From: Styela clava | Lineage: Eukaryota > Chordata > Ascidiacea > Stolidobranchia > Styelidae | DNA: 64,000 nucleotides | NCBI RefSeq assembly: GCF_964204865.1 | Contig: NC_135259.1 | Location: 6,892,974 to 6,956,973, forward strand | Direction of reading: 5' to 3' | In this document: piece after piece, positions 1 to 64,000 of the stretch | Layout: every line of letters starts with the position of its first letter | Position numbering within the stretch: position 1 is the first letter of the stretch | Notes under the pieces: model-generated | What the model saw: the letters and a program-made list of their open reading frames with translations, nothing else | Databases searched by the model: none | What the model was told of the DNA's origin: nothing | Made by a program: the position numbers and the translations under genes

Positions 1-2995
1 AGACCCTTGGGCTAGGATCAAACAAAAATAAGTTTGGGCTAGACCCAACAGAAATAAGTTTTGGCTTAGACCCTTGGGCTAGGATCAAACAAAAATAAGT
101 TGGGCTAGAATCAAACAAAAGTAAGCTTGGGCTAGACCCAACAGCAATAAGTTTTGGCTTAGACCCTTGGGCTAGGATCAAACAAAAATAAATTTGGGCT
201 AGACCCAACAGAAATAAGTTTTGGCTTAGACCCTTGGGCTAGGATCAAACAATAATAGGTTTGGGCTAGACCCAACAGCAATAAGTTTTGGCTTAGACCC
301 TTGGGCTAGGATCAAACAAAAATAAGTTTGGGCTAGACCCAACAGCAATAAGTTTTGGCTTGGACCCTTGGGCTAGGATCAAACAAAAATAAGTTTGGGC
401 TAGACCCAACAGAAATAAGTTTTGGCTTAGACCCTTGGGCTAGGATCAAACAAAAATAAGTTGGGCTAGAATCAAACAAATGTAAGTTTGGGCTAGATCC
501 AACAGCAACAAGTTTTGGCTTAGACCCTTGGGCTAGGATCAAACAAAAATAAGTTTGGGCTAGACCCAACAGCAATAAGTTTTGGCTTAGACCCTTGGGC
601 TAGGATCAAACAAAAATAAGTTTGGGTTAGACCCAACAGCAATAAGTTTTGGCTTAGGCCCTTGGGCTAGGATCAAACAAAAATAAGTTTGGGCTAGACC
701 CAACAGCAATAAGTTTTGGCTTAGACCCTTGGGCTAGGATCAAACAAAAATAAGTTTGGGCTAGACCCAACAGCAATAAGTTTTGGCTTAGACCCTTGGG
801 CTAGGATCAAACAAAAATAAGTTTGGGCTAGACCCAACAGCAATAAGTTTTGGCTTAGACCCTTGGGCTAGGATCAAACAAAAATAAGTTTGGGCTAGAC
901 CCAACAGCAATAAGTTTTGGCTTGGACCCTTGGGCTAGGATCAAACAAAAATAAGTTTGGGCTAGACCCAACAGAATTAAGTTTTGGCTTAGACCCTTGG
1001 GCTAGGATCAAACAAAAATAAGTTTGGGCTAGACCCAACAGCAATAAGTTTTGGCTTAGACCCTTGGGCTAGGATCAAACAAAAATAAGTCTGTGCTAGA
1101 CCCAACAGCAATAAGTTTTGGCTTAGACCCTTGGGCTAGGATCAAACAAAAATAAGTTTGGGCTAGACCCAACAGCAATAAGTTTTGGCTTAGACCCTTG
1201 GGCTAGGATCAAACAAAAATAAGTTTGGGCTAGACCCAACAGAAATAAGTTTTGGCTTAGACCCTTGGGCTAGGATCAAACAAAAATAAATTTGGGCTAG
1301 ACCCAACAGCAATAAGTTTTGGCTTAGACCCTTGGGCTAGGATCAAACAAAAATAAGTTTGGGCTAGACCCAACAGAAATAAGTTTTGGCTTAGACCCTT
1401 GGGCTAGGATCAAACAAAAATAAGTTGGGCTAGAATCAAACAAAAGTAAGCTTGGGCTAGACCCAACAGCAATAAGTTTTGGCTTAGACCCTTGGGCTAG
1501 GATCAAACAAAAATAAATTTGGGCTAGACCCAACAGAAATAAGTTTTGGCTTAGACCCTTGGGCTAGGATCAAACAAAAATAGGTTTGGGCTAGACCCAA
1601 CAGCAATAAGTTTTGGCTCAGACCCTTGGGCTAGGATCAAACAAAAATAAGTTTGGGTTAGACCCAACAGCAATAAGTTTTGGCTTAGGCCCTTGGGCTA
1701 GGATCAAACAAAAATAAGTTTGGGCTAGACCCAACAGCAATAAGTTTTGGCTTAGACCCTTGGGCTAGGATCAAACAAAAATAAGTTTGGGCTAGACCCA
1801 ACAGCAATAAGTTTTGGCTTAGACCCTTGGGCTAGGATCAAACAAAAATAAGTTTGGGCTAGACCCAACAGCAATAAGTTTTGGCTTAGACCCTTGGGCT
1901 AGACCCAACAGCAATAAGTTTTGGCTTAGACCCTTGGGCTAGGATCAAACAAAAATAAGTTTGGGCTGGACCCAACAGCAATAAGTTTTGGCTTAGACCC
2001 TTGGGCTAGGATCAAACAAAAATAAGTTTGGGCTAGACCCAACAGAAATAAGTTTTGGCTTAGAGCCTTGGGCTAGGATCAAACAAAAATAAGTTGGGCT
2101 AGAATCAAACAAAAGTAAGTTTGGGCTAGACCCAACAGCAATAAGTTTTGGCTTAGACCCTTGGGCTAGGATCAAACAAAAATAAGTTTGGGCTAGACCC
2201 AACAGCAATAAGTTTTGGCTTAGACCCTTGGGCTCGGATCAAACAAAAATAAGTTTGGGCTAGACCCAACAGCAATAAGTTTTGGCTTAGACCCTTGGGC
2301 TAGGATCAAACAACAATAGGTTTGGGCTAGACCCAACAGCAATAAGTTTTGGCTTAGACCCTTGGGCTAGGATCAAACAAAAATAAGTTGGGCCAAATCA
2401 AACAAAAGTAAGTTTGGGCTAGACCCAACAGCAATAAGTTTTGGCTTAGACCCTTGGGCTAGGATCAAACAAAAATAAGTTTGGGCTAGACCCAACAGCA
2501 ATAAGTTTTGGCTTAGACCCTTGGGCTAGGATCAAACAAAAATAAGTTTGGGCTAGTCCCAACAGCAATAAGTTTTGGCTTAGACCCTTGGGCTAGGATC
2601 AAACAAAAATAAGTTTTGGCTAGACCCAACAGCAATAAGTTTTGGCTTAGACCCTTGGGCTAGGATCAAACAAAAATAAGTTTGGGCTAGACCCAACAGC
2701 AATAAGTTTTGGCTTAGACCCTTGGGCTAGGATCAAACAAAAATAAGTTTGGGCTAGACCCAACAGAAATAAGTTTTGGCTTAGACCCTTGGGCTAGGAT
2801 CAAACAAAAATAAGTTGGGCTAGAATCAAACAAAAGTAAGTTTGGGCTAGACCCAACAGCAATAAGTTTTGGCTTAGACCCTTGGGCTAGGATCAAACAA
2901 AAATAAGTTTGGGCTAGACCCAACAGCAATAAGTTTTGGCTTAGACCCTTGGGCTAGGATCAAACAAAAATAGGTTTGGTCTAGACCCAACAGAA
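1..2995. repeat. 67-bp satellite array (window edge)
   Basis: Head-to-tail units of 67 bp start at 1, 68, 161 and so on, about 43 units in all; the array continues off the left edge. Each unit falls into two related ~27-bp parts (one beginning gggctaggatcaaac, the other gggctagacccaac) plus a 13-bp link (ggcttagaccctt). Length variants fit gain or loss of one ~27-bp part: 93-bp units carry an extra gggctagaatcaaac block (near 95, 455, 1420, 2090, 2810), and a 40-bp unit near 1883-1922 lacks one. Longer blocks are also duplicated: about 1990-2210 recurs at about 2711-2930. Reading frames on the minus strand are products of the repeat, not genes. Confidence 0.97.
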
Positions 2996-3802
2996 ATAGA
3001 TGCTATCAGGGGGGGCGCGAGAGGACACAAGATGGCATCGAAAATTTTCATGCAACTTCTTCTGAAACGATCGCGTTTGTTCAAAATGCCGGCTTTTTCT
3101 AATAATAAATTTTTCTGCCCCCAAATTTTCAATCTATTAATCTCTATTTTACTACATTTGTGTTCAAGGTAACTCGCCTTTGCGGCGACTCATGACAAAA
3201 TAAACTCATTACCGATCTAAAATACCACTCCAATCCGCGGACACAATAATGCGAGATCAACCGCCCAATTATATTAAGTTTTGATATGTATTGCGCTCAT
3301 GCGAATTCGTTATCGTCGTTAAAAAGATCTGGTATAAAGTCACGGAAAGAATATTTAATTTAGTACAAAGAAAATAATATAAAGTATATTGGTAAATCAA
3401 AAATACATATTCTTCACACGCTCTTGAGTCAGTTGTCGAGATTACGCAGTTTGTTAAAAGAGCCGACTTTTTCAACAGATATTATTATTTAATGGTTTTT
3501 CTGTCAATTCATCATCGATATACATATTTAAAATGGTTTCGTTAATATTTGTGATAAACTAAATCTGCGATTGTGTCGATAAAATATACATACGACTGTG
3601 AATGGCGAAGTCGTACTCTATAAGTTTTATGCCTAAACAATCAGAGCAATAACGCTATGAGACCAACACTCTTACAGCGCCATCTTAATATAAAGCAACA
3701 TGCTCATCACAAAAGCATTTTTTCAATGCAAAAGGGAGGAGAGCGCGAAGTTTGTAAAAATTTTCAAACGGTGGCACGCTCAAAAAGTTTGAGAACCACT
3801 GG

Positions 3803-3858
3803 CTTAGACCCTTGGGCTAACATCAAACAAAAATAGGTTTGGGTGACCCAACAGCGAT
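3803..3858. repeat. orphan degenerate satellite unit
   Basis: A single diverged copy of the satellite unit (ggcttagacccttgggctaa, then caaacaaaaataggtttggg) lies about 800 bp beyond the array. Just before it, at about 3775-3800, is a gtttgagaaccactgg end typical of hAT-type transposon termini, so a transposon border may have separated or carried this unit. Confidence 0.85.
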
Positions 3859-6800
3859 AATACATCTCGAATTTGTCAAATTTGCAAGAATAGAAAGACT
3901 GGGATCCATAATTAGACTATGAGATAACAAGTGAACTTGGTATTACGTAGAATGAGATTATGTTATTATTATTTATTTATATTATTTTGTGATTGCACTC
4001 ATATTTAGGATATATGATATTAGGTTGTGCACTGCATATAGAATCCGGGCAATAAAAATTTAAGTTAATACGAGCCTACTAAAGATTGTTTAGTCAACTT
4101 TTTTCTGTAGAAATTTCCCACTTCAATTTTCAACAACCTGAAAAGTCTGGAATTTGAAATGAAAATATGCTGAACCAAAACTCTGATTCGCAAAGTATAA
4201 TTTTTATAGTGCAATCGCCAAGTTGAGGTAGAACAGGTTTGCAAAATGCAATCAATAATATGTTGTATATTATGATATATATATATTAATGGGTGTCTTA
4301 TGACTTGAAACCTAATACTGACAAAACAATATGATCTTTGATGCAGCAAGTTCAATATTAGTGACAGACCCATTAGTTATAATACATACAATAAAATAAA
4401 CTCTCGGTTTTTAATGGGCACTTGCGGAACCCTAGATCACTGCAAACCCCGATTGAAAACCTCTGCGTTTAAAAGTAGTTGGCGATTACTCATCTCCATA
4501 ATCTTAAAATCAATTTATTTGCGGATTCTATTTTTTCAATGCGGTAGCTTTTTTATCAATATTCACTTCACTGGTTCTCAAATTTAACACTTGTCGTTTT
4601 ATTTTTTATACAGACATTCATTTCATGATGAAAATATTGTGGGCAATTTATTTGGAGCGTATATCATTCTTAGTTTGCATCTACACTTTGATGTAAGTAG
4701 AACTTTTATATTCTACTTTCCCTAAAGTCTAAAATATCTCTAGCTGTAGAAAATCAGAAATATAATTCAGGTCATCCAGAAATTGTACATATATATGCTA
4801 AGGCAGTTTAGTATTCAAGATGTTTATTTGGTTGGGAAAAAAATACAACTAGATCTATCGTCACAAAAAAGCTATCCTTGTCTAAATCCTTGATTTTGAA
4901 AATCATAAAAAAATTTTTTGGTGATTGCTGATCCTAGCATACTGAGCTTCTTTGTAAGTAAGTTACCTATTGCTAATTAAGACAGCAGTATCCGCATCGT
5001 TTAATAATATGACATTCGTGTTCATATATAGTTCGGTGCAAATAATTAAAAAAAAACTATATATAAAAGTTCTTAATAAAGGGTAAGCTTCAAGTATTCA
5101 AAGGCAATGCCCAAAAATGAATAATCTCTTGGAGTGACAGTAGTGAGAAGCATTTTTAAAAATATCGTATAAGTTCGTGAAACTGTATAAAAATAACGTT
5201 TCTCCAGGTTGTCAAGGATTCCTTGAAATAATAGTCTTCTATAACAGCGCTTCTCGAACTTTTTTATACTGTCGACCCCTTACAGTACCTCATACATTAT
5301 CATTACCCCTCAGAAATACAATGAATTGCAAAGTTACAAACAAATTTATCGACAGTCATTTAAACACCGTAGATCTGTGGCTCTTTATCCTCAAAACTCT
5401 GGATCTCGTGATTCAAATTGGTTACAGGATGTAACAGCAGTTTTCTGTTAGAAGTATTAAGATTTAAAGAAAGGGAAAGCATAAAACCAACCCTGTGTAT
5501 GAATATTTTGTCGAGTTTGTGTGGAAGCCTGCAAAGCAAAATAAAAATTTTGTTTTTAAATATTTATACTAAAAATGAGTAGTTCAGGGTCTGTATTTTC
5601 AATGTTATGAAGGCTTTTTTAGCAAATGTAGATGCAAAAGCAGGGCTTTTAAATCATCTTTTCAGGCTTTTCTGCTCTGTTATAGTTATTTTGTAACCTT
5701 AGTTATGTTTATCCAACAATATGCTGCATGGCATGTCACATCTCTGTCTAAGCAAGTCGTTGGTATTAAAAAGTGTTATTGGTAGGGATGGCCAGAACTG
5801 ATTAATCTACTATCACGAATACTCACTTCTCGAAATAATGTATTGTGTGGTTTCATAAAAAAATATGCTTTTACACTTTATTTGGTGAGTGATTTAGCAT
5901 TTGATTTTGTGAAAACTTAAAAATGAATGTCCATGCATCCGAAAATAAATAACTGACTATTTCCATACCTGACCTGGACTTGTAACCGGACAAGAGGCTG
6001 TGTTTTTTTTGCCATATGATTAAGCCATCTTATTCCCTTTCCTCTCTCCCGGAATAAATATGAAAATTACTTTTATTTCAGTAGCCAAAGAGTGTGTTTG
6101 GGTGTCTTGCGGCATTGATCTAGCTCCACTCTGTTAGATTAGATCATTACACATGTAAGCTGACTGGGTAAGTGGAGCTTTTACGATTTTTATCTTATCA
6201 ATTGTGTGACTTATATTTATGATTTGGATGCGCACACAATAGATAGCCTATCTGTTAGAATAGTCAATATTTATTGGGTCATCGAATCTTTCTTCGGATG
6301 ACCCAATAGTGCAATTACATGTTTACACGCATTTCACATATTTACCATGGAAATACCTTTGCTGAATCGGATTCTAGTCAGTCTGGTTTTCATGACAAGT
6401 GTGCGATTTGGTAGCGCTGAAGGTAGGACAATGCATGCGAGCGAATGCAGAGAAAAATCACAATAAAAAATATTGAATAATACAGTCACTATAATAATTG
6501 AATTAAAGGAGCTAACATTACAAAGTGACCAATCATAGAGAACACGCTCCTTTCGAATCCTCATATAAACGCCAAAACTAAGTCTTACTGACAACTAAAT
6601 GAGCCTCACTTGCAACGCTACTTTTTCGTGCCAGGATTCCGAAACTTGCATTTGTATGGCACTGCTTACATGGCGAAATTTTCTAATGGGATTCAGGAAA
6701 TGGAATTCTGATTTGCCGCCCAAATTTTGTGAAAAAGGTCATGGAAGCGACTGTGGATTGGATCTGCCGCAATCGTTCAATATAATTTCAAGAGCAAGAT

Positions 6801-6923
6801 AATTATTGAACTTATACTCGAAACAGCTAATAACAAATGCAGTAAGACAGACGCAATCCACTGTTGCTTGACGATAATCGGCGATCACACACACAAAGAA
6901 AAATAACGAATAATGATATACAG
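3859..6923. other. intergenic, repeat relics only
   Basis: No convincing coding exon was seen. An hAT-like end (cagcgcttctcgaacttttt) lies near 5244. A piece of the SINE 3' body lies at about 5950-6060 and shares gccatatgattaag with 47,690-47,730. The remainder is AT-rich with short chance reading frames. Confidence 0.5.
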
Positions 6924-7531
6924 TAGAGTCCGACGTAAAAATGTACCAATGTATCGGTATCGGCCATTTTTTCGATATCGGCTTAAAAATGAACCGATAT
7001 ATGCAGCTCTCTGATCTCATCCAGTATGCTTTGAACTATGAGTTATTATAGTGGGTGGACGTGGAACATGCATGCGTCATTTACTGCCTCATTCAATTCA
7101 TTACAGTTAGTATAGTGGTTGGGTGATTGCCCATAGAGGTTCATTGCGTGGTGCGCTTGTGCACAACGAAATGTCTGCTATAATTTGCCTAATGGGAGTG
7201 CTAATCATCTTTGCATACCTACAAAGATAAAATGCATATTACGATGCACTTGGTTCAAGTATTCTAATAAACCAATAGAAGTGAGTCTAGTGACACATTA
7301 TTGATACATTTGAATAAAAAAAAGGATTTGAAGTTTTTGGGATAAGCGCTGCTTTAGAAGAAATAATGTTCACTGTAAATACTATTCGCAGACAAATATT
7401 TTGTCCCGTTTCGACCACTCAACAAAATTGTATTTACATTGATGTAAATTACGTGTTATTAGAATATCGCTGATGTCGACAATTTCAAATATCGGTATCA
7501 GTGCCTTTTCATTGACATCGGTAGATCTCTA
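6924..7531. mobile_element. decayed hAT-like element
   Basis: The left part carries tagagtccgac followed by gtatcggtatcggcc; the right part carries atatcggtatcag and ends atcggtagatctcta. This mirrors the TAGAGATGTACCGAT-type ends of the intact element at 53,418-54,693. Termini are diverged, no matching target-site duplication is visible, and no transposase frame was found. Exact borders are uncertain. Confidence 0.45.
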
Positions 7532-7894
7532 GTTCAAAGTGTAGAGCACTGCAACAGAAATAACTAAATTTAATTTTTGTAACGCTATGAGAATCGCTGT
7601 ATAGACAATAAAGACACAATGCTATTTCGAAGCCGATTATAAACAAACAACAATCTTCTTATAAGAACGTTGGTCAGATAGCGTAAGAATTAAATATGCA
7701 ATTATAGTAAATAACGAAATCCACTTTATGGTATTACGCATACCTCTTCATATGAGTCCTGAACAAGTTATCGATCATTGAAAACTTTTTATATATACAA
7801 ATTTTAGTGGTTAGGTGGAGATTTATTTTATTGCTGTTGTGTTTGGCCATGCTCACCCCGTTAAATTGCGCAGCCTGTGTTACTCACAGGTAAA

Positions 7895-8893
7895 TTACTT
7901 CTTCCTACATCTAAAGGCAAAATTTATATTCCATGTAAAATTCAGCTCTTCTCCGTGGGTAACATAACTTGGAGTAACAAACGCTTCAAACAAATCAGCA
8001 ACGTGGAAAAACTGCGGTTTCAAAGTTCCATGATATCCGGGATCAACTTGGAAACCAAGCCATTTTGGGTTTGAAGTATATCCAGGATTGTAACCATGAA
8101 AAGATCTTGCATTGTAAATAGCTTGCTTTAAATCGGTAATAAGGCTGTAAGCTATTTGCCAATGCGAAGACCATCATAACAACACGCTCTAAAGCAGGTA
8201 ATACTTGAACAAAACCCCATTTAAAATCAGTTTGCGGCGGGCTCGACAGTTCGATAAAGCGATGTGGGCGGGATTTGTACGCTGCTGCTCTAGTGTTCGT
8301 AACTATATATTTTGCCTGCTGAACAAATGTCAATATTGCAATATTTTTTTCCGTGTACTCAAGGTTCGGGATGTATTTCATCAACCGGGTACCTTCCAAT
8401 TCCACCCACACCCTTTTCGGCAAGACCAAGCTGTTCATCGGTTATTTACAAATGAATATAAACGATATATTTAATTACACTATGATTACACAGGAGTGTG
8501 TTCACTTGATGCGTCTTTATCTCTAAGTCCAACCCAACAGTCTGGCATTTGATATAGGTTAAGATCTGGAAGCTTCGCTAGCTTAAAAAATATTTTAAAA
8601 CTATCGTTGAATTTTAGTTTGTTAAACTTAATCGTTAGTAGTTACAATTTGCCCCTGTTGCTTGTGCTGTGCCAGTGAAATATCACCTATTTGATATATA
8701 AAATGACATTGCTATACATACAGAGTCATTTTTCTTTTTCATCAAACTTGAAACCCTGTCTTAATGTTTTTCCGACCAATACACATATATGAAATTAACT
8801 TACCAAAAATAGAAAACCCAACAACGATAAAATACAATAAGCTCTTTTGTAAACAGATCTAACTACATTCAGAATTTTTTCTATACTTCTCAT
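7895..8893 (-). pseudogene. unrecognised membrane-anchored protein, probably a broken gene
   Basis: Exon 1 (8893-8804) encodes 30 residues starting MRSIEKILNVVRSVYK, with a hydrophobic stretch AYCILSLLGFLFL and a good gtaagt donor, like a signal anchor. Exon 2 begins at 8581 after ttttttaag and reads LAKLPDLNLYQMPDCWVGLR, reaching an in-frame stop at 8486 or a donor at about 8494. Farther on, three protein-like stretches lie in shifting frames: LGLAEKGVGGIGRYPVDEI (~8430-8360), then a long frame from about 8375 to 8150, then a C-terminal piece including GYNPGYTSNPKWLGFQVDPG that ends CRKK and a stop at 7895. The frame changes at about 8360 and 8150 have no clear introns. I read this as a pseudogene or a gene with assembly indels. 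I do not recognise the family. Confidence 0.4.
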
Positions 8894-10130
8894 TTTACTT
8901 ACGACAACCGATCCATATACCTTGCAAGAATTGCTACTTTGGTCGTTCTGAATCGCCTTCGTCTACCTCCCGACTTTACGTCATTTCAACCGTAGCCTAC
9001 TATTTAGTGCAATTATGCGTAATTTTCTAGAATACGTGTTGGAGTCGAAGGCAACGATATTTCAGGATCGAGTTTCACAACCGGTCAACAGCTTTGCTTC
9101 GTGTATTCATTTAATCGTGTAATTATCCGCGATGTGACTAGATGTGACTTTAAGGCAGCAGATTTAATCAATCGACAAGACCGGAAACTACATGCACAAT
9201 GTCAACAAAAAGTTGCATTGGTTAACAAGCAACGCTCCACTTCTGTGATAATAATAATTCTATGTTCGGCATAATATGCAAACAGCCATACATACATTAA
9301 CCGAATTATCGACAGATTACGTGCGTATCGCTTCAAAATATATTTAAATTCCCCGTATAGTAATACCACGTACAAAGTTATTGGGTCGTCATATCGCCAG
9401 CGGCTTATTACAGAAAATTAATCAAAAGAATTTGTTGGCGTTATAAGAACCGAATCTAGACGAGATAGCAACTGAGAAATTATGTAAATATTTTAAATCT
9501 CCAAAATATTGAATGTGCTAAAAGGCGACCAAAAAAAATCTTAACGTTTCACTGTCATTGTAATGATCAGATAAATTGATAGAGTATTCGTGGAGGTATT
9601 AGCAACTGAAGTTGAAAAGATTTTTCATACCAGCTAAGATAGCAAAAATATCATTATAATTATGTTGAAATAGTATGCAGAAGTACAAAATTGCACTATA
9701 CTATAAATGTTATTTTCATTTACCTTCAGGTTTAATTTCAAACTCTGGTGCTGAAACCTTGCCATGTATATGCAGACATAAAGGCAGTTAAGAGTGATAA
9801 AATTGATACTATAAATACTAATATATATATTTGATGAATAATATTGATGAGACTCTTAATAATGAAGTGGGGTCGGTCTCCAGTCGAGCGTATATTTTTC
9901 TCTCTTCGTTGGCTTTCCTTTTTTCGGTAAGAAAAATATAGTCATTTGCGAATAGCTGTAGGATTTTCAATTGAGACTTCAATAACTTAAATCTAACAAA
10001 GCATTGCATAATTAGTAGCAAGTATTGGCAAAAATATAGAATCGTATATATACTAAACAATACAAAATCGCATAGTAATGAATATTTTAAACAAAAATCT
10101 GACAAAGTATAATTATTATTCATTATTTAG
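8894..10130. other. intergenic; transporter N-terminal exon not found here
   Basis: AT-rich sequence between the minus-strand unknown gene and the first recognised exon of the transporter. SLC22 proteins need an N-terminal exon with membrane segment 1 upstream of 10,131. I searched this stretch by eye on the plus strand and found no convincing candidate. Confidence 0.4.
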
Positions 10131-13100
10131 TTGTCGAAACCCCCTGATGTGATTTTATTGGTGTTTTCTGCTGCGCCGTCGACAGCCTTTGATGACAATC
10201 CACACGCTCAGGGCGCAGAAACCATTGTGTCCCAGGTAACGTAGTTTCATTTTATTAAGTGAACAATCTAAGGATTTCCCGTTTTTTTTTATATACATTG
10301 ATTTAGTAATTCACGTATTTTGGGATCATGTTATGTAAAATTTGATTTTCAACTAATATTCGAAATCACTATAGTTAGTCGTTATGCTTTCTTTATTGCA
10401 AAAATACTTTAGTGGGATTTAACTGAAGATCGCAGTTGGATACCAGGCTTCCTTCAATCAATTTTTTACGTAGGTTTTATGCCTGGGACTATCGTTTTTG
10501 GACAATTATCCGATCGCTATGGAAGAAAGAAAATTTCGGTTATAGGTGAGAAAATTTATTTGCGACTTCTGCGATTTTAAAGTAATTAAAAAGAGCATTT
10601 GAAATATATTTTCAGGATACATATTAGTTCTGATATTTCAAGTTATCACTGAATTTTGTCAAAATTGGCAACAATTTGCAGTATGTAGAGCTATATCAGG
10701 CTTCCTTGTTGGCGGTTTAAGTGTTGTGACAACTATACTTATACAAGAAACTACGGGATCGAAGCTTTGGGTCCTGAACGGTGAGTACAAATGACTCCAA
10801 TTCCATTTACTGGTACAACAGGAATTGCTTATATGACTTTCATATGATTTTAATCCAAAATGAATAAATAATAATTGCGAAAACCAATAAGCTCGACAAC
10901 AGCTATAGGACTGAATGAATCTATTTTCAGGTGCTCTCGGTGCAATAGGATTCACCGCAAATATGTTAGCGTTTCTATGGGTTGCCTATCTTTATCCTAG
11001 TTGGAGACAAATGTATTTTATTACAACGATACCTGGAATTCTTGGATTTGTTTTTTTATAGTAAGTGAAAAAATACGTTAGTGAATATATTTGAAGATAT
11101 AAATCGCATTTTCTCAATATTGATAAAATATGGCAAAGTCCGAGGGAAAGCGAATGGATCTCAAGCTTTCATATCGAGGATGTTTAATTTTTTGTATTAT
11201 TTAACGATGGTGAATTGGATATAGCATTGTGAAATATTTATATATCCCGTGCTAGTTCTGTCGAAATGCCAATATTTTCAATACTGCTAGTTCATACATT
11301 AGTAAAGTTTAAATGCATATTACATGAAATTGATGCAGAAATTTAGCTTAACACCTTTCAGCATTGTCCCAGAGTCGCCGCGTTGGCTGTTGTCTCGCGG
11401 TAAACCAGACAGCGCAGAAGAAGTGATGCAAAAACTATCAAGGTGGAATGGATCGCCCCACACAGGTATTTTATATTATATATATATATATATATGTGAT
11501 TATGAACAAATATTTTGGATGCCCGCAAATTTGAATATCACTCAAAGATATTTGCTTACGAAAAACAAAAAGTAAATCACATGTGTAATTGCTGATACGT
11601 AAATTCTCCTATAATATGATTCTAATATTTCAATAACGCTTGATAATTATTATTAATATATTAAGAATATGCTCTTCTGCCGGGGAACGCGAAAGAACGC
11701 CAAGATGAGGATCATCAAAATGAAAGTACGTATATATCAAACCCGGATTAAACTAGAGCTGCGTGCAGCTTTAACAGGCTTCCCGCGTAAAAAAGCTGAA
11801 GACGCGTTTTGCTCACTGGAGCGTGAAAGCGATCATGCAATTTATGATGGCGGACTTATTATCTGCATGTAATGTAAATTTCAAGTCTCTAAGTAGTGTC
11901 GTTCTCGAGAAGAAGATGGAAATATAAAATCCCATATTGCTCACTGGAGCGTATCGCCGAGGTCACTCATGCGTATCCTTGGCATATCGTATCCGGAACT
12001 TGTTCATTAATCATTGTTATGAATTTCAACCCAATTGCATGTATCAATTTTGAGAAATCGCAAAAAAACTGAAAACGCGTTTTGCTCACTGGAGCGTGAA
12101 AGCGTAGTCAGTCATGCATAAAAATTGCAATTTATGACGGGGGACTTATTATCTGCATGTGATGTAAATTTCAAGTCTCTGAGTAGTGTCGTTCTCGAGA
12201 AGAAGATGAAAATGTAAAATCCTATATTGCTCACTGGAGCGTATCGCCGAGGTCACTCATGCGTATCCTTGACATATCGTATCCGGAACATGTCCATTAA
12301 TCATTGTTATGAATTTCAACCCAATAGCATGTATCAATTTTGAGAAATCGCAAAAAAAATGAAAACGCATTTTGCTCACTGGAGCGTGAAAGCGTGGTCA
12401 GTCATATATAAAATTTGCATTTTATTGCTAGCTGAGAACTTCTGCACATTTGAGGTGAATTTCAAGTTTGTAGGATCAATTTGAAAAAAAAATAATAAAA
12501 ATAAATAATAACTAGAGCTGCGTGCAGCTTTAACAGGCTTCCCGCGTAAAAAAAACTGAAGACGCGTTTTGCTCACTGGAGCGTGAAAGCGTGGTCAGTC
12601 ATGCATAAAATTTGCAATTTATGATGGGGGACTTATTATCTGCATGTGATGTAAATTTCAAGTCTCTAAGTAGTGTTGTTCTCGGGAAGAAGATGAAAAT
12701 GTAAAATCCTATATTGCTCACTGGAGCGTATCACCGAGGTCACTCATGCGTATCCTTGACATATCGTATCCGGAACATGTCCATTAATCATTGTTATGAA
12801 TTTCAACCCAATACCATGTATCAATTTTGAGCAATCGCAAAAAAACTGAATACGCGTTTTGCTCACTGGAGCGTGAAAGCGTGGTCAGTCATGCATAAAA
12901 TTTGCATTTTATTGCTAGCTGAGAACTTCTGCACATTTGAGGTGAATTTCAAGTTTGTAGGACCAATTTGAAAAAAAAATAATAATAATAATAAATAATA
13001 ATAATAAAACACAGGAATACGATAGGTTCCCTGCTGACAAGCAGCGGGAAGCCTAATAAATAATAATAATAAAACACAGGAATACAATAGGTTCCCTGCT

Positions 13101-16100
13101 GACAAGCAGCGGGAAGCCTAATAATTCTAGATATACGTTTTTTTTTAAAACATTCTCACAAATGAAATTCACAAACACAGAATCTTCTAACCAGCTTCAG
13201 AAGATTTTAGAACAGCTAACTTGCCAATGTCGACATCAATAGAGATGAAAACGTCAATGAAGGCACGAGATGGAATTATTTTAAAATCGTTTTAAATACC
13301 GTTCCTGGATGAAGTCAGATCTAGATGAACACTTGAATGAATGTCAAGATATTATATTTTTAACTTCCCAAAAGAAACATTTACATCACAGGACAGAATT
13401 GCTGAACAGTTGCAAATGTAGGGATTAAACAGAATCCCCAGGATTGACTGACCAGAGTGTCGTTGACCTACTCTGACTCGTAATCTTAAGCCCACGCTTT
13501 ACCTCTCAACACCCACGCGAATGAATAGACGTTAAAACCTCTATTTGATTTCATTCGTAGTTTTTCACGATATACAGAATACAATTTTAAAACTAGAATC
13601 GGCTCACATTGAAAATCTATTGAACGGTATATATGTACGTTGATCAAATAACGAATTAACATTGAAAACGTGACCTCGTGATTCACGCCATGAACAGAAA
13701 CTCTTATTAATTAACTCTATACGGGTAATTATGTACGTCGTGCGGATGGGATGTGTTTAAAATTTCTGAGAAAATGATATGACACAACAAAATTGTTCTT
13801 GGAAGCTAAAGTTGTGTAACTTGTTCCTACGAAACTTAAAAGTTCCTACTAAACTTCAAAGGTTATATTTCACTAGATCGTCTAATGCTACAACAAAATT
13901 ATGAATATGCACAACAAGAGCAAGATGCCTCAAGAGACGAGGAAGGCTCAATTATAGATTTGATAAGAAAACCTGTATTGCGATACAGAGCAGCCATTTT
14001 AAGTTTACAATGGTATGTATAATTTTGCATAGCTAAAATTGACATAATAACATCCGTAATGTGTATCTATACGACCAATCTAAATGAGAGTTATACCGAA
14101 ATGAAATAGATTGGACAAATATTGTTCGAGTATTTATATAAAAAATAGCCATGTGTGAAATCCGTCTTCATTGTATATCCGGTTAGGTTTGTCTATCTTG
14201 ACTCAAATCACGTTGTATTTTCAGGTTCACCGCAAGTTTTGTATTTTACGGCATAACACTTGGTTCTGGATCTTTTAGTTCAAATTTTTATGTTGCATAT
14301 TTAATATCGGGATTGAGTCAGCTTCCATCAATACCCTTTACGATTTATCTTATGGAGAGAAGATGGTAAGCCAATACCATAACAGGAAAAAATCTCGAAC
14401 TCACCATTTGTTTTGAACTTTCATAAAAATCACGTAGTCAAAATCTGGGACTGACAGGCTGATAACTTGAATGAGTCCACCAAAAAAAACATCTATTCGT
14501 TCTACTGGTAAAAATTAACCTACAAAATAACCGCAAAATAAAGCGAGAATCGTTGAAAGTGAATGAACGAACAGATCATATGACCTTGAAAATGAGTAAA
14601 GGCATCGTGGTGAAATTATAAACCGGCCGCGGGATTATATTTATATACTGATATATTTGACTCCATAAAAAATGGCCACATCCATAGAAAATAAGCAGCA
14701 AATGCTATATTATTAGTATATAACGCAAGAAATTGAAGAGGTGTTGCTAAGTATACTCAGTTGATTGTATTTGTTCAATTCTTATCCCCATATATATATA
14801 TAGTTTTAATCGATTTACTCAATACAGGGCTGGTAGAAGACGAACGCTGGTCTGCTTCGTGGGTTTAGCTGCACTGTGTATGTTCGTCATGTACATCGTT
14901 TCCTTCGGCCAAGGTAATTTCAAATATTTACCTGAGAATAGCAACCTTACAAATTTGAAAATATGTTTTTTAATGTAATTACTTGGATGCCTACTGAACA
15001 GAACAGTTTTCGTTAAGTCGAAATGATGCATGCGGACCCACAATAAAGTGCTGTTTACGAAATTCTATAACATAAACAGAATTTCAGTCCAAATAGTCTG
15101 TCATGAAAATATACATTTAAAGATTCGGACGAAAGTAAAGTACATAATACATAAAGCGGGGCCTGGTTGAAACAATTTAATTAACTGCTCTTCCATGTTA
15201 AATCCAGTTTTAATTGATCAAATGTATTTTAATTATATAGTGTAAATTTTGTCTCAAATGACTATAATACATACGTATTATAAATTGCTGTAACTGGAAG
15301 ATAATCTGTTTAACTGGAATTAGCTATAGCCGATTGAATGAATTTTTTTATTTCTCGTTAGACATCGTAAAAAATTTTTGATCCTTCATAGAGCTTCAGC
15401 CTTCATAAACCATCCCGTTTCAGTCGACAACAAACCCGACCAATATTTTTTTGGTAAAAACAATAATATTACTTTACTAAAATGTAAATCTGGAAGAAAA
15501 TGTAGATAAACAGAAAGATTAAATTACCGTTTTTCATTCAGATCGCTCAAACTACAAATTGACACTTTTGGTTTTCGGAAAACTGGGAATCTGCGGAGCT
15601 TTTGATCTTATTTACGTATATACTGCAGAACTCTTTCCAACAGTTGTGAGAAACGTTGGACTGGGCTCAATGTCGTTCTGGGCAAGAGTTGGTGGTGTAA
15701 TTGCTCCATTTTTAGCAAATCTTGCGGTAAGTTTTTTATGAGAAGTACTATTGTGCAGCATCTGAAAGGTAACGGAACAAATATATCGTTGTCGTTATTA
15801 TTGGACACGTTTAGTGGACATAACGATCGTTTCGTTGTTATGTTGTTCTTGTCCTTGTTGTTATTTGACACTTTTTGGACACCTAGTGGAAATATTAAAA
15901 AACCGCTTTTCTCTTTGATCACTGGACCAATTGCTTTGAAATTTTTAGTGGTTAAAGATGGAATTTTTCTCCAGAAGGCTATTACTTTTATTTATTTCAA
16001 ATATTTCTGTTAGCTCTGTGAGATTTGTTTTTGTTTGCTATGACGTCACCGAATGTTCTGCTGGCATTGGACGCCATTTTGTGTCCTACTGTACTGCTTC

Positions 16101-16407
16101 GCTTAGTTTGAATATATTTGTAGATTGTGATCTGACGGTACGGAAATCGTACTGTACTGCAAACAGACCTGTCCATATATTTGGGCGTAGCTCTCTTGTT
16201 ATCGTTTTGTGATTACTTTTTCATTTGAAGGTGTTTTCTGGATCGAATGACCCATTTCTTGCCTTTGGTATTGAGGGATTATTGAGCAGTGTTTTTGCTG
16301 CTTTCCTCCCTGAAACCCGAGCCAGGTTAATTCCGAACACCTTTGAAGAAGCGGAACTACAAGAAGAAGACAACGACGAAAATAGTTGTAATTCGATAAC
16401 ATGCTAA
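10131..16407 (+). CDS. SLC22-like organic ion transporter (5' end incomplete)
   Basis: Major facilitator of the SLC22 organic cation/anion transporter type, expected in the plasma membrane. Ten exons join in frame: 10131-10235, 10413-10545, 10616-10780, 10931-11060, 11362-11465, 13862-14012, 14225-14365, 14828-14913, 15542-15726 and 16231-16407, giving 458 residues. Diagnostic motifs in order: ETIVSQWDL before membrane segment 2; GQLSDRYGRKK, the MFS loop signature; PESPRWLLSRGK at the start of the central loop; a long central loop ending DLIRKPVLRYRAAILSLQW; AGRRR in the loop of the second half; and YTAELFPTVVRNVGLGS, the classic late SLC22 motif. The last exon ends LPETRARLIPNTFEEAEL plus an acidic tail. 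AATAAA follows at 16460-16465. Full-length family members are about 550 residues, so membrane segment 1 and most of the first extracellular loop are missing. The first listed exon is the least certain. Substrate cannot be inferred. Confidence 0.92.
11752..12995. repeat. intronic composite repeat with 145-bp period
   Basis: Lies in the large intron after the PESPRWL exon. The motif gctcactggagcg recurs at 11811, 11939, 12084, 12229, 12374, 12571, 12716 and 12861. All but two of the spacings are exactly 145 bp (the others are 128 and 197). Two half-unit types alternate, one continuing tgaaagcg and the other tatcgccgagg, so the true unit is a 290-bp dimer. Two blocks begin with the same leader (actagagctgcgtgcagctt) at 11752 and 12511. 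Each closes with ttgctagctgagaacttctg and an A/AAT-rich tail, which resembles a retroposed unit that then expanded in tandem. No protein frame is conserved between copies. Confidence 0.93.
13009..13122. repeat. tandem pair of a ~61-bp hairpin unit
   Basis: Two nearly identical copies of acacaggaatacgataggtt followed by ccctgctgacaagcagcggg and aagcctaataa. Each copy can fold as a hairpin (aggttccctgct against agcagcgggaagcct). The arm resembles the aggcttcccgcg leader of the neighbouring composite repeat, so the two are probably related. Confidence 0.85.
15745..16200. repeat. dispersed repeat family R, copy 1 (intronic)
   Basis: Sits in the last intron of the transporter. Shares ttgttcttg-rich text, ctttgatcactggacca and tccatatatttgggcgtagc with 58,640-59,100, and the last motif also with 61,738-61,770. 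No coding frame is shared between copies. Confidence 0.75.
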
Positions 16408-16723
16408 CATTGACTATGTCCTCTACACTAATTGAATATAGTTATTGTGTATCGTCTTGAATAAATTATTGTTTATCGTGTCTTTTCTTATTTTTGTTTT
16501 TCGGAATTAAAAAAAACGGCACGACGAACTTTGACTTGACTTTTCATAACGCAAATTAGCCGTTAGAGACAAAAATCAAGTTTTATTCTTCAAACTGCTA
16601 ACAAGTGCCAACGGCCAACCAAAACAAACCTGCGGTTCCTAAGCCGCATGTGGTGTGTTGTTCTTTGGCTCCCGTGAATCAAAGTGGCGGCTACAGCAGA
16701 TTTTTCTTAGAAGCAGTGGGGAT

Positions 16724-18826
16724 TAGGGTTAGTTCGGATACCTATAATTTTCACTATCCGGATAACGATATATCCGGGTATTCCGTATTTTAAATATACG
16801 GTTAACCGGATAGTTACTGCTGATTTTAGAGAACCGATTTCGCAGGATTTTCGCGGTGAATTGAACGAATACCACCACACAGTTCTGTTGTAAATACTCA
16901 CATATGTATTATTTTTCTTGAATATGAATTATTGTGCATTTTAATATTGCATGTGTCAATAAATAATAATTTAAGCTCAGTAGTCGTACCGATGTACAGC
17001 GGAATAATAAAATGAAACATTTTTTGAAAATATTGTGTCCTAATTTTTTTTCCCCCAATTGCTAAGTTATTTTCCCTATTCAAATAATATGTAAAGATTT
17101 ATATTATTTCTACTTTATTGTAAAGTTTTTTAAAAGTTTCTTTTTGTGTCTAGAGCCTCTTTTCTTTAAATTTTGACTCGTACTAAATTTTAGTGTCGCG
17201 GACTCACAATGATCATTTCTGATCATCCGCACCTTCCTATCAATTGCAATGAAATTTAATATTGTCATGTATAGTATTTTGTTTTCTATAATATTTGGTG
17301 ATTTCTTGCACGACGAAATAAACTTTGTTAATATATACCACAAGAGCATACATATAAATGAAATCATGAACACAAAAAAATCGTGCATTTCGAACATTTT
17401 ATTTCGGTGAGAGAAGTATCCAAAAAATAGAATATAGGGGGAACAAATTCCGTGAAGTGTATAGGAAAATATAAGTCATTTGAACAAAAATTTTATTAAC
17501 AAAGCAAATTGATGATTATGAAAAAACCGAAGTCGTCAGAAATTTCTTCTAATTTGAAAACTTCACTTATTTAACATGTCACTGTAAATATTCTCACGTT
17601 TGTACTAATTAGGCCACAACTTCAAATCTATTTCCATTCGAATACCTTTTAAACTAAATTAACAGAGCCAAAACAATGCTGCGCCAGTTTTTGAACAACT
17701 TTACTTACCACCCTAAATGAGTAAACGAAAAACATGACACGATACAGAGTCTGTCACATTAAACTTTTCTGAAATATTGTAGACCATTTTGCAAACAAAT
17801 TTGTTTGTGAAAGTTCCATGAAAACCATAAATGTAATAACAGCCTTTCCTCCTCATTTTGAAATTTTCGAAAACGTCACTAATAAAGGCGGTCGAATTTT
17901 ACAGGCTAATTGTGTTATCATCGCCGATCGTTTTCTTCCGCATCGCGTTATTATTTGGGGAATTAACATCGACATTATGCCAGTTTTAATTTGAAAAGAA
18001 GTTACATCCCGTGAAAAGTTACCCTTGTTGTAAATTCAGTAAATACGATTATTACGAAATTTTGGCGATTCAACAGCGCCTAAAATAGAGTCTTGTTTTA
18101 TCTATCACTGGCTCATAAATCAAGAGTCGTGGTATTTTCGTTAGCATTCAATTCCTTATTGTCAGTCAAAAATGTGTGTTTCAGACCTACTCTCTTAACG
18201 ATAGATAAATACGACGATAGATAACATACTGCGGCCATTTCAGTTCCGGGCGAAATAAAACAATTATCGGCGTTATATACCGACGAAACTGAACCCGACT
18301 TTTCTCCCGAAAATGTTGATATATAACTATAAGCTAATTAATATCTGCATTTATTGTACTAAATAAATTATACTCATTGGAATTGCAATAATAGCTCAAA
18401 TTTGATGAATTTTCAAGATAGCAAAAATAGGAGATTGGATTTGTTCGTGCAGCTTACCATTTATTTTCATATCTAGAGTAGAAATGCTTTTATTTTAAGG
18501 TAAGTCGGGCTCTTCTATACCGCAAATACGCAATAATCACATTTTTCTGCGTGTTTTGTGATGTAATACTATAGTCAAGTTCACTCCAGCATTACACGGA
18601 TGACTAAAATATGCAGAGTGGTGTGGATATAAGTGAATATTATATGCTCTGAGAGATGTCATTGGCCACTCAACAAAAAATATAAAAATTACTAATGCGC
18701 ATATGCATTATTTATACTGCTCTATTATCCGGTTAACCGTTACAATAATATCCGGTTATCAGATAGCAAAATACCTCTTGGTTAATCGGTTATCCGGTTA
18801 ACCGCTATCCGGATAATCCAACCCTA
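16724..18826. mobile_element. non-autonomous hAT-like element, ~2.1 kb
   Basis: Inverted ends: tagggttagttcggata on the left, and on the right the complement of tagggttggattatccggat. Both ends are followed inward by clusters of tatccggttaaccg. No target-site duplication is obvious and no transposase frame is present inside. The interior is otherwise featureless AT-rich sequence. Confidence 0.6.
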
Positions 18827-19703
18827 CTGTAGACGTCGATAAATAGTTTTTCCACGCCAGGACAGTTTCTTTATTTTCATTTAATTTAGTAATAGACTAA
18901 TTTCAGTAATAGACCTTTCCCCGACCTTTGACCCCCGAAAAATTCTTCCTATACTTTATCATTGCAAAATTTTCGGGGCTATTTTAAGAGTGCTTTTGCG
19001 AGTTGGCGCCTGTGAAATGGGGTATGTGTTTCAAACCATCATTATGATTCATCGCATACAACAATCTGTTTTTTAAAAGTACCGTTAAAGAATTTTAGCC
19101 TAGTCTATCATAGCTATTTCTACACTAATTTTTATAAGTGCAATAAAATTAAAACTCATAGGAAGACAGGGTGACCATTGAATCATCTGATTTACATTTA
19201 AGTTTCCAAAACACAACTGAAAACTGACGAATAGAGTTCAAAAATGCGAACACGAGGTAATGTTTACGACCACGCTTGAAAATCTGTCTGAGTGAGAAAG
19301 GTGTCTGAGCGGATGCGAAAAGGGAGCATTGTTACGCCACTTTTTCAATTTGCTGATTGGCCAATGTCACAAGTAAACGAGGAAATCGATGCTCGGGGAA
19401 AGGTCCATTGAGTCTATGCATTTAAACGTAATCGCCTAATTCTTATACATACTACAATTTTCCAATATTCTGTATCAATTTCGTCCGGTTGAGAGATTTT
19501 ACGGTTTTAAGTCATAGCAACCCCGTGTAACTCCGGAAATTTGTCCCGATTTTGAATTCGCCGACACGCTTGACTTGGTGCTGACAGATTATTATTGCTT
19601 CGAAAATCATCGTGCGACTTCCTGCGTTTTTCTGTGTTCTGACGGCGCTGTCTCGCGTCAAGATTAAGTGAGTGACTCATAAATATTCAAGTTAGTTGTG
19701 CAC
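18827..19703. other. intergenic, nothing recognised
   Basis: No exon, RNA gene or named repeat could be supported. Contains gacctttccccgac and ggggaaaggtccattg about 480 bp apart in opposite orientation, possibly ends of another decayed transposon. Confidence 0.3.
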
Positions 19704-19829
19704 ATGGAATATTACACGATATACTTGACTATAGAACTGATAGAATGCAGATTACAAAAGAAAATAGAGGAACAATCAATTGAGTGGGAAGACCCTAGGA
19801 CCGGTTCAGCACTCGAAAGCACATTGACA
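19704..19829 (+). CDS. candidate first exon of an unknown small gene
   Basis: ATG at 19704 opens a 42-codon frame that ends exactly at a strong donor (aca|gtaaga). It encodes a charged, helix-like peptide containing ECRLQKKIEEQSIEWEDPRT. A possible second exon starts at 20206 after tttttcccag, in matching phase 0, and reads IHVIVYEVTSCILQHK before gtgttt. A possible third starts after gatttcag at about 20299 and soon stops. The family is not recognised and the model could be chance. Confidence rests only on start, frame and splice signals agreeing. Confidence 0.25.
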
Positions 19830-20678
19830 GTAAGATTTTAAATTCACTTTAAAGCTCCCATGAGTATATGTAGTCTAGTAGAGAGCCGCTTTGTGCTACG
19901 ATTGTTCAGCATAAAAAAGAGTAAGTTGTAAATGTTCTTATAGGTACCCAATACAGTAATGATTTGTCAAGAAATGTCAATTTTAATAAGAGATTTGTGT
20001 ATTTTCGGATCATAAAAAAGTTGCAGTGTGAGGATTTATGCTGTGTGATCAAAGCAGTTAGCAAGAATATAAATTGACTGATAGGTGGTTGAATTGTGAA
20101 ATTGTGACGTCTGTATGAAAATCATAATTTAAACACACATATTTTAACTTCAATTAGTTAGTGTTTTTTGATGGAGTTCTACTGATCTTGATAATTTTTT
20201 CCCAGATTCATGTCATTGTCTACGAAGTCACCAGCTGCATATTACAACATAAGAGGTGTTTTTCGTTTGCCATGATAATCCATTTTGCTTGATTTCAGGC
20301 TGGTACTAATAACCTTTTTCACATAAATTGGATACCTATTACTGCCATTATCTAAACATGGCTTCAACGTATATATATATATTTATAATTTTAGATGTGC
20401 CAAAGAGTTTTGAATTATTTTGTCGAGTGTTTTTAAATTATTGATTTGTGATCAATAGCAATAACTTTTTTGCTACTGCAAAATCTGTAGTCATTCTGTA
20501 GTCATATTTAAAAAACAACAACATTTCATTGCTTCTCCAGCGTATGAAGGGCTCCAAATACTGGTACCTTCAACATGTGATATACCATATTACCCCAAAC
20601 ATCTGTCAGACCCCCCTTTAAGTGTGAGATAAAAGTCTTCTAAATTGTTTTACTATATCATACATATAAATTTTTCGT

Positions 20679-20900
20679 GGCTTGAAACACTTTTTAGAGT
20701 TAGACCATCGGGACTATTATAAACTAACATTTGCGATCAGACCTGCTAGGTGTTTGGTCTAACTTGTCAATTGAAGATTTCAGGGCTTGAAACACTTTTT
20801 AGAGTTAGACCATCGGGACTATTATAAACTAACATTTGCGATCAGACCTGCTAGGTGTTTGGCCAATTGAAGTTTCAGACAACCCCCCCCCCCCCCCCCT
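20679..20900. repeat. 105-bp tandem duplication followed by a poly-C run
   Basis: ggcttgaaacactttttaga and the following ~60 bases occur at 20679 and again, unchanged, at 20784. The second copy ends near 20870 and is followed by a run of about 17 C from 20883. The identity implies a recent duplication. Confidence 0.9.
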
Positions 20901-23662
20901 TCAAAATCTTAAGCTATGCCCGTAGGGCCTCACCCTCAAATATTGAATGAATCGCCAAAAGATTTTCAGTTTAAAAGATCCATATTTTGCAGGTCGCGGG
21001 GCTGGGAATCCATCGGTGCTCCAGTTGATTGAAAAGCAGCAAAGAAAAAGAAATATGTAGCAATGTCCACGTGATAGAACCTAAATTGCCTTTTAACTCC
21101 AGCTAAGAACCACTCCCAAAACCTTAAAAAACATCACTCGATATTCAGTGTTTATTCACATTAGTAATTGAAATAATACTTTGTATTTCTATGGATTTTT
21201 GAGAAAAAAACTTGGGTACTCCAGAAATACGTGTACCAAGATTACGGACAACGGTTGTTATTATTTTGGCTGCAGTACTTTGCGTATACATTTGCTCAAA
21301 TTTTTTGAATACTTTCTCAAGTAGTGTTGTTACATCTTGACATTCAGTTACATTGTTTAATAGGTATTCGCTCATGAATGATTTGAAAATATTTTTCTTT
21401 TATATCAAGTGTCGGATGTTCAATGGTGTGATGATGGTAATAAATTTTAGCTGCTTGCATGTGTTGAGATAGCCTTTGTATAATCATTGACTCTTAAAAA
21501 AGTTATTTATAGATTGGTTTGATTAATTTCTTGAGCAGAGCCTTGTGTTTCTGGTTTGAATTATTAACAGAAATTGCTGCTCTACCTATGCATTCCAGAT
21601 TGTTGTCACATTCACAAAAGCTGCAGTGCGCAAATCACTGGCCCTTCGTTTCGTTCGATGCCGTTAAATTCTTTCTCATAATCATCACGAAAATTTTTTA
21701 CGTTTACTCGTTTTATCTCTTATGAAGTTGCAGATCTAAACTAAATTCAAAATTTAATTTACTGGTATATTCATTTATAAGGTTAAAAATAAGGACATAC
21801 GTCAAAATAAAGATGTTTCTTAGAACTAAGGACAAAAACATTTCCTAAAACAAAGACCTTCAAAATAAGGACAAATTCTAAAAATAAGGACGTTGTGGCA
21901 GCCCTGATTATAGGTCAAGTGGAGAAAAAACTTCTGTGAAAGCTACAATACTTGAGATGGAGTGAGACCAAAATTCTGTGCTACTAAGCGTTTTTTTTTT
22001 TATATAAAGTGCAAAGCATTCATTTTCGTCACCACTTTACCTACATCTGACTGACATTTTTTGCAATGCATCGCATTTTTGATGCCTTGCTTTCTTTCGA
22101 CAAGGAAGTTGTCACATCATCCTGGTCATTTGCAAGACAGACTGTGTCTTCATTTTCACAATTATTTGTTCATTTTTATCGAATTTCTTCGTCCTTCAGC
22201 GAATATTTCGATCAGTCATCAATGAACAGGGCTAGTTTTCGAGCTGTGATGCAGGAGCGTCGTCGTCGTTAAGCATCTAGTCTGAACAAAACCAACCGTG
22301 ACGCCCGCCACTTGGAGGTGCAACATCGCCTTTGTTTGTTTATTACACGGCGAGCGGAGTTGGACATCTAATATATATTTACGGTCATAGTCAAGTTCAT
22401 TTTTTCCATCCAGTAAATAATATACGAAATAGACAAAAAATAAAATTAAACACACATTTTACTGGGGAAGGGAAGCCGTGGGAAACCAAGAATGGTTATT
22501 GAGCAGCGACACCGAAGGTTCAATATCTAATTAAATTTTTAATGATGGAAATTAAGTTTTTAGAATATTGTTGTTAGAGGTAAATATGGCTTTGGCAGCT
22601 AACCCACCAACAGCATCCATTAGATATAGAGGTTACATGATACAACCATAAATGTTACATGGAGACATCTCTAAGTGAACCCACCAGATAACTTATGGCG
22701 ATTCCCCGATTGGACAGACATCCAAAGTTCATAGTTGCTGAAGTATGTAAAGTAAGTATTAGTTGCTGTGGTAACTTTGCTATTCAATTCGATCCAGTGG
22801 TGCAGTACTGGCCGGGCATTGAAAGAAATGTGATGAATAAATGAAGAAAACAAGAGAGCAACGCTCAAATATCTGGACACGTGGACTAAAGCGAAGCAGG
22901 GTTTACCTTTGACGTTACCGGTACCGTACCCTCAAAAAGTTCCGGGTTTTCAGTCGCAAGAACTTTCACAGTCAGCCGTCACGCTTGGCGGATTAAAAAC
23001 CGTGTTCCCATAATTAAAAATTAATACAGCGCAATTTTGGATGAAATATTAGATCTCATAGACAGACAAACAGACAAATACCTATCAACATACTTACAGA
23101 TTAAAATCGATAAGTAATGATATGAAAATTCAGAAAAATTAGTGAAACAGTGATATAACAATTACATAATATATCAATTACCACACGTAGCCTATGCAAT
23201 ATTACTAGGTCAGCAGGATGGTGCAATAACCTTTTATATTATTTTTTCAGATGACGGTATGAATTTGTCGGGGTCGAACCACTACCCTCCCCCCCCCCCC
23301 CCTTTGAATTTTTTTGAAAACTGAATAAGTCGCTGATAACGCATGCAAATGCCTAATATCGCGGATTGTTTTCATCAGCGTGTTATTTATGGCCGTAAAC
23401 GCATTTACATTGGTGTTTATTCTCTCTAAATCACAAATTTGGGCAACGATAACAATGATAATTATTTTATTTTTATACTTGCACGGAATTGTGAATTCGG
23501 TGAGAGTTATTAAACGTTCATCGGCGGCGAGTTTCGGCGGCGGCGACAAATTAAGGAGTAAATCCGCGATCTAAATTTTTTGATTTTAAAGTGGAAATAT
23601 AAAAAATTGAAAATAAAATCGTAAACATTATAAGTTTTGTTGAGTCCCGCGACAGTCTAGGC
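20901..23662. other. intergenic, no supported gene
   Basis: Several short frames occur (for example 22066-22272, basic C-terminus), but none has splice support, recognisable motifs or composition unlike its surroundings. A poly-C run lies at about 23288-23302. Confidence 0.4.
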
Positions 23663-23770
23663 CAGGGTGGTCCAAACCCAGGCCCGCGGGCCACATGTGG
23701 CCCACCGCTCCGTTATCTGTGGCCCGCGCCGCATTTGCGCGGGAGTAAACGAAAAGTTGCATTTGGTGTT
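23663..23770. mobile_element. solo hAT-type end
   Basis: cagggtggtccaaacccagg followed by cccgcgggccacatgtggcc is the terminus type of hAT elements and matches the first 15 bases of the element at 26,271. No partner end was found downstream, so the element is truncated or its other end is too diverged to see. Confidence 0.6.
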
Positions 23771-24879
23771 GTTTCATCATAAAAATACCCATATTGTTAC
23801 ATCACCAATGTCACTGAATTAACTAGTGTTATGGCTAGCGGAGGCCACTAGCGAAGTTGAATCATGTGCTTCGCTAGTCTAAGTTGTAAACTGGCTTTCT
23901 ATTTTTTGGCCGGGAATATATGCTAACAAAATAGGCTTCATAGAAACATAAAAATCGATTGAAGAATCTATTATGCCTGATAACTAAATATTAATGTAAT
24001 GGCCGAACAATATGATTCCTGCCGGGTGTTTTTTTACACGGTTGATTGTGGGCGGAATTTGCCTTTTTATCCATTACTTTAAAATTGTCGTCGAAAACCG
24101 TGTTATCATTAAACATGGAAGGAATCGCGACTTTTTCCCGGATTGTGATGATATATAAGAAAATTAATCTGAAGTATATCAATTCAATTTTTATTGTACT
24201 GAAATAAATTTTACTCCATGAGAATTTACAGCAGATTTACGGATTTTCGATAGGTTTTATCTTTAATTAAAAATAATCGGAGAGGCAGCATTGCGATTGA
24301 ACGGAGTCAGCGTTACAAGTACATCTCAAATTTGTCGAATTCGTAAAATAGCAAAAATACGTATCAAAACAATAATATGTAATCGTGCATTTTATCGCAC
24401 ATTTTTATGTCAACGGATTGCAGTGATATTTTAGAGTGGCTCTCGTTCTGTCGACGCAAATACAGGTTAAATTGAAGACAATTAAATCAATAAAGCAGGA
24501 CATTTTAAATATGTCCGTATCGATCATGGATTGATTACTTTGCACAAGACAAAAATCATGGTATACTTTATATATGTATTTTGCTATTTTCATTGCATAA
24601 AGTAAAATTGTACTGAACGGGATTTTATATCATATATCGAGATTTTAATAACGGCAAAACAAATTCGCAAGATTGCAAAATACGTATCAAATTTAAATAC
24701 ATCAGGCAGCTTGTCTCATATTTTTATCTCCACAGATCGCCGTGGTATTTTACTGCATTAATATTTTTATTTTGACGTTAGAAATCGCAACCGCGAGTTA
24801 CGTTGGACACAATTGAATTAATATACGAGGACATTTTAGAATCTCGTAGTTGTCATGTATTGAATACTTAACGCGACAG

Positions 24880-25170
24880 AAAATTCATTATACACTGAAA
24901 AGGCGGCTCTATTAACGAGCGCTTCATCGTGGTGCATGTTACGGACGGTACTGAGAATTTCCGTGTTTTGGTGGTATGAATACAGCCATGACAAACAGTC
25001 ATAGTCAAATTGTTACACAAAAAATCGAGGTGAGTCGACAAAATTTTTTTTTTCAATATTTCATTCAAAAAGTTGATAAGACATGCTCCGTATTTCACCA
25101 GGGAGAGCATTCCACATAATTACACCCTTATACTTAAATGAATTTCGGGTCTTAAGGATAATTTAATATT
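24880..25170 (-). mobile_element. LINE reverse-transcriptase C-terminal fragment
   Basis: Reading the minus strand from about 25,155 gives KTRNSFKYKGVIMWNALPGE followed by IRSMS, the usual end-of-ORF2 pattern (…Y.G..WN.LP..IR) of CR1/L2/jockey-like LINEs. The frame breaks soon after. Upstream reverse-transcriptase motifs are absent, so this is a 5'-truncated relic. It is related in pattern to the longer copy at 60.5 kb. Confidence 0.6.
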
Positions 25171-25838
25171 GTGATATGGCCCATTTTCTCAGTACAAAAT
25201 AATTGGCTAAGTGCATTACGGTTTTCAACTGAATTTTACTTTAGAATTGACGTCCGTCCATTGTTCAACACTAATATATTCTTCTGGCAATTATCAAGAG
25301 TCCAAACACAGAGAATCTTCACGTTATTACTGTGAGTGTACTGCTTCGAGTATCCATATTATGTTCAGTGATATTCAATCAGGCAAACAACGCCATTTTG
25401 GTTTTGTACGTCGGAGATCACCGAGATACGTCGAGTCACTACAAGTGCAATATTTCCGGTGGTACTGTTTTCTTTTTTGGCCAAAACTAAAAATAATAAA
25501 AACAGATTTAGACAAAATTCCGGTATATGCATGAGTATAAAATGTATGCAATAATCGCGACTCTAATCGCTATTGCATGGCTTCTTCCGTATAGGCCAAT
25601 TCGGTTGCCATATGACAAATTGGTTTCGATTTTTAGGGCCTGCACAATGCAATATATATATGTATTCCCAAAGATTTATGCGAAAACTTGTTCCGTTAAT
25701 AATATCTCGTGTATATTGCAAATACATTCTAAGAATAATCAATCAAAACTAAAGCAAACTGTCCATGAAGATATTGATCATGATATCATTCACCTTTATG
25801 GTCATTCCGTCACGTCCGCGATTAACTATGACAATCAC

Positions 25839-27414
25839 CAGCGCCGGATTAACCATTAAACAATATAGGCACGTGCATAGGACACCAAGCAAAAAGGGGC
25901 ACCACAGAAATTTAGAGCTGAATTTGATATAGTTTATCGGTGTTTATCAAAATATTAAGTGTTCACCAGACGACTAAAACTTCAAAATGTTCGCTTATTT
26001 TTCTTCGTCAAGTATCATATCAACCTTATTTATTATAAATAAACATTGAAACTTATTTATTGAACACAGAATGGGCCTATGAGTCGTTTTCTTAAATTGT
26101 TGTTGTTTTTTCCTCCTAGTATTCTCCTTGTTGCTGCATTTTTGTTTTGAAAAAAATCTTTTCTCTTCAACAATTGGACCAATGAACTATTTCCATTATG
26201 TTGCGGGTCCACGATCGCATTTCAACGATCTACTGGTCAGCGAAGTCGGGAGTGTTTTGATAAGGTAGACCAGGGTGGTCCAAACCCTGTCAAGCTGATA
26301 CATTCCGTGCGACCCACAGAATAATTTTAGCGTATATTTGTATCTAATAGCGGAATGTTTATGTGTTTTTTAGCTATTTCAACTGGGGTTGGGATCTCAA
26401 GATTCAAAACTTTTTTTCTAACGCTTTGTGCCTTTATTTTAGTAAAAACACTTCTCTGTTTTCAAGCGTGGGCTATGTGACAGTAGTGACGAAATGCAGA
26501 GCCGACTTAACGCCGCGCAATCCGTTTTTTTTTAGCTAGGTCCGGAAATACCAACTAACAACGTTGTTATTTGACATGGCACTAAGCTTGCTCACGCTGC
26601 AAGTTTTTAAATTACTCAAATATAACAATTCGTAATAAAATGAGTGTCACAAGAAAAGTAACCTAAGGAAAATACGGCGGAAACGTAGCTATTTCCTTGT
26701 CCATCACACAGTGTCTGGTTTGATTTCAAGCAACATCTGTCACGAAAGAATATAATTTGAAGCGACATCAAACGGAAATGATAGATGCGGAAAATACAAC
26801 GGTAATTCTCGGGAATTAATTTTAAAATAACTGAAGGCTTTATATATCTTCTTTTTAAAAAAAACGCCACCTATACAACATAATAATAGTCTGATTAGAA
26901 CGTTAAACTCTCGTTGTTTATTAAATTTAAACTAAGTAAACTCGCGATATTTCGATCACTTTTGGGTTTTCTTCGTCTTGCGGCTCGCGAGACCTCCTTA
27001 AAAGTTTTTGCCGTCCTTTAACCTAGCAACCTTGAACCACCCTGATGTAGACTACTAGATACCGGTAAAATTTCAAACTACAGTTGGGACTTGTATCCTT
27101 CAGTATTTATTTCGATTCACGTTGAGACTGGAGGCGTGAATCTTTATTGTCACACTTCCTCAGGATTAGAGCTCAGCCGATATTGCGTGTTTGCCGACAT
27201 ATCATATCGGCAGTAAACGACGGCAGTATATATATATATCGGCTATACATAGCAGTTAAAAAACCTAAAAATGTTCGTAAAAGTTGTTTTATTTACTGTT
27301 GGTTGTGATTATTTATACACTTATGTGGTTTATTGTTTTTATAATTAAATTACACTTAGGGGGGCACCTAAGTCTTCAGTGCTTAGGGCACCAAAGGGGC
27401 ATAACCCGCCCCTG
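25839..27414. mobile_element. non-autonomous hAT-like element inside the hydrolase relic
   Basis: Ends cagcgccggattaacc and, on the other side, the complement of caggggcgggttatgcc. It is flanked by perfect 8-bp target-site duplications acaatcac at 25831-25838 and 27415-27422, the length typical of hAT insertion. No transposase frame is present. Subterminal blocks share ggggcacc and agggcacca. It contains the complete smaller element at 26,271-27,044. Confidence 0.92.
26271..27044. mobile_element. 774-bp hAT-like element nested in the previous one
   Basis: Inverted ends cagggtggtccaaaccctg and the complement of cagggtggttcaaggtt. Flanking 8-mers are aggtagac (26263-26270) and atgtagac (27045-27052), identical at 7 of 8 positions. 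Internal pieces recur as relics at 36,430-36,840 and 47,200-47,350. Confidence 0.87.
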
Positions 27415-28001
27415 ACAATCACCCTGTATCCACTTTGCAACAAATATTGAGTAATCGATCTTACATACGAAGATTTACTTGTTGATGTCACTCCAGGTAG
27501 AATGAACACAGTTGGTCGCGTAAAATAGTCTGGAAATAAAATATTTTCTCCATTATCGCACCAATCAAGATAAAATTGTCCTCTTTCCGAGTCTTACACA
27601 ATCTCTCTCCGGTACTCAAATGCCGTTAGACCGTTAGACAAGGAAGCTTAATCTCCCTATGCCACGCTTCCTAAAACTAATTACTTTAGCGGATCAATCA
27701 AGAGGTGTCACAGCCTCCCAGGTCAGTCGTCGAAAGAAGTCGGATGATGCGTCACTTTCCGGTTATCAGAAAGCTTCCCTGTAAATCCGCGCGAAGTTGC
27801 TCCTCAACATGTATGAAAACACTCATTACAATTCCCTTACTGTTATTGAATGCAAACAATATTTTTACAAATGAAGGAACAGCGAGATTTCTTTCATACA
27901 CTTGCAAATATATCGTGTTAGTTACGCACAGCCATTTATATATAAATACACGGTTGGAGCTTCAAAAAAATCTAAGCAACCAAAAATTGTACAACTAAAC
28001 A

Positions 28002-30308
28002 CTATTTTGTGTGGGTGATGTACATATGGGACTGAGAATTATTTACCATTGCAAATAAATATTCTGTCATTATCTGTTCAAAGTAGGTTTTTGAATATGG
28101 ATTGAATCCTTGGAGGTGACACACGTGTCCTCCTCCGCGAGTCATTACAAGCGCAACGTAATCAGTTCTGCACACTTCTTTCTTCGGTAAACCTGAAAAA
28201 GCACATATATATGTATATTAGTTACAATACGTTACATTAGCTATAGACATTATTGTGATACAGTCTAATTTAATGGTTGTAGGTTTAGTGGTAATAGCAA
28301 CAACGGCGATAATATTGTGCAGTGCACTGCACAGGCATTTTAAAACACAATCTACTTAGTGTAATATTGTGCACAACACAGGGTAGACGCGGTTAATGTG
28401 TAGGGTTACCATATTTTTGTGACTTCAAAACGACAACGACCCCTTAGCTGTGATTTTGCAACTTTACATTTTCCGATTTTACTACATGATCCTACATTTG
28501 TAGCTATCCCGACTGTCTTCATTGACTCATATTCGTAAAATACCAACAATTATTCAAACATTATTTGAAGACATTATTTTGAAAACTTTGGCACACTTCC
28601 TCATTTGAGTTGTGCACCTTATATAATTCAACTGTTTTTATCACAAATGTAGGAATGCATAAAATATCCAAATGTTGCATTGCACATAGCCATATTTTCC
28701 CATATGCCACACTTTTGAAATAAATCACTACACACAAACAACTGTTGTACTGTAACTATTCCAATTTGAGGCTGACAAATTACTACATCAAAATCTTACC
28801 GCGTTCTGGTGAATACATGTCATCATTTGATCCGACACACAGCAAGGGTATTTTAATTGCTTTTAATTTCGTTTCGTTCAATAAACAATCTTGATAATAT
28901 TCTTCTGCATTGCGGTAGCCAAACAAGGGAGCGGTGAAATGTTTATCAAATTCGCGCAAGTCAGTCGCTTGAATTATTTTTTTATGGTCGACGATATCCT
29001 GGAAAACTTTGCAATGTTTTCGATAAATCCTCTTTCGTTCCCATGCAACATATTGATTGAATATGATTCTGTTCTTCCATAATTCCGTTTCTTTTGCGGA
29101 CAATGGTGCGTTGAATGGACAAGAGAAAAGCATGGCTGCTTCTAGACCATACTTTTCCGAGTTTTGACTGAGATAAATTCCTAGCAATATAGCACCCATT
29201 GAAATACCGACGGCAAAAAGTTGGGATTTTGGATAATGCTGTCGAAAATGTTGAATTGCATGATGAATATCATTCGTTTTTGTTGCGCAATATGTTTCCG
29301 GAGTCTGAAAATATTACAATTTCTTTAGTGATAGAATCAATGCTTGTGATGAAAACGAATTTCGACCAAGCAATCGCAATTTCAAAGATATTCCGGGTTA
29401 TTGATTCGCTTATATTGGAAACTCAATTCTGTTCTGGAATGGCGATTTTATTCATGCTAAACACTGATTGACGTAGTTGCGGGGGAATGGGATAACCGAA
29501 TGTTGAATTATGGTTAGTTTCACTGGAATGTGAAGCTTGTCGGTGAGTTCAACCCTTTTATATTTGAAATATCAGTAACCTTCAATGGTACCAATACAAC
29601 ATAGTTTTAACATGGTATCCACCCCTTTATGATATCACTATAAAGGATAAACGCTGTCAGGGGGGTTCGGGAGAAAGTTCTTCTTTGGCGGACATTAAGA
29701 CTCGAGTATCGGGGCAGCACGGATTGTGCCATCCCTGATATTTATACATAATAGTAATATCGTACCTTTAGCTGCATTCCAACCAGTCCACGATATACGA
29801 TCACCATTACTCTATAGCCGTCCTCAGTCAATCTATTAACTGTAGATTTCACGTACGAAACATTACTACATGAAGTTAGGCCAGGAAGAACAAAAACAGT
29901 TGGCCTAATTGTACTATCCGGAAATCTTTCATTGTTGTCATTGTCAATCCAGTCTAGATAAAATTGCCCCCCATTTGGTTCGGTGATTACCTCCCTCCGA
30001 TAATTTAGTTTTGAAAAAGGTCTGAGGCAAGACATCAGCATAATTTGGCATCTGGAACCAGGGCACCAAAATAACGGCATGTAACGTCGTTTGAGAATGG
30101 GAATCTCATTTTTGATTATAATGTCAAGAGTTGTTCCTTGCTTGCAAAATACCAAAGGGAATTTTCCATAATTTGAAACGTAAGAATGAATGTACCATAC
30201 GATGACAAAACAAATCGTCGCCAAATTTATCAAAGCTATAAAAAAGCTGGTATGTTCCCGAAAAGCCATTTTCCAGCTTACCACTCCAAACAAACTGAAC
30301 TCACGCAA
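28002..30308 (-). CDS. ABHD1/ABHD3-like alpha/beta hydrolase, copy A
   Basis: Membrane-anchored serine hydrolase of the AB-hydrolase 4 family; known relatives act as phospholipases or esterases. Exons 30308-29766, 29304-28800 and 28192-28002 give 412 residues, the usual size. An N-terminal hydrophobic segment (FFIALINLATICFVIVWYI) anchors the protein. Family motifs follow: LKRRYMPLFW, GGQFYLDWIDND, RPTVFVLPGLTS, and the nucleophile elbow GISMGA (serine). The acid residue lies in LCVGSNDDMYSPERG and the histidine in RGGGHVCHLQG. All three catalytic residues are present. Intron phases (0 and 1) equal those of copy B. An alternative start, MAFREH, lies 13 codons downstream and may be the real one. 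It is the middle copy of a three-copy tandem array. No clear AATAAA is seen just after the stop. Confidence 0.93.
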
Positions 30309-31051
30309 CAGGCGACAGGATGCAAAATACTGGCCTTGCTTCTACAACATTAACATTCTTTATTTGTGACCCGCAATGAGGCACGCCTGATTTGGTGTAA
30401 ATATATTAGTGTTAATTGGTTACTAATTGGACTGAAAAGTAGCATTTGAAACTTTGCGCTGAGTATACTCAAATACCGCTTACTCTCAGTAAAACAAACA
30501 TTATATTTTGACTTTTTTCAATCACAAATACAGCGTTGTCATTGGAGAGATTAGTTCGGAATCAGAGATCTGTGCTGCAGAGTTAGGTATCTTGTGAGAT
30601 ATTTCACTCTGCGACTCATTCTCAATTCGAACTCGATAAAATTTTGACCGCAGCTGGTGGCTCTCCTTGCCAAGTGAATAAAAACTAATTTTAGCCTCAT
30701 TGTGCTTCGACTGAAAATTTGCTGCGTTTCGGAATGGCAAAACTAATCTAACATCAAAACTCAGACTTCATTTTATTGTTTTAAATTGTTAGGACGTTCT
30801 GCATTAAAACAAGTTTTCATTGCTGATATAGGAGTCGTAATGATTTCACAATACCCAGATCTGTTTTATTTATATGCTGTCGATGAAAAAATGCAAATTC
30901 ATTCCGGTTCGAAATACAATAAATGTTCCGGACTTCCTAAATCAACGGCCGCGTTTAATATTGTGAGCGCATATGAAATTTTCGAACTGAATAAATCACG
31001 ATATATTTTATTTACGCAATCTTTCAAATTTTGTGCATATGGTAGAATATT

Positions 31052-31233
31052 GGGCGCTCCAGAAGTGTGTGTAATTTTTCGCCTATTGCCTATTTTTCAT
31101 CAAGTTATAGGCAGGGGGTATATTCACTTGGCTAACACAGGCAATCCCCGAACTCGTAATAGGACTAAAATAAGGAAAATCGGAATAAAATTATGCCCTA
31201 ACCCCAACCTGGTACACACACTACGGGAGTACC
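31052..31233. mobile_element. foldback MITE, long-spacer subtype
   Basis: Begins gggcgctccagaagtgtgtg, carries the shared core ccccgaactcgtaatagg, and ends ctggtacacacactacggga. It lies between the two intact hydrolase genes and is the same subtype as 33,078-33,286 and 45,632-45,813. Confidence 0.8.
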
Positions 31234-32424
31234 GATTATTGTATTAGTTTTTGTGCTTAACCAATGACAGTATCAACGTTTAATAATATTGCGTTTATTA
31301 ATCGCCAATCTGATTTTCAAATAAAAATGTCAAATCAACATTTAATCTACATTCTAATAATCCCTTTAACTGATAACGCCCACCTTTGTTTACTTTCAAA
31401 ATTAATGTCGAGTTTCAATTTGTATGAAATTGTTTTCTTCGTATACAAAATCTCAGAAATACTGCAAAAGATTAGGAAATAAAGCATTTTACACACACGG
31501 CAGAAGAAGCAAAAAGTCCAAAAATGAAGGCTATCTTACATGCTCAAACTAGAGATGCATTGATATTATATCATGTTCTGATAGATTAGCAGATAAAAGT
31601 TTTCGGGTACTTGCGTTTATTTGAAAATGCAAAGCAACAAATAATTTATTAATCGATAACAATATTAAAAACCTGATTATAGATCTGAAGAACTCTGAAA
31701 ATTTCAACTCCCTCGAAAAATTTTAATTTGTTTCATTATTACGATTCCACATGACCTTTAAAACAGCAAAATATCCGATAGCGTTTTACCATACATATCA
31801 AGTGGAAACATGTAATTGGCGTGAGGTGTTTACATAATTAAAGTACACTAAATGTATTGTTCTAAATGAAGAATAATAAATACCAAAAACATAGGTGAAA
31901 TGATTGTGCAAAATACGCAACATGTTTTTTTTTTTAAATCTAAGTGCATTGTGTATAAAAAAAAGTTGCATTGTTTTCCAAAGGCTATGTGTAGTATTAT
32001 ATTCAAAAACATTTATTATCTATGATAAACATATAATACAGTATATGATTGCTGTCAAATGTATATACATAAAGAGTTCAAAGCAGTATATTACTTCGAA
32101 TAAATCGTCTGAAAACTACAACCAAACCATCTACAATACCAATTAGTAAAGAAGATATGAGTAGTCAACCCATGAGTAGGAATAAGGCTGGGTATTTAGT
32201 CCCAATGACCATATAAATGGCTTACTTAATAGAAGGCTGGTCTGTAATATTGGCAGCAGGTTTGAATATTATGCTGAACCGCAGAATATTCTCTGCAACG
32301 TCTTCTACGAGTATATTCAGTTTTGCTAGGCCAGATTTGTCCATTTATGTACAGCGGAGACGTAGCCATTTCAATCACTTTAAGTGGTTTGAATCTATAT
32401 TTCGATGACATCTTACTATTTATT
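31234..32424. other. intergenic between hydrolase genes
   Basis: AT-rich with no supported exon. Upstream, at 30,786-31,247, an open frame of 153 codons runs into the MITE; its first two thirds match nothing I recognise. Confidence 0.4.
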
Positions 32425-35005
32425 CTATGACTTGTCTTCATTATTCATCATAGCATCGAAAAATTCAACCATAATTTGTTCAAAGTACGTTTCTGCAAAT
32501 GGATTTAAACCTTGAAGATGGCTCACGTGACCTCCACCGTATGTCATCACAAGTGCAACATTATCAGTTTTGCATACTTCGTCCTTAGGCAAACCTTAAA
32601 GGAATATAAAATGCAAAATTTAAATTAAGCAGAATTATATAATAACAGAATAGGTTAGTGCTGTACCAAATGGATAATTTGGTAATTAATTTTAAAAATT
32701 AAATTATACATTCAATCCTCATCCTTGATATACGAAACTGTCATTAGCAAAAGCAATCTCTATTTATCTTCTTGTTATTTTTCTTATCTCATTATTATTC
32801 TTACTCATTTTTATTTGAGAAACTCATATGTTAGTATACCTTGACAAGTTGACACAAAACCAATACTGAGGATATACTAAAAGTTTAGATAGGGACTAAT
32901 ATAATTCAGATCAATTTGATGTTACGTGTCTCAACAATATTTGGTCAGATTTCACCATAACCTGAATAGCTAGTTATCGAGAACCAAAATAGACCACAAT
33001 CATTTTGTGTTAATGAATCCTTGTCTTTTTGATTTCCCATTATGAGTTAAACCTTCTTTTAATCATGTACCAACTTTGGTACTCGCGTAGTGTGTGTACC
33101 GGGTAGACCATAATTTTGTTCCAATTTTCTGTATTTTAGTTCTATTACGAGTTCGGGGACTGTCTGTTTTACCCAAGTGAATATAACCTCTGCCCATAGG
33201 TTTCAGTCCATTTACACAACTTGATGTAAAGTAGGCGAACAAAATTAGTTACCTCCATATTGATACACACACTTCTGGAGCGCCCCAACTTCTGCTACTC
33301 TCAAGGATAACGATTGTATTGTATTTAAGAAGAAAGTTTTTTTATGCATGAACATCAACCGTGGCCAGTTCGCGTTAACGCTTGTTGGGCTCACGAATGC
33401 GAGACTAAATCATTTGGGAATATAAAGAATGTCTTACCGTGTTCTGGGGAAAACATATCGTCGTTCGATCCTACGCATAATAAAGGTACTTTAACTGATT
33501 TCAGTTTCCTTTCACATAAAATACAGTCGGCGTAGTATTCTTCCGCGCTCGTATATCCAAACAATGGAGCTGTAAAATGATGATCAAACTCGCGCATATG
33601 CCTAGCGTTCATGATTTTTTCGTGATCAACCAAGTTTTCAAAGACTTGGCTATTTCTTCGATAAATCCTTTTTTGTTCTCTGGCAACATGCTCGTTAATC
33701 AAAACCCTATTTGTCCATATTTCAACTTCTTCTGCACACACAGGCGCGTTGAATGGACAAGAAAAAAACAAGGCGGCATCTAATCCACATCGATCACCTT
33801 TTCGGCTTAAATGCTTTCCTAACATAAGGGTTCCTAAAGAGCAGCCCAAGGCAAAAAGTTTCGCCTCCGGAAAGGTCAGATGAAATCTTTGAATTGCTAT
33901 TTCCATATCATACGTGTGTGTTGCACAGTAGGTAGTCGGTGTCTGCATAAAGTTTACAATGTTAGATAATTATAGGATGAAAAGTTATAGCTTGTAAAAC
34001 ATGGGGATTAACTACGTGCAGATGATACCGTTACAATATTTCCATATTGATAAAAATGTTGTGGTTACATACATCCATAATCGATACATTTATAGATATG
34101 TGAAAAATTACTCTTCTGGTTAGGCTAAGACTGCTAAAATGTAGCATATGACGTAGGCCAAGAAAACACATATTAAAAACGTAATATTACGAAGATCGAT
34201 CGATGTAAAATTTATAAACATATAGGCACACCTTTGTTTGCGATACATGCTCTGGCGAATTTTTTTTTTTCAATAGAAATTTCAAACGTCGGCAAATTTG
34301 CTTATTTTGCCTACACCTTATGTATACAGTATTCAATTGCTCGAACGTGGCGTACTTAAAAACTATGACAAAATCAACACAAGGTCTAAAATCAATTTAA
34401 TCCATATTTACCTTGACTTCCATTCCATCAAGTCCACGATTAACGATAACCATCACTCGATATCCATTTTGTACAAGTCTAAATACAATAGACCTTACAT
34501 ATGTCGATTTACTTGTTGATGTTACACCAGGCAAAATAAAAATAGTTGGCCTCGTCTTACTATTTGGGTAAATAACGTTGTTATGGTCATTGTCACGCCA
34601 GTCTAAATAGAACTGTCCTCCATTCGGCTCTTCCACGACTTCTCTGCGGTATTTGAAACCGGATAAACACGGTAAAAATGTCCTCAGAATAGTTTGACAT
34701 CTCGATTCGGCAAACCAATACAGCGGCATGTAACGTCTTTTGAGGGTAGGAATACGGTCCCGAATAATCGTGTCCAATTTTGTCCCTCGTTTGCAAAAAA
34801 TAGAGGGCAGTTTTCCATAATTTTTAATATAAAAATAGGCGTATAAACCAACTCCAACGTAGATAAAATTCACCATTTTGAAGTCCGATATGGCAGCATA
34901 CAGCATTTTCGTACTTCTTGGCATTGCGTACAACATTATTCCACAAACCATGATGGGTATGATCACCATACGGCGGTTTCCTCTATTACTTTCATCACAA
35001 GCCAT
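32425..35005 (-). CDS. ABHD1/ABHD3-like alpha/beta hydrolase, copy B
   Basis: Paralogue of copy A. Exons 35005-34412, 33942-33438 and 32594-32425 give 422 residues. The N-terminus is longer, with two hydrophobic stretches (MVIIPIMVCGIMLYAM and FIYVGVGLYAYFYI). Motifs: LKRRYMPLYW, GGQFYLDWRDND, RPTIFILPGVTS and VMVIVNRGLDGM. The nucleophile elbow is GCSLGT, where copy A and the usual family pattern have Met in place of Leu. The acid lies in LCVGSNDDMFSPEHG and the histidine in YGGGHVSHLQG. Exon 2 is 505 bp in both copies and intron phases match, so the pair arose by tandem duplication. AATAAA (32424-32419) begins directly after the TAG stop, implying a very short 3' UTR. The 33,078-33,286 MITE lies in intron 2. 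Confidence 0.94.
33078..33286. mobile_element. foldback MITE, long-spacer subtype (intronic)
   Basis: Begins ggtactcgcgtagtgtgtg, contains agttctattacgagttcggg (the family core on the opposite strand), and ends cacttctggagcgcccc. It lies in intron 2 of hydrolase copy B, so it is tolerated in a transcribed region. Confidence 0.82.
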
Positions 35006-36429
35006 TTTATTCCCGCAGTTTACACAACTCTACAGCTCGACAACTGGTGCACAGTGCGATTACACACTTCCTTTTACCCGTTTACCGAAAAGCCTAAGCC
35101 GCGTCCCAGTCGACAAGAGCTATTCGACACTTCGTATACCCTATTGCAGCTGATCGATCAATCATTCCCTAAGAACAAAAGGCACAGCCGTTAAGCAGAT
35201 TACGAGTGTAAGTCTGGCATTAAAAATACCAAGCATTTCTACACGTATCTTCTAAATTTGAATCGTTTATATTTTTATTTGCTGATCTTATTAGGCTTAC
35301 TGTAACCGCGAAAACATTGTTACTATCCGTGGAAATCATACTCACAAGTCACAAAACATTGGTTTTATGAGTGTAAACCAATCAATGACGTCATAAATGA
35401 AGCAGCTACCGAGTTTAGCGTAAGAGTTATTGAGACGCATAAAATATTTAGACGTAGATCAATAGCTACGCCTATCAAAGTTAACAGCACTTTATTGTTC
35501 GGATAACCCGAGGCAGTTATGAGCGTCTACTTGGACTCATGCCGCGAAATTACGAGAGCCATTATGCAGCGCTCAAAATAACTATGCTATGTCACACCAA
35601 CACTCACACACTCACTCGTTGTGTTATATTGAACTATAATAATATGGCAGAACATATTCATCTATCAAATACTGCAGATCATAGCATCGTGTATATCACC
35701 ATAATTCCGTTTATGCTTGTGAGATGACCATCATTTAGTAATTAAACAACCAAAAAGTTTATAAGAGAATCGAATTTTATTGTTTTCGAGTCATTTTGCT
35801 CAATTTATAAAAGCCTATATCCGGCTTGTCACCGTATCCCGGACAACAGGTGTTGTAGTGTTATTTCACCGTTCAAAATAGCAAAATTAAGCGCGATATT
35901 TCAACGGAACATGACTGTATTACGGGACGTTTTGCAATCTCAAATGCCTTCGCTCAATATATTAATCCGTATTATCATCATATATTTTATTTAAACGTAA
36001 GAATGTTACTTTGATTGCGACCTTAGATGGTTGGTTATAACAGGGATTCCGAACTGGGATACATTAGATTCAGAATGGAGATATTCTTTCCATAACTTCT
36101 AAGTTGTCCTAAAATATTTTTATCACCTGATGTTGGAAATTTGAGGTCCTTGGTTTAACTACTAAGTCTAATTCGCAGTTCACATGACTTATTTTGCCCA
36201 ATAACAGCACACAAGACAAACCAGCTGGTTGTGTGGGATTGATTGCTACTAAAACCGTTGATACAGAGGCTCGAAATCACCAACCCCACATATTAAGCAA
36301 CACTCACGTCTCTTTGGCACGTTGGAAATAAAATAACAAATCACTAGTTGTCTTCACAATCGATCACGGGGAATTTTTAAATAGAATTGCTGGGGTTTTT
36401 ATCAACAATCCATAAAAGGTATGTGGTAT
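35006..36429. other. intergenic, no supported gene
   Basis: Upstream flank of hydrolase copy B. Only short frames without splice support were seen. Confidence 0.4.
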
Positions 36430-36840
36430 TACTGCGGCCCGTAGAACAATTTCAGCGTGAACCAACTAAACCATATTTGAATTTATTGGCAGAACATTTT
36501 TGCCGTATTTTTAAACTATTTCGACTGCGAATAACCCTTTTCCCAATCCCGATGTAGCAAATGATGTTTGTAAAGCACGGAATTTCAATGTTATTCTATT
36601 AATGTCAAGACGGTGCCAACATGGGAATGACGTCCGGTGATCGGTACACGAAAAAGGAATTATCAGGTGCATTCAAGACCAAGCCGATGAGATAAGTCGT
36701 GCTTTTCATCTAAACTTCGTGCCTCAATCTCGCGCCAAGTAACTCCTCATTTGGAGAGGCGTTTGTACCTATATTTTAGTAGAAACACTCCTCTATTTTC
36801 AAGCGTTGGCCATGTGACATTACAAAACCAAACAAGAGAA
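36430..36840. mobile_element. relic of the 26.3-kb hAT-like element
   Basis: Shares gcggcccgtagaacaattt-type text and ttagtagaaacactcctcta plus attttcaagcgttggccatg with internal parts of the element at 26,271-27,044. Termini are not preserved. Confidence 0.6.
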
Positions 36841-36959
36841 AAGATAACGAAAATACCACGTTATTCCGCAATATTGGGGGGCTATGATTTGTACACCTTG
36901 TACTTTAGCTTTGAATACTTTCTGTGTGTGAATATATACGAGAATAGGTGAAATATTAT

Positions 36960-37690
36960 TAATATTAAACGTAAATACAAATATAATGTGCACAACTGGA
37001 AGACACGCACGAAGAAAATGAATGCGTGATTGCAAAGTGAGTTGAAGGCGTATGATAACTATGGTAACCAGACGTAAAAGAGAAGATTCTAAAACTGAAA
37101 TCGTTGGAAGTTAAGCATGATGACTTAACTTTCTATGTTTAGAGTTTAATTGGAGTCACTATCTGTGACGTGATTTGTTGAAATAACGAAAATTTTTGCT
37201 ACTCCCGTAGTATGTGAACTAAGATGGCGGACATCGGAACGTAATATGTGTACCAGGTTAGGGTTAGGCCATAATTTCAGGTATAAATACTACGGGAGCC
37301 ACTTGGCCAGTCCCCGAACTCGTAATAGAACTAAAACAAAAAACATTGGAATAAAGTTATGGCCTGACCCTAACCTGGTACACATACTACTTTCCAGTGT
37401 CCGCCATCTTTGTTCACATACTTCGAGAGTACCAAACCGAGTGTGTTGAAAGTCACGTATGATGAACTAGTTTTCTATGTATGTTAAGAGTTTAATTTAG
37501 ACACGGGTAAAGTATGGCCTGCCGGCCAAATCCAGCTCGTAGGGTAATTCCATCTGTCTCGCCTGATGCTGCCACAGCAAAACTGAAATCAAATTTTGAT
37601 GTTTTAGCTAAAAATAGCTCAAGAAATTTGTTGAGATTGCGGTTAAATTTAGTTTTGGCAGACGGCATATTGTTTTCTACTTTTAAAATA
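36960..37690. repeat. ~700-bp dispersed repeat, copy 1
   Basis: Matches 44,440-45,050 along most of its length, for example agagaagattct before the inserted MITE and cctgatgctgccacagcaaa after it. Both copies carry a foldback MITE at the same place. The block gacacgggtaaagtatggcc resembles an hAT terminus, so the whole may be a transposon family. Confidence 0.8.
37199..37433. mobile_element. foldback MITE, ~80-bp inverted repeats
   Basis: Left arm actcccgtagtatgtgaact then aagatggcggac and ccaggttagggttaggccat; the right arm is its near-complement ending gttcacatacttcgagagta. The central core is ccccgaactcgtaatagaac. No coding capacity. Confidence 0.9.
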
Positions 37691-38512
37691 AGTGAAACTA
37701 TTAGTAATACTACACGCAATTGCAAAGTAAAATTTTATCCAAAAAAACTTCCAAATTCCACTCTGAGGAAGAATTTCTTCCCAGTTGGGGAACGTTGGGT
37801 TAAGACAACGGTTCCCAAAGGTGGCGCTGCGGCGCAATAGTGACATTGAATATAGATATTTAATTGTTTCCTATTTTAATAGCTGTGTGTGTGAATCAAT
37901 AACTTTATTTTACCTTTCTATGTCGTTCATTTTCTGTTGGTCCTTATGCCTTCTCTAAGTATATACCAAAATAAGGGCTGTTTAATTTATTATTTCAATA
38001 TTCATTTGTATTTTGCTTGACAAAAATAATAATAATCTCTATCTCACTCTCTCTTCAATTCGAATACTCAAAACAACTAGACTAGACCACTAAATTTTTA
38101 TTCGAGATTTCGTCTCATTACGCTACTGATCTGACCGCTTTTGTTTGAGTATTCGAAATTTTCTTACATGGTTAGGCTCAACTATACTTGGCGGGAAGGA
38201 ATGGGGGGAATTCAGTAGTTTGTTGGGAAGTTGGGATTTTCGCGCTGTGTGTGCTATTGTGATACTAATATTGTTCAGTTTTTTACTATAACTTCGAAAC
38301 TTATTCAAAAACACGAATATAACGAACTAATAAAACTGAACAAAACCAGTAGTGCGCTTAGGTAAAAAACTGGCAAAGGGACAACTGAAGGTTGAATATT
38401 AAATGTAGTAGTGAGGGAGGGATAAAGACTTCCAAATGACGAAGGGGGAATTCAACGAAAAACGTTGGGAACACACATTTCGGGTTCCGAGTCATTTCTA
38501 TCAGAAGTGACT

Positions 38513-38650
38513 CCCCCCCCCCTCCCTTCCCAAAAAATGAATTTGTTTTTTTTATAACTTTGCGGTATTTGCAGAAAGACATAAATTCTTACGACTTTTC
38601 CAACACCATTTTGCTCTATTCTTGAACGGTTTACTGAAAACCGGACGTTT
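38513..38650. repeat. repeat with G/C homopolymer, copy 1
   Basis: A poly-C run followed by text whose complement (caagaatagagcaaaatggt, then gtaagaattta) matches 44,170-44,225 on the opposite strand. There a G run sits at the same relative position. Confidence 0.7.
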
Positions 38651-39364
38651 TCTGGCTTGTTATCAATAATTCTTTTATCAAATGAACCAAATAATACAGA
38701 TAAAATGCGCACTTATATGACTTCGATAACTTCGACATCGGATTACGTCTTTAATTTAAGCGATTCTTTTGAGATATTGTCAGATATCAGTGACTACTTT
38801 TATCCGGGCTACATCTAGAATTAAAAATTAAATATAAAAAGAGAACTTGCAATTTAAAGTAATATCAATGAATGAGTCATCGAAAGAACACACTGTTGTG
38901 CCGAATTTTTATTATCTAATTTACATCTTTGACCTGATCAAGGCCCGCGACAAGCTGTTATTGTGTAAGGCTATACTCGTTTTTGAAATAATACCAATTT
39001 TCTTATTTTAACTTGGCCTGATTTCATACCCCCCCTCCTTTGCCCCCCCCCCCCCCTTTTGGCCTGCACAATCCTCAAAAAAAACTTGTCTAATAGTATA
39101 CAGAAAGATATACTCTACACACTTCTCACAATAATTTCATAACTGATAAAAATTGAATTCATCAAACTATTTCTTCAGGTCTACATCAGTAATTTTGCCG
39201 AGATCACAGCAATGAGAGTTCCCATTATGACGCTGATTCTAACGACTCCAGCCCCGTTGCAGAGATCTAAAAAAAGTAATGGAACTACATATAAAATTGA
39301 GGTTTTGGCTAGAAAGGCAAAGTGATGAATACATTATCATTAATTTGGCGAGTAAATATAGTAA

Positions 39365-39570
39365 TATTTCACGGCTCTGCCGCTGGCGCATTGTGCTAAG
39401 CGTTAGGATACACGATTTCGATTGCACCCCTGATTAACTGGCGTGGGTTCGCAGGTTCAATTCCTATCGATATAATTGTAAACGAGTGGGTGGTCGGGCT
39501 GCTAGCTGTTGCATGGGCAGTTTACGTAACCAAATGCCTTATATTGCTTCCCCATTAGCAAGTCTATAAA
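39365..39570 (+). mobile_element. tRNA-derived SINE, copy 1
   Basis: ctggcgcattgtgctaagcg resembles an A box and gggttcgcaggttcaattcc contains a B box, about the right distance apart for an internal RNA polymerase III promoter. The body continues ggtggtcgggctgctagctg. Cloverleaf stems are not maintained, so it is not a tRNA gene. A second copy lies at 62,165-62,440. Confidence 0.65.
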
Positions 39571-39587
39571 TCGGAATTGAATAAGTG

Positions 39588-39688
39588 GTGTGTGCACAAA
39601 GATGGCACATAATCTGATCATAATATGTGTACCAGATTAGTGTTCAGGTTGTGCATCATCTTGTTACACGTACTTCCGTACGCCCTCA
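39588..39688. mobile_element. decayed short foldback MITE
   Basis: gtgtgcacaaagatggcaca on the left and tgtgcatcatcttgttacac on the right form diverged inverted arms like the 104-bp copy at 41,650. Borders are approximate. Confidence 0.6.
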
Positions 39689-40595
39689 AATGTATAGTCA
39701 AATATACAGAGTGGTCGCTAGAAAAACTGAACATTTGTCAAGCAGCTATTTATTTTTACATAGAATAACTTTTACAATTTTTTTTTAAAGGCATATGTTA
39801 TATTACACTCATAGATTCTCAAAATGTCGTCCGTGGACTTCAGAACAGTGACCCTTAACCTAGAAGCCCAAGCTCGTGTAGCGTTTTGTAGGTTAACTTG
39901 TGAGATATCGTACCAATTCAACCTAGACCACCTATACGCATTTTATTCTTGATCTCATATGACTTTCAAATTTTTCGCTTTTCTAGGGACCACCTGCATA
40001 TTTGTCTTTGCTAGTGTTAAAAAGATAAGACCCATTTTTTCTACAAAGTTGGACTTGAGTTAGCATTTATCAAAGATTCGACTAAGTGCCATTTTGAACG
40101 AACTCAGCTATACGTTGGCAAGCTCTATGACGCGATTGCGACGTTGTAGTGACGTAATTTTTGAAAGACGTAGTCAGGTGCGTAATATTATATCCAAAAA
40201 TCATTATGCAACGCCGACTAGAAGTATTTGTGGGCGCGTAGTTCGGAAGACCCCAACATTGTACGTACCTGTGATAGAGATGAGATCGAGCTAAAAAATT
40301 CCAGCCCTGCCCGACCCAAGCCCGTGGTATTAAACCCGACCCGGCCTGATTAACTGGATTTGCAGACCGAGCCCAAAGCAAACCCGAAATTTCATATCTT
40401 ATTTAGAAGTTCTTTGAATTGTCATTACAAAAATTTAGTACAGTATGTGTCGTGTTGATGAGGCAACTTCTGTTTTTTGCAGACCACGGTCTCTCGTGGC
40501 CAAAACGCCTCTTTAAAAAAAGTCATCGATAGAGAAGCCCGACCCGACCCGAACGTAAGGATTGACATTTCAGACTCGCGCTTCAGATCTTAGTT

Positions 40596-43108
40596 TTAAC
40601 CTGTGGCACAGTAGCAAACGGTTCCAGAAATCCCGAAAAAGGAGGATGAACTGCATGTTTCTGACGTTCCGTATCCACAACCCCGGGATGTTGTAGTGAT
40701 GCCTGTGAATATAAATATCAAATAAAGAGAAGACAATTAATAAGAGTTTGCCAGGGATTCAATCATTCTTCACCGCAACAGTACGTGTGTTAGGGTAACG
40801 ATTGGAAAGAACTGACAGAGGGTATGTATCACAAAACTGCTAATGTCGCATATCGAAGCAGAAATTAACATAACTATTTAAAGTAGTTCAAGAGACTTGT
40901 TGCGCAACTTTGTTTAAAAAAATTGAAAAACTAAAAATTGAATAAGCATTTGGCGGTGATTAACTTTTTTCACAATTTGGGGGGGGGGGGGGGTGGGCGA
41001 GGGGTCAAATGTCGAGTCAGTCACCCAACTCACTCTAATTTGCAATTAGTTGAATCCAAATCATTTCATGCAGATTTCCCAAGTTACTTCAATTATTTTA
41101 GTCTAGTCCAATTCGAGTTGACTAAATGCCTCGAAATCTAACTATCACCGGATTCGGAGTCCAATGACGGAATAAATTTGTTTTGATTCGAAGAATTTCG
41201 ACGGGATGACGGGATGATTTCTGACTGAACTATTCAATGTTGAAAAACGCCACGCTCATATAGGGTGTAGTTGGAACTCGGGATTAGACGAAAGTGCTGG
41301 AAATGTTCGAATATATGACGATTTTAGAATCGAATCAAATATCTTTTTGAATGAAATCAAATCGCGATTACTTGGAAGATATGTCATTATTTCAATATGC
41401 AAATATTTGAATCCGCAATCAAAATACGATTCATACTTTACCCTGATCATATCTTTTTTCAAAAATACTTACCCGCTATAGTTCCTTCGGATTTGATGCA
41501 CATTGTTGTCTGCCCTGTGATATCGGTGCAGTTGCTTTCGTTAGAAGAATCAACTGAGTTGCAGTTGATACAATCATAACAAGTTAACGCCAGTCCTTAA
41601 AATAAAGTATAAAATATAGGGCGATCGTAATCGAATAGCAAAGTCGGAAGCTCCCGAAGTATGTGTACCAAGATGGCGCACAACCTGAACATAGTATGTG
41701 TACCCGGTTCGGGTTCGGGCTGTGCGCCATCTTGGTACACATACTCCGGGAGCGCCCAAATTTGCACCAATTGTGGTGTCAGAGCATCTTTATACAGTTT
41801 TAATGCAAGCATTGGTACATTTATCAGCAACCCTATCCTAGATTAGTTATATGGGTGCTGTTACAGAATTCCCAAAATTACTTGAAAACATTTTGGGGTT
41901 CCCGATGTCTATCTTTTCTCCTCGAATTTGGCTGCTATTGAAAAAATCAAATATGACAAGCTATTCGACGACGGGGTTTTCACAAAGACGTACGGGGTAT
42001 CGTGTATCGTTACAACGTTTCCGTTGGCGTGTGAACCGTCTTTGTTCGTTAACCAGTGGAAATAATAGTTGTAAAAGTGACGCGTCAATGAGGAGAGGGA
42101 TAACAGTTTTGCGTCGTTCACGGCATCTATAGAAACGAATCTTTTAAAGAAAACTACAGCGAATTATTTGTAAAATCCCCCGTTTTTTTTATAGAGTTTT
42201 CGGCTCCGCGTGTACGAGCGGGACTTTGATAAAATTCTTTCAAATATTTCTACAGCAAGAGAATTTCCCCTCCCCGCAGCATAGATCGGAAACGGACTTT
42301 TTTAGGTCGCGAAATCCTTATTCGACGGTCATGTGACCGACTGGCAAATTTATATGTTTTGACAAATCAACGCTGATATACTTTGAACTGAAATGGCTTT
42401 TCAGAGGGTTACGACAGTGACCCGTATAAGGGGTGAACACCGCACCTAAAATTTCAAACACTCCGTCTAATTTTCAGGTGTTACACCATACTTTAATTTA
42501 TAACGTAAATAAAATTGTATTTGAATGTTCAGAAAGTGGCTCATATGCCGATGAAGATGATCAGTCGAATACATATCACATTTATATAAGCTACAAATAA
42601 TTTTATCACTAATACCAAAATATCTACCACCCTCTAAATTTGGAAACACCTTCCTAAAATAAAAAGCTGGAAAACATACTGGTTAAGACAGTGCTGGAGG
42701 CGGTGATCGCGGCGGGCGAATCTCGCCGTCACTCTTCCTACGCAAAGGGTAGAAGCCTGCACGTCGTAATCGTTCGCGACAGGGCCATCAAAGATATATG
42801 AGCGCCCCGTCGCCCCTCGCAGGATGTCCAAAGTTCAGACGTTCAACTGATTTTTTTTACTGGGCCTACTAGTTTCAACGTATATTGTACCTTTAGACAA
42901 ACTCTGAGATCGTGAACTCTTCTACTACAAAGAAAGAAGCGTACAAAAAAGAAGGAAACACAAACAAGCTTTAACATGCATAAATTTTTTCGGTCTTTTC
43001 ATTTTATCCTATTTTATCAATGGAACGTTTCATAAAACGGAAAAATTTAAACTTACCTTGATGCACTATTGCTGCTATAATAAGAGAAAACAAAAACAAT
43101 CTTTGCAT
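40596..43108 (-). CDS. Ly6/three-finger domain secreted protein
   Basis: Three exons: 43108-43057, 41595-41473 and 40702-40596 (93 residues). Exon 1 is a signal peptide (MQRLFLFSLIIAAIVHQ). The domain starts LTCYDCINCNSVDSSN, the canonical LxCYxC opening, continues SNCTDITGQTTMCIK and RGCGYGTSETC, and closes with VCYC. Both introns split a glycine codon in phase 1, usual for this family. Nine cysteines are present; Ly6 domains normally have ten, the last in a terminal Cys-Asn. The frame ends in TAA right after CATG, and the stop overlaps a weak donor (acag|gttaaa), so a short fourth exon with the final Cys-Asn may exist; I did not find it. Members are secreted or GPI-anchored; no anchor signal is visible. 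Partner unknown. A foldback MITE sits in intron 1. Confidence 0.85.
41650..41753. mobile_element. 104-bp near-perfect foldback MITE
   Basis: Arms of about 41 bp (gctcccgaagtatgtgtacc then aagatggcgcac) are inverted with only two or so mismatches and enclose a ~22-bp loop. It is the shortest and cleanest hairpin of the family and lies in intron 1 of the Ly6 gene. Confidence 0.92.
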
Positions 43109-43299
43109 TTTGCTGATTTGGTTTTGACAAGACAAATTAGAAATTAGAGTTTGGTAATAATATATCTGTAACAACAATAGAAACAAATTTTCAGAAAAAC
43201 AAGACAGCAGTGCTCGAATAAATGGTATCATTACAGGTGCCGCAGATTACTGAGTTTGCTGAATTAAAAACGCTGCATAATACAAGAGTAATCCAGAGT

Positions 43300-43600
43300 C
43301 ATGCTGCACCCTAAAACCAATGTATTTTTGTAATGTTCCGTCTGACCAAAATCAGACTTTCTCAGACAGGCAGTTTACAACAACTGTTACAACAATGACA
43401 CGTTACAGAAATGCATTTGGGTTAGTGTGCAACAGGACTTTTAAATTGCATAGAATGGTATTTTGTATTGTATTGGTATTTGTATTGTATTCCTGCTACA
43501 GCATCCTTGCATTATACGCATACGGATTCACTAGCGCAAACGCATTGAGGAAGGATTGGAAGTTAGTTTCGCGTAAACTCTAATGATAGTAATACAAAAG
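43300..43600. repeat. dispersed repeat family S, copy 1
   Basis: tctgaccaaaatcagacttt and aggcagtttacaacaa recur at 62,865-62,955. Farther in, catccttgcattatacgcat recurs at 46,285-46,360. An open frame of 87 codons here is therefore repeat-derived and is not called as a gene. Confidence 0.75.
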
Positions 43601-43680
43601 TGTTCCATTTTAAGATAAAATTGCAAAAGCGTTGGGCAATGGGACTTAGGAAAAATTTCAAAAGATGAAGTATATGAACA

Positions 43681-43820
43681 AATACTGCGGGTGTCACTTG
43701 GCTAGTCCCAGAATTCGTAATAGAACTAAATAGGAAAAATAAAATAATGCCCCAACCCTAACTTGGTACACACACTACGTTCCGGTGTCCGCCATCTTAG
43801 TTCACATACTACGGGATTAC
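43681..43820. mobile_element. foldback MITE, half copy
   Basis: Contains the core (agaattcgtaatagaactaa) and the right arm (ttggtacacacactacgttc, then ccgccatcttagttcacata) but lacks the left arm. Confidence 0.82.
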
Positions 43821-44149
43821 CAAAAATCGTTTTTTCAGTAATCATTTCTTAACCTACTCTAACCCCTTTGAAATCAAATATATAATTTCCATTACAAATT
43901 CTTCGCCTTCGCAATCGTCTCTAGATACTTACAATCACGCACTCTACAAATACGATTCGACGATAATAAAGTTCCAATCTATATAAACAATAAAGTCCAT
44001 TTACCGTTCTACGTCGTTTTTAAACATTCGCGTCCAAACTGCCTCGCTTTGCTATGACGATGCGGTGGACAATGGTCCATTTGTGTTCTATACATTTTAA
44101 ATAGGGATACCGTTATATTACAAAGAATAGTTGAAACAAAACAGTAATG

Positions 44150-44285
44150 TAATGAGCCAGTTTCCAGTAAATTGCTCAAGAATAGAATTGAATGGTGTTA
44201 AAAAAGCGTTAAGAATTAAAGTCTCACTGCAAATGCTGCAAAATAGCATTATAATATTTTTTTTTGTTTGGGGGGGGGGGGGGTG
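44150..44285. repeat. repeat with G/C homopolymer, copy 2
   Basis: Inverted relative to 38,513-38,650. ttgctcaagaatagaattga leads through ctgcaaaat to a run of about 14 G at 44270-44283. Confidence 0.7.
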
Positions 44286-44439
44286 TTTAAATGACATTTC
44301 GATACTGTTAAAAGGCGCCAGTCGTTTAATGTTTTAAGTAGCATTTCATCTTAACTTCTGTTAATTTTGTGTTATTTTTTTAACATCCTGTATATCCATT
44401 ACGATAATACCAAACAAGTAAAAGTATTAGTAATACTAC

Positions 44440-45050
44440 TGCACGCACATACAAATATAATATGCACAACTGGAAGAAAATGAATGCGTGCTTGCAAATT
44501 GAGTTGAACGCGTATGGTACCTATGGTAACTAGGCGTGAAAGAGAAGATTCTGGAACTGAGGGTACTCCCGAAGTAAGTGAACCAAGGTGGCGGACACCG
44601 GAACGTAGTATGCGTACCAGGTTAGGGTTAGACATAATTCAGGTACAAATACTACGGAAGTCCCTTGGCTAGTCCCCGAACTCGTAATAGAACTAAACAA
44701 GGAAAATTAGGGTAAAGTTATGGCCTGACCCTAACCTGGTACACATACTACGTTTCGGTGTCCGCCATCTTGGTTCACATAAGAGAGTACCAAACTGAGT
44801 GTGTCGAAAGTCAAGTATGATGAATTAGATTTCTATGTATGTTAAGAGTTTAATTCAGACATGGGCAAAGTACGGTCCGCCGCCGAATCCAACCCATTGG
44901 GTAATTCAATCTTGCCCGCCTGATGCTGCCACAACAAAACTGAAATCAAATTTTGATGTTTTTATTTAAAAATAGCTCAAGGAATTTGTTGAGACTGCGG
45001 TTAAATTTAGTTTTGGCACGAAGCATATTGTTTTCTACCTTTGCTTTGTA
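44440..45050. repeat. ~700-bp dispersed repeat, copy 2
   Basis: Partner of 36,960-37,690. Shares agttgaacgcgtatggtacc-type text on the left and aactgaaatcaaattttgat on the right, with a MITE at the same internal position. Confidence 0.8.
44563..44790. mobile_element. foldback MITE inside the ~700-bp repeat
   Basis: Left arm gtactcccgaagtaagtgaa then ccaaggtggcggacac; right arm ccgccatcttggttcacata then agagagtac; core ccccgaactcgtaatagaac. Same insertion position as 37,199-37,433. Confidence 0.9.
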
Positions 45051-45631
45051 ACACTGTAAATATTGTTATTTTGAGTTATTAATTCCTAAAATAGTTACGA
45101 ATAGTTAATTCAGGTATTTGTATTTTGATAAAGAACCAAGTTTTTGTCGAATGTCGATTAGTATTCGTAGAGTAAGTGATTGTAATTATCAAGAGACGAA
45201 GGCGAAGAATAAGAATTCATATTGGAAGTTAATATTATTACCCAATTATTTTATTTGCATTTCAATAAATAAACAAGTTTTAAACGTAATGTTTTTTGAC
45301 GTTACGTACTTAGGAATCATTTTGCTATATTATTATTGTTGTTAAATTTGCGAGGAATTATTTATTTGGTTACAACGGGTTTAATGTTTGAGTAACTTTT
45401 TATTTTTCATGACCTAAAGGAATAGATTAAGACCCAAAATTAGTTTTATTGGTATTGTATTGGTAATTAAATAAGTAACTAATTTTATAACTGGTAACCT
45501 ATCTTTTGGCCTCCTGGTATTTAAAAAAACAAGTATGGCGATTTTGCTTGGGATTGGGTTGAACACTAAATATTTGATTAAAAAAGGTTAATTTTTGTTT
45601 GTGATTCGCTAGACTTAAGCAAACACAAAAT

Positions 45632-45813
45632 GGCGCTCAAGATGTGTGTGCACCAATATGGAGATAACACATTTTGTTCGCCCATTTTACATCAAGTTGT
45701 GTGAAGGGACTGAAACCTATGTATATTCCCTTGGCTAACACAGACAGTCTCCAAACTCGTAATAGAACTAAAATAGGGAAAATCGGAATAAATTATGAGT
45801 CTACGGGAGTACC
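45632..45813. mobile_element. foldback MITE, long-spacer subtype
   Basis: ggcgctcaagatgtgtgtgc, internal ttttacatcaagttgtgtga, core ccaaactcgtaatagaacta and end gagtctacgggagtacc. Matches the subtype at 33,078-33,286, which lies on the other strand. Confidence 0.78.
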
Positions 45814-46893
45814 CACAAAATGGCTAAAACGTAGTTAAAAGGTATTATTAATTAATTTATTTGAACGAATTTAATAAAAAAAATTCAAGTGATCTTTTAA
45901 TTTTTTTTGACGTTACGTACGTAAGAATCGTTTGCTAAGTTCTCGTTGTTGATGTTGTAGGGTTTGCGAGAAATCATTATTGCAAAAAAACGGTGTCGTG
46001 AGACAAAGACACTTTTGTTTGGAATTGGTTTAAAAGCATAATAATTTTTGAGTAACATTTGTTAAAACTTAGTAAATAGAATAAGAAAAATAGATATCGA
46101 TTGTTGGTAATTAATTTAGTAACTGGTAACTTTTTTCCTCCTTGTATTTTATTACGACGCTTATTTACGAAAAGGCCCTGCACAATTGGCCACACAGATC
46201 AAATAATAAGCAATGTTTCAAAAAAAAAAAGTTTTCCGAAATTTTAAAATAAGCTTGAATCACTTAAGATAGGTATCTTTACTCTTGCTCCAGATCCTTG
46301 CATTATATGCATATCGGATCCATCGGCACAAAAGCATAGAAGAAGGATAAGTAGTAAGTCTCGCAGAAACCCAATCATTAGCTTTACCAATTATAGTTCT
46401 AATTATAAAGTCGTATTTTAGCCACGAAGTGTACATTTAGATAGTTTTGTCAAATTCTTGTTTTGTTGTTGTCGACAAAAAAAATCTGTAAAGGAATTAT
46501 CAATTTCAAATTTTCAGTTCTTATGCATTTTAACTTAAATAAAATGGAACACTTTTTTTATTCTGTATTTCTTGTCCGGCGATCTCTTTAGCAAACTCGG
46601 TGTTTACAAACACCGGCATTGATTCGCGATCTTCATCTTCATATAAATAAGTCCTGCACTTTTTTTTAATATTCCCATTGTTATTACACTGTTTTGTTAT
46701 TCAATTTTAAGGTGAATCCTTTATTATCATGTATTGTTCTTTTCTGCGAACTCGGTAATCTGATGATCCGGTATCGATGCCATATATTTAAGCATTTCTT
46801 TTCTAAGAAAAATATTTTTATTGCTATTAAAGATATATCATTACAGAGCTTTATTTAATTTCTAATTTGTTTCGACAAACCTGAATCAGCAAA

Positions 46894-46944
46894 ATGCGAA
46901 AATTGTTTTGTTTTCTCTTATTGTAGCAACAATATGGCACCAAG
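46894..46944 (+). pseudogene. broken copy of the Ly6 gene's signal-peptide exon
   Basis: Aligns to exon 1 of the Ly6 gene, including the cagcaaa before the ATG, the gtaagt donor and the first ~60 bases of intron. One T is missing from the ttgttttt run, so this copy is 51 rather than 52 bp, and the frame reaches a TAG after ten codons. It lies in inverted orientation 3.8 kb from the functional exon. No second or third exon was found after it. Confidence 0.8.
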
Positions 46945-48266
46945 GTAAGTGCAAATCTTTCAGTTTTATAAATTTTTTTGACCATGATAAGATACTGAAA
47001 AAATGTAATTTTCCCACTTATTACGTTCGTTTGAGCTTGCTTTCCCTGTACGCTTCTATCGTTAAGGCTGGGAAGCTGGGCATTTTTGAATGCCTGTGAT
47101 TTTAGAATCGAATACATTTTTCGAATCAAATCGAATCTCGAATACTGAAAGATATTTGATTGCGTGTCCGGGAAATTTGCCGTAGGAAATCTCGCCGCAT
47201 AGGTAAAATCGCAGGAGCATTTTGCTGTAAAACAAGTATTTGTGATTAAAGGGAGTAAACTCGCGATGTTTTGATCACTTTTGGGTTTTCTCCGACTGCG
47301 CGAGACGTCCTCAAAAGTGAGGTATTTAAACTGTGCAAAATCCAAACTGCGAGCTCCGCATTGCACTAGCTAAATATTCATTTAGGATTGAACAGTAACA
47401 GAAATATAATTTTCATGCGTAGTGAGTAAGGAAAAAAGTGATCCAAAAGGAGGAATTTGTTGAAAAGCGTCCCGAGCCACTGGTTAGTGTATAGTTCTAG
47501 AATGCTTTAAAAACGAATCGTGCCGTCGTTTCGCTATATTCTGCGTAGGTCCAGTGGTGGACTCCTCGAAGTTGCAGAATGGCTAAAGTGACCTCTGGTC
47601 ATTCACGGCTTCAACCAAGCACATACATTAGTGATTATTAACTGACCAGCTATTACCATTCCCGACCAGGACTGGTAAAGCACACAAGAAACTGTGGTTT
47701 GCCATATGATTAAGTCGTCCTGTTGGTTTTCATCTCCAGTGGAATAATTATAAAAATCTTACATAATCGTAACATATATGAAGTCGGTTTAATTACTCTG
47801 CACATAATTATTATGATATCAATACACATACTACTTTTAAATAGGATTTAAACCATATGCCATGTCTATTATTTGAGTACGCGACGGCAATTCGTTTTCC
47901 TTCCATAATACAGTCCCCATCATTTCGCGTAAAAGCTTGTTTCTTTCGAGTGATTGAGTGATTGTGTTGATTTTGAAGGTGGTAGGAAATATAACAGTTG
48001 AATGACTTCGCGGCTGAGAACCAACATATGATATTTTTCTGAAATAAAATTTTAATGTTTACTTACTACTCATAAAAAGAATGGTCGGCGAGAGTTCTGT
48101 TGGCAATAAAAATTTCCTCCGGACGTTTGAAACATGAATGTACATTCATAGTCTGCGCACAGGATACAATATCATAAACAATACTGCAATTGCTGATTAA
48201 AACAGACATACCAGAGTATATTACATTTCAAATTCGCTAATTGAGACAAGGGATACATCTTTAAAT
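46945..48266. other. intergenic, repeat relics
   Basis: Holds gaatcgaatc-rich text (47,100-47,160, also at 41,320-41,430), a relic of the 26.3-kb hAT-like element (47,200-47,350, gatcacttttgggttttct), and a SINE-body piece (47,640-47,760). Confidence 0.5.
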
Positions 48267-48880
48267 ATGTCTTCATTCAGATCTATTTTAATTTTGTTCA
48301 TGGCATTGTATTTCATTTTGCTGAGTGAGGCTTACGTCATCAGTCGTCAAGAACCATTGGATCCATGGCCGGAAGAGATGGTCCGAACGATGTATGGAAG
48401 CCAATACTATCCAGTATATGACGAAGACAGTAAGTGTGTTCCTAACAGGACATGGCAACACGATTTTTTATGACATATCACGCCCTTGTCTGGTTCGTCT
48501 GCGCTATAATAACAAATAGCAACCGGAATGGTTTGTTTTTGTGCACGAAGTGGAAGAAGTTTATAGCTTAAACTGAGGCAAACCGAAATTATAGATGGTT
48601 TGTTATTCAAATAATGTATCTGAAATAGTAATGAAATGGTACTTTCATTTTCAATATGCAATCGCTCGGCGTTTAGGCAATTTGATTACCAACCATTGAT
48701 GTAGGTAAGAGAGTCGTTCGCCTACAAATCTATCTCCATTGTGTTAGAAAATTTAGCTCAGTCAATAAGGGTGTTGTAAATGTTTTTATAGCACTGTTGG
48801 AATTTTTGCCAATAAATGTTTTCTTCACAGTTGATGCTGCCACCGAGAATGACATAGAACTTCCAGGACGGACGTACTAA
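48267..48880 (+). CDS. small secreted acidic, tyrosine-rich peptide
   Basis: Two exons, 48267-48429 and 48831-48880, joined at gac a|gtaagt and cttcacag|ttgat, give 70 residues. A hydrophobic signal peptide (ILILFMALYFILLSEA) suggests cleavage near residue 22. The predicted mature part of about 48 residues has no cysteine. It contains DPWPEEMVRTMYGSQYYPVY followed by DEDIDAATENDIELPGRTY. Tyrosines next to acidic residues fit the pattern recognised by tyrosine sulfotransferases. No dibasic prohormone site is obvious. AATAAA at 48976-48981 supports a real transcript end. Family not recognised; it could be a hormone-like, defence or mucus peptide. Exon 1 ends in phase 1, as in the other small secreted genes nearby. 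Confidence 0.72.
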
Positions 48881-48989
48881 TTGCACAGTATGAAGGCAAC
48901 AACGAGCCCTTATTTTCTCTTGCAAATCATCTCCTATTACGATGATGTTCAATGTCATTATTAATTCAATTCATCAATAAATTGGTATT

Positions 48990-51164
48990 ACTGATTACAT
49001 GTGTGTGCGAATTGCTTTAATCAACCTGAATTTGCTGCAAAAATTGCTGATAAGTTGTTTCACAATATTCTGCGAACAAGTCACTGGTAGATTCTAGTTA
49101 GAAATCCATTCACCTATTCTAAGAAGTATACTAGCGCCAAATTAGATGATAAGGAAGAGACGCTAGGCCAGGGGTGAGAAACATTTTTCGGTTTGCGTGT
49201 CAAAATCGGTTAAATTCATTAACAAAATTCTCCCGTGTGCAAAGCGAAATTTGTGAAAACATACTACTGTACCGACATTTTAGAAGTATATATATGGGAA
49301 GAGCCTTGAAGAAATGATGAAAATTCTTCCGAACAGTGAAAACTTAAGTCAGACAAGATTTGATTACTATTTGTTTGCTCTATCGACTACTCCTGCTGCT
49401 GCATTGCTGTTAAGAGGGCTTTTATAATTGTGTATATTTTATAATCTTCTAAATATATATCTACTACTAGTTTTCAGTCAGGCTACTGCTATTACGAGAT
49501 CTAATGAAGTTAATAACAGAGAACACGAGCAAGTTCATAAAATTATTATACTCTGGTTTTGCGCATTCTACAACTGATCTATTCTTTTTTTCTTAACGGT
49601 TTTATTGTTTATGTTATTGAAACAGATAATGCATAAAGATTAAAAAAAAGTCTTTCTCATTCACACCAAATCTTTAGGTACAGTATTTTTTGAATATTCT
49701 GACATCGCCAATTAAACGACGTTTTTATCTGATGGTCCTGACGTTGTAGAATTTGTAAGGGTAAAAAAGAAACGTACATGAGGAGAAAGAAACATGAGGT
49801 AGGCCAATAACACAGAAGTAATTAAAATTTAATACATTATCAATTTATATATATATATGCCAATAAGTTAGCAAGCAACCCTAATTATATGCGCTCTCAA
49901 ATTTTGTAAATCAGGCAGAAATGAAGAAAAAGGGTACCACAGACGAACTATATTACGTAAGAATTTAGCCAAATAAATATGACGTTGGTCTGAAGAAAAA
50001 TCGATGAAGGTCGAAAACTCACATATAATTGTTACGTCATGACATATTTTTTTGTAGCTTTGTGTCATAAAAGGACAAAAATAGTTTAATTAATTAACGT
50101 ATTGTCAAAAACGAAAATGAAGAAACGAACGCCGAGTTTCATCCGTCAATACCGGGATTTGAAACGTGCCAGGGGTTACCCGCGACTGCCCTAGGCTAGG
50201 TCATTTGTGAGGATCCTCCTTATCAATGACGTCAAAAGAATGGGCGAATCTCATATAACCTCATATTAAGCTTTTGCGGTTATGACAAATGTATCTGGCG
50301 TATTAATAACCTTTCAAGTTGCGTGAATCAGGATATTTTAGTTACAGGCCAGATACGTATGATATAATCACACGCATAGATTGGATAGTAAGTTGAATTT
50401 AATAAAATAACACTTGTAAGAAACTCAAGGCACCAGAAAACCCGACGTCCTAATATCCCATACCACAACCAGGTTTTGTCCGTGGGATATATTTTTCTGT
50501 TTCATCCCATGGAAATTCATGCTTGTCCCATCCCATGAGAATTAAGTTTCCCATGGACCGGCATGACGAAAAACTTCTTCGATGAAAAAAAGATCTGAAA
50601 ATAGCAAAAAATATATATATTAATTCTTTGTTTGGTTGTTGCTCAGATAAAATTGCATAGGCATAGGTTACAGTTCAGTTGAAAAGTTTCGAGAATTTGA
50701 TATAAAGGATTTCAAGGATTAAACGTTATATTCCAACAACATCGGATACGTTATTAAAAACATGTTAAATCTGAAATAACGATTCTAATTTCAAAAGAAA
50801 GAAAGTTTATTATATTTACCACCATCGCCTTTTTTTATTCAATTATCCCAGTGGCACGCAACCTCAACTCTTGCGTTAGGTATAATTCAGATTTGACGAT
50901 CTTTGAGATACATGATCTCGAATAACTTTATTATGGTTACCTGATTCTAAGATTTTGAAATACAGGCCTTATCGAGTACTTGCTTGACTGGAAATCAACT
51001 TGGTTAGCAATGGTAAATTGTTTGCGATTTTCAATCGTGTACACTGTACATGATCAAAACTATTAGACTTTCCCGGAAAAAAATACATTTTTAATAACGT
51101 ATAGGTAACGCGCAACATTTTCCGATAACAAGAAGTGGAAAGGGTGATGAACTCATCGTGTAAA
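48990..51164. other. intergenic
   Basis: A solo hAT-like end (caggggtgagaaacattttt) starts at 49169. No gene is supported. Confidence 0.4.
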
Positions 51165-51170
51165 TATAAA
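51165..51170 (+). promoter_or_regulatory. TATA-like element
   Basis: tataaa lies 58 bases upstream of the ATG at 51228, a plausible distance for a short 5' UTR. Based on position and sequence only. Confidence 0.3.
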
Positions 51171-51227
51171 TGGGAAACATGCAATTTCGATTTACATTTT
51201 GATTTGGTGAAACAGACTGCACTAACC

Positions 51228-51932
51228 ATGACTAATAAATCAAAATTTGTCTTGTTGGCTTTTCTATTAACAATGTGTATGGCAATGACCAACGCCAGAC
51301 CCAAGTCAAGCAAATCGGGAGGCTTGGTGGAAGCTGTTGCCGACCCTCTGTTGGATACATTAGCTCAAGGTAAAATGTTCAATAACAATATATTTATTAT
51401 GTTTTAGTTTATACCGTCATGAATGTGACCGAACGTATCAACCAACGATTTACAAAATCTTTGTTCGATTCCCTATGTTGCGAAAATACATATATATATA
51501 TGAATAATGAGAAAATTCTTTTTTACTAATCTACGCAGGTGACAACAATTAGGGTTGCCTTACCTTCAGAGATTTATATTTCTTTTACGACGAAAATTGT
51601 ATAGTTGATGACATTTGGATCTAGTGGAGCATCAGATTTCATGAAGCTAGGGCATGCAAATCGACAATTTGTCTACGTAAAATGCAAGACTTGACTAGAA
51701 AGTGACGAAATATATATTCTAATAAATTTGTAATATGCTCAAATCATCGAGTCAACGTTTCATATATATTAATATCTCATTAGTGACAATTCTAACCATC
51801 TATATTTTTGTATCAATCATTTACGATTTATGCAATGTGTGCTTTATAACAGATGTGAAAGAAACAGTTCAAGGAAGCATAAAAGGAGCAAAAAAGGCCA
51901 TTCAAAGCGTCGGAAAAAACTTATTCCACTGA
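51228..51932 (+). CDS. small secreted peptide with cationic helix-prone C-terminus
   Basis: Two exons, 51228-51369 and 51853-51932, spliced caa g|gtaaaa to ttataacag|atgtg, give 73 residues. Signal peptide: KFVLLAFLLTMCMAMTNA. The mature part starts RPKSSKSGGLVEAVADPLLD, and the second exon encodes VKETVQGSIKGAKKAIQSVG followed by KNLFH. That tail has no cysteine or proline, is rich in Lys, and spaces hydrophobic residues every three to four positions, as in an amphipathic helix. This architecture (signal, short spacer, cationic helix) is common in host-defence peptides, but that role is inference; no sequence match is claimed. AATAAA at 52002-52007 after a (TA)n run. Exon 1 ends in phase 1. 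The alternative ATG 31 codons upstream would bury the signal peptide and is unlikely. Confidence 0.75.
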
Positions 51933-52009
51933 TAACAAATGGTATCGACTGTTACGATGATTGTTATCAAATTAACATAATATATATATATATATATATA
52001 CAATAAATT

Positions 52010-53068
52010 ATAATTAATCAAATACTATATATTGAAAATATTCTATAATGAATATCTTGCAAATATTGATATAGGATTTAGCTCTAATCAATGACTAAAA
52101 AGATCCGGTCAGCAAGTAGATGCCAGTTGGCTTGTGTTTAAGTTCAGATTAATATAAAAATCTTGCTTGCTATTTTGCAGCAATATTAGCGTTCCGTGTA
52201 TTCGAACTTTTGTGAATCCAATTGTCAATCTATACCTCCACTAGATTGTCGCTCGTGATTGACGATTCAGGTCAAGTAAGCCTACTATATTTTATCATAT
52301 TACACACTTTCGTGAACAAGCAATACAATATTATATTGAGTTGGAATAGTGCAAATGAAGAAAAAAGTATTGACAATTGACTAAAGTAAACTCATGTTCA
52401 ATGATTCAAAGCAAAATTGAGAGAAAGAATAAGAAATGATCTCACGAAAAAACTCCCAATTTTTGCCAAAAATCACTGATCTAACAATACTGCAAATGTC
52501 AATGATCACTCTAGCTCTTAGCAGGCGAACTCGGGGATATCACGGCGGATTTATGTCAACGCTGTTGATCGAGTATTCAGGCATAGAATCAAGTTTTAAA
52601 ATGTATCAAGGTACTCCTGTCACTGCTGGTTAGAGTACAATTATGATTAATGTCTTAGAAATAATATGAACATATATAATTACTTTCAAGTTCTTAACCA
52701 CGAATGGAAGATTATTACCCAGGCGTTTGCTTAGAATTGTAAATTATAATTTATGGTAGTCATACTTTTTAACTCGATGACAAACGTATCACATAGCCAA
52801 AACCATCCCACACAACAGAATGAATATAATTTATATATTTTTTTATTTGATGCCGCTTGCACATTTTTCAAACGAGACCCTTTTAAGCAAAAATACACAT
52901 TTGATATCACTGTTATTGATGTGTTTAACATATACGCCACATTTCACAAAAAACTATTACAATATTAAAATAATGAATGTATGTATTTAGAGATATGTTA
53001 AAGCGCTCACCACCAGGCGAACACACAGTCTGACATCAAGGGGTCGCGCATTTTTAATCTCTCTACAC
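52010..53068. other. intergenic, no supported gene
   Basis: Short frames at 52436-52633 and 52753-52968 lack motifs or splice support. The stretch ends at the border of a nested transposon block. Confidence 0.4.
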
Positions 53069-53417
53069 CAGAGGTAGGCAATTACTTTTCTTAGTGGGCC
53101 AGTTATGGATAATAGACTTGGTTATTGGGCCGAAGTCTCAAAACTCAATATGAAACTAAATATATATCGTCACACTGATAACCGAATTGCGTAAGTCATT
53201 TTTAGCAGTTTTGAGAAAAACGTAAAAAACTTCCTAATGATATTGTTATGCCATTGAAAGTCAATAATTTGCCATGGTTCAATTTTTTGATCGTAGCCGG
53301 ATTTAAGTTAATTTGTATGACGCAGTTAAGTGACGTCATAATGGCGCACTGTGACTTACGCAGAAATGTGTCTATGACTTGGGGACATACGCAATTTTGC
53401 AACTATACTATATGCAC

Positions 53418-54693
53418 TAGAGATGTACCGATACCACTTTTGTCGCCGATACCGATACCGATCCGATACCAGCCAAAAACGCCGATACCGATACCGATAC
53501 GCCGATACTACAAAAAGGCCGATATTACCGATATTCCGATACCGATACTATGTAATTATTACTTAATTAGGTATGCTGTGTAGGGCAGACGGGTTAAAAC
53601 AATGGTCTTTAAGCGTTGTTCATAGTACACATTATTTCAGATCGAAAAAAAATATATATATATCACATAATATGAAATTAAGGTTTGGTATCCATATGCT
53701 GTAACTGATTAAGATACATTGTACAGCAACGCTAGTAGTCTCGGTGTTCAATTAGAAAACTCATAAGCCGGGATGTCCAATTTGAATTTAATGTTAATAT
53801 CGCGAGCTTCGAATATCGTTATTCGTGTTTAAGAGAATATCGAATATCACCCACACATTCTAGCGCCGCCGTCCTACGTTCAAATTAAAAGCATTTTACA
53901 AATATTTAATTTAGTGGCTAATCGTAATCGTCGACCCAATAAGTCAAAGCCAACATGAAAGAATATCAATCAGCACCGACAAAAAGAAGGCCCACCGATA
54001 ACCGTTGAGGATGTTTTTTTACTTCACTATTTTATAATATTTTACAATTGCTATCATATATTTTGAGACAGTCTAGGGCTAGGCGGTCCAGTCAATATAT
54101 CTATAAAGAAATCGTGTAGTTAAGCAGAATTAAAATTAATACCTGTGTAGTGGGATAATTCTGTCGGAATTTAGTTTATCGATGTCGACGGACTAAATGA
54201 CACTCGTACTTGACGACAAACAGTCAGAATTTATACCCGTGCCAAAAGTCCATGTGCCGTTAATAAGGAAGGACCCCAATTCCACTGTATGATTTAAAAC
54301 TGGGCGCCTAGTTGCTTTTTGTTATGTGCTGTGTTGATATATTTCTTCATAAAAACTATGTAATATTAAAATTGTCAATATAAAAATTTGACAGCGAAAA
54401 TAGCCAAATTAGTTGAGCTAGTTTAGCTGATAAATAGCTAAAAACACGTGAATCCTATTCTCTCGCAGGGGTGGGGACATGTATGGCTCATAGCTCACGA
54501 TCTCTCCAGACAAAAATAAATCAAAAAGTAGTATTCCAACTTATCTTTTAAAACATTCTGGACCATATCAAAAAGGTAAATATATCGGTAATATCGGCCT
54601 TAATCTAACCGAAACCGATACATGGCCGATACCGAAAAAATGGCCGATATTGCCGATACCGATACCCGATACCGATACATCGGTACATCTCTA
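53418..54693. mobile_element. 1,276-bp hAT-like element nested in the above
   Basis: Inverted ends tagagatgtaccgatacc and the complement of tagagatgtaccgatgtatc. Both ends carry arrays of the gataccgatacc motif. Perfect 8-bp duplications atatgcac lie at 53410-53417 and 54694-54701. No transposase frame was seen. Confidence 0.94.
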
Positions 54694-55330
54694 ATATGCA
54701 CCAGTCCTGAAAACTAAACATTTCAAAAACGAATGTAATTCTTAGTATCTACAATGTCTAATCCCCAAAATAGCTAATCAGTTTCAATTACATTATTTTT
54801 TATGTTTAAAATATATATTTCATTAATATAACACGTTCTGCACACCCACCGAAATAAGACTAAGATTAAATATAAAGAATAAAACAGCAATGCACCCAAT
54901 ATAAAAGCCAACCAAAGTGAATTGAACTCGGACAGTGAATATCACAAGTGCACGTCTTCCTATACTGTAGTATAAATTCAAATTAATACGCGCTAAGCTA
55001 GAATCTGAGATGCAAAAACTCGAAAATCCTTAGCCGATGTTATTTTGCCTTTGTGACGTCACAATAGTCCTGTGGTACCAATGATAATTCATTATGACGA
55101 AACAATTGCACAAATGTGCATGTCATACTAAATCTCCATTTTTATGGGTTTCGGAATTCTTAAAATAAAATCTGAGTTAACAGACAGGTGCGCAGCATTA
55201 CATAAATACCTATTTTATAAAAAACTCAAAATCGCCAAAAATGACTTACGCAATTCGGTTATTAGCGTGACGATATATAAAAAAAAAAGTTTAATAACAA
55301 ATAACTAGCGTCGATAACAATCGCCCCGAC

Positions 55331-56020
55331 TAGGGCTGGGAATTTTAGGGAAAACACTTTGACCGTTAACCGGGTAAAATTAACCGGTTAACCGCCGCGT
55401 GACGTTTGACGTAATAATTATAACTTCAGCTTGTTACGTCACAATGGTTATTAAGCAATTTCACATGTTCATATCCCGGTATCGCTCAAAATTATTCACG
55501 AATCGAGATAGTTTTATGATTCCTATGCCGCAAAAAATAGGCAGCGTGGTTCGGGCATGTGGAAATATTTTAGAAAACCCGATTCCGTTGTTAAACGTCA
55601 TTTATGTGACAAATTTTGAGTGTTCGATGTGCAAATTCTACTTCGAGATATATATCATAAAGAAAAACGGCATCAACTGCACACTTATTGTATGACATTG
55701 AATATCCGATTCTACAATGAAATCGTGAACAATATATTTTGAAATCGACCGAAAACTGATTCTGAATTCATCATTGTAAATTTTCATTATTAGCAACCTT
55801 GGTGCTTACATTATTTTTTACATTTATTGATTCCTTACCCACACAGTAATATTTTTTTGAATTAAACGCCGCAAAAGATAAATTTGCGATGACGTAACCA
55901 TATTTGACGAAATTGTACGGTATAAAGATGATTTGTACCTGAGATGTCAGACGGTTAAAATAAATCATAACCGTCAACCATATGAAATCGGTTAACCGGT
56001 TAACCATTCCCAGCCGACTA
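55331..56020. mobile_element. ~690-bp hAT-like element, second nested copy
   Basis: Left tagggctgggaattttaggg with ttaaccggttaaccg; right cggttaaccggttaaccatt then cccagccgacta. The inverted ends match except for two extra bases on the right. Target-site duplication is unclear, so borders may be off by a few bases. End motifs resemble those of 16,724-18,826. Confidence 0.75.
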
Positions 56021-56694
56021 CACGTTTCACTGATGCAAAGCAATGCAGGAAATGCATAAAGTAACACTAGAATATTGGCAAGTGACGTGAGTACAGACAG
56101 AATGATTGGATTTGAGTACTGAAATTGCTGTACCGGAAAGAACATGTGTAGCAGCTTCCACGCCGCACGAAAAAAGTCCTTGAAGGTAGCTCTCTAACAA
56201 TGCGCTGACATATCAGCCGCTTCTTGGTAGAGACGCCATAGTTTTAAATGACATAAATAATTTAGATGGGTGAGCTTGAGATGTATGTAGCTCGTTTTGC
56301 ACGTTATATTAACGTGAAGATAATATGTGGCGAATTAGGTTCCTTATATTTGCCGACGCCACGATTCGTTATTTTTATCGATATTTTCAACGTAAATTTG
56401 TATTCATAAAAATTAGTCGTAATTTCAGCAAGCAAAAGTGGACCGGATCCAGCCCGCGGGCCATAATTTGCCCACTCCTGCTCTACACAGATATATTTCA
56501 CGACACCGAATTGATTTTTTATTACGTAGGAATAAGTCTTTAACAGCAATTACTTTGTTTCCATCGTGCCACATGATATCTTAAAAACAAAGGATGTGTT
56601 ATATTGGATCTGTTCATTGTTGTCAACAGGCTATTCGAAGCGTATTCATCAAAACATTCAGTACCCACGGACTGGTATTTTGTGTCCGTGCGTA

Positions 56695-58060
56695 ATGGCA
56701 GCTGAAAAATTGAAAGACGACGAATTGGTTGTTTTTCGAGAAGCGTTTGGAAAGTTTGATCCTGAGGAAAGTAATCATGTAGCCACTGAAAATATAGGAA
56801 ACGTTTTAAGGGCAGCAGGGCAAGCTCCGACCGAAGCCCAATTAGAGGAATATAAAAAGGTACATGCCATATATATATTGATCGTTGTATCGTTGAAATC
56901 ATCCCTAATTAAGTTGAGCTGCGATAAAAAGCAAAATAGACACAAAGCGGTTGTGCCAACATTTTTTTTTAATATCATATACCTTGGGAGAAGCCATAAA
57001 AAGCTTTTCTTCTTTTCTCGTAGCATATTTAATAGTTCTGCAATAAAGTGGTACGGTTGCTGGATTTACTTTCAAATAGCAATTTTACTTTGATGATAAA
57101 TTAATGCAATTGGTCTTGCATCTTTTCAAATGGAATTCAACCAGATTATTATACTCATAAAAATATGGACTCATATTCCAAATTTGACTATACGTGCTAG
57201 ATTTAGACTAGGATCTGAATCAAAATTTTGAATTGGGCCATACTGACTAATGTTATCAGCAGGTGTCAAATATTTCAACAGCAGTACCAAAATTATATTG
57301 TCGGTATATTTCTATACTAAAGACGGGTCAGAGCCAAACTTAATTTTGAATGGAATCGGGAGCTGGTGCTACCTTGGAATTTTCTTGTCAAAACGGCGAT
57401 TGAGATGAAGTTAAACATATGTTTGTAGATATGTTTCATTGTTTCACATTAAAAACCGATTGAAATTATCTCTGATTTCATTTCTTGCTGGAATAACAGC
57501 CACTGAGAGGAAAGGGCTTCTATTTTAAAAATATACGGAACCCTCTTGGTATCGCCATTGTCTACCCATATTTTATTACACTCTGGATAAAATAATGAGC
57601 TTTCGGTTTCAGGTCAAACATTTAATCAATACTGCAAATTGTTAACTGTTAATATTTCAGGAGTTGGACTCAAAGGACAGCGGAGAAGTTGAGTTTCAAG
57701 CTCTTGCGGACCTATTTGCTAAAATAATGAAATCGAGTCTTGATATGGATGATGAGTTGAACGCCGCGTTCAGGTAAATAGAGTTAAACACTTGAATATA
57801 ACAACAATTTTTTAGCGTATACCTATACCTATGAAAAAAAAAAACCAATTGTTCCCTTTCTCCGTCACCAACACAGGGTTCTGGATAAAGATTTAGACGG
57901 AGTAATCAGTGCATCGGAAATACGTGAATATCTCACAACACTCGGTGATACATTATCTCATGAAGAAATCGATGAATTTATCAAAGATGGAGATACAAGC
58001 GGAGAGGGAAAAATTAATTATACGGAATATTGTTTTGCTCTTTTAAATGACAATTTATGA
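56695..58060 (+). CDS. calmodulin-like EF-hand protein
   Basis: Exons 56695-56859, 57661-57773 and 57877-58060 give 153 residues, the length of a four-EF-hand calmodulin-like protein. Start MAAEKLKDDELVVFREAFGK is chosen because it aligns with the calmodulin N-terminus; an upstream in-frame ATG at 56566 adds an unlike leader. EF1 (FDPEESNHVATENI) and EF2 (DSKDSGEVEFQA) lack the position-12 glutamate and are unlikely to bind calcium normally. EF3 (DKDLDGVISASE) is canonical with acid/Ser ligands at 1, 3, 5, 9 and 12. EF4 (DTSGEGKINYTE) is near-canonical. Expected to be a cytoplasmic calcium-dependent regulatory or light-chain-like subunit. The degenerate N-lobe argues against ordinary calmodulin. 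Target unknown. Confidence 0.92.
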
Positions 58061-60500
58061 AACTTTTGGTCTTTTGATGTTGTATATATCATCTCGCAGT
58101 ACTCTACAAGCTATATCATATAAAAAGTCAAGCTAACGAAAGTAAAGTAAACGATATATTATATATGAAAAAGCAATCATCAAAAAATTAATTATGCAGA
58201 AATTTAAAGTGATTAGGAAAATGCTGGGGAATATAGATCAACCAATCTCAAAGGCATTAGTTAATTAGCCTGACAGGTTCAGGAGGGCAAAAATTCGAAC
58301 TTAAGTAGGTGCTTTTAACTAATTCAAAATATATGGTTAGGAAACAAACATACCACACATATATGACTTGATTATCGTTATATGACTTATTTAACGTATT
58401 ATGATTGACTTGTAAAACCTCATACATTCATACATTTCAAATTGCTGAAGTCTCCAAAATACCATCGCATTCAATAAAGACGAATTATGGTAAGTTATAT
58501 CATATCTGCGCCTTCCTACGTCGACAAAAAGATGATGCAGTTGTTACGTTGGTATTTGCAGAGTTCTGTAGCTTGTTTAGGTATATATCAGCTCACCGAT
58601 ACCGTTTTGTAGCTCAGAAGCTAGTGTCAGGAGTTGCATCAGTAGTCCTACCTCCCCTATCAGTAACACGATACTGTAGTATGGTATACCGACTTTTCGT
58701 CTCGAGGACATTTACGATCATAAGAAGGTTTGAGTTATTGGACACATTAGTGGACCTATGAATCGTTTCAATATTATGTTGTTGTTGTTCTTGTTCTTTG
58801 ACACGTTATGAAAAAGTCGCGTTTCTCTTTGATTACTGGACCAAATTTACAGTAGCTAAAGATTTTTGTCCCAGAATGCTATCACTTGTATTTTTTATTG
58901 TTGAGCACGGAGTGGACCTATGGATTGTTTTACTTTTTTTTGGATGTCTAGTGGAAAACCTAAAAACTCACTTTCATGCTGGCACTCTTCTTCTTGTTCT
59001 CGTACTGATCACGTGCTCATCGAACGCCGGTGGTGTGTAACGAAATTCCTGCTTCTCCCTGATTAACGTGTCCATATATTTGGGCATTGCTCTCTTGTGA
59101 TTTTGATTTACATTCGCCTTGGCCCTTCGGGAGTTGTTTAAAAATATTCTCACCCCGCGGACTTTTCTTATCACAAGACGGTTTGAGTTACGGTATGATT
59201 TTGTTTTACATTCGACTTGAGAGTTGTTAAAAAATAATATATACATCTATGTGGATTTATAGGACATTTGGGCATGGTTAGGGGGTTAAAGGATTAGGCA
59301 TGTATCGGAGCCCTGGGCTGTCGGTATATGTCTGAACTGTGGATAATGAATATCCCTAAATAAATATTTGTTTATTTATGTATTATTATTTTGAAACGAC
59401 ATCCAGGGCGATCGAAAATTATATTTTATGATATCGTCATATGCCAGCTGCAACCTAGTGCAGAAGGAGCGAAAAATCAGAAAACCCCGTAGTACCGTAT
59501 TTGTTTGCATTCAAGTCGCCAGTAGTGCTGTAGGCCGCGAGAAGAGGCCGTTCATCTTTCAGTTTCGTAGCGCACTTAAGGGAACAACTTGGAATAATTT
59601 CAATATGTTCCTTAGAAATTTAGAAACAAATAATACCTTGTTTTCATTTCCAAAACTTGCACGTTTTACGAAAAAGACGCTTTTAATACAAGAAATATGT
59701 GCTGCCATCTGTCCTTTACTCTCTGCTATTCCGGCAACATTGGCCGCGGATATTTATGAAGACGATAGTTGACATAGACGATCTTGATTTCATTTCCCGT
59801 TGTGGCTGTTTTTTTTCGTATTAAAGTGATAAAAACCCTGCAAAGTCATTGCGTGAATCCCGAATGCTACTATGAATTCAAATTATGATTAAATAAGTCG
59901 GCAATAATAGCAATTCAAATAGTCAAATAATAATTCCACTTAGTCTGACTGACTCAAACTGTAATCGTAAATGTTTTTTTTTTCAAAATTAGTATTAAAT
60001 AAAATGGAATAATCATACCCTATTTGTGGTAATATCTATATGTGAATATCAAAGCCATCAAATCTCGGGATTTTTAGGAAATAATTGTGGAATCGGGATT
60101 GAAAAAAAAACAGTCCAAACTTCGGAATCGGAATTTCTCGGGGTCACTACCTCATTTTAGATATGTTTACCCAAAAATATATACTACTACAATACAGTTA
60201 TTGCGGCGCATTTGGCAACTCGTCACGATGTGTTCCGTGGTTGAAGAAGTTTGGGAAAAAAAAAACACAGATTCAGATGTATAAATTGAATTCATTCCGG
60301 CTTACGATGAGTTGTCGTCGAAAATTTTCAGAAGTATAGCGTTGAATCGCAACATGTTGTCAGACGTGGTATCGCAGAAGAGGTCCTTCGATGTCGAGAG
60401 CAAGACAAGATCTGTTTTTATAGAGTCTTTTAACAATTCTGTCGAACATACTTCAGCAGAAATAGTAGCTAATCGATTACAAGGCGCGGGCTTATGAAAT
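58061..60500. other. intergenic with family-R repeat
   Basis: Contains a second copy of dispersed repeat R (58,640-59,100; shares ctctttgattactggacca and catatatttgggcattgctc with 16 kb). Open frames at 58405-58761 and 59428-59772 have no recognisable motif. Confidence 0.5.
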
Positions 60501-60507
60501 ACGCAAA

Positions 60508-61603
60508 GTGGATGCCTGGATAAGAGCAAATAAATTGACTGTAAATTATTCTAAATCGACCTATATGCTTTCTCACCAAAAAAATATAAGTAAAGCTTTC
60601 CATGTATCTTTTGGTGATAAAATGTTAATTGAAGTGTCATGCATGAAATATCTTGGGATAATTATTGACAACAAATTTAAATGGCATGCTCATACAGAAT
60701 ATCTATATAGCAAGTTATCAAGAGTGACGGGGATTATGTTCAAACTTAGACACTATTTGACATTGCATGCTTTGAAAATCATTTACTATTCATTATTTCA
60801 TTCTTGTAATCTGTATGGTATCGTAACTTGGGGTTGTTGTAACAAAACCAGTCTTAACAAATTACAGCTAATCCAAAATAAAGCAATTCGAGCCATCTGC
60901 GGGGTGCCACGCTGGGCAAATTTGAGTAGTTACTACAAAATCCTTGGTATTCTTAAAATAAAAGATCTATATTTTTATGAAATGGGAAGGCTCATGTATC
61001 AAGCGGTAAATAGCACTGCCCCTCGCGTAATACAACAATATTTTGTTACAACAAAAAATGCACATACATATGGTACTCGTTCATCTCGAAAGGGAGGATT
61101 ATTTGTACCACGATTTTCATCCTCGCGGGCCCAAACTCCATAAAGTATCAGGGTGTGAGAATTTGGAACGATATTAACGAAAACCTAAAGGATATTTCCA
61201 ATTTTAATGTTTTTTCCAAGAAGTATTTCCAGTCTTTTCTGAATAAGTACTGATTCATAACTTTTCTAGTTGTACGTTTTTAATTTGTGTGATATAAAAC
61301 TAAACGCTTTTTCTTGTCGCTTCTATTTTGAATTCGTCTCAATATGTGTCACATTACTCTTGTTGCTCAATTGTTAGTTACAACAAGTAAAAATTTTTTA
61401 TAATTGGTATACTATAAAATGTAATCTGTCAACCTTTTTTATGCCAGGAGAGTTGTTTCGATTTAGTGACCGTATGGTCCTTCCAACCTCCTATCAATTC
61501 CGTTGTTAGTCGATTAATTCTTTTTTTACTTATCGAATGTTGTTTGTGTTTGATTTATTGGCTAATGACTGGATGATGAATAAACTTCTATCTATCTATC
61601 TTA
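60508..61603 (+). mobile_element. 3' end of a CR1/L2/jockey-like LINE
   Basis: Encodes the end of a reverse transcriptase: DAWIRANKLTVNYSKSTYM, MKYLGIIIDNKFKWHAHTEY, LYGIVTWGCCNKTSLNKLQL, IQNKAIRAICGVPR and YGTRSSRKGG. A one-base shift at about 61,130 moves the frame to NSIKYQGVRIWNDINENLKD and FLNKY before a TGA near 61,251. The 3' region ends aataaacttc followed by (tatc)n, the short tandem tail many CR1/L2-type elements use for priming. The catalytic FADD box would lie upstream and is missing, so this copy is 5'-truncated and inactive. Confidence 0.9.
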
Positions 61604-61770
61604 TGCCGGTATTTCCGGTTTTACTGTCTTGTACGCTCGGAAGCACTCCCAACACCGCCAGTTGTCTAACCCAGTTTTTCCCGAAGAATTCATATTTTTC
61701 AGCATGGTGAAAAAATAAATTACTGATTACGGTACTGCCATATATTTGAGTATAGCTTTCTTGTTTCTGC
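61604..61770. repeat. dispersed repeat family R, copy 3 (short)
   Basis: Shares catatatttgagtatagctt with copies at 16.2 and 59.1 kb. Lies just after the LINE tail. Confidence 0.5.
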
Positions 61771-61981
61771 ATATACCGGTATCTGTATATTGTTTATTTT
61801 TTTAATACAGATCTACGTTATTAGTACATAAATCTATATTTGGAAGAGTGGACTGTTATGAATTTGCCAGGCTGATTGCTTTCCAAGTCTTTTGAGTACC
61901 CGTTACCGGTGCCGGTACCTGGTATCTCTTTCTGTCTTCGCATGAGTGTGGGGCTTTCATGCTCTGGAATAAAATAACAAG

Positions 61982-63530
61982 ATGTCAAAATTACCTGATA
62001 TCAATGCAAAGATTGCTTATCTCACCAGGAAGGTACCTGGAAAACGTCCTAAATTAAAGATGAAGAGACCAATGTATTTGAAAGACTCCATAAAATCAGG
62101 CATGAAACGATCAACAGAATTAGGAAGTAGGTATGGCACCAAGAGGTAAAACTATGCAATTGCTGAGTTGGGGCATTGCGCTAAGCATTAGGAATACACT
62201 TGCCATTGCACTTCTGATTACCTTCCACAAGTTCGAATTTCATGTGGGTTGATAATATACGAGATGATTGCTGGTCTGGAGCTCTCGCAGTGTTGGGTGG
62301 TTCAAGTACGGTACCGCTGGTCCGTTACAGCTTACTATACCCAGATACCTGTCATTGGCTTGTAATGGATAAGAGGCTCTGATTCCAATGTGGTTAGGTT
62401 GTTTATATACGAATTTCTATCCTTGCTCATAAGTGACTTCTTGTACTACTAATGTTGATTGAAGGTTGATGATAATTCTCAGGTAAAAAGCGAGTTGCAT
62501 TGCTGTGTTTACTCCTGGTCTTGTCAGCTTGTTATATCAGTATATGCTTCAGCTAATAATTTTTTTTTATTCAGCTGAAGGTTGCAGTAAAGAAATGGAT
62601 TCGTTTTTGGTGTGTCTTGAAGAAAATAACTTTTTAGATGCAAATTGTACAGCTGAGCTAACTGCACTGATGGCATGTGATAAACAATTACAGGTTTGTT
62701 GTCATAAAATGTTAGGAGGCACATAATTTGGCAATATTGAAAACAGTTTAGCTGTGTCAGTAGAGGTTTCGCGAGACTAATTCCCAATCCTTCCTCAATT
62801 ACTTTGTGCTATGTAATGCAACGATTCTGTAGCTGGAATAAACATGACCATACTATGCAATTCAAGGGTCCTGCTGCGCACTAACACAAATGTATTTCTG
62901 TATCGTTTCATCTGACCAAAATCAGACTTCCTCAGACAAGCAGTTTACAACAATAATCGGTGTTGTTTAATTTACAAAGTGTAACAACTTTTTGTATTGA
63001 AAAAAAAAACACTATAAATCTTATCAAATTTTCTTTCAAATGTTAAGGACCAAATTCTGTTTGAGTTCAACAGGAGGCTACTTGAGTGAAAAAATAAAAA
63101 TTAAGCCTACACCCTACTTGTACTGATGTCTGGCTCTTAGAAAGTTGATAAAGTTAAAGTTTCATTTATTAAAAATTAGACTTTCTATAGCTATGGCTTT
63201 GTATACTGATAGCTAGCTGATTCATGAACAATGTGATTTTATGTGTATTCACAATTTAGATTTTAATTTTCTATTTCAATTTTTTAGGACATGAAAAGAG
63301 ATCGTTTGGAACAATTAAAAAAGGGAGAAGAAGTTGATGGGAAAGTTAATACGTCAGTTATCAACAAAGAACTTAGGAAATATTCAAACCCCATAAATCA
63401 GGACAGTTTGAATATACAGAGGAACTTATTGAATACTTTACCCATTCTTGATCGCAAACCCTATCCATACAAAACTAAATCCTCTTCACAAGCAAAAAAT
63501 GATAATGGTTTGAAAGTTTTTGAAAAATGA
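61982..63530 (+). CDS. CHCHD1: twin CX9C protein, CHCHD1/mS37-like mitoribosomal subunit
   Basis: Exons 61982-62126, 62575-62693 and 63288-63530 give 168 residues. The start MSKLPDINAKIAYLTRKVPG leads to a basic N-terminal arm typical of ribosomal proteins. Exon 2 holds the CHCH fold: C-X9-C (CSKEMDSFLVC), ten residues, then C-X9-C (CTAELTALMAC), the same spacing as CHCHD1. Exon 3 has INKELRKYSNP, matching the NK-L motif after the fold in that family. The protein is expected to be oxidised and trapped in mitochondria by the MIA40 pathway and to join the small mitoribosomal subunit. The last ~45 residues (from IQRNLLNTLPILDRKPYPYK) extend beyond the usual ~118-residue length. The donor is aggaa|gtaggt, the only choice keeping frame. 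AATAAA at 63694-63699. A SINE lies in intron 1. Confidence 0.88.
62165..62440 (+). mobile_element. tRNA-derived SINE, copy 2 (intronic)
   Basis: ttggggcattgcgctaagca (A-box-like) and cacaagttcgaatttcatg (B-box-like) match the copy at 39.4 kb. The body continues ctggtctggagctctcgcag and gtaatggataagaggctctg; the latter resembles fragments at 5.98 and 47.7 kb. Confidence 0.65.
62865..62955. repeat. dispersed repeat family S, copy 2
   Basis: tctgaccaaaatcagacttc and aagcagtttacaacaa match 43,345-43,385. It lies in intron 2 of the CHCHD1-like gene. Confidence 0.8.
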
Positions 63531-64000
63531 ATTCTAAAATTTTGACATTATTCTCTACTTCGCGGGTTTGTATTCTCTTCTTTGAAAGGAATACAAGGTT
63601 AAGGCGGTTTTGTGTTGAAAGTGTTTGTTTAAAATAGATTGTTTGACTGTGTATTGAATTATCATTGACATATCAGATCTGTTAATCAGTTTTAATAAAT
63701 TTCTTTGTGGACATGCATTTACAAATTCTGAATACAGGAAGAAAGTTGTTGTGGCGTATCTTTCTCTAAATTAAGTGAGATGTGCCTTGTTGAAAAATTC
63801 AAAGACCACTGATAACATGTAGATTTCTACATGCTAATATTTGCATTTCCTTCAAACTTTGTTGCCAGTACGTCCAATGCAAAATAACTCAAAACATAAG
63901 CTATCAATCATTTAAAACGTGCAGAAGAGGTTTCTTGCTATCGACTAGGTATAAAAAAAGTTTCGTTATTGACTAGGTCTTATTTTAAGAGGAGGGCTTA

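Follow-up and report, generated by a model that had tools for sequence, protein, structure and literature searches.

A degenerate third copy in a tandem hydrolase array of Styela clava with nested hAT-like elements in exon 1

Duplicated pseudogenes with nested transposon insertions are a common kind of genomic relic, and the terminal inverted repeats of hAT transposons begin with the consensus CAG. For the elements considered here, the closest described counterparts are non-autonomous hAT elements and hAT MITEs, for example Mar of Drosophila willistoni, a hAT MITE for which 8-bp flanks and copies inside genes are reported. The same paper gives a Buster-type target consensus, nnnTAnnn (PMC3517528). 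For the gene in which they lie, the closest known systems are the bacterial YheT hydrolases, represented by the NCBIfam profile NF008218, and the ABHD3-type serine hydrolases, the subject of a review (PMC8389839).

The locus lies in a window of 64,000 nucleotides from contig NC_135259.1 of Styela clava (35.7% G+C, 0 N). This window is eukaryotic in character, with intron-bearing genes and the remains of transposons. We conclude with high confidence that a three-gene array has lost its downstream copy, which probably spent a long time under constraint and then decayed, and that a hAT-like element is inserted in exon 1 of this copy with a second one nested inside it.

Two intact-looking paralogues are located on the minus strand. 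The first, c1 (28002..30269), has coding exons at 30269-29766, 29304-28800, and 28192-28002, while those of the second, c2 (32425..35005), are at 35005-34412, 33942-33438, and 32594-32425. In both, exon 2 measures 505 bp, and their first exons end at equivalent positions in the alignment. Each matches the YheT profile NF008218 over almost its entire length (c1 at 6-324 and c2 at 4-324 of its 326 positions), with E-values of 1.1e-37 for c1 and 1.8e-37 for c2, but their bit scores of 130 and 129 are about half the curated cut-off of 267. The third copy differs from the known hydrolases in being dead. The Pfam model Hydrolase_4 matched c1 above its cut-off (E 4e-8) and c2 below it (24 vs 27 bits), and c2, the only copy queried against PDB sequences, had no match there at E 0.01. 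A GGGHV motif was read by eye in exon 3 of the intact copies. ABHD1/3, the name used in the initial annotation, is taken here as a provisional animal name for these hydrolases, which may also belong with ABHD2 or ABHD15.

The remains of exon 1 of the third copy are found on the minus strand in two pieces. The part upstream of the insertion (27415..27642) carries one ACAATCAC flank at 27415-27422 and a TAA at 27594-27596, and the last part, which runs to the splice donor (25794..25838), carries the other ACAATCAC flank at 25831-25838. In tblastn searches, the stretch 27629-27414 was found with exon 1 of c2 (E 3.5e-25, 63.0% identity) and of c1 (E 1.4e-20, 52.8%). The stretch 25874-25794 was matched weakly, by exon 1 of c2 only (E 0.026), and at the nucleotide level the last part shares 30/36 bases with c2 (blastn, E 6e-5). 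Joining the flanks, that is, removing 25839-27414 plus one 8-mer, yields a single frame of 84 codons with that one TAA, equivalent to the 3′ half of exon 1 in the neighbouring hydrolase genes. Over 83 codons, with the stop codon and gap columns left out, the third copy shares 55/83 residues with c2 and 45/83 with c1, while c1 and c2 share 54/83. The joined sequence matched a two-sequence profile of intact exon 1 with an E-value of 2.4e-34 (25795-27642); the 84-residue frame alone had no match in Pfam at E 0.01. The frame ends at the donor AAAG/GTGAATG (exon/intron), at a position equivalent to that of the other copies (AAAG/GTACGAT and CAAG/GTAAATA).

These results bear out what the initial annotation had read from the sequence, namely a third tandem paralogue whose exon 1 runs to the donor used by the intact copies and contains an in-frame TAA. 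With the insert excised and the strand translated, the check that it proposed, this exon aligns to exon 1 of both neighbours. The end that it gave for the feature, 27665, is slightly generous, as the profile match stops at 27642. The small indels that it listed are weakly supported: a 1-bp gap occurs where the profile match reaches its upstream limit, and the sole gap within the joined frame spans a single codon that c2 has and that c1 lacks as well. Near the upstream limit of the exon 1 homology there is also an 8-bp tandem duplication (27623-27639) that resembles the footprint of a hAT excision. We make no such claim for it, since it is one of 8 period-8 duplications in the window and a test copy reduced to a single unit scored no better (105.8 vs 106.1 bits).

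Unmentioned in the initial annotation is a relic of exon 3 on the minus strand (25425..25499), in the order and orientation expected of the gene, with an AG acceptor and the exon start at 25486. When both strands of the window were scanned for the start of exon 3 with a model built from c1 and c2, whose own exons score 128 each, 25499-25425 was the third-best place, with a score of 87 (z 7.0). The next-best place on either strand scored 70 (z 4.5). The alignment score of the relic was attained by 0/200 shuffles for either paralogue. In an ungapped register, the relic shows the AG acceptor, and its 18 open codons (LAKKENSTTGNIALVVTR) lie opposite those of both copies before it diverges at the expected site of the GGGHV motif.

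Between the two relics, a stretch of 307 bp (25487..25793, minus strand) occupies the position expected of exon 2 and both introns, with no exon 2 similarity above that of shuffles. Exon 2 was not detected in it by alignment against shuffles, a search whose lenient gap scoring entails low sensitivity (scores attained by 66/200 and 70/200 shuffles). By the same approach, remnants of introns in the interval from exon 1 to exon 3 were not significant (21, 37, 152, and 138 of 200 shuffles). The 5′ half of exon 1 was undetectable in 27643-28040 (123/200 and 95/200). Similarly, tblastn at E 1 found exon 2 only in c1 and c2, along with two weak unrelated matches (E 0.5-0.7). The third copy is consequently without the exon of the GxSxG nucleophile elbow, which can be read by eye in exon 2 of c1 and c2 as GISMG and GCSLG. 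Splicing of exon 1 to exon 3 would be out of the exon 3 frame and would meet a stop after 15 codons. Exon 2, like the 5′ half of exon 1, may have been deleted or may have been absent from the duplicate at the outset. Since the former is missing and the latter is undetectable, even an empty site would encode no hydrolase.

The outer element occupies 25839..27414, which amounts to 1,576 bp including the inner element and to 794 bp without the inner element and one inner flank. Its ACAATCAC flanks, at 25831-25838 and 27415-27422, are identical (8/8). It starts with CAG and ends with CTG, and its ends, CAGCGCCGGATTAACC and CAGGGGCGGGTTATGC, display an inverted match of 11/16. Within it, the inner element (26271..27044, 774 bp) has the ends CAGGGTGGTCCAAACC and CAGGGTGGTTCAAGGT, with an inverted match of 12/16, and is flanked by AGGTAGAC at 26263-26270 and ATGTAGAC at 27045-27052, which match at 7/8 positions. 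The initial annotation had described a 1,576-bp element in exon 1 between acaatcac 8-mers, and a 774-bp element nested in it with 8-bp flanks of its own. The outer flanks and the break in exon 1 homology are as it stated, the size of the nested element is right, and the inner flanks are present in imperfect form.

Two features associate these elements with hAT transposons: the 8-bp target site duplications (8/8 for the outer element, 7/8 for the inner one) and the short terminal inverted repeats, which begin with CAG at 4/4 ends and are imperfect in both elements. Based on these ends, on the flank length, and on general knowledge of hAT transposons, we infer that the elements are hAT-like and were probably inserted by a transposase. 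No ORF of at least 90 aa (stop to stop) occurs inside 25860-27414, indicating that both elements are probably non-autonomous, and no transposase was seen in the window. Most likely, a hAT-type transposase was supplied in trans for cut-and-paste insertion, making an 8-bp staggered cut in the target that would then be duplicated by repair. MITEs are short, non-coding, and present in many copies; the two elements are candidates, being short (774 and 794 bp) and having no long ORF. Elsewhere in the window only fragments of the inner family occur, and neither a further full-length copy of the two elements nor an empty allele was seen there. The elements resemble Mar in their 8-bp target duplications, their short imperfect terminal inverted repeats, and the absence of detected coding capacity. 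The inner flank AGGTAGAC fits the Buster consensus nnnTAnnn given there, while the outer flank ACAATCAC does not, with one site for each (PMC3517528). Six short strings (element ends, variants, and a dispersed repeat) had no literature match in the papers searched, and no paper on this locus was recognised among the matches listed.

Fragments related to the inner element were detected by nhmmer at 36741-36822 (E 5.6e-8) and 47246-47324 (E 7.7e-9). Another relative is found at 23658-23760, where the first 12 bases of the inner element (CAGGGTGGTCCAAACC) occur at 23663 and are followed by CAGGCCCGCGGGCCACATGTGGCCC, forming one end whose counterpart was not seen in the portion read. A match at 58731-58852 was considered as a relative of the outer element in a search of the window and, being weak (E 0.0024), was not accepted.

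Perfect flanks are weak evidence when taken alone, as they are not rare by chance. The window holds 2 perfect 8-bp flank pairs around CAG...CTG that are 300-3000 bp apart, and at least one such pair was present in 10/20 block-shuffled windows, or in 3/20 when at least 9/16 inverted-repeat matches were also demanded. With flanks of at least 7/8 and ends of at least 9/16, the outer and inner elements rank as the top 2 of the 4 CAG...CTG pairs in the window. The strong evidence for insertion is that the boundaries of the outer element coincide, to the base, with the points at which the exon homology breaks and resumes. Among the CAG...CTG pairs of the window is also one at 49169-50188 (flanks CGCTAGGC/CCCTAGGC, 7/8; ends 9/16), which is possibly a third hAT-like element or a product of chance.

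The substitutions that are unique to the dead copy fall on codon positions 1/2/3 in the proportion 15/7/21 (p = 0.03 against a uniform distribution), a marginal result given only 83 codons and three sequences with no root. This pattern is not different from that of c1 and c2 combined (17/12/36, p = 0.62). Between the dead copy and c2, dN was 0.26 and dS 3.0 (NG86), or 0.31 and 2.0 (YN00), with dS saturated; for the pairs of c1 with the dead copy and with c2, dS was incomputable. One stop was observed in the 84-codon frame, against about 6 expected from base composition. Together, the codon-position bias and this paucity of stops suggest, if marginally, that coding constraint probably acted on the third copy through much of its existence since duplication.

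We propose that three alpha/beta-hydrolase genes of the YheT/ABHD1-ABHD3 type, arrayed in tandem on the minus strand, lost their most downstream member, which was probably constrained for much of its post-duplication life before decaying. A non-autonomous hAT-like DNA transposon would have entered exon 1 of this copy, duplicating 8 bp of its target, and a second, different non-autonomous hAT-like element would later have entered this one in turn, likewise by cut and paste. The nesting places the outer element before the inner one, and the insertion is most simply placed after the duplication, since c1 and c2 are both without the insert. The initial annotation had held that the whole order of events is readable. 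This is true of the two elements, and does not extend to the insertion relative to the exon loss and the stop, an order that cannot be fixed from one sequence. For the same reason, and with exon 2 absent and the 5′ half undetectable, its claim that a transposon broke the gene could not be upheld: the transposon as the cause of gene death is unproven.

A quite plausible course of events, if somewhat short of probable, is that the elements entered neutral DNA, the copy by then being dead or incomplete, 5′-truncated and devoid of exon 2. The lost exon 2, the undetectable 5′ half of exon 1, the TAA, and the out-of-frame junction of exons 1 and 3 all favour it. However, so few stops relative to expectation argue that death is not ancient, and they are silent on order. 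Tentatively, we also consider the course implied by the initial annotation, in which the outer insertion killed a working gene, and the loss of exon 2, the loss of the 5′ part, and the TAA came afterwards. The long constraint suggested by the codon-position bias is consistent with it, as are the still identical outer flanks. Nevertheless, no feature sets the insertion before or after the deletions, 8-bp flanks are expected to stay identical over a wide range of ages, and the present copy would be dead even without the insert.

It is highly improbable that the outer element is a new, introner-like intron that is spliced out. On the coding strand, the flank copy is GTGATTGT, which offers a GT, and four GT/AG combinations near the junctions stay in frame with no further stop. 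However, the element ends in CTG on the coding strand and not in AG, which precludes precise removal; 4/4 combinations retain the TAA and alter residues; and exon 2 is missing regardless. We therefore rejected it. Just as improbable is an assembly artefact that joined unrelated pieces, for which no support was seen in this window without N, and against which the boundaries match the flank duplications to the base at two levels.

Set beside other duplicated pseudogenes with nested transposons, the lost copy is alike in combining a degenerate paralogue with stacked insertions that have relative dates, and no departing feature was found here. The locus is a clear but ordinary instance of genome decay, one more case of a familiar type, and we know of no open question on which it bears. 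It provides a clean case for genotyping and for relative dating by nested insertions, and it cautions against taking an insertion, because it is visible, as proof of how a gene died. There is a slim chance that, after a recent loss, an empty site or a more complete allele still segregates in the species. If so, a phospholipid-hydrolase-like gene would be polymorphic for presence or absence, and the chain of insertions would be datable.

The window displays several other features. A minisatellite with 67-bp units based on TTGGGCTAGACCC and with higher-order patterns spans 1-2998, and a tandem array with periods of 290 and 487 bp (94-95% matching) spans 11836-13001. A dispersed repeat occurs in both orientations at 31040-31245, 33078-33293, 37240-37390, 43706-43779, 44604-44752, and 45632-45817, with one of the six copies lying within intron 2 of c2. 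A longer repeat pair, 37200-37684 and 44564-45042, has 87% identity over 486 alignment columns. Rfam and tRNA scans found nothing in the window. Finally, an ORF at 57788-58060 encodes an EF-hand pair (Pfam EF-hand_7, E 4.2e-13).
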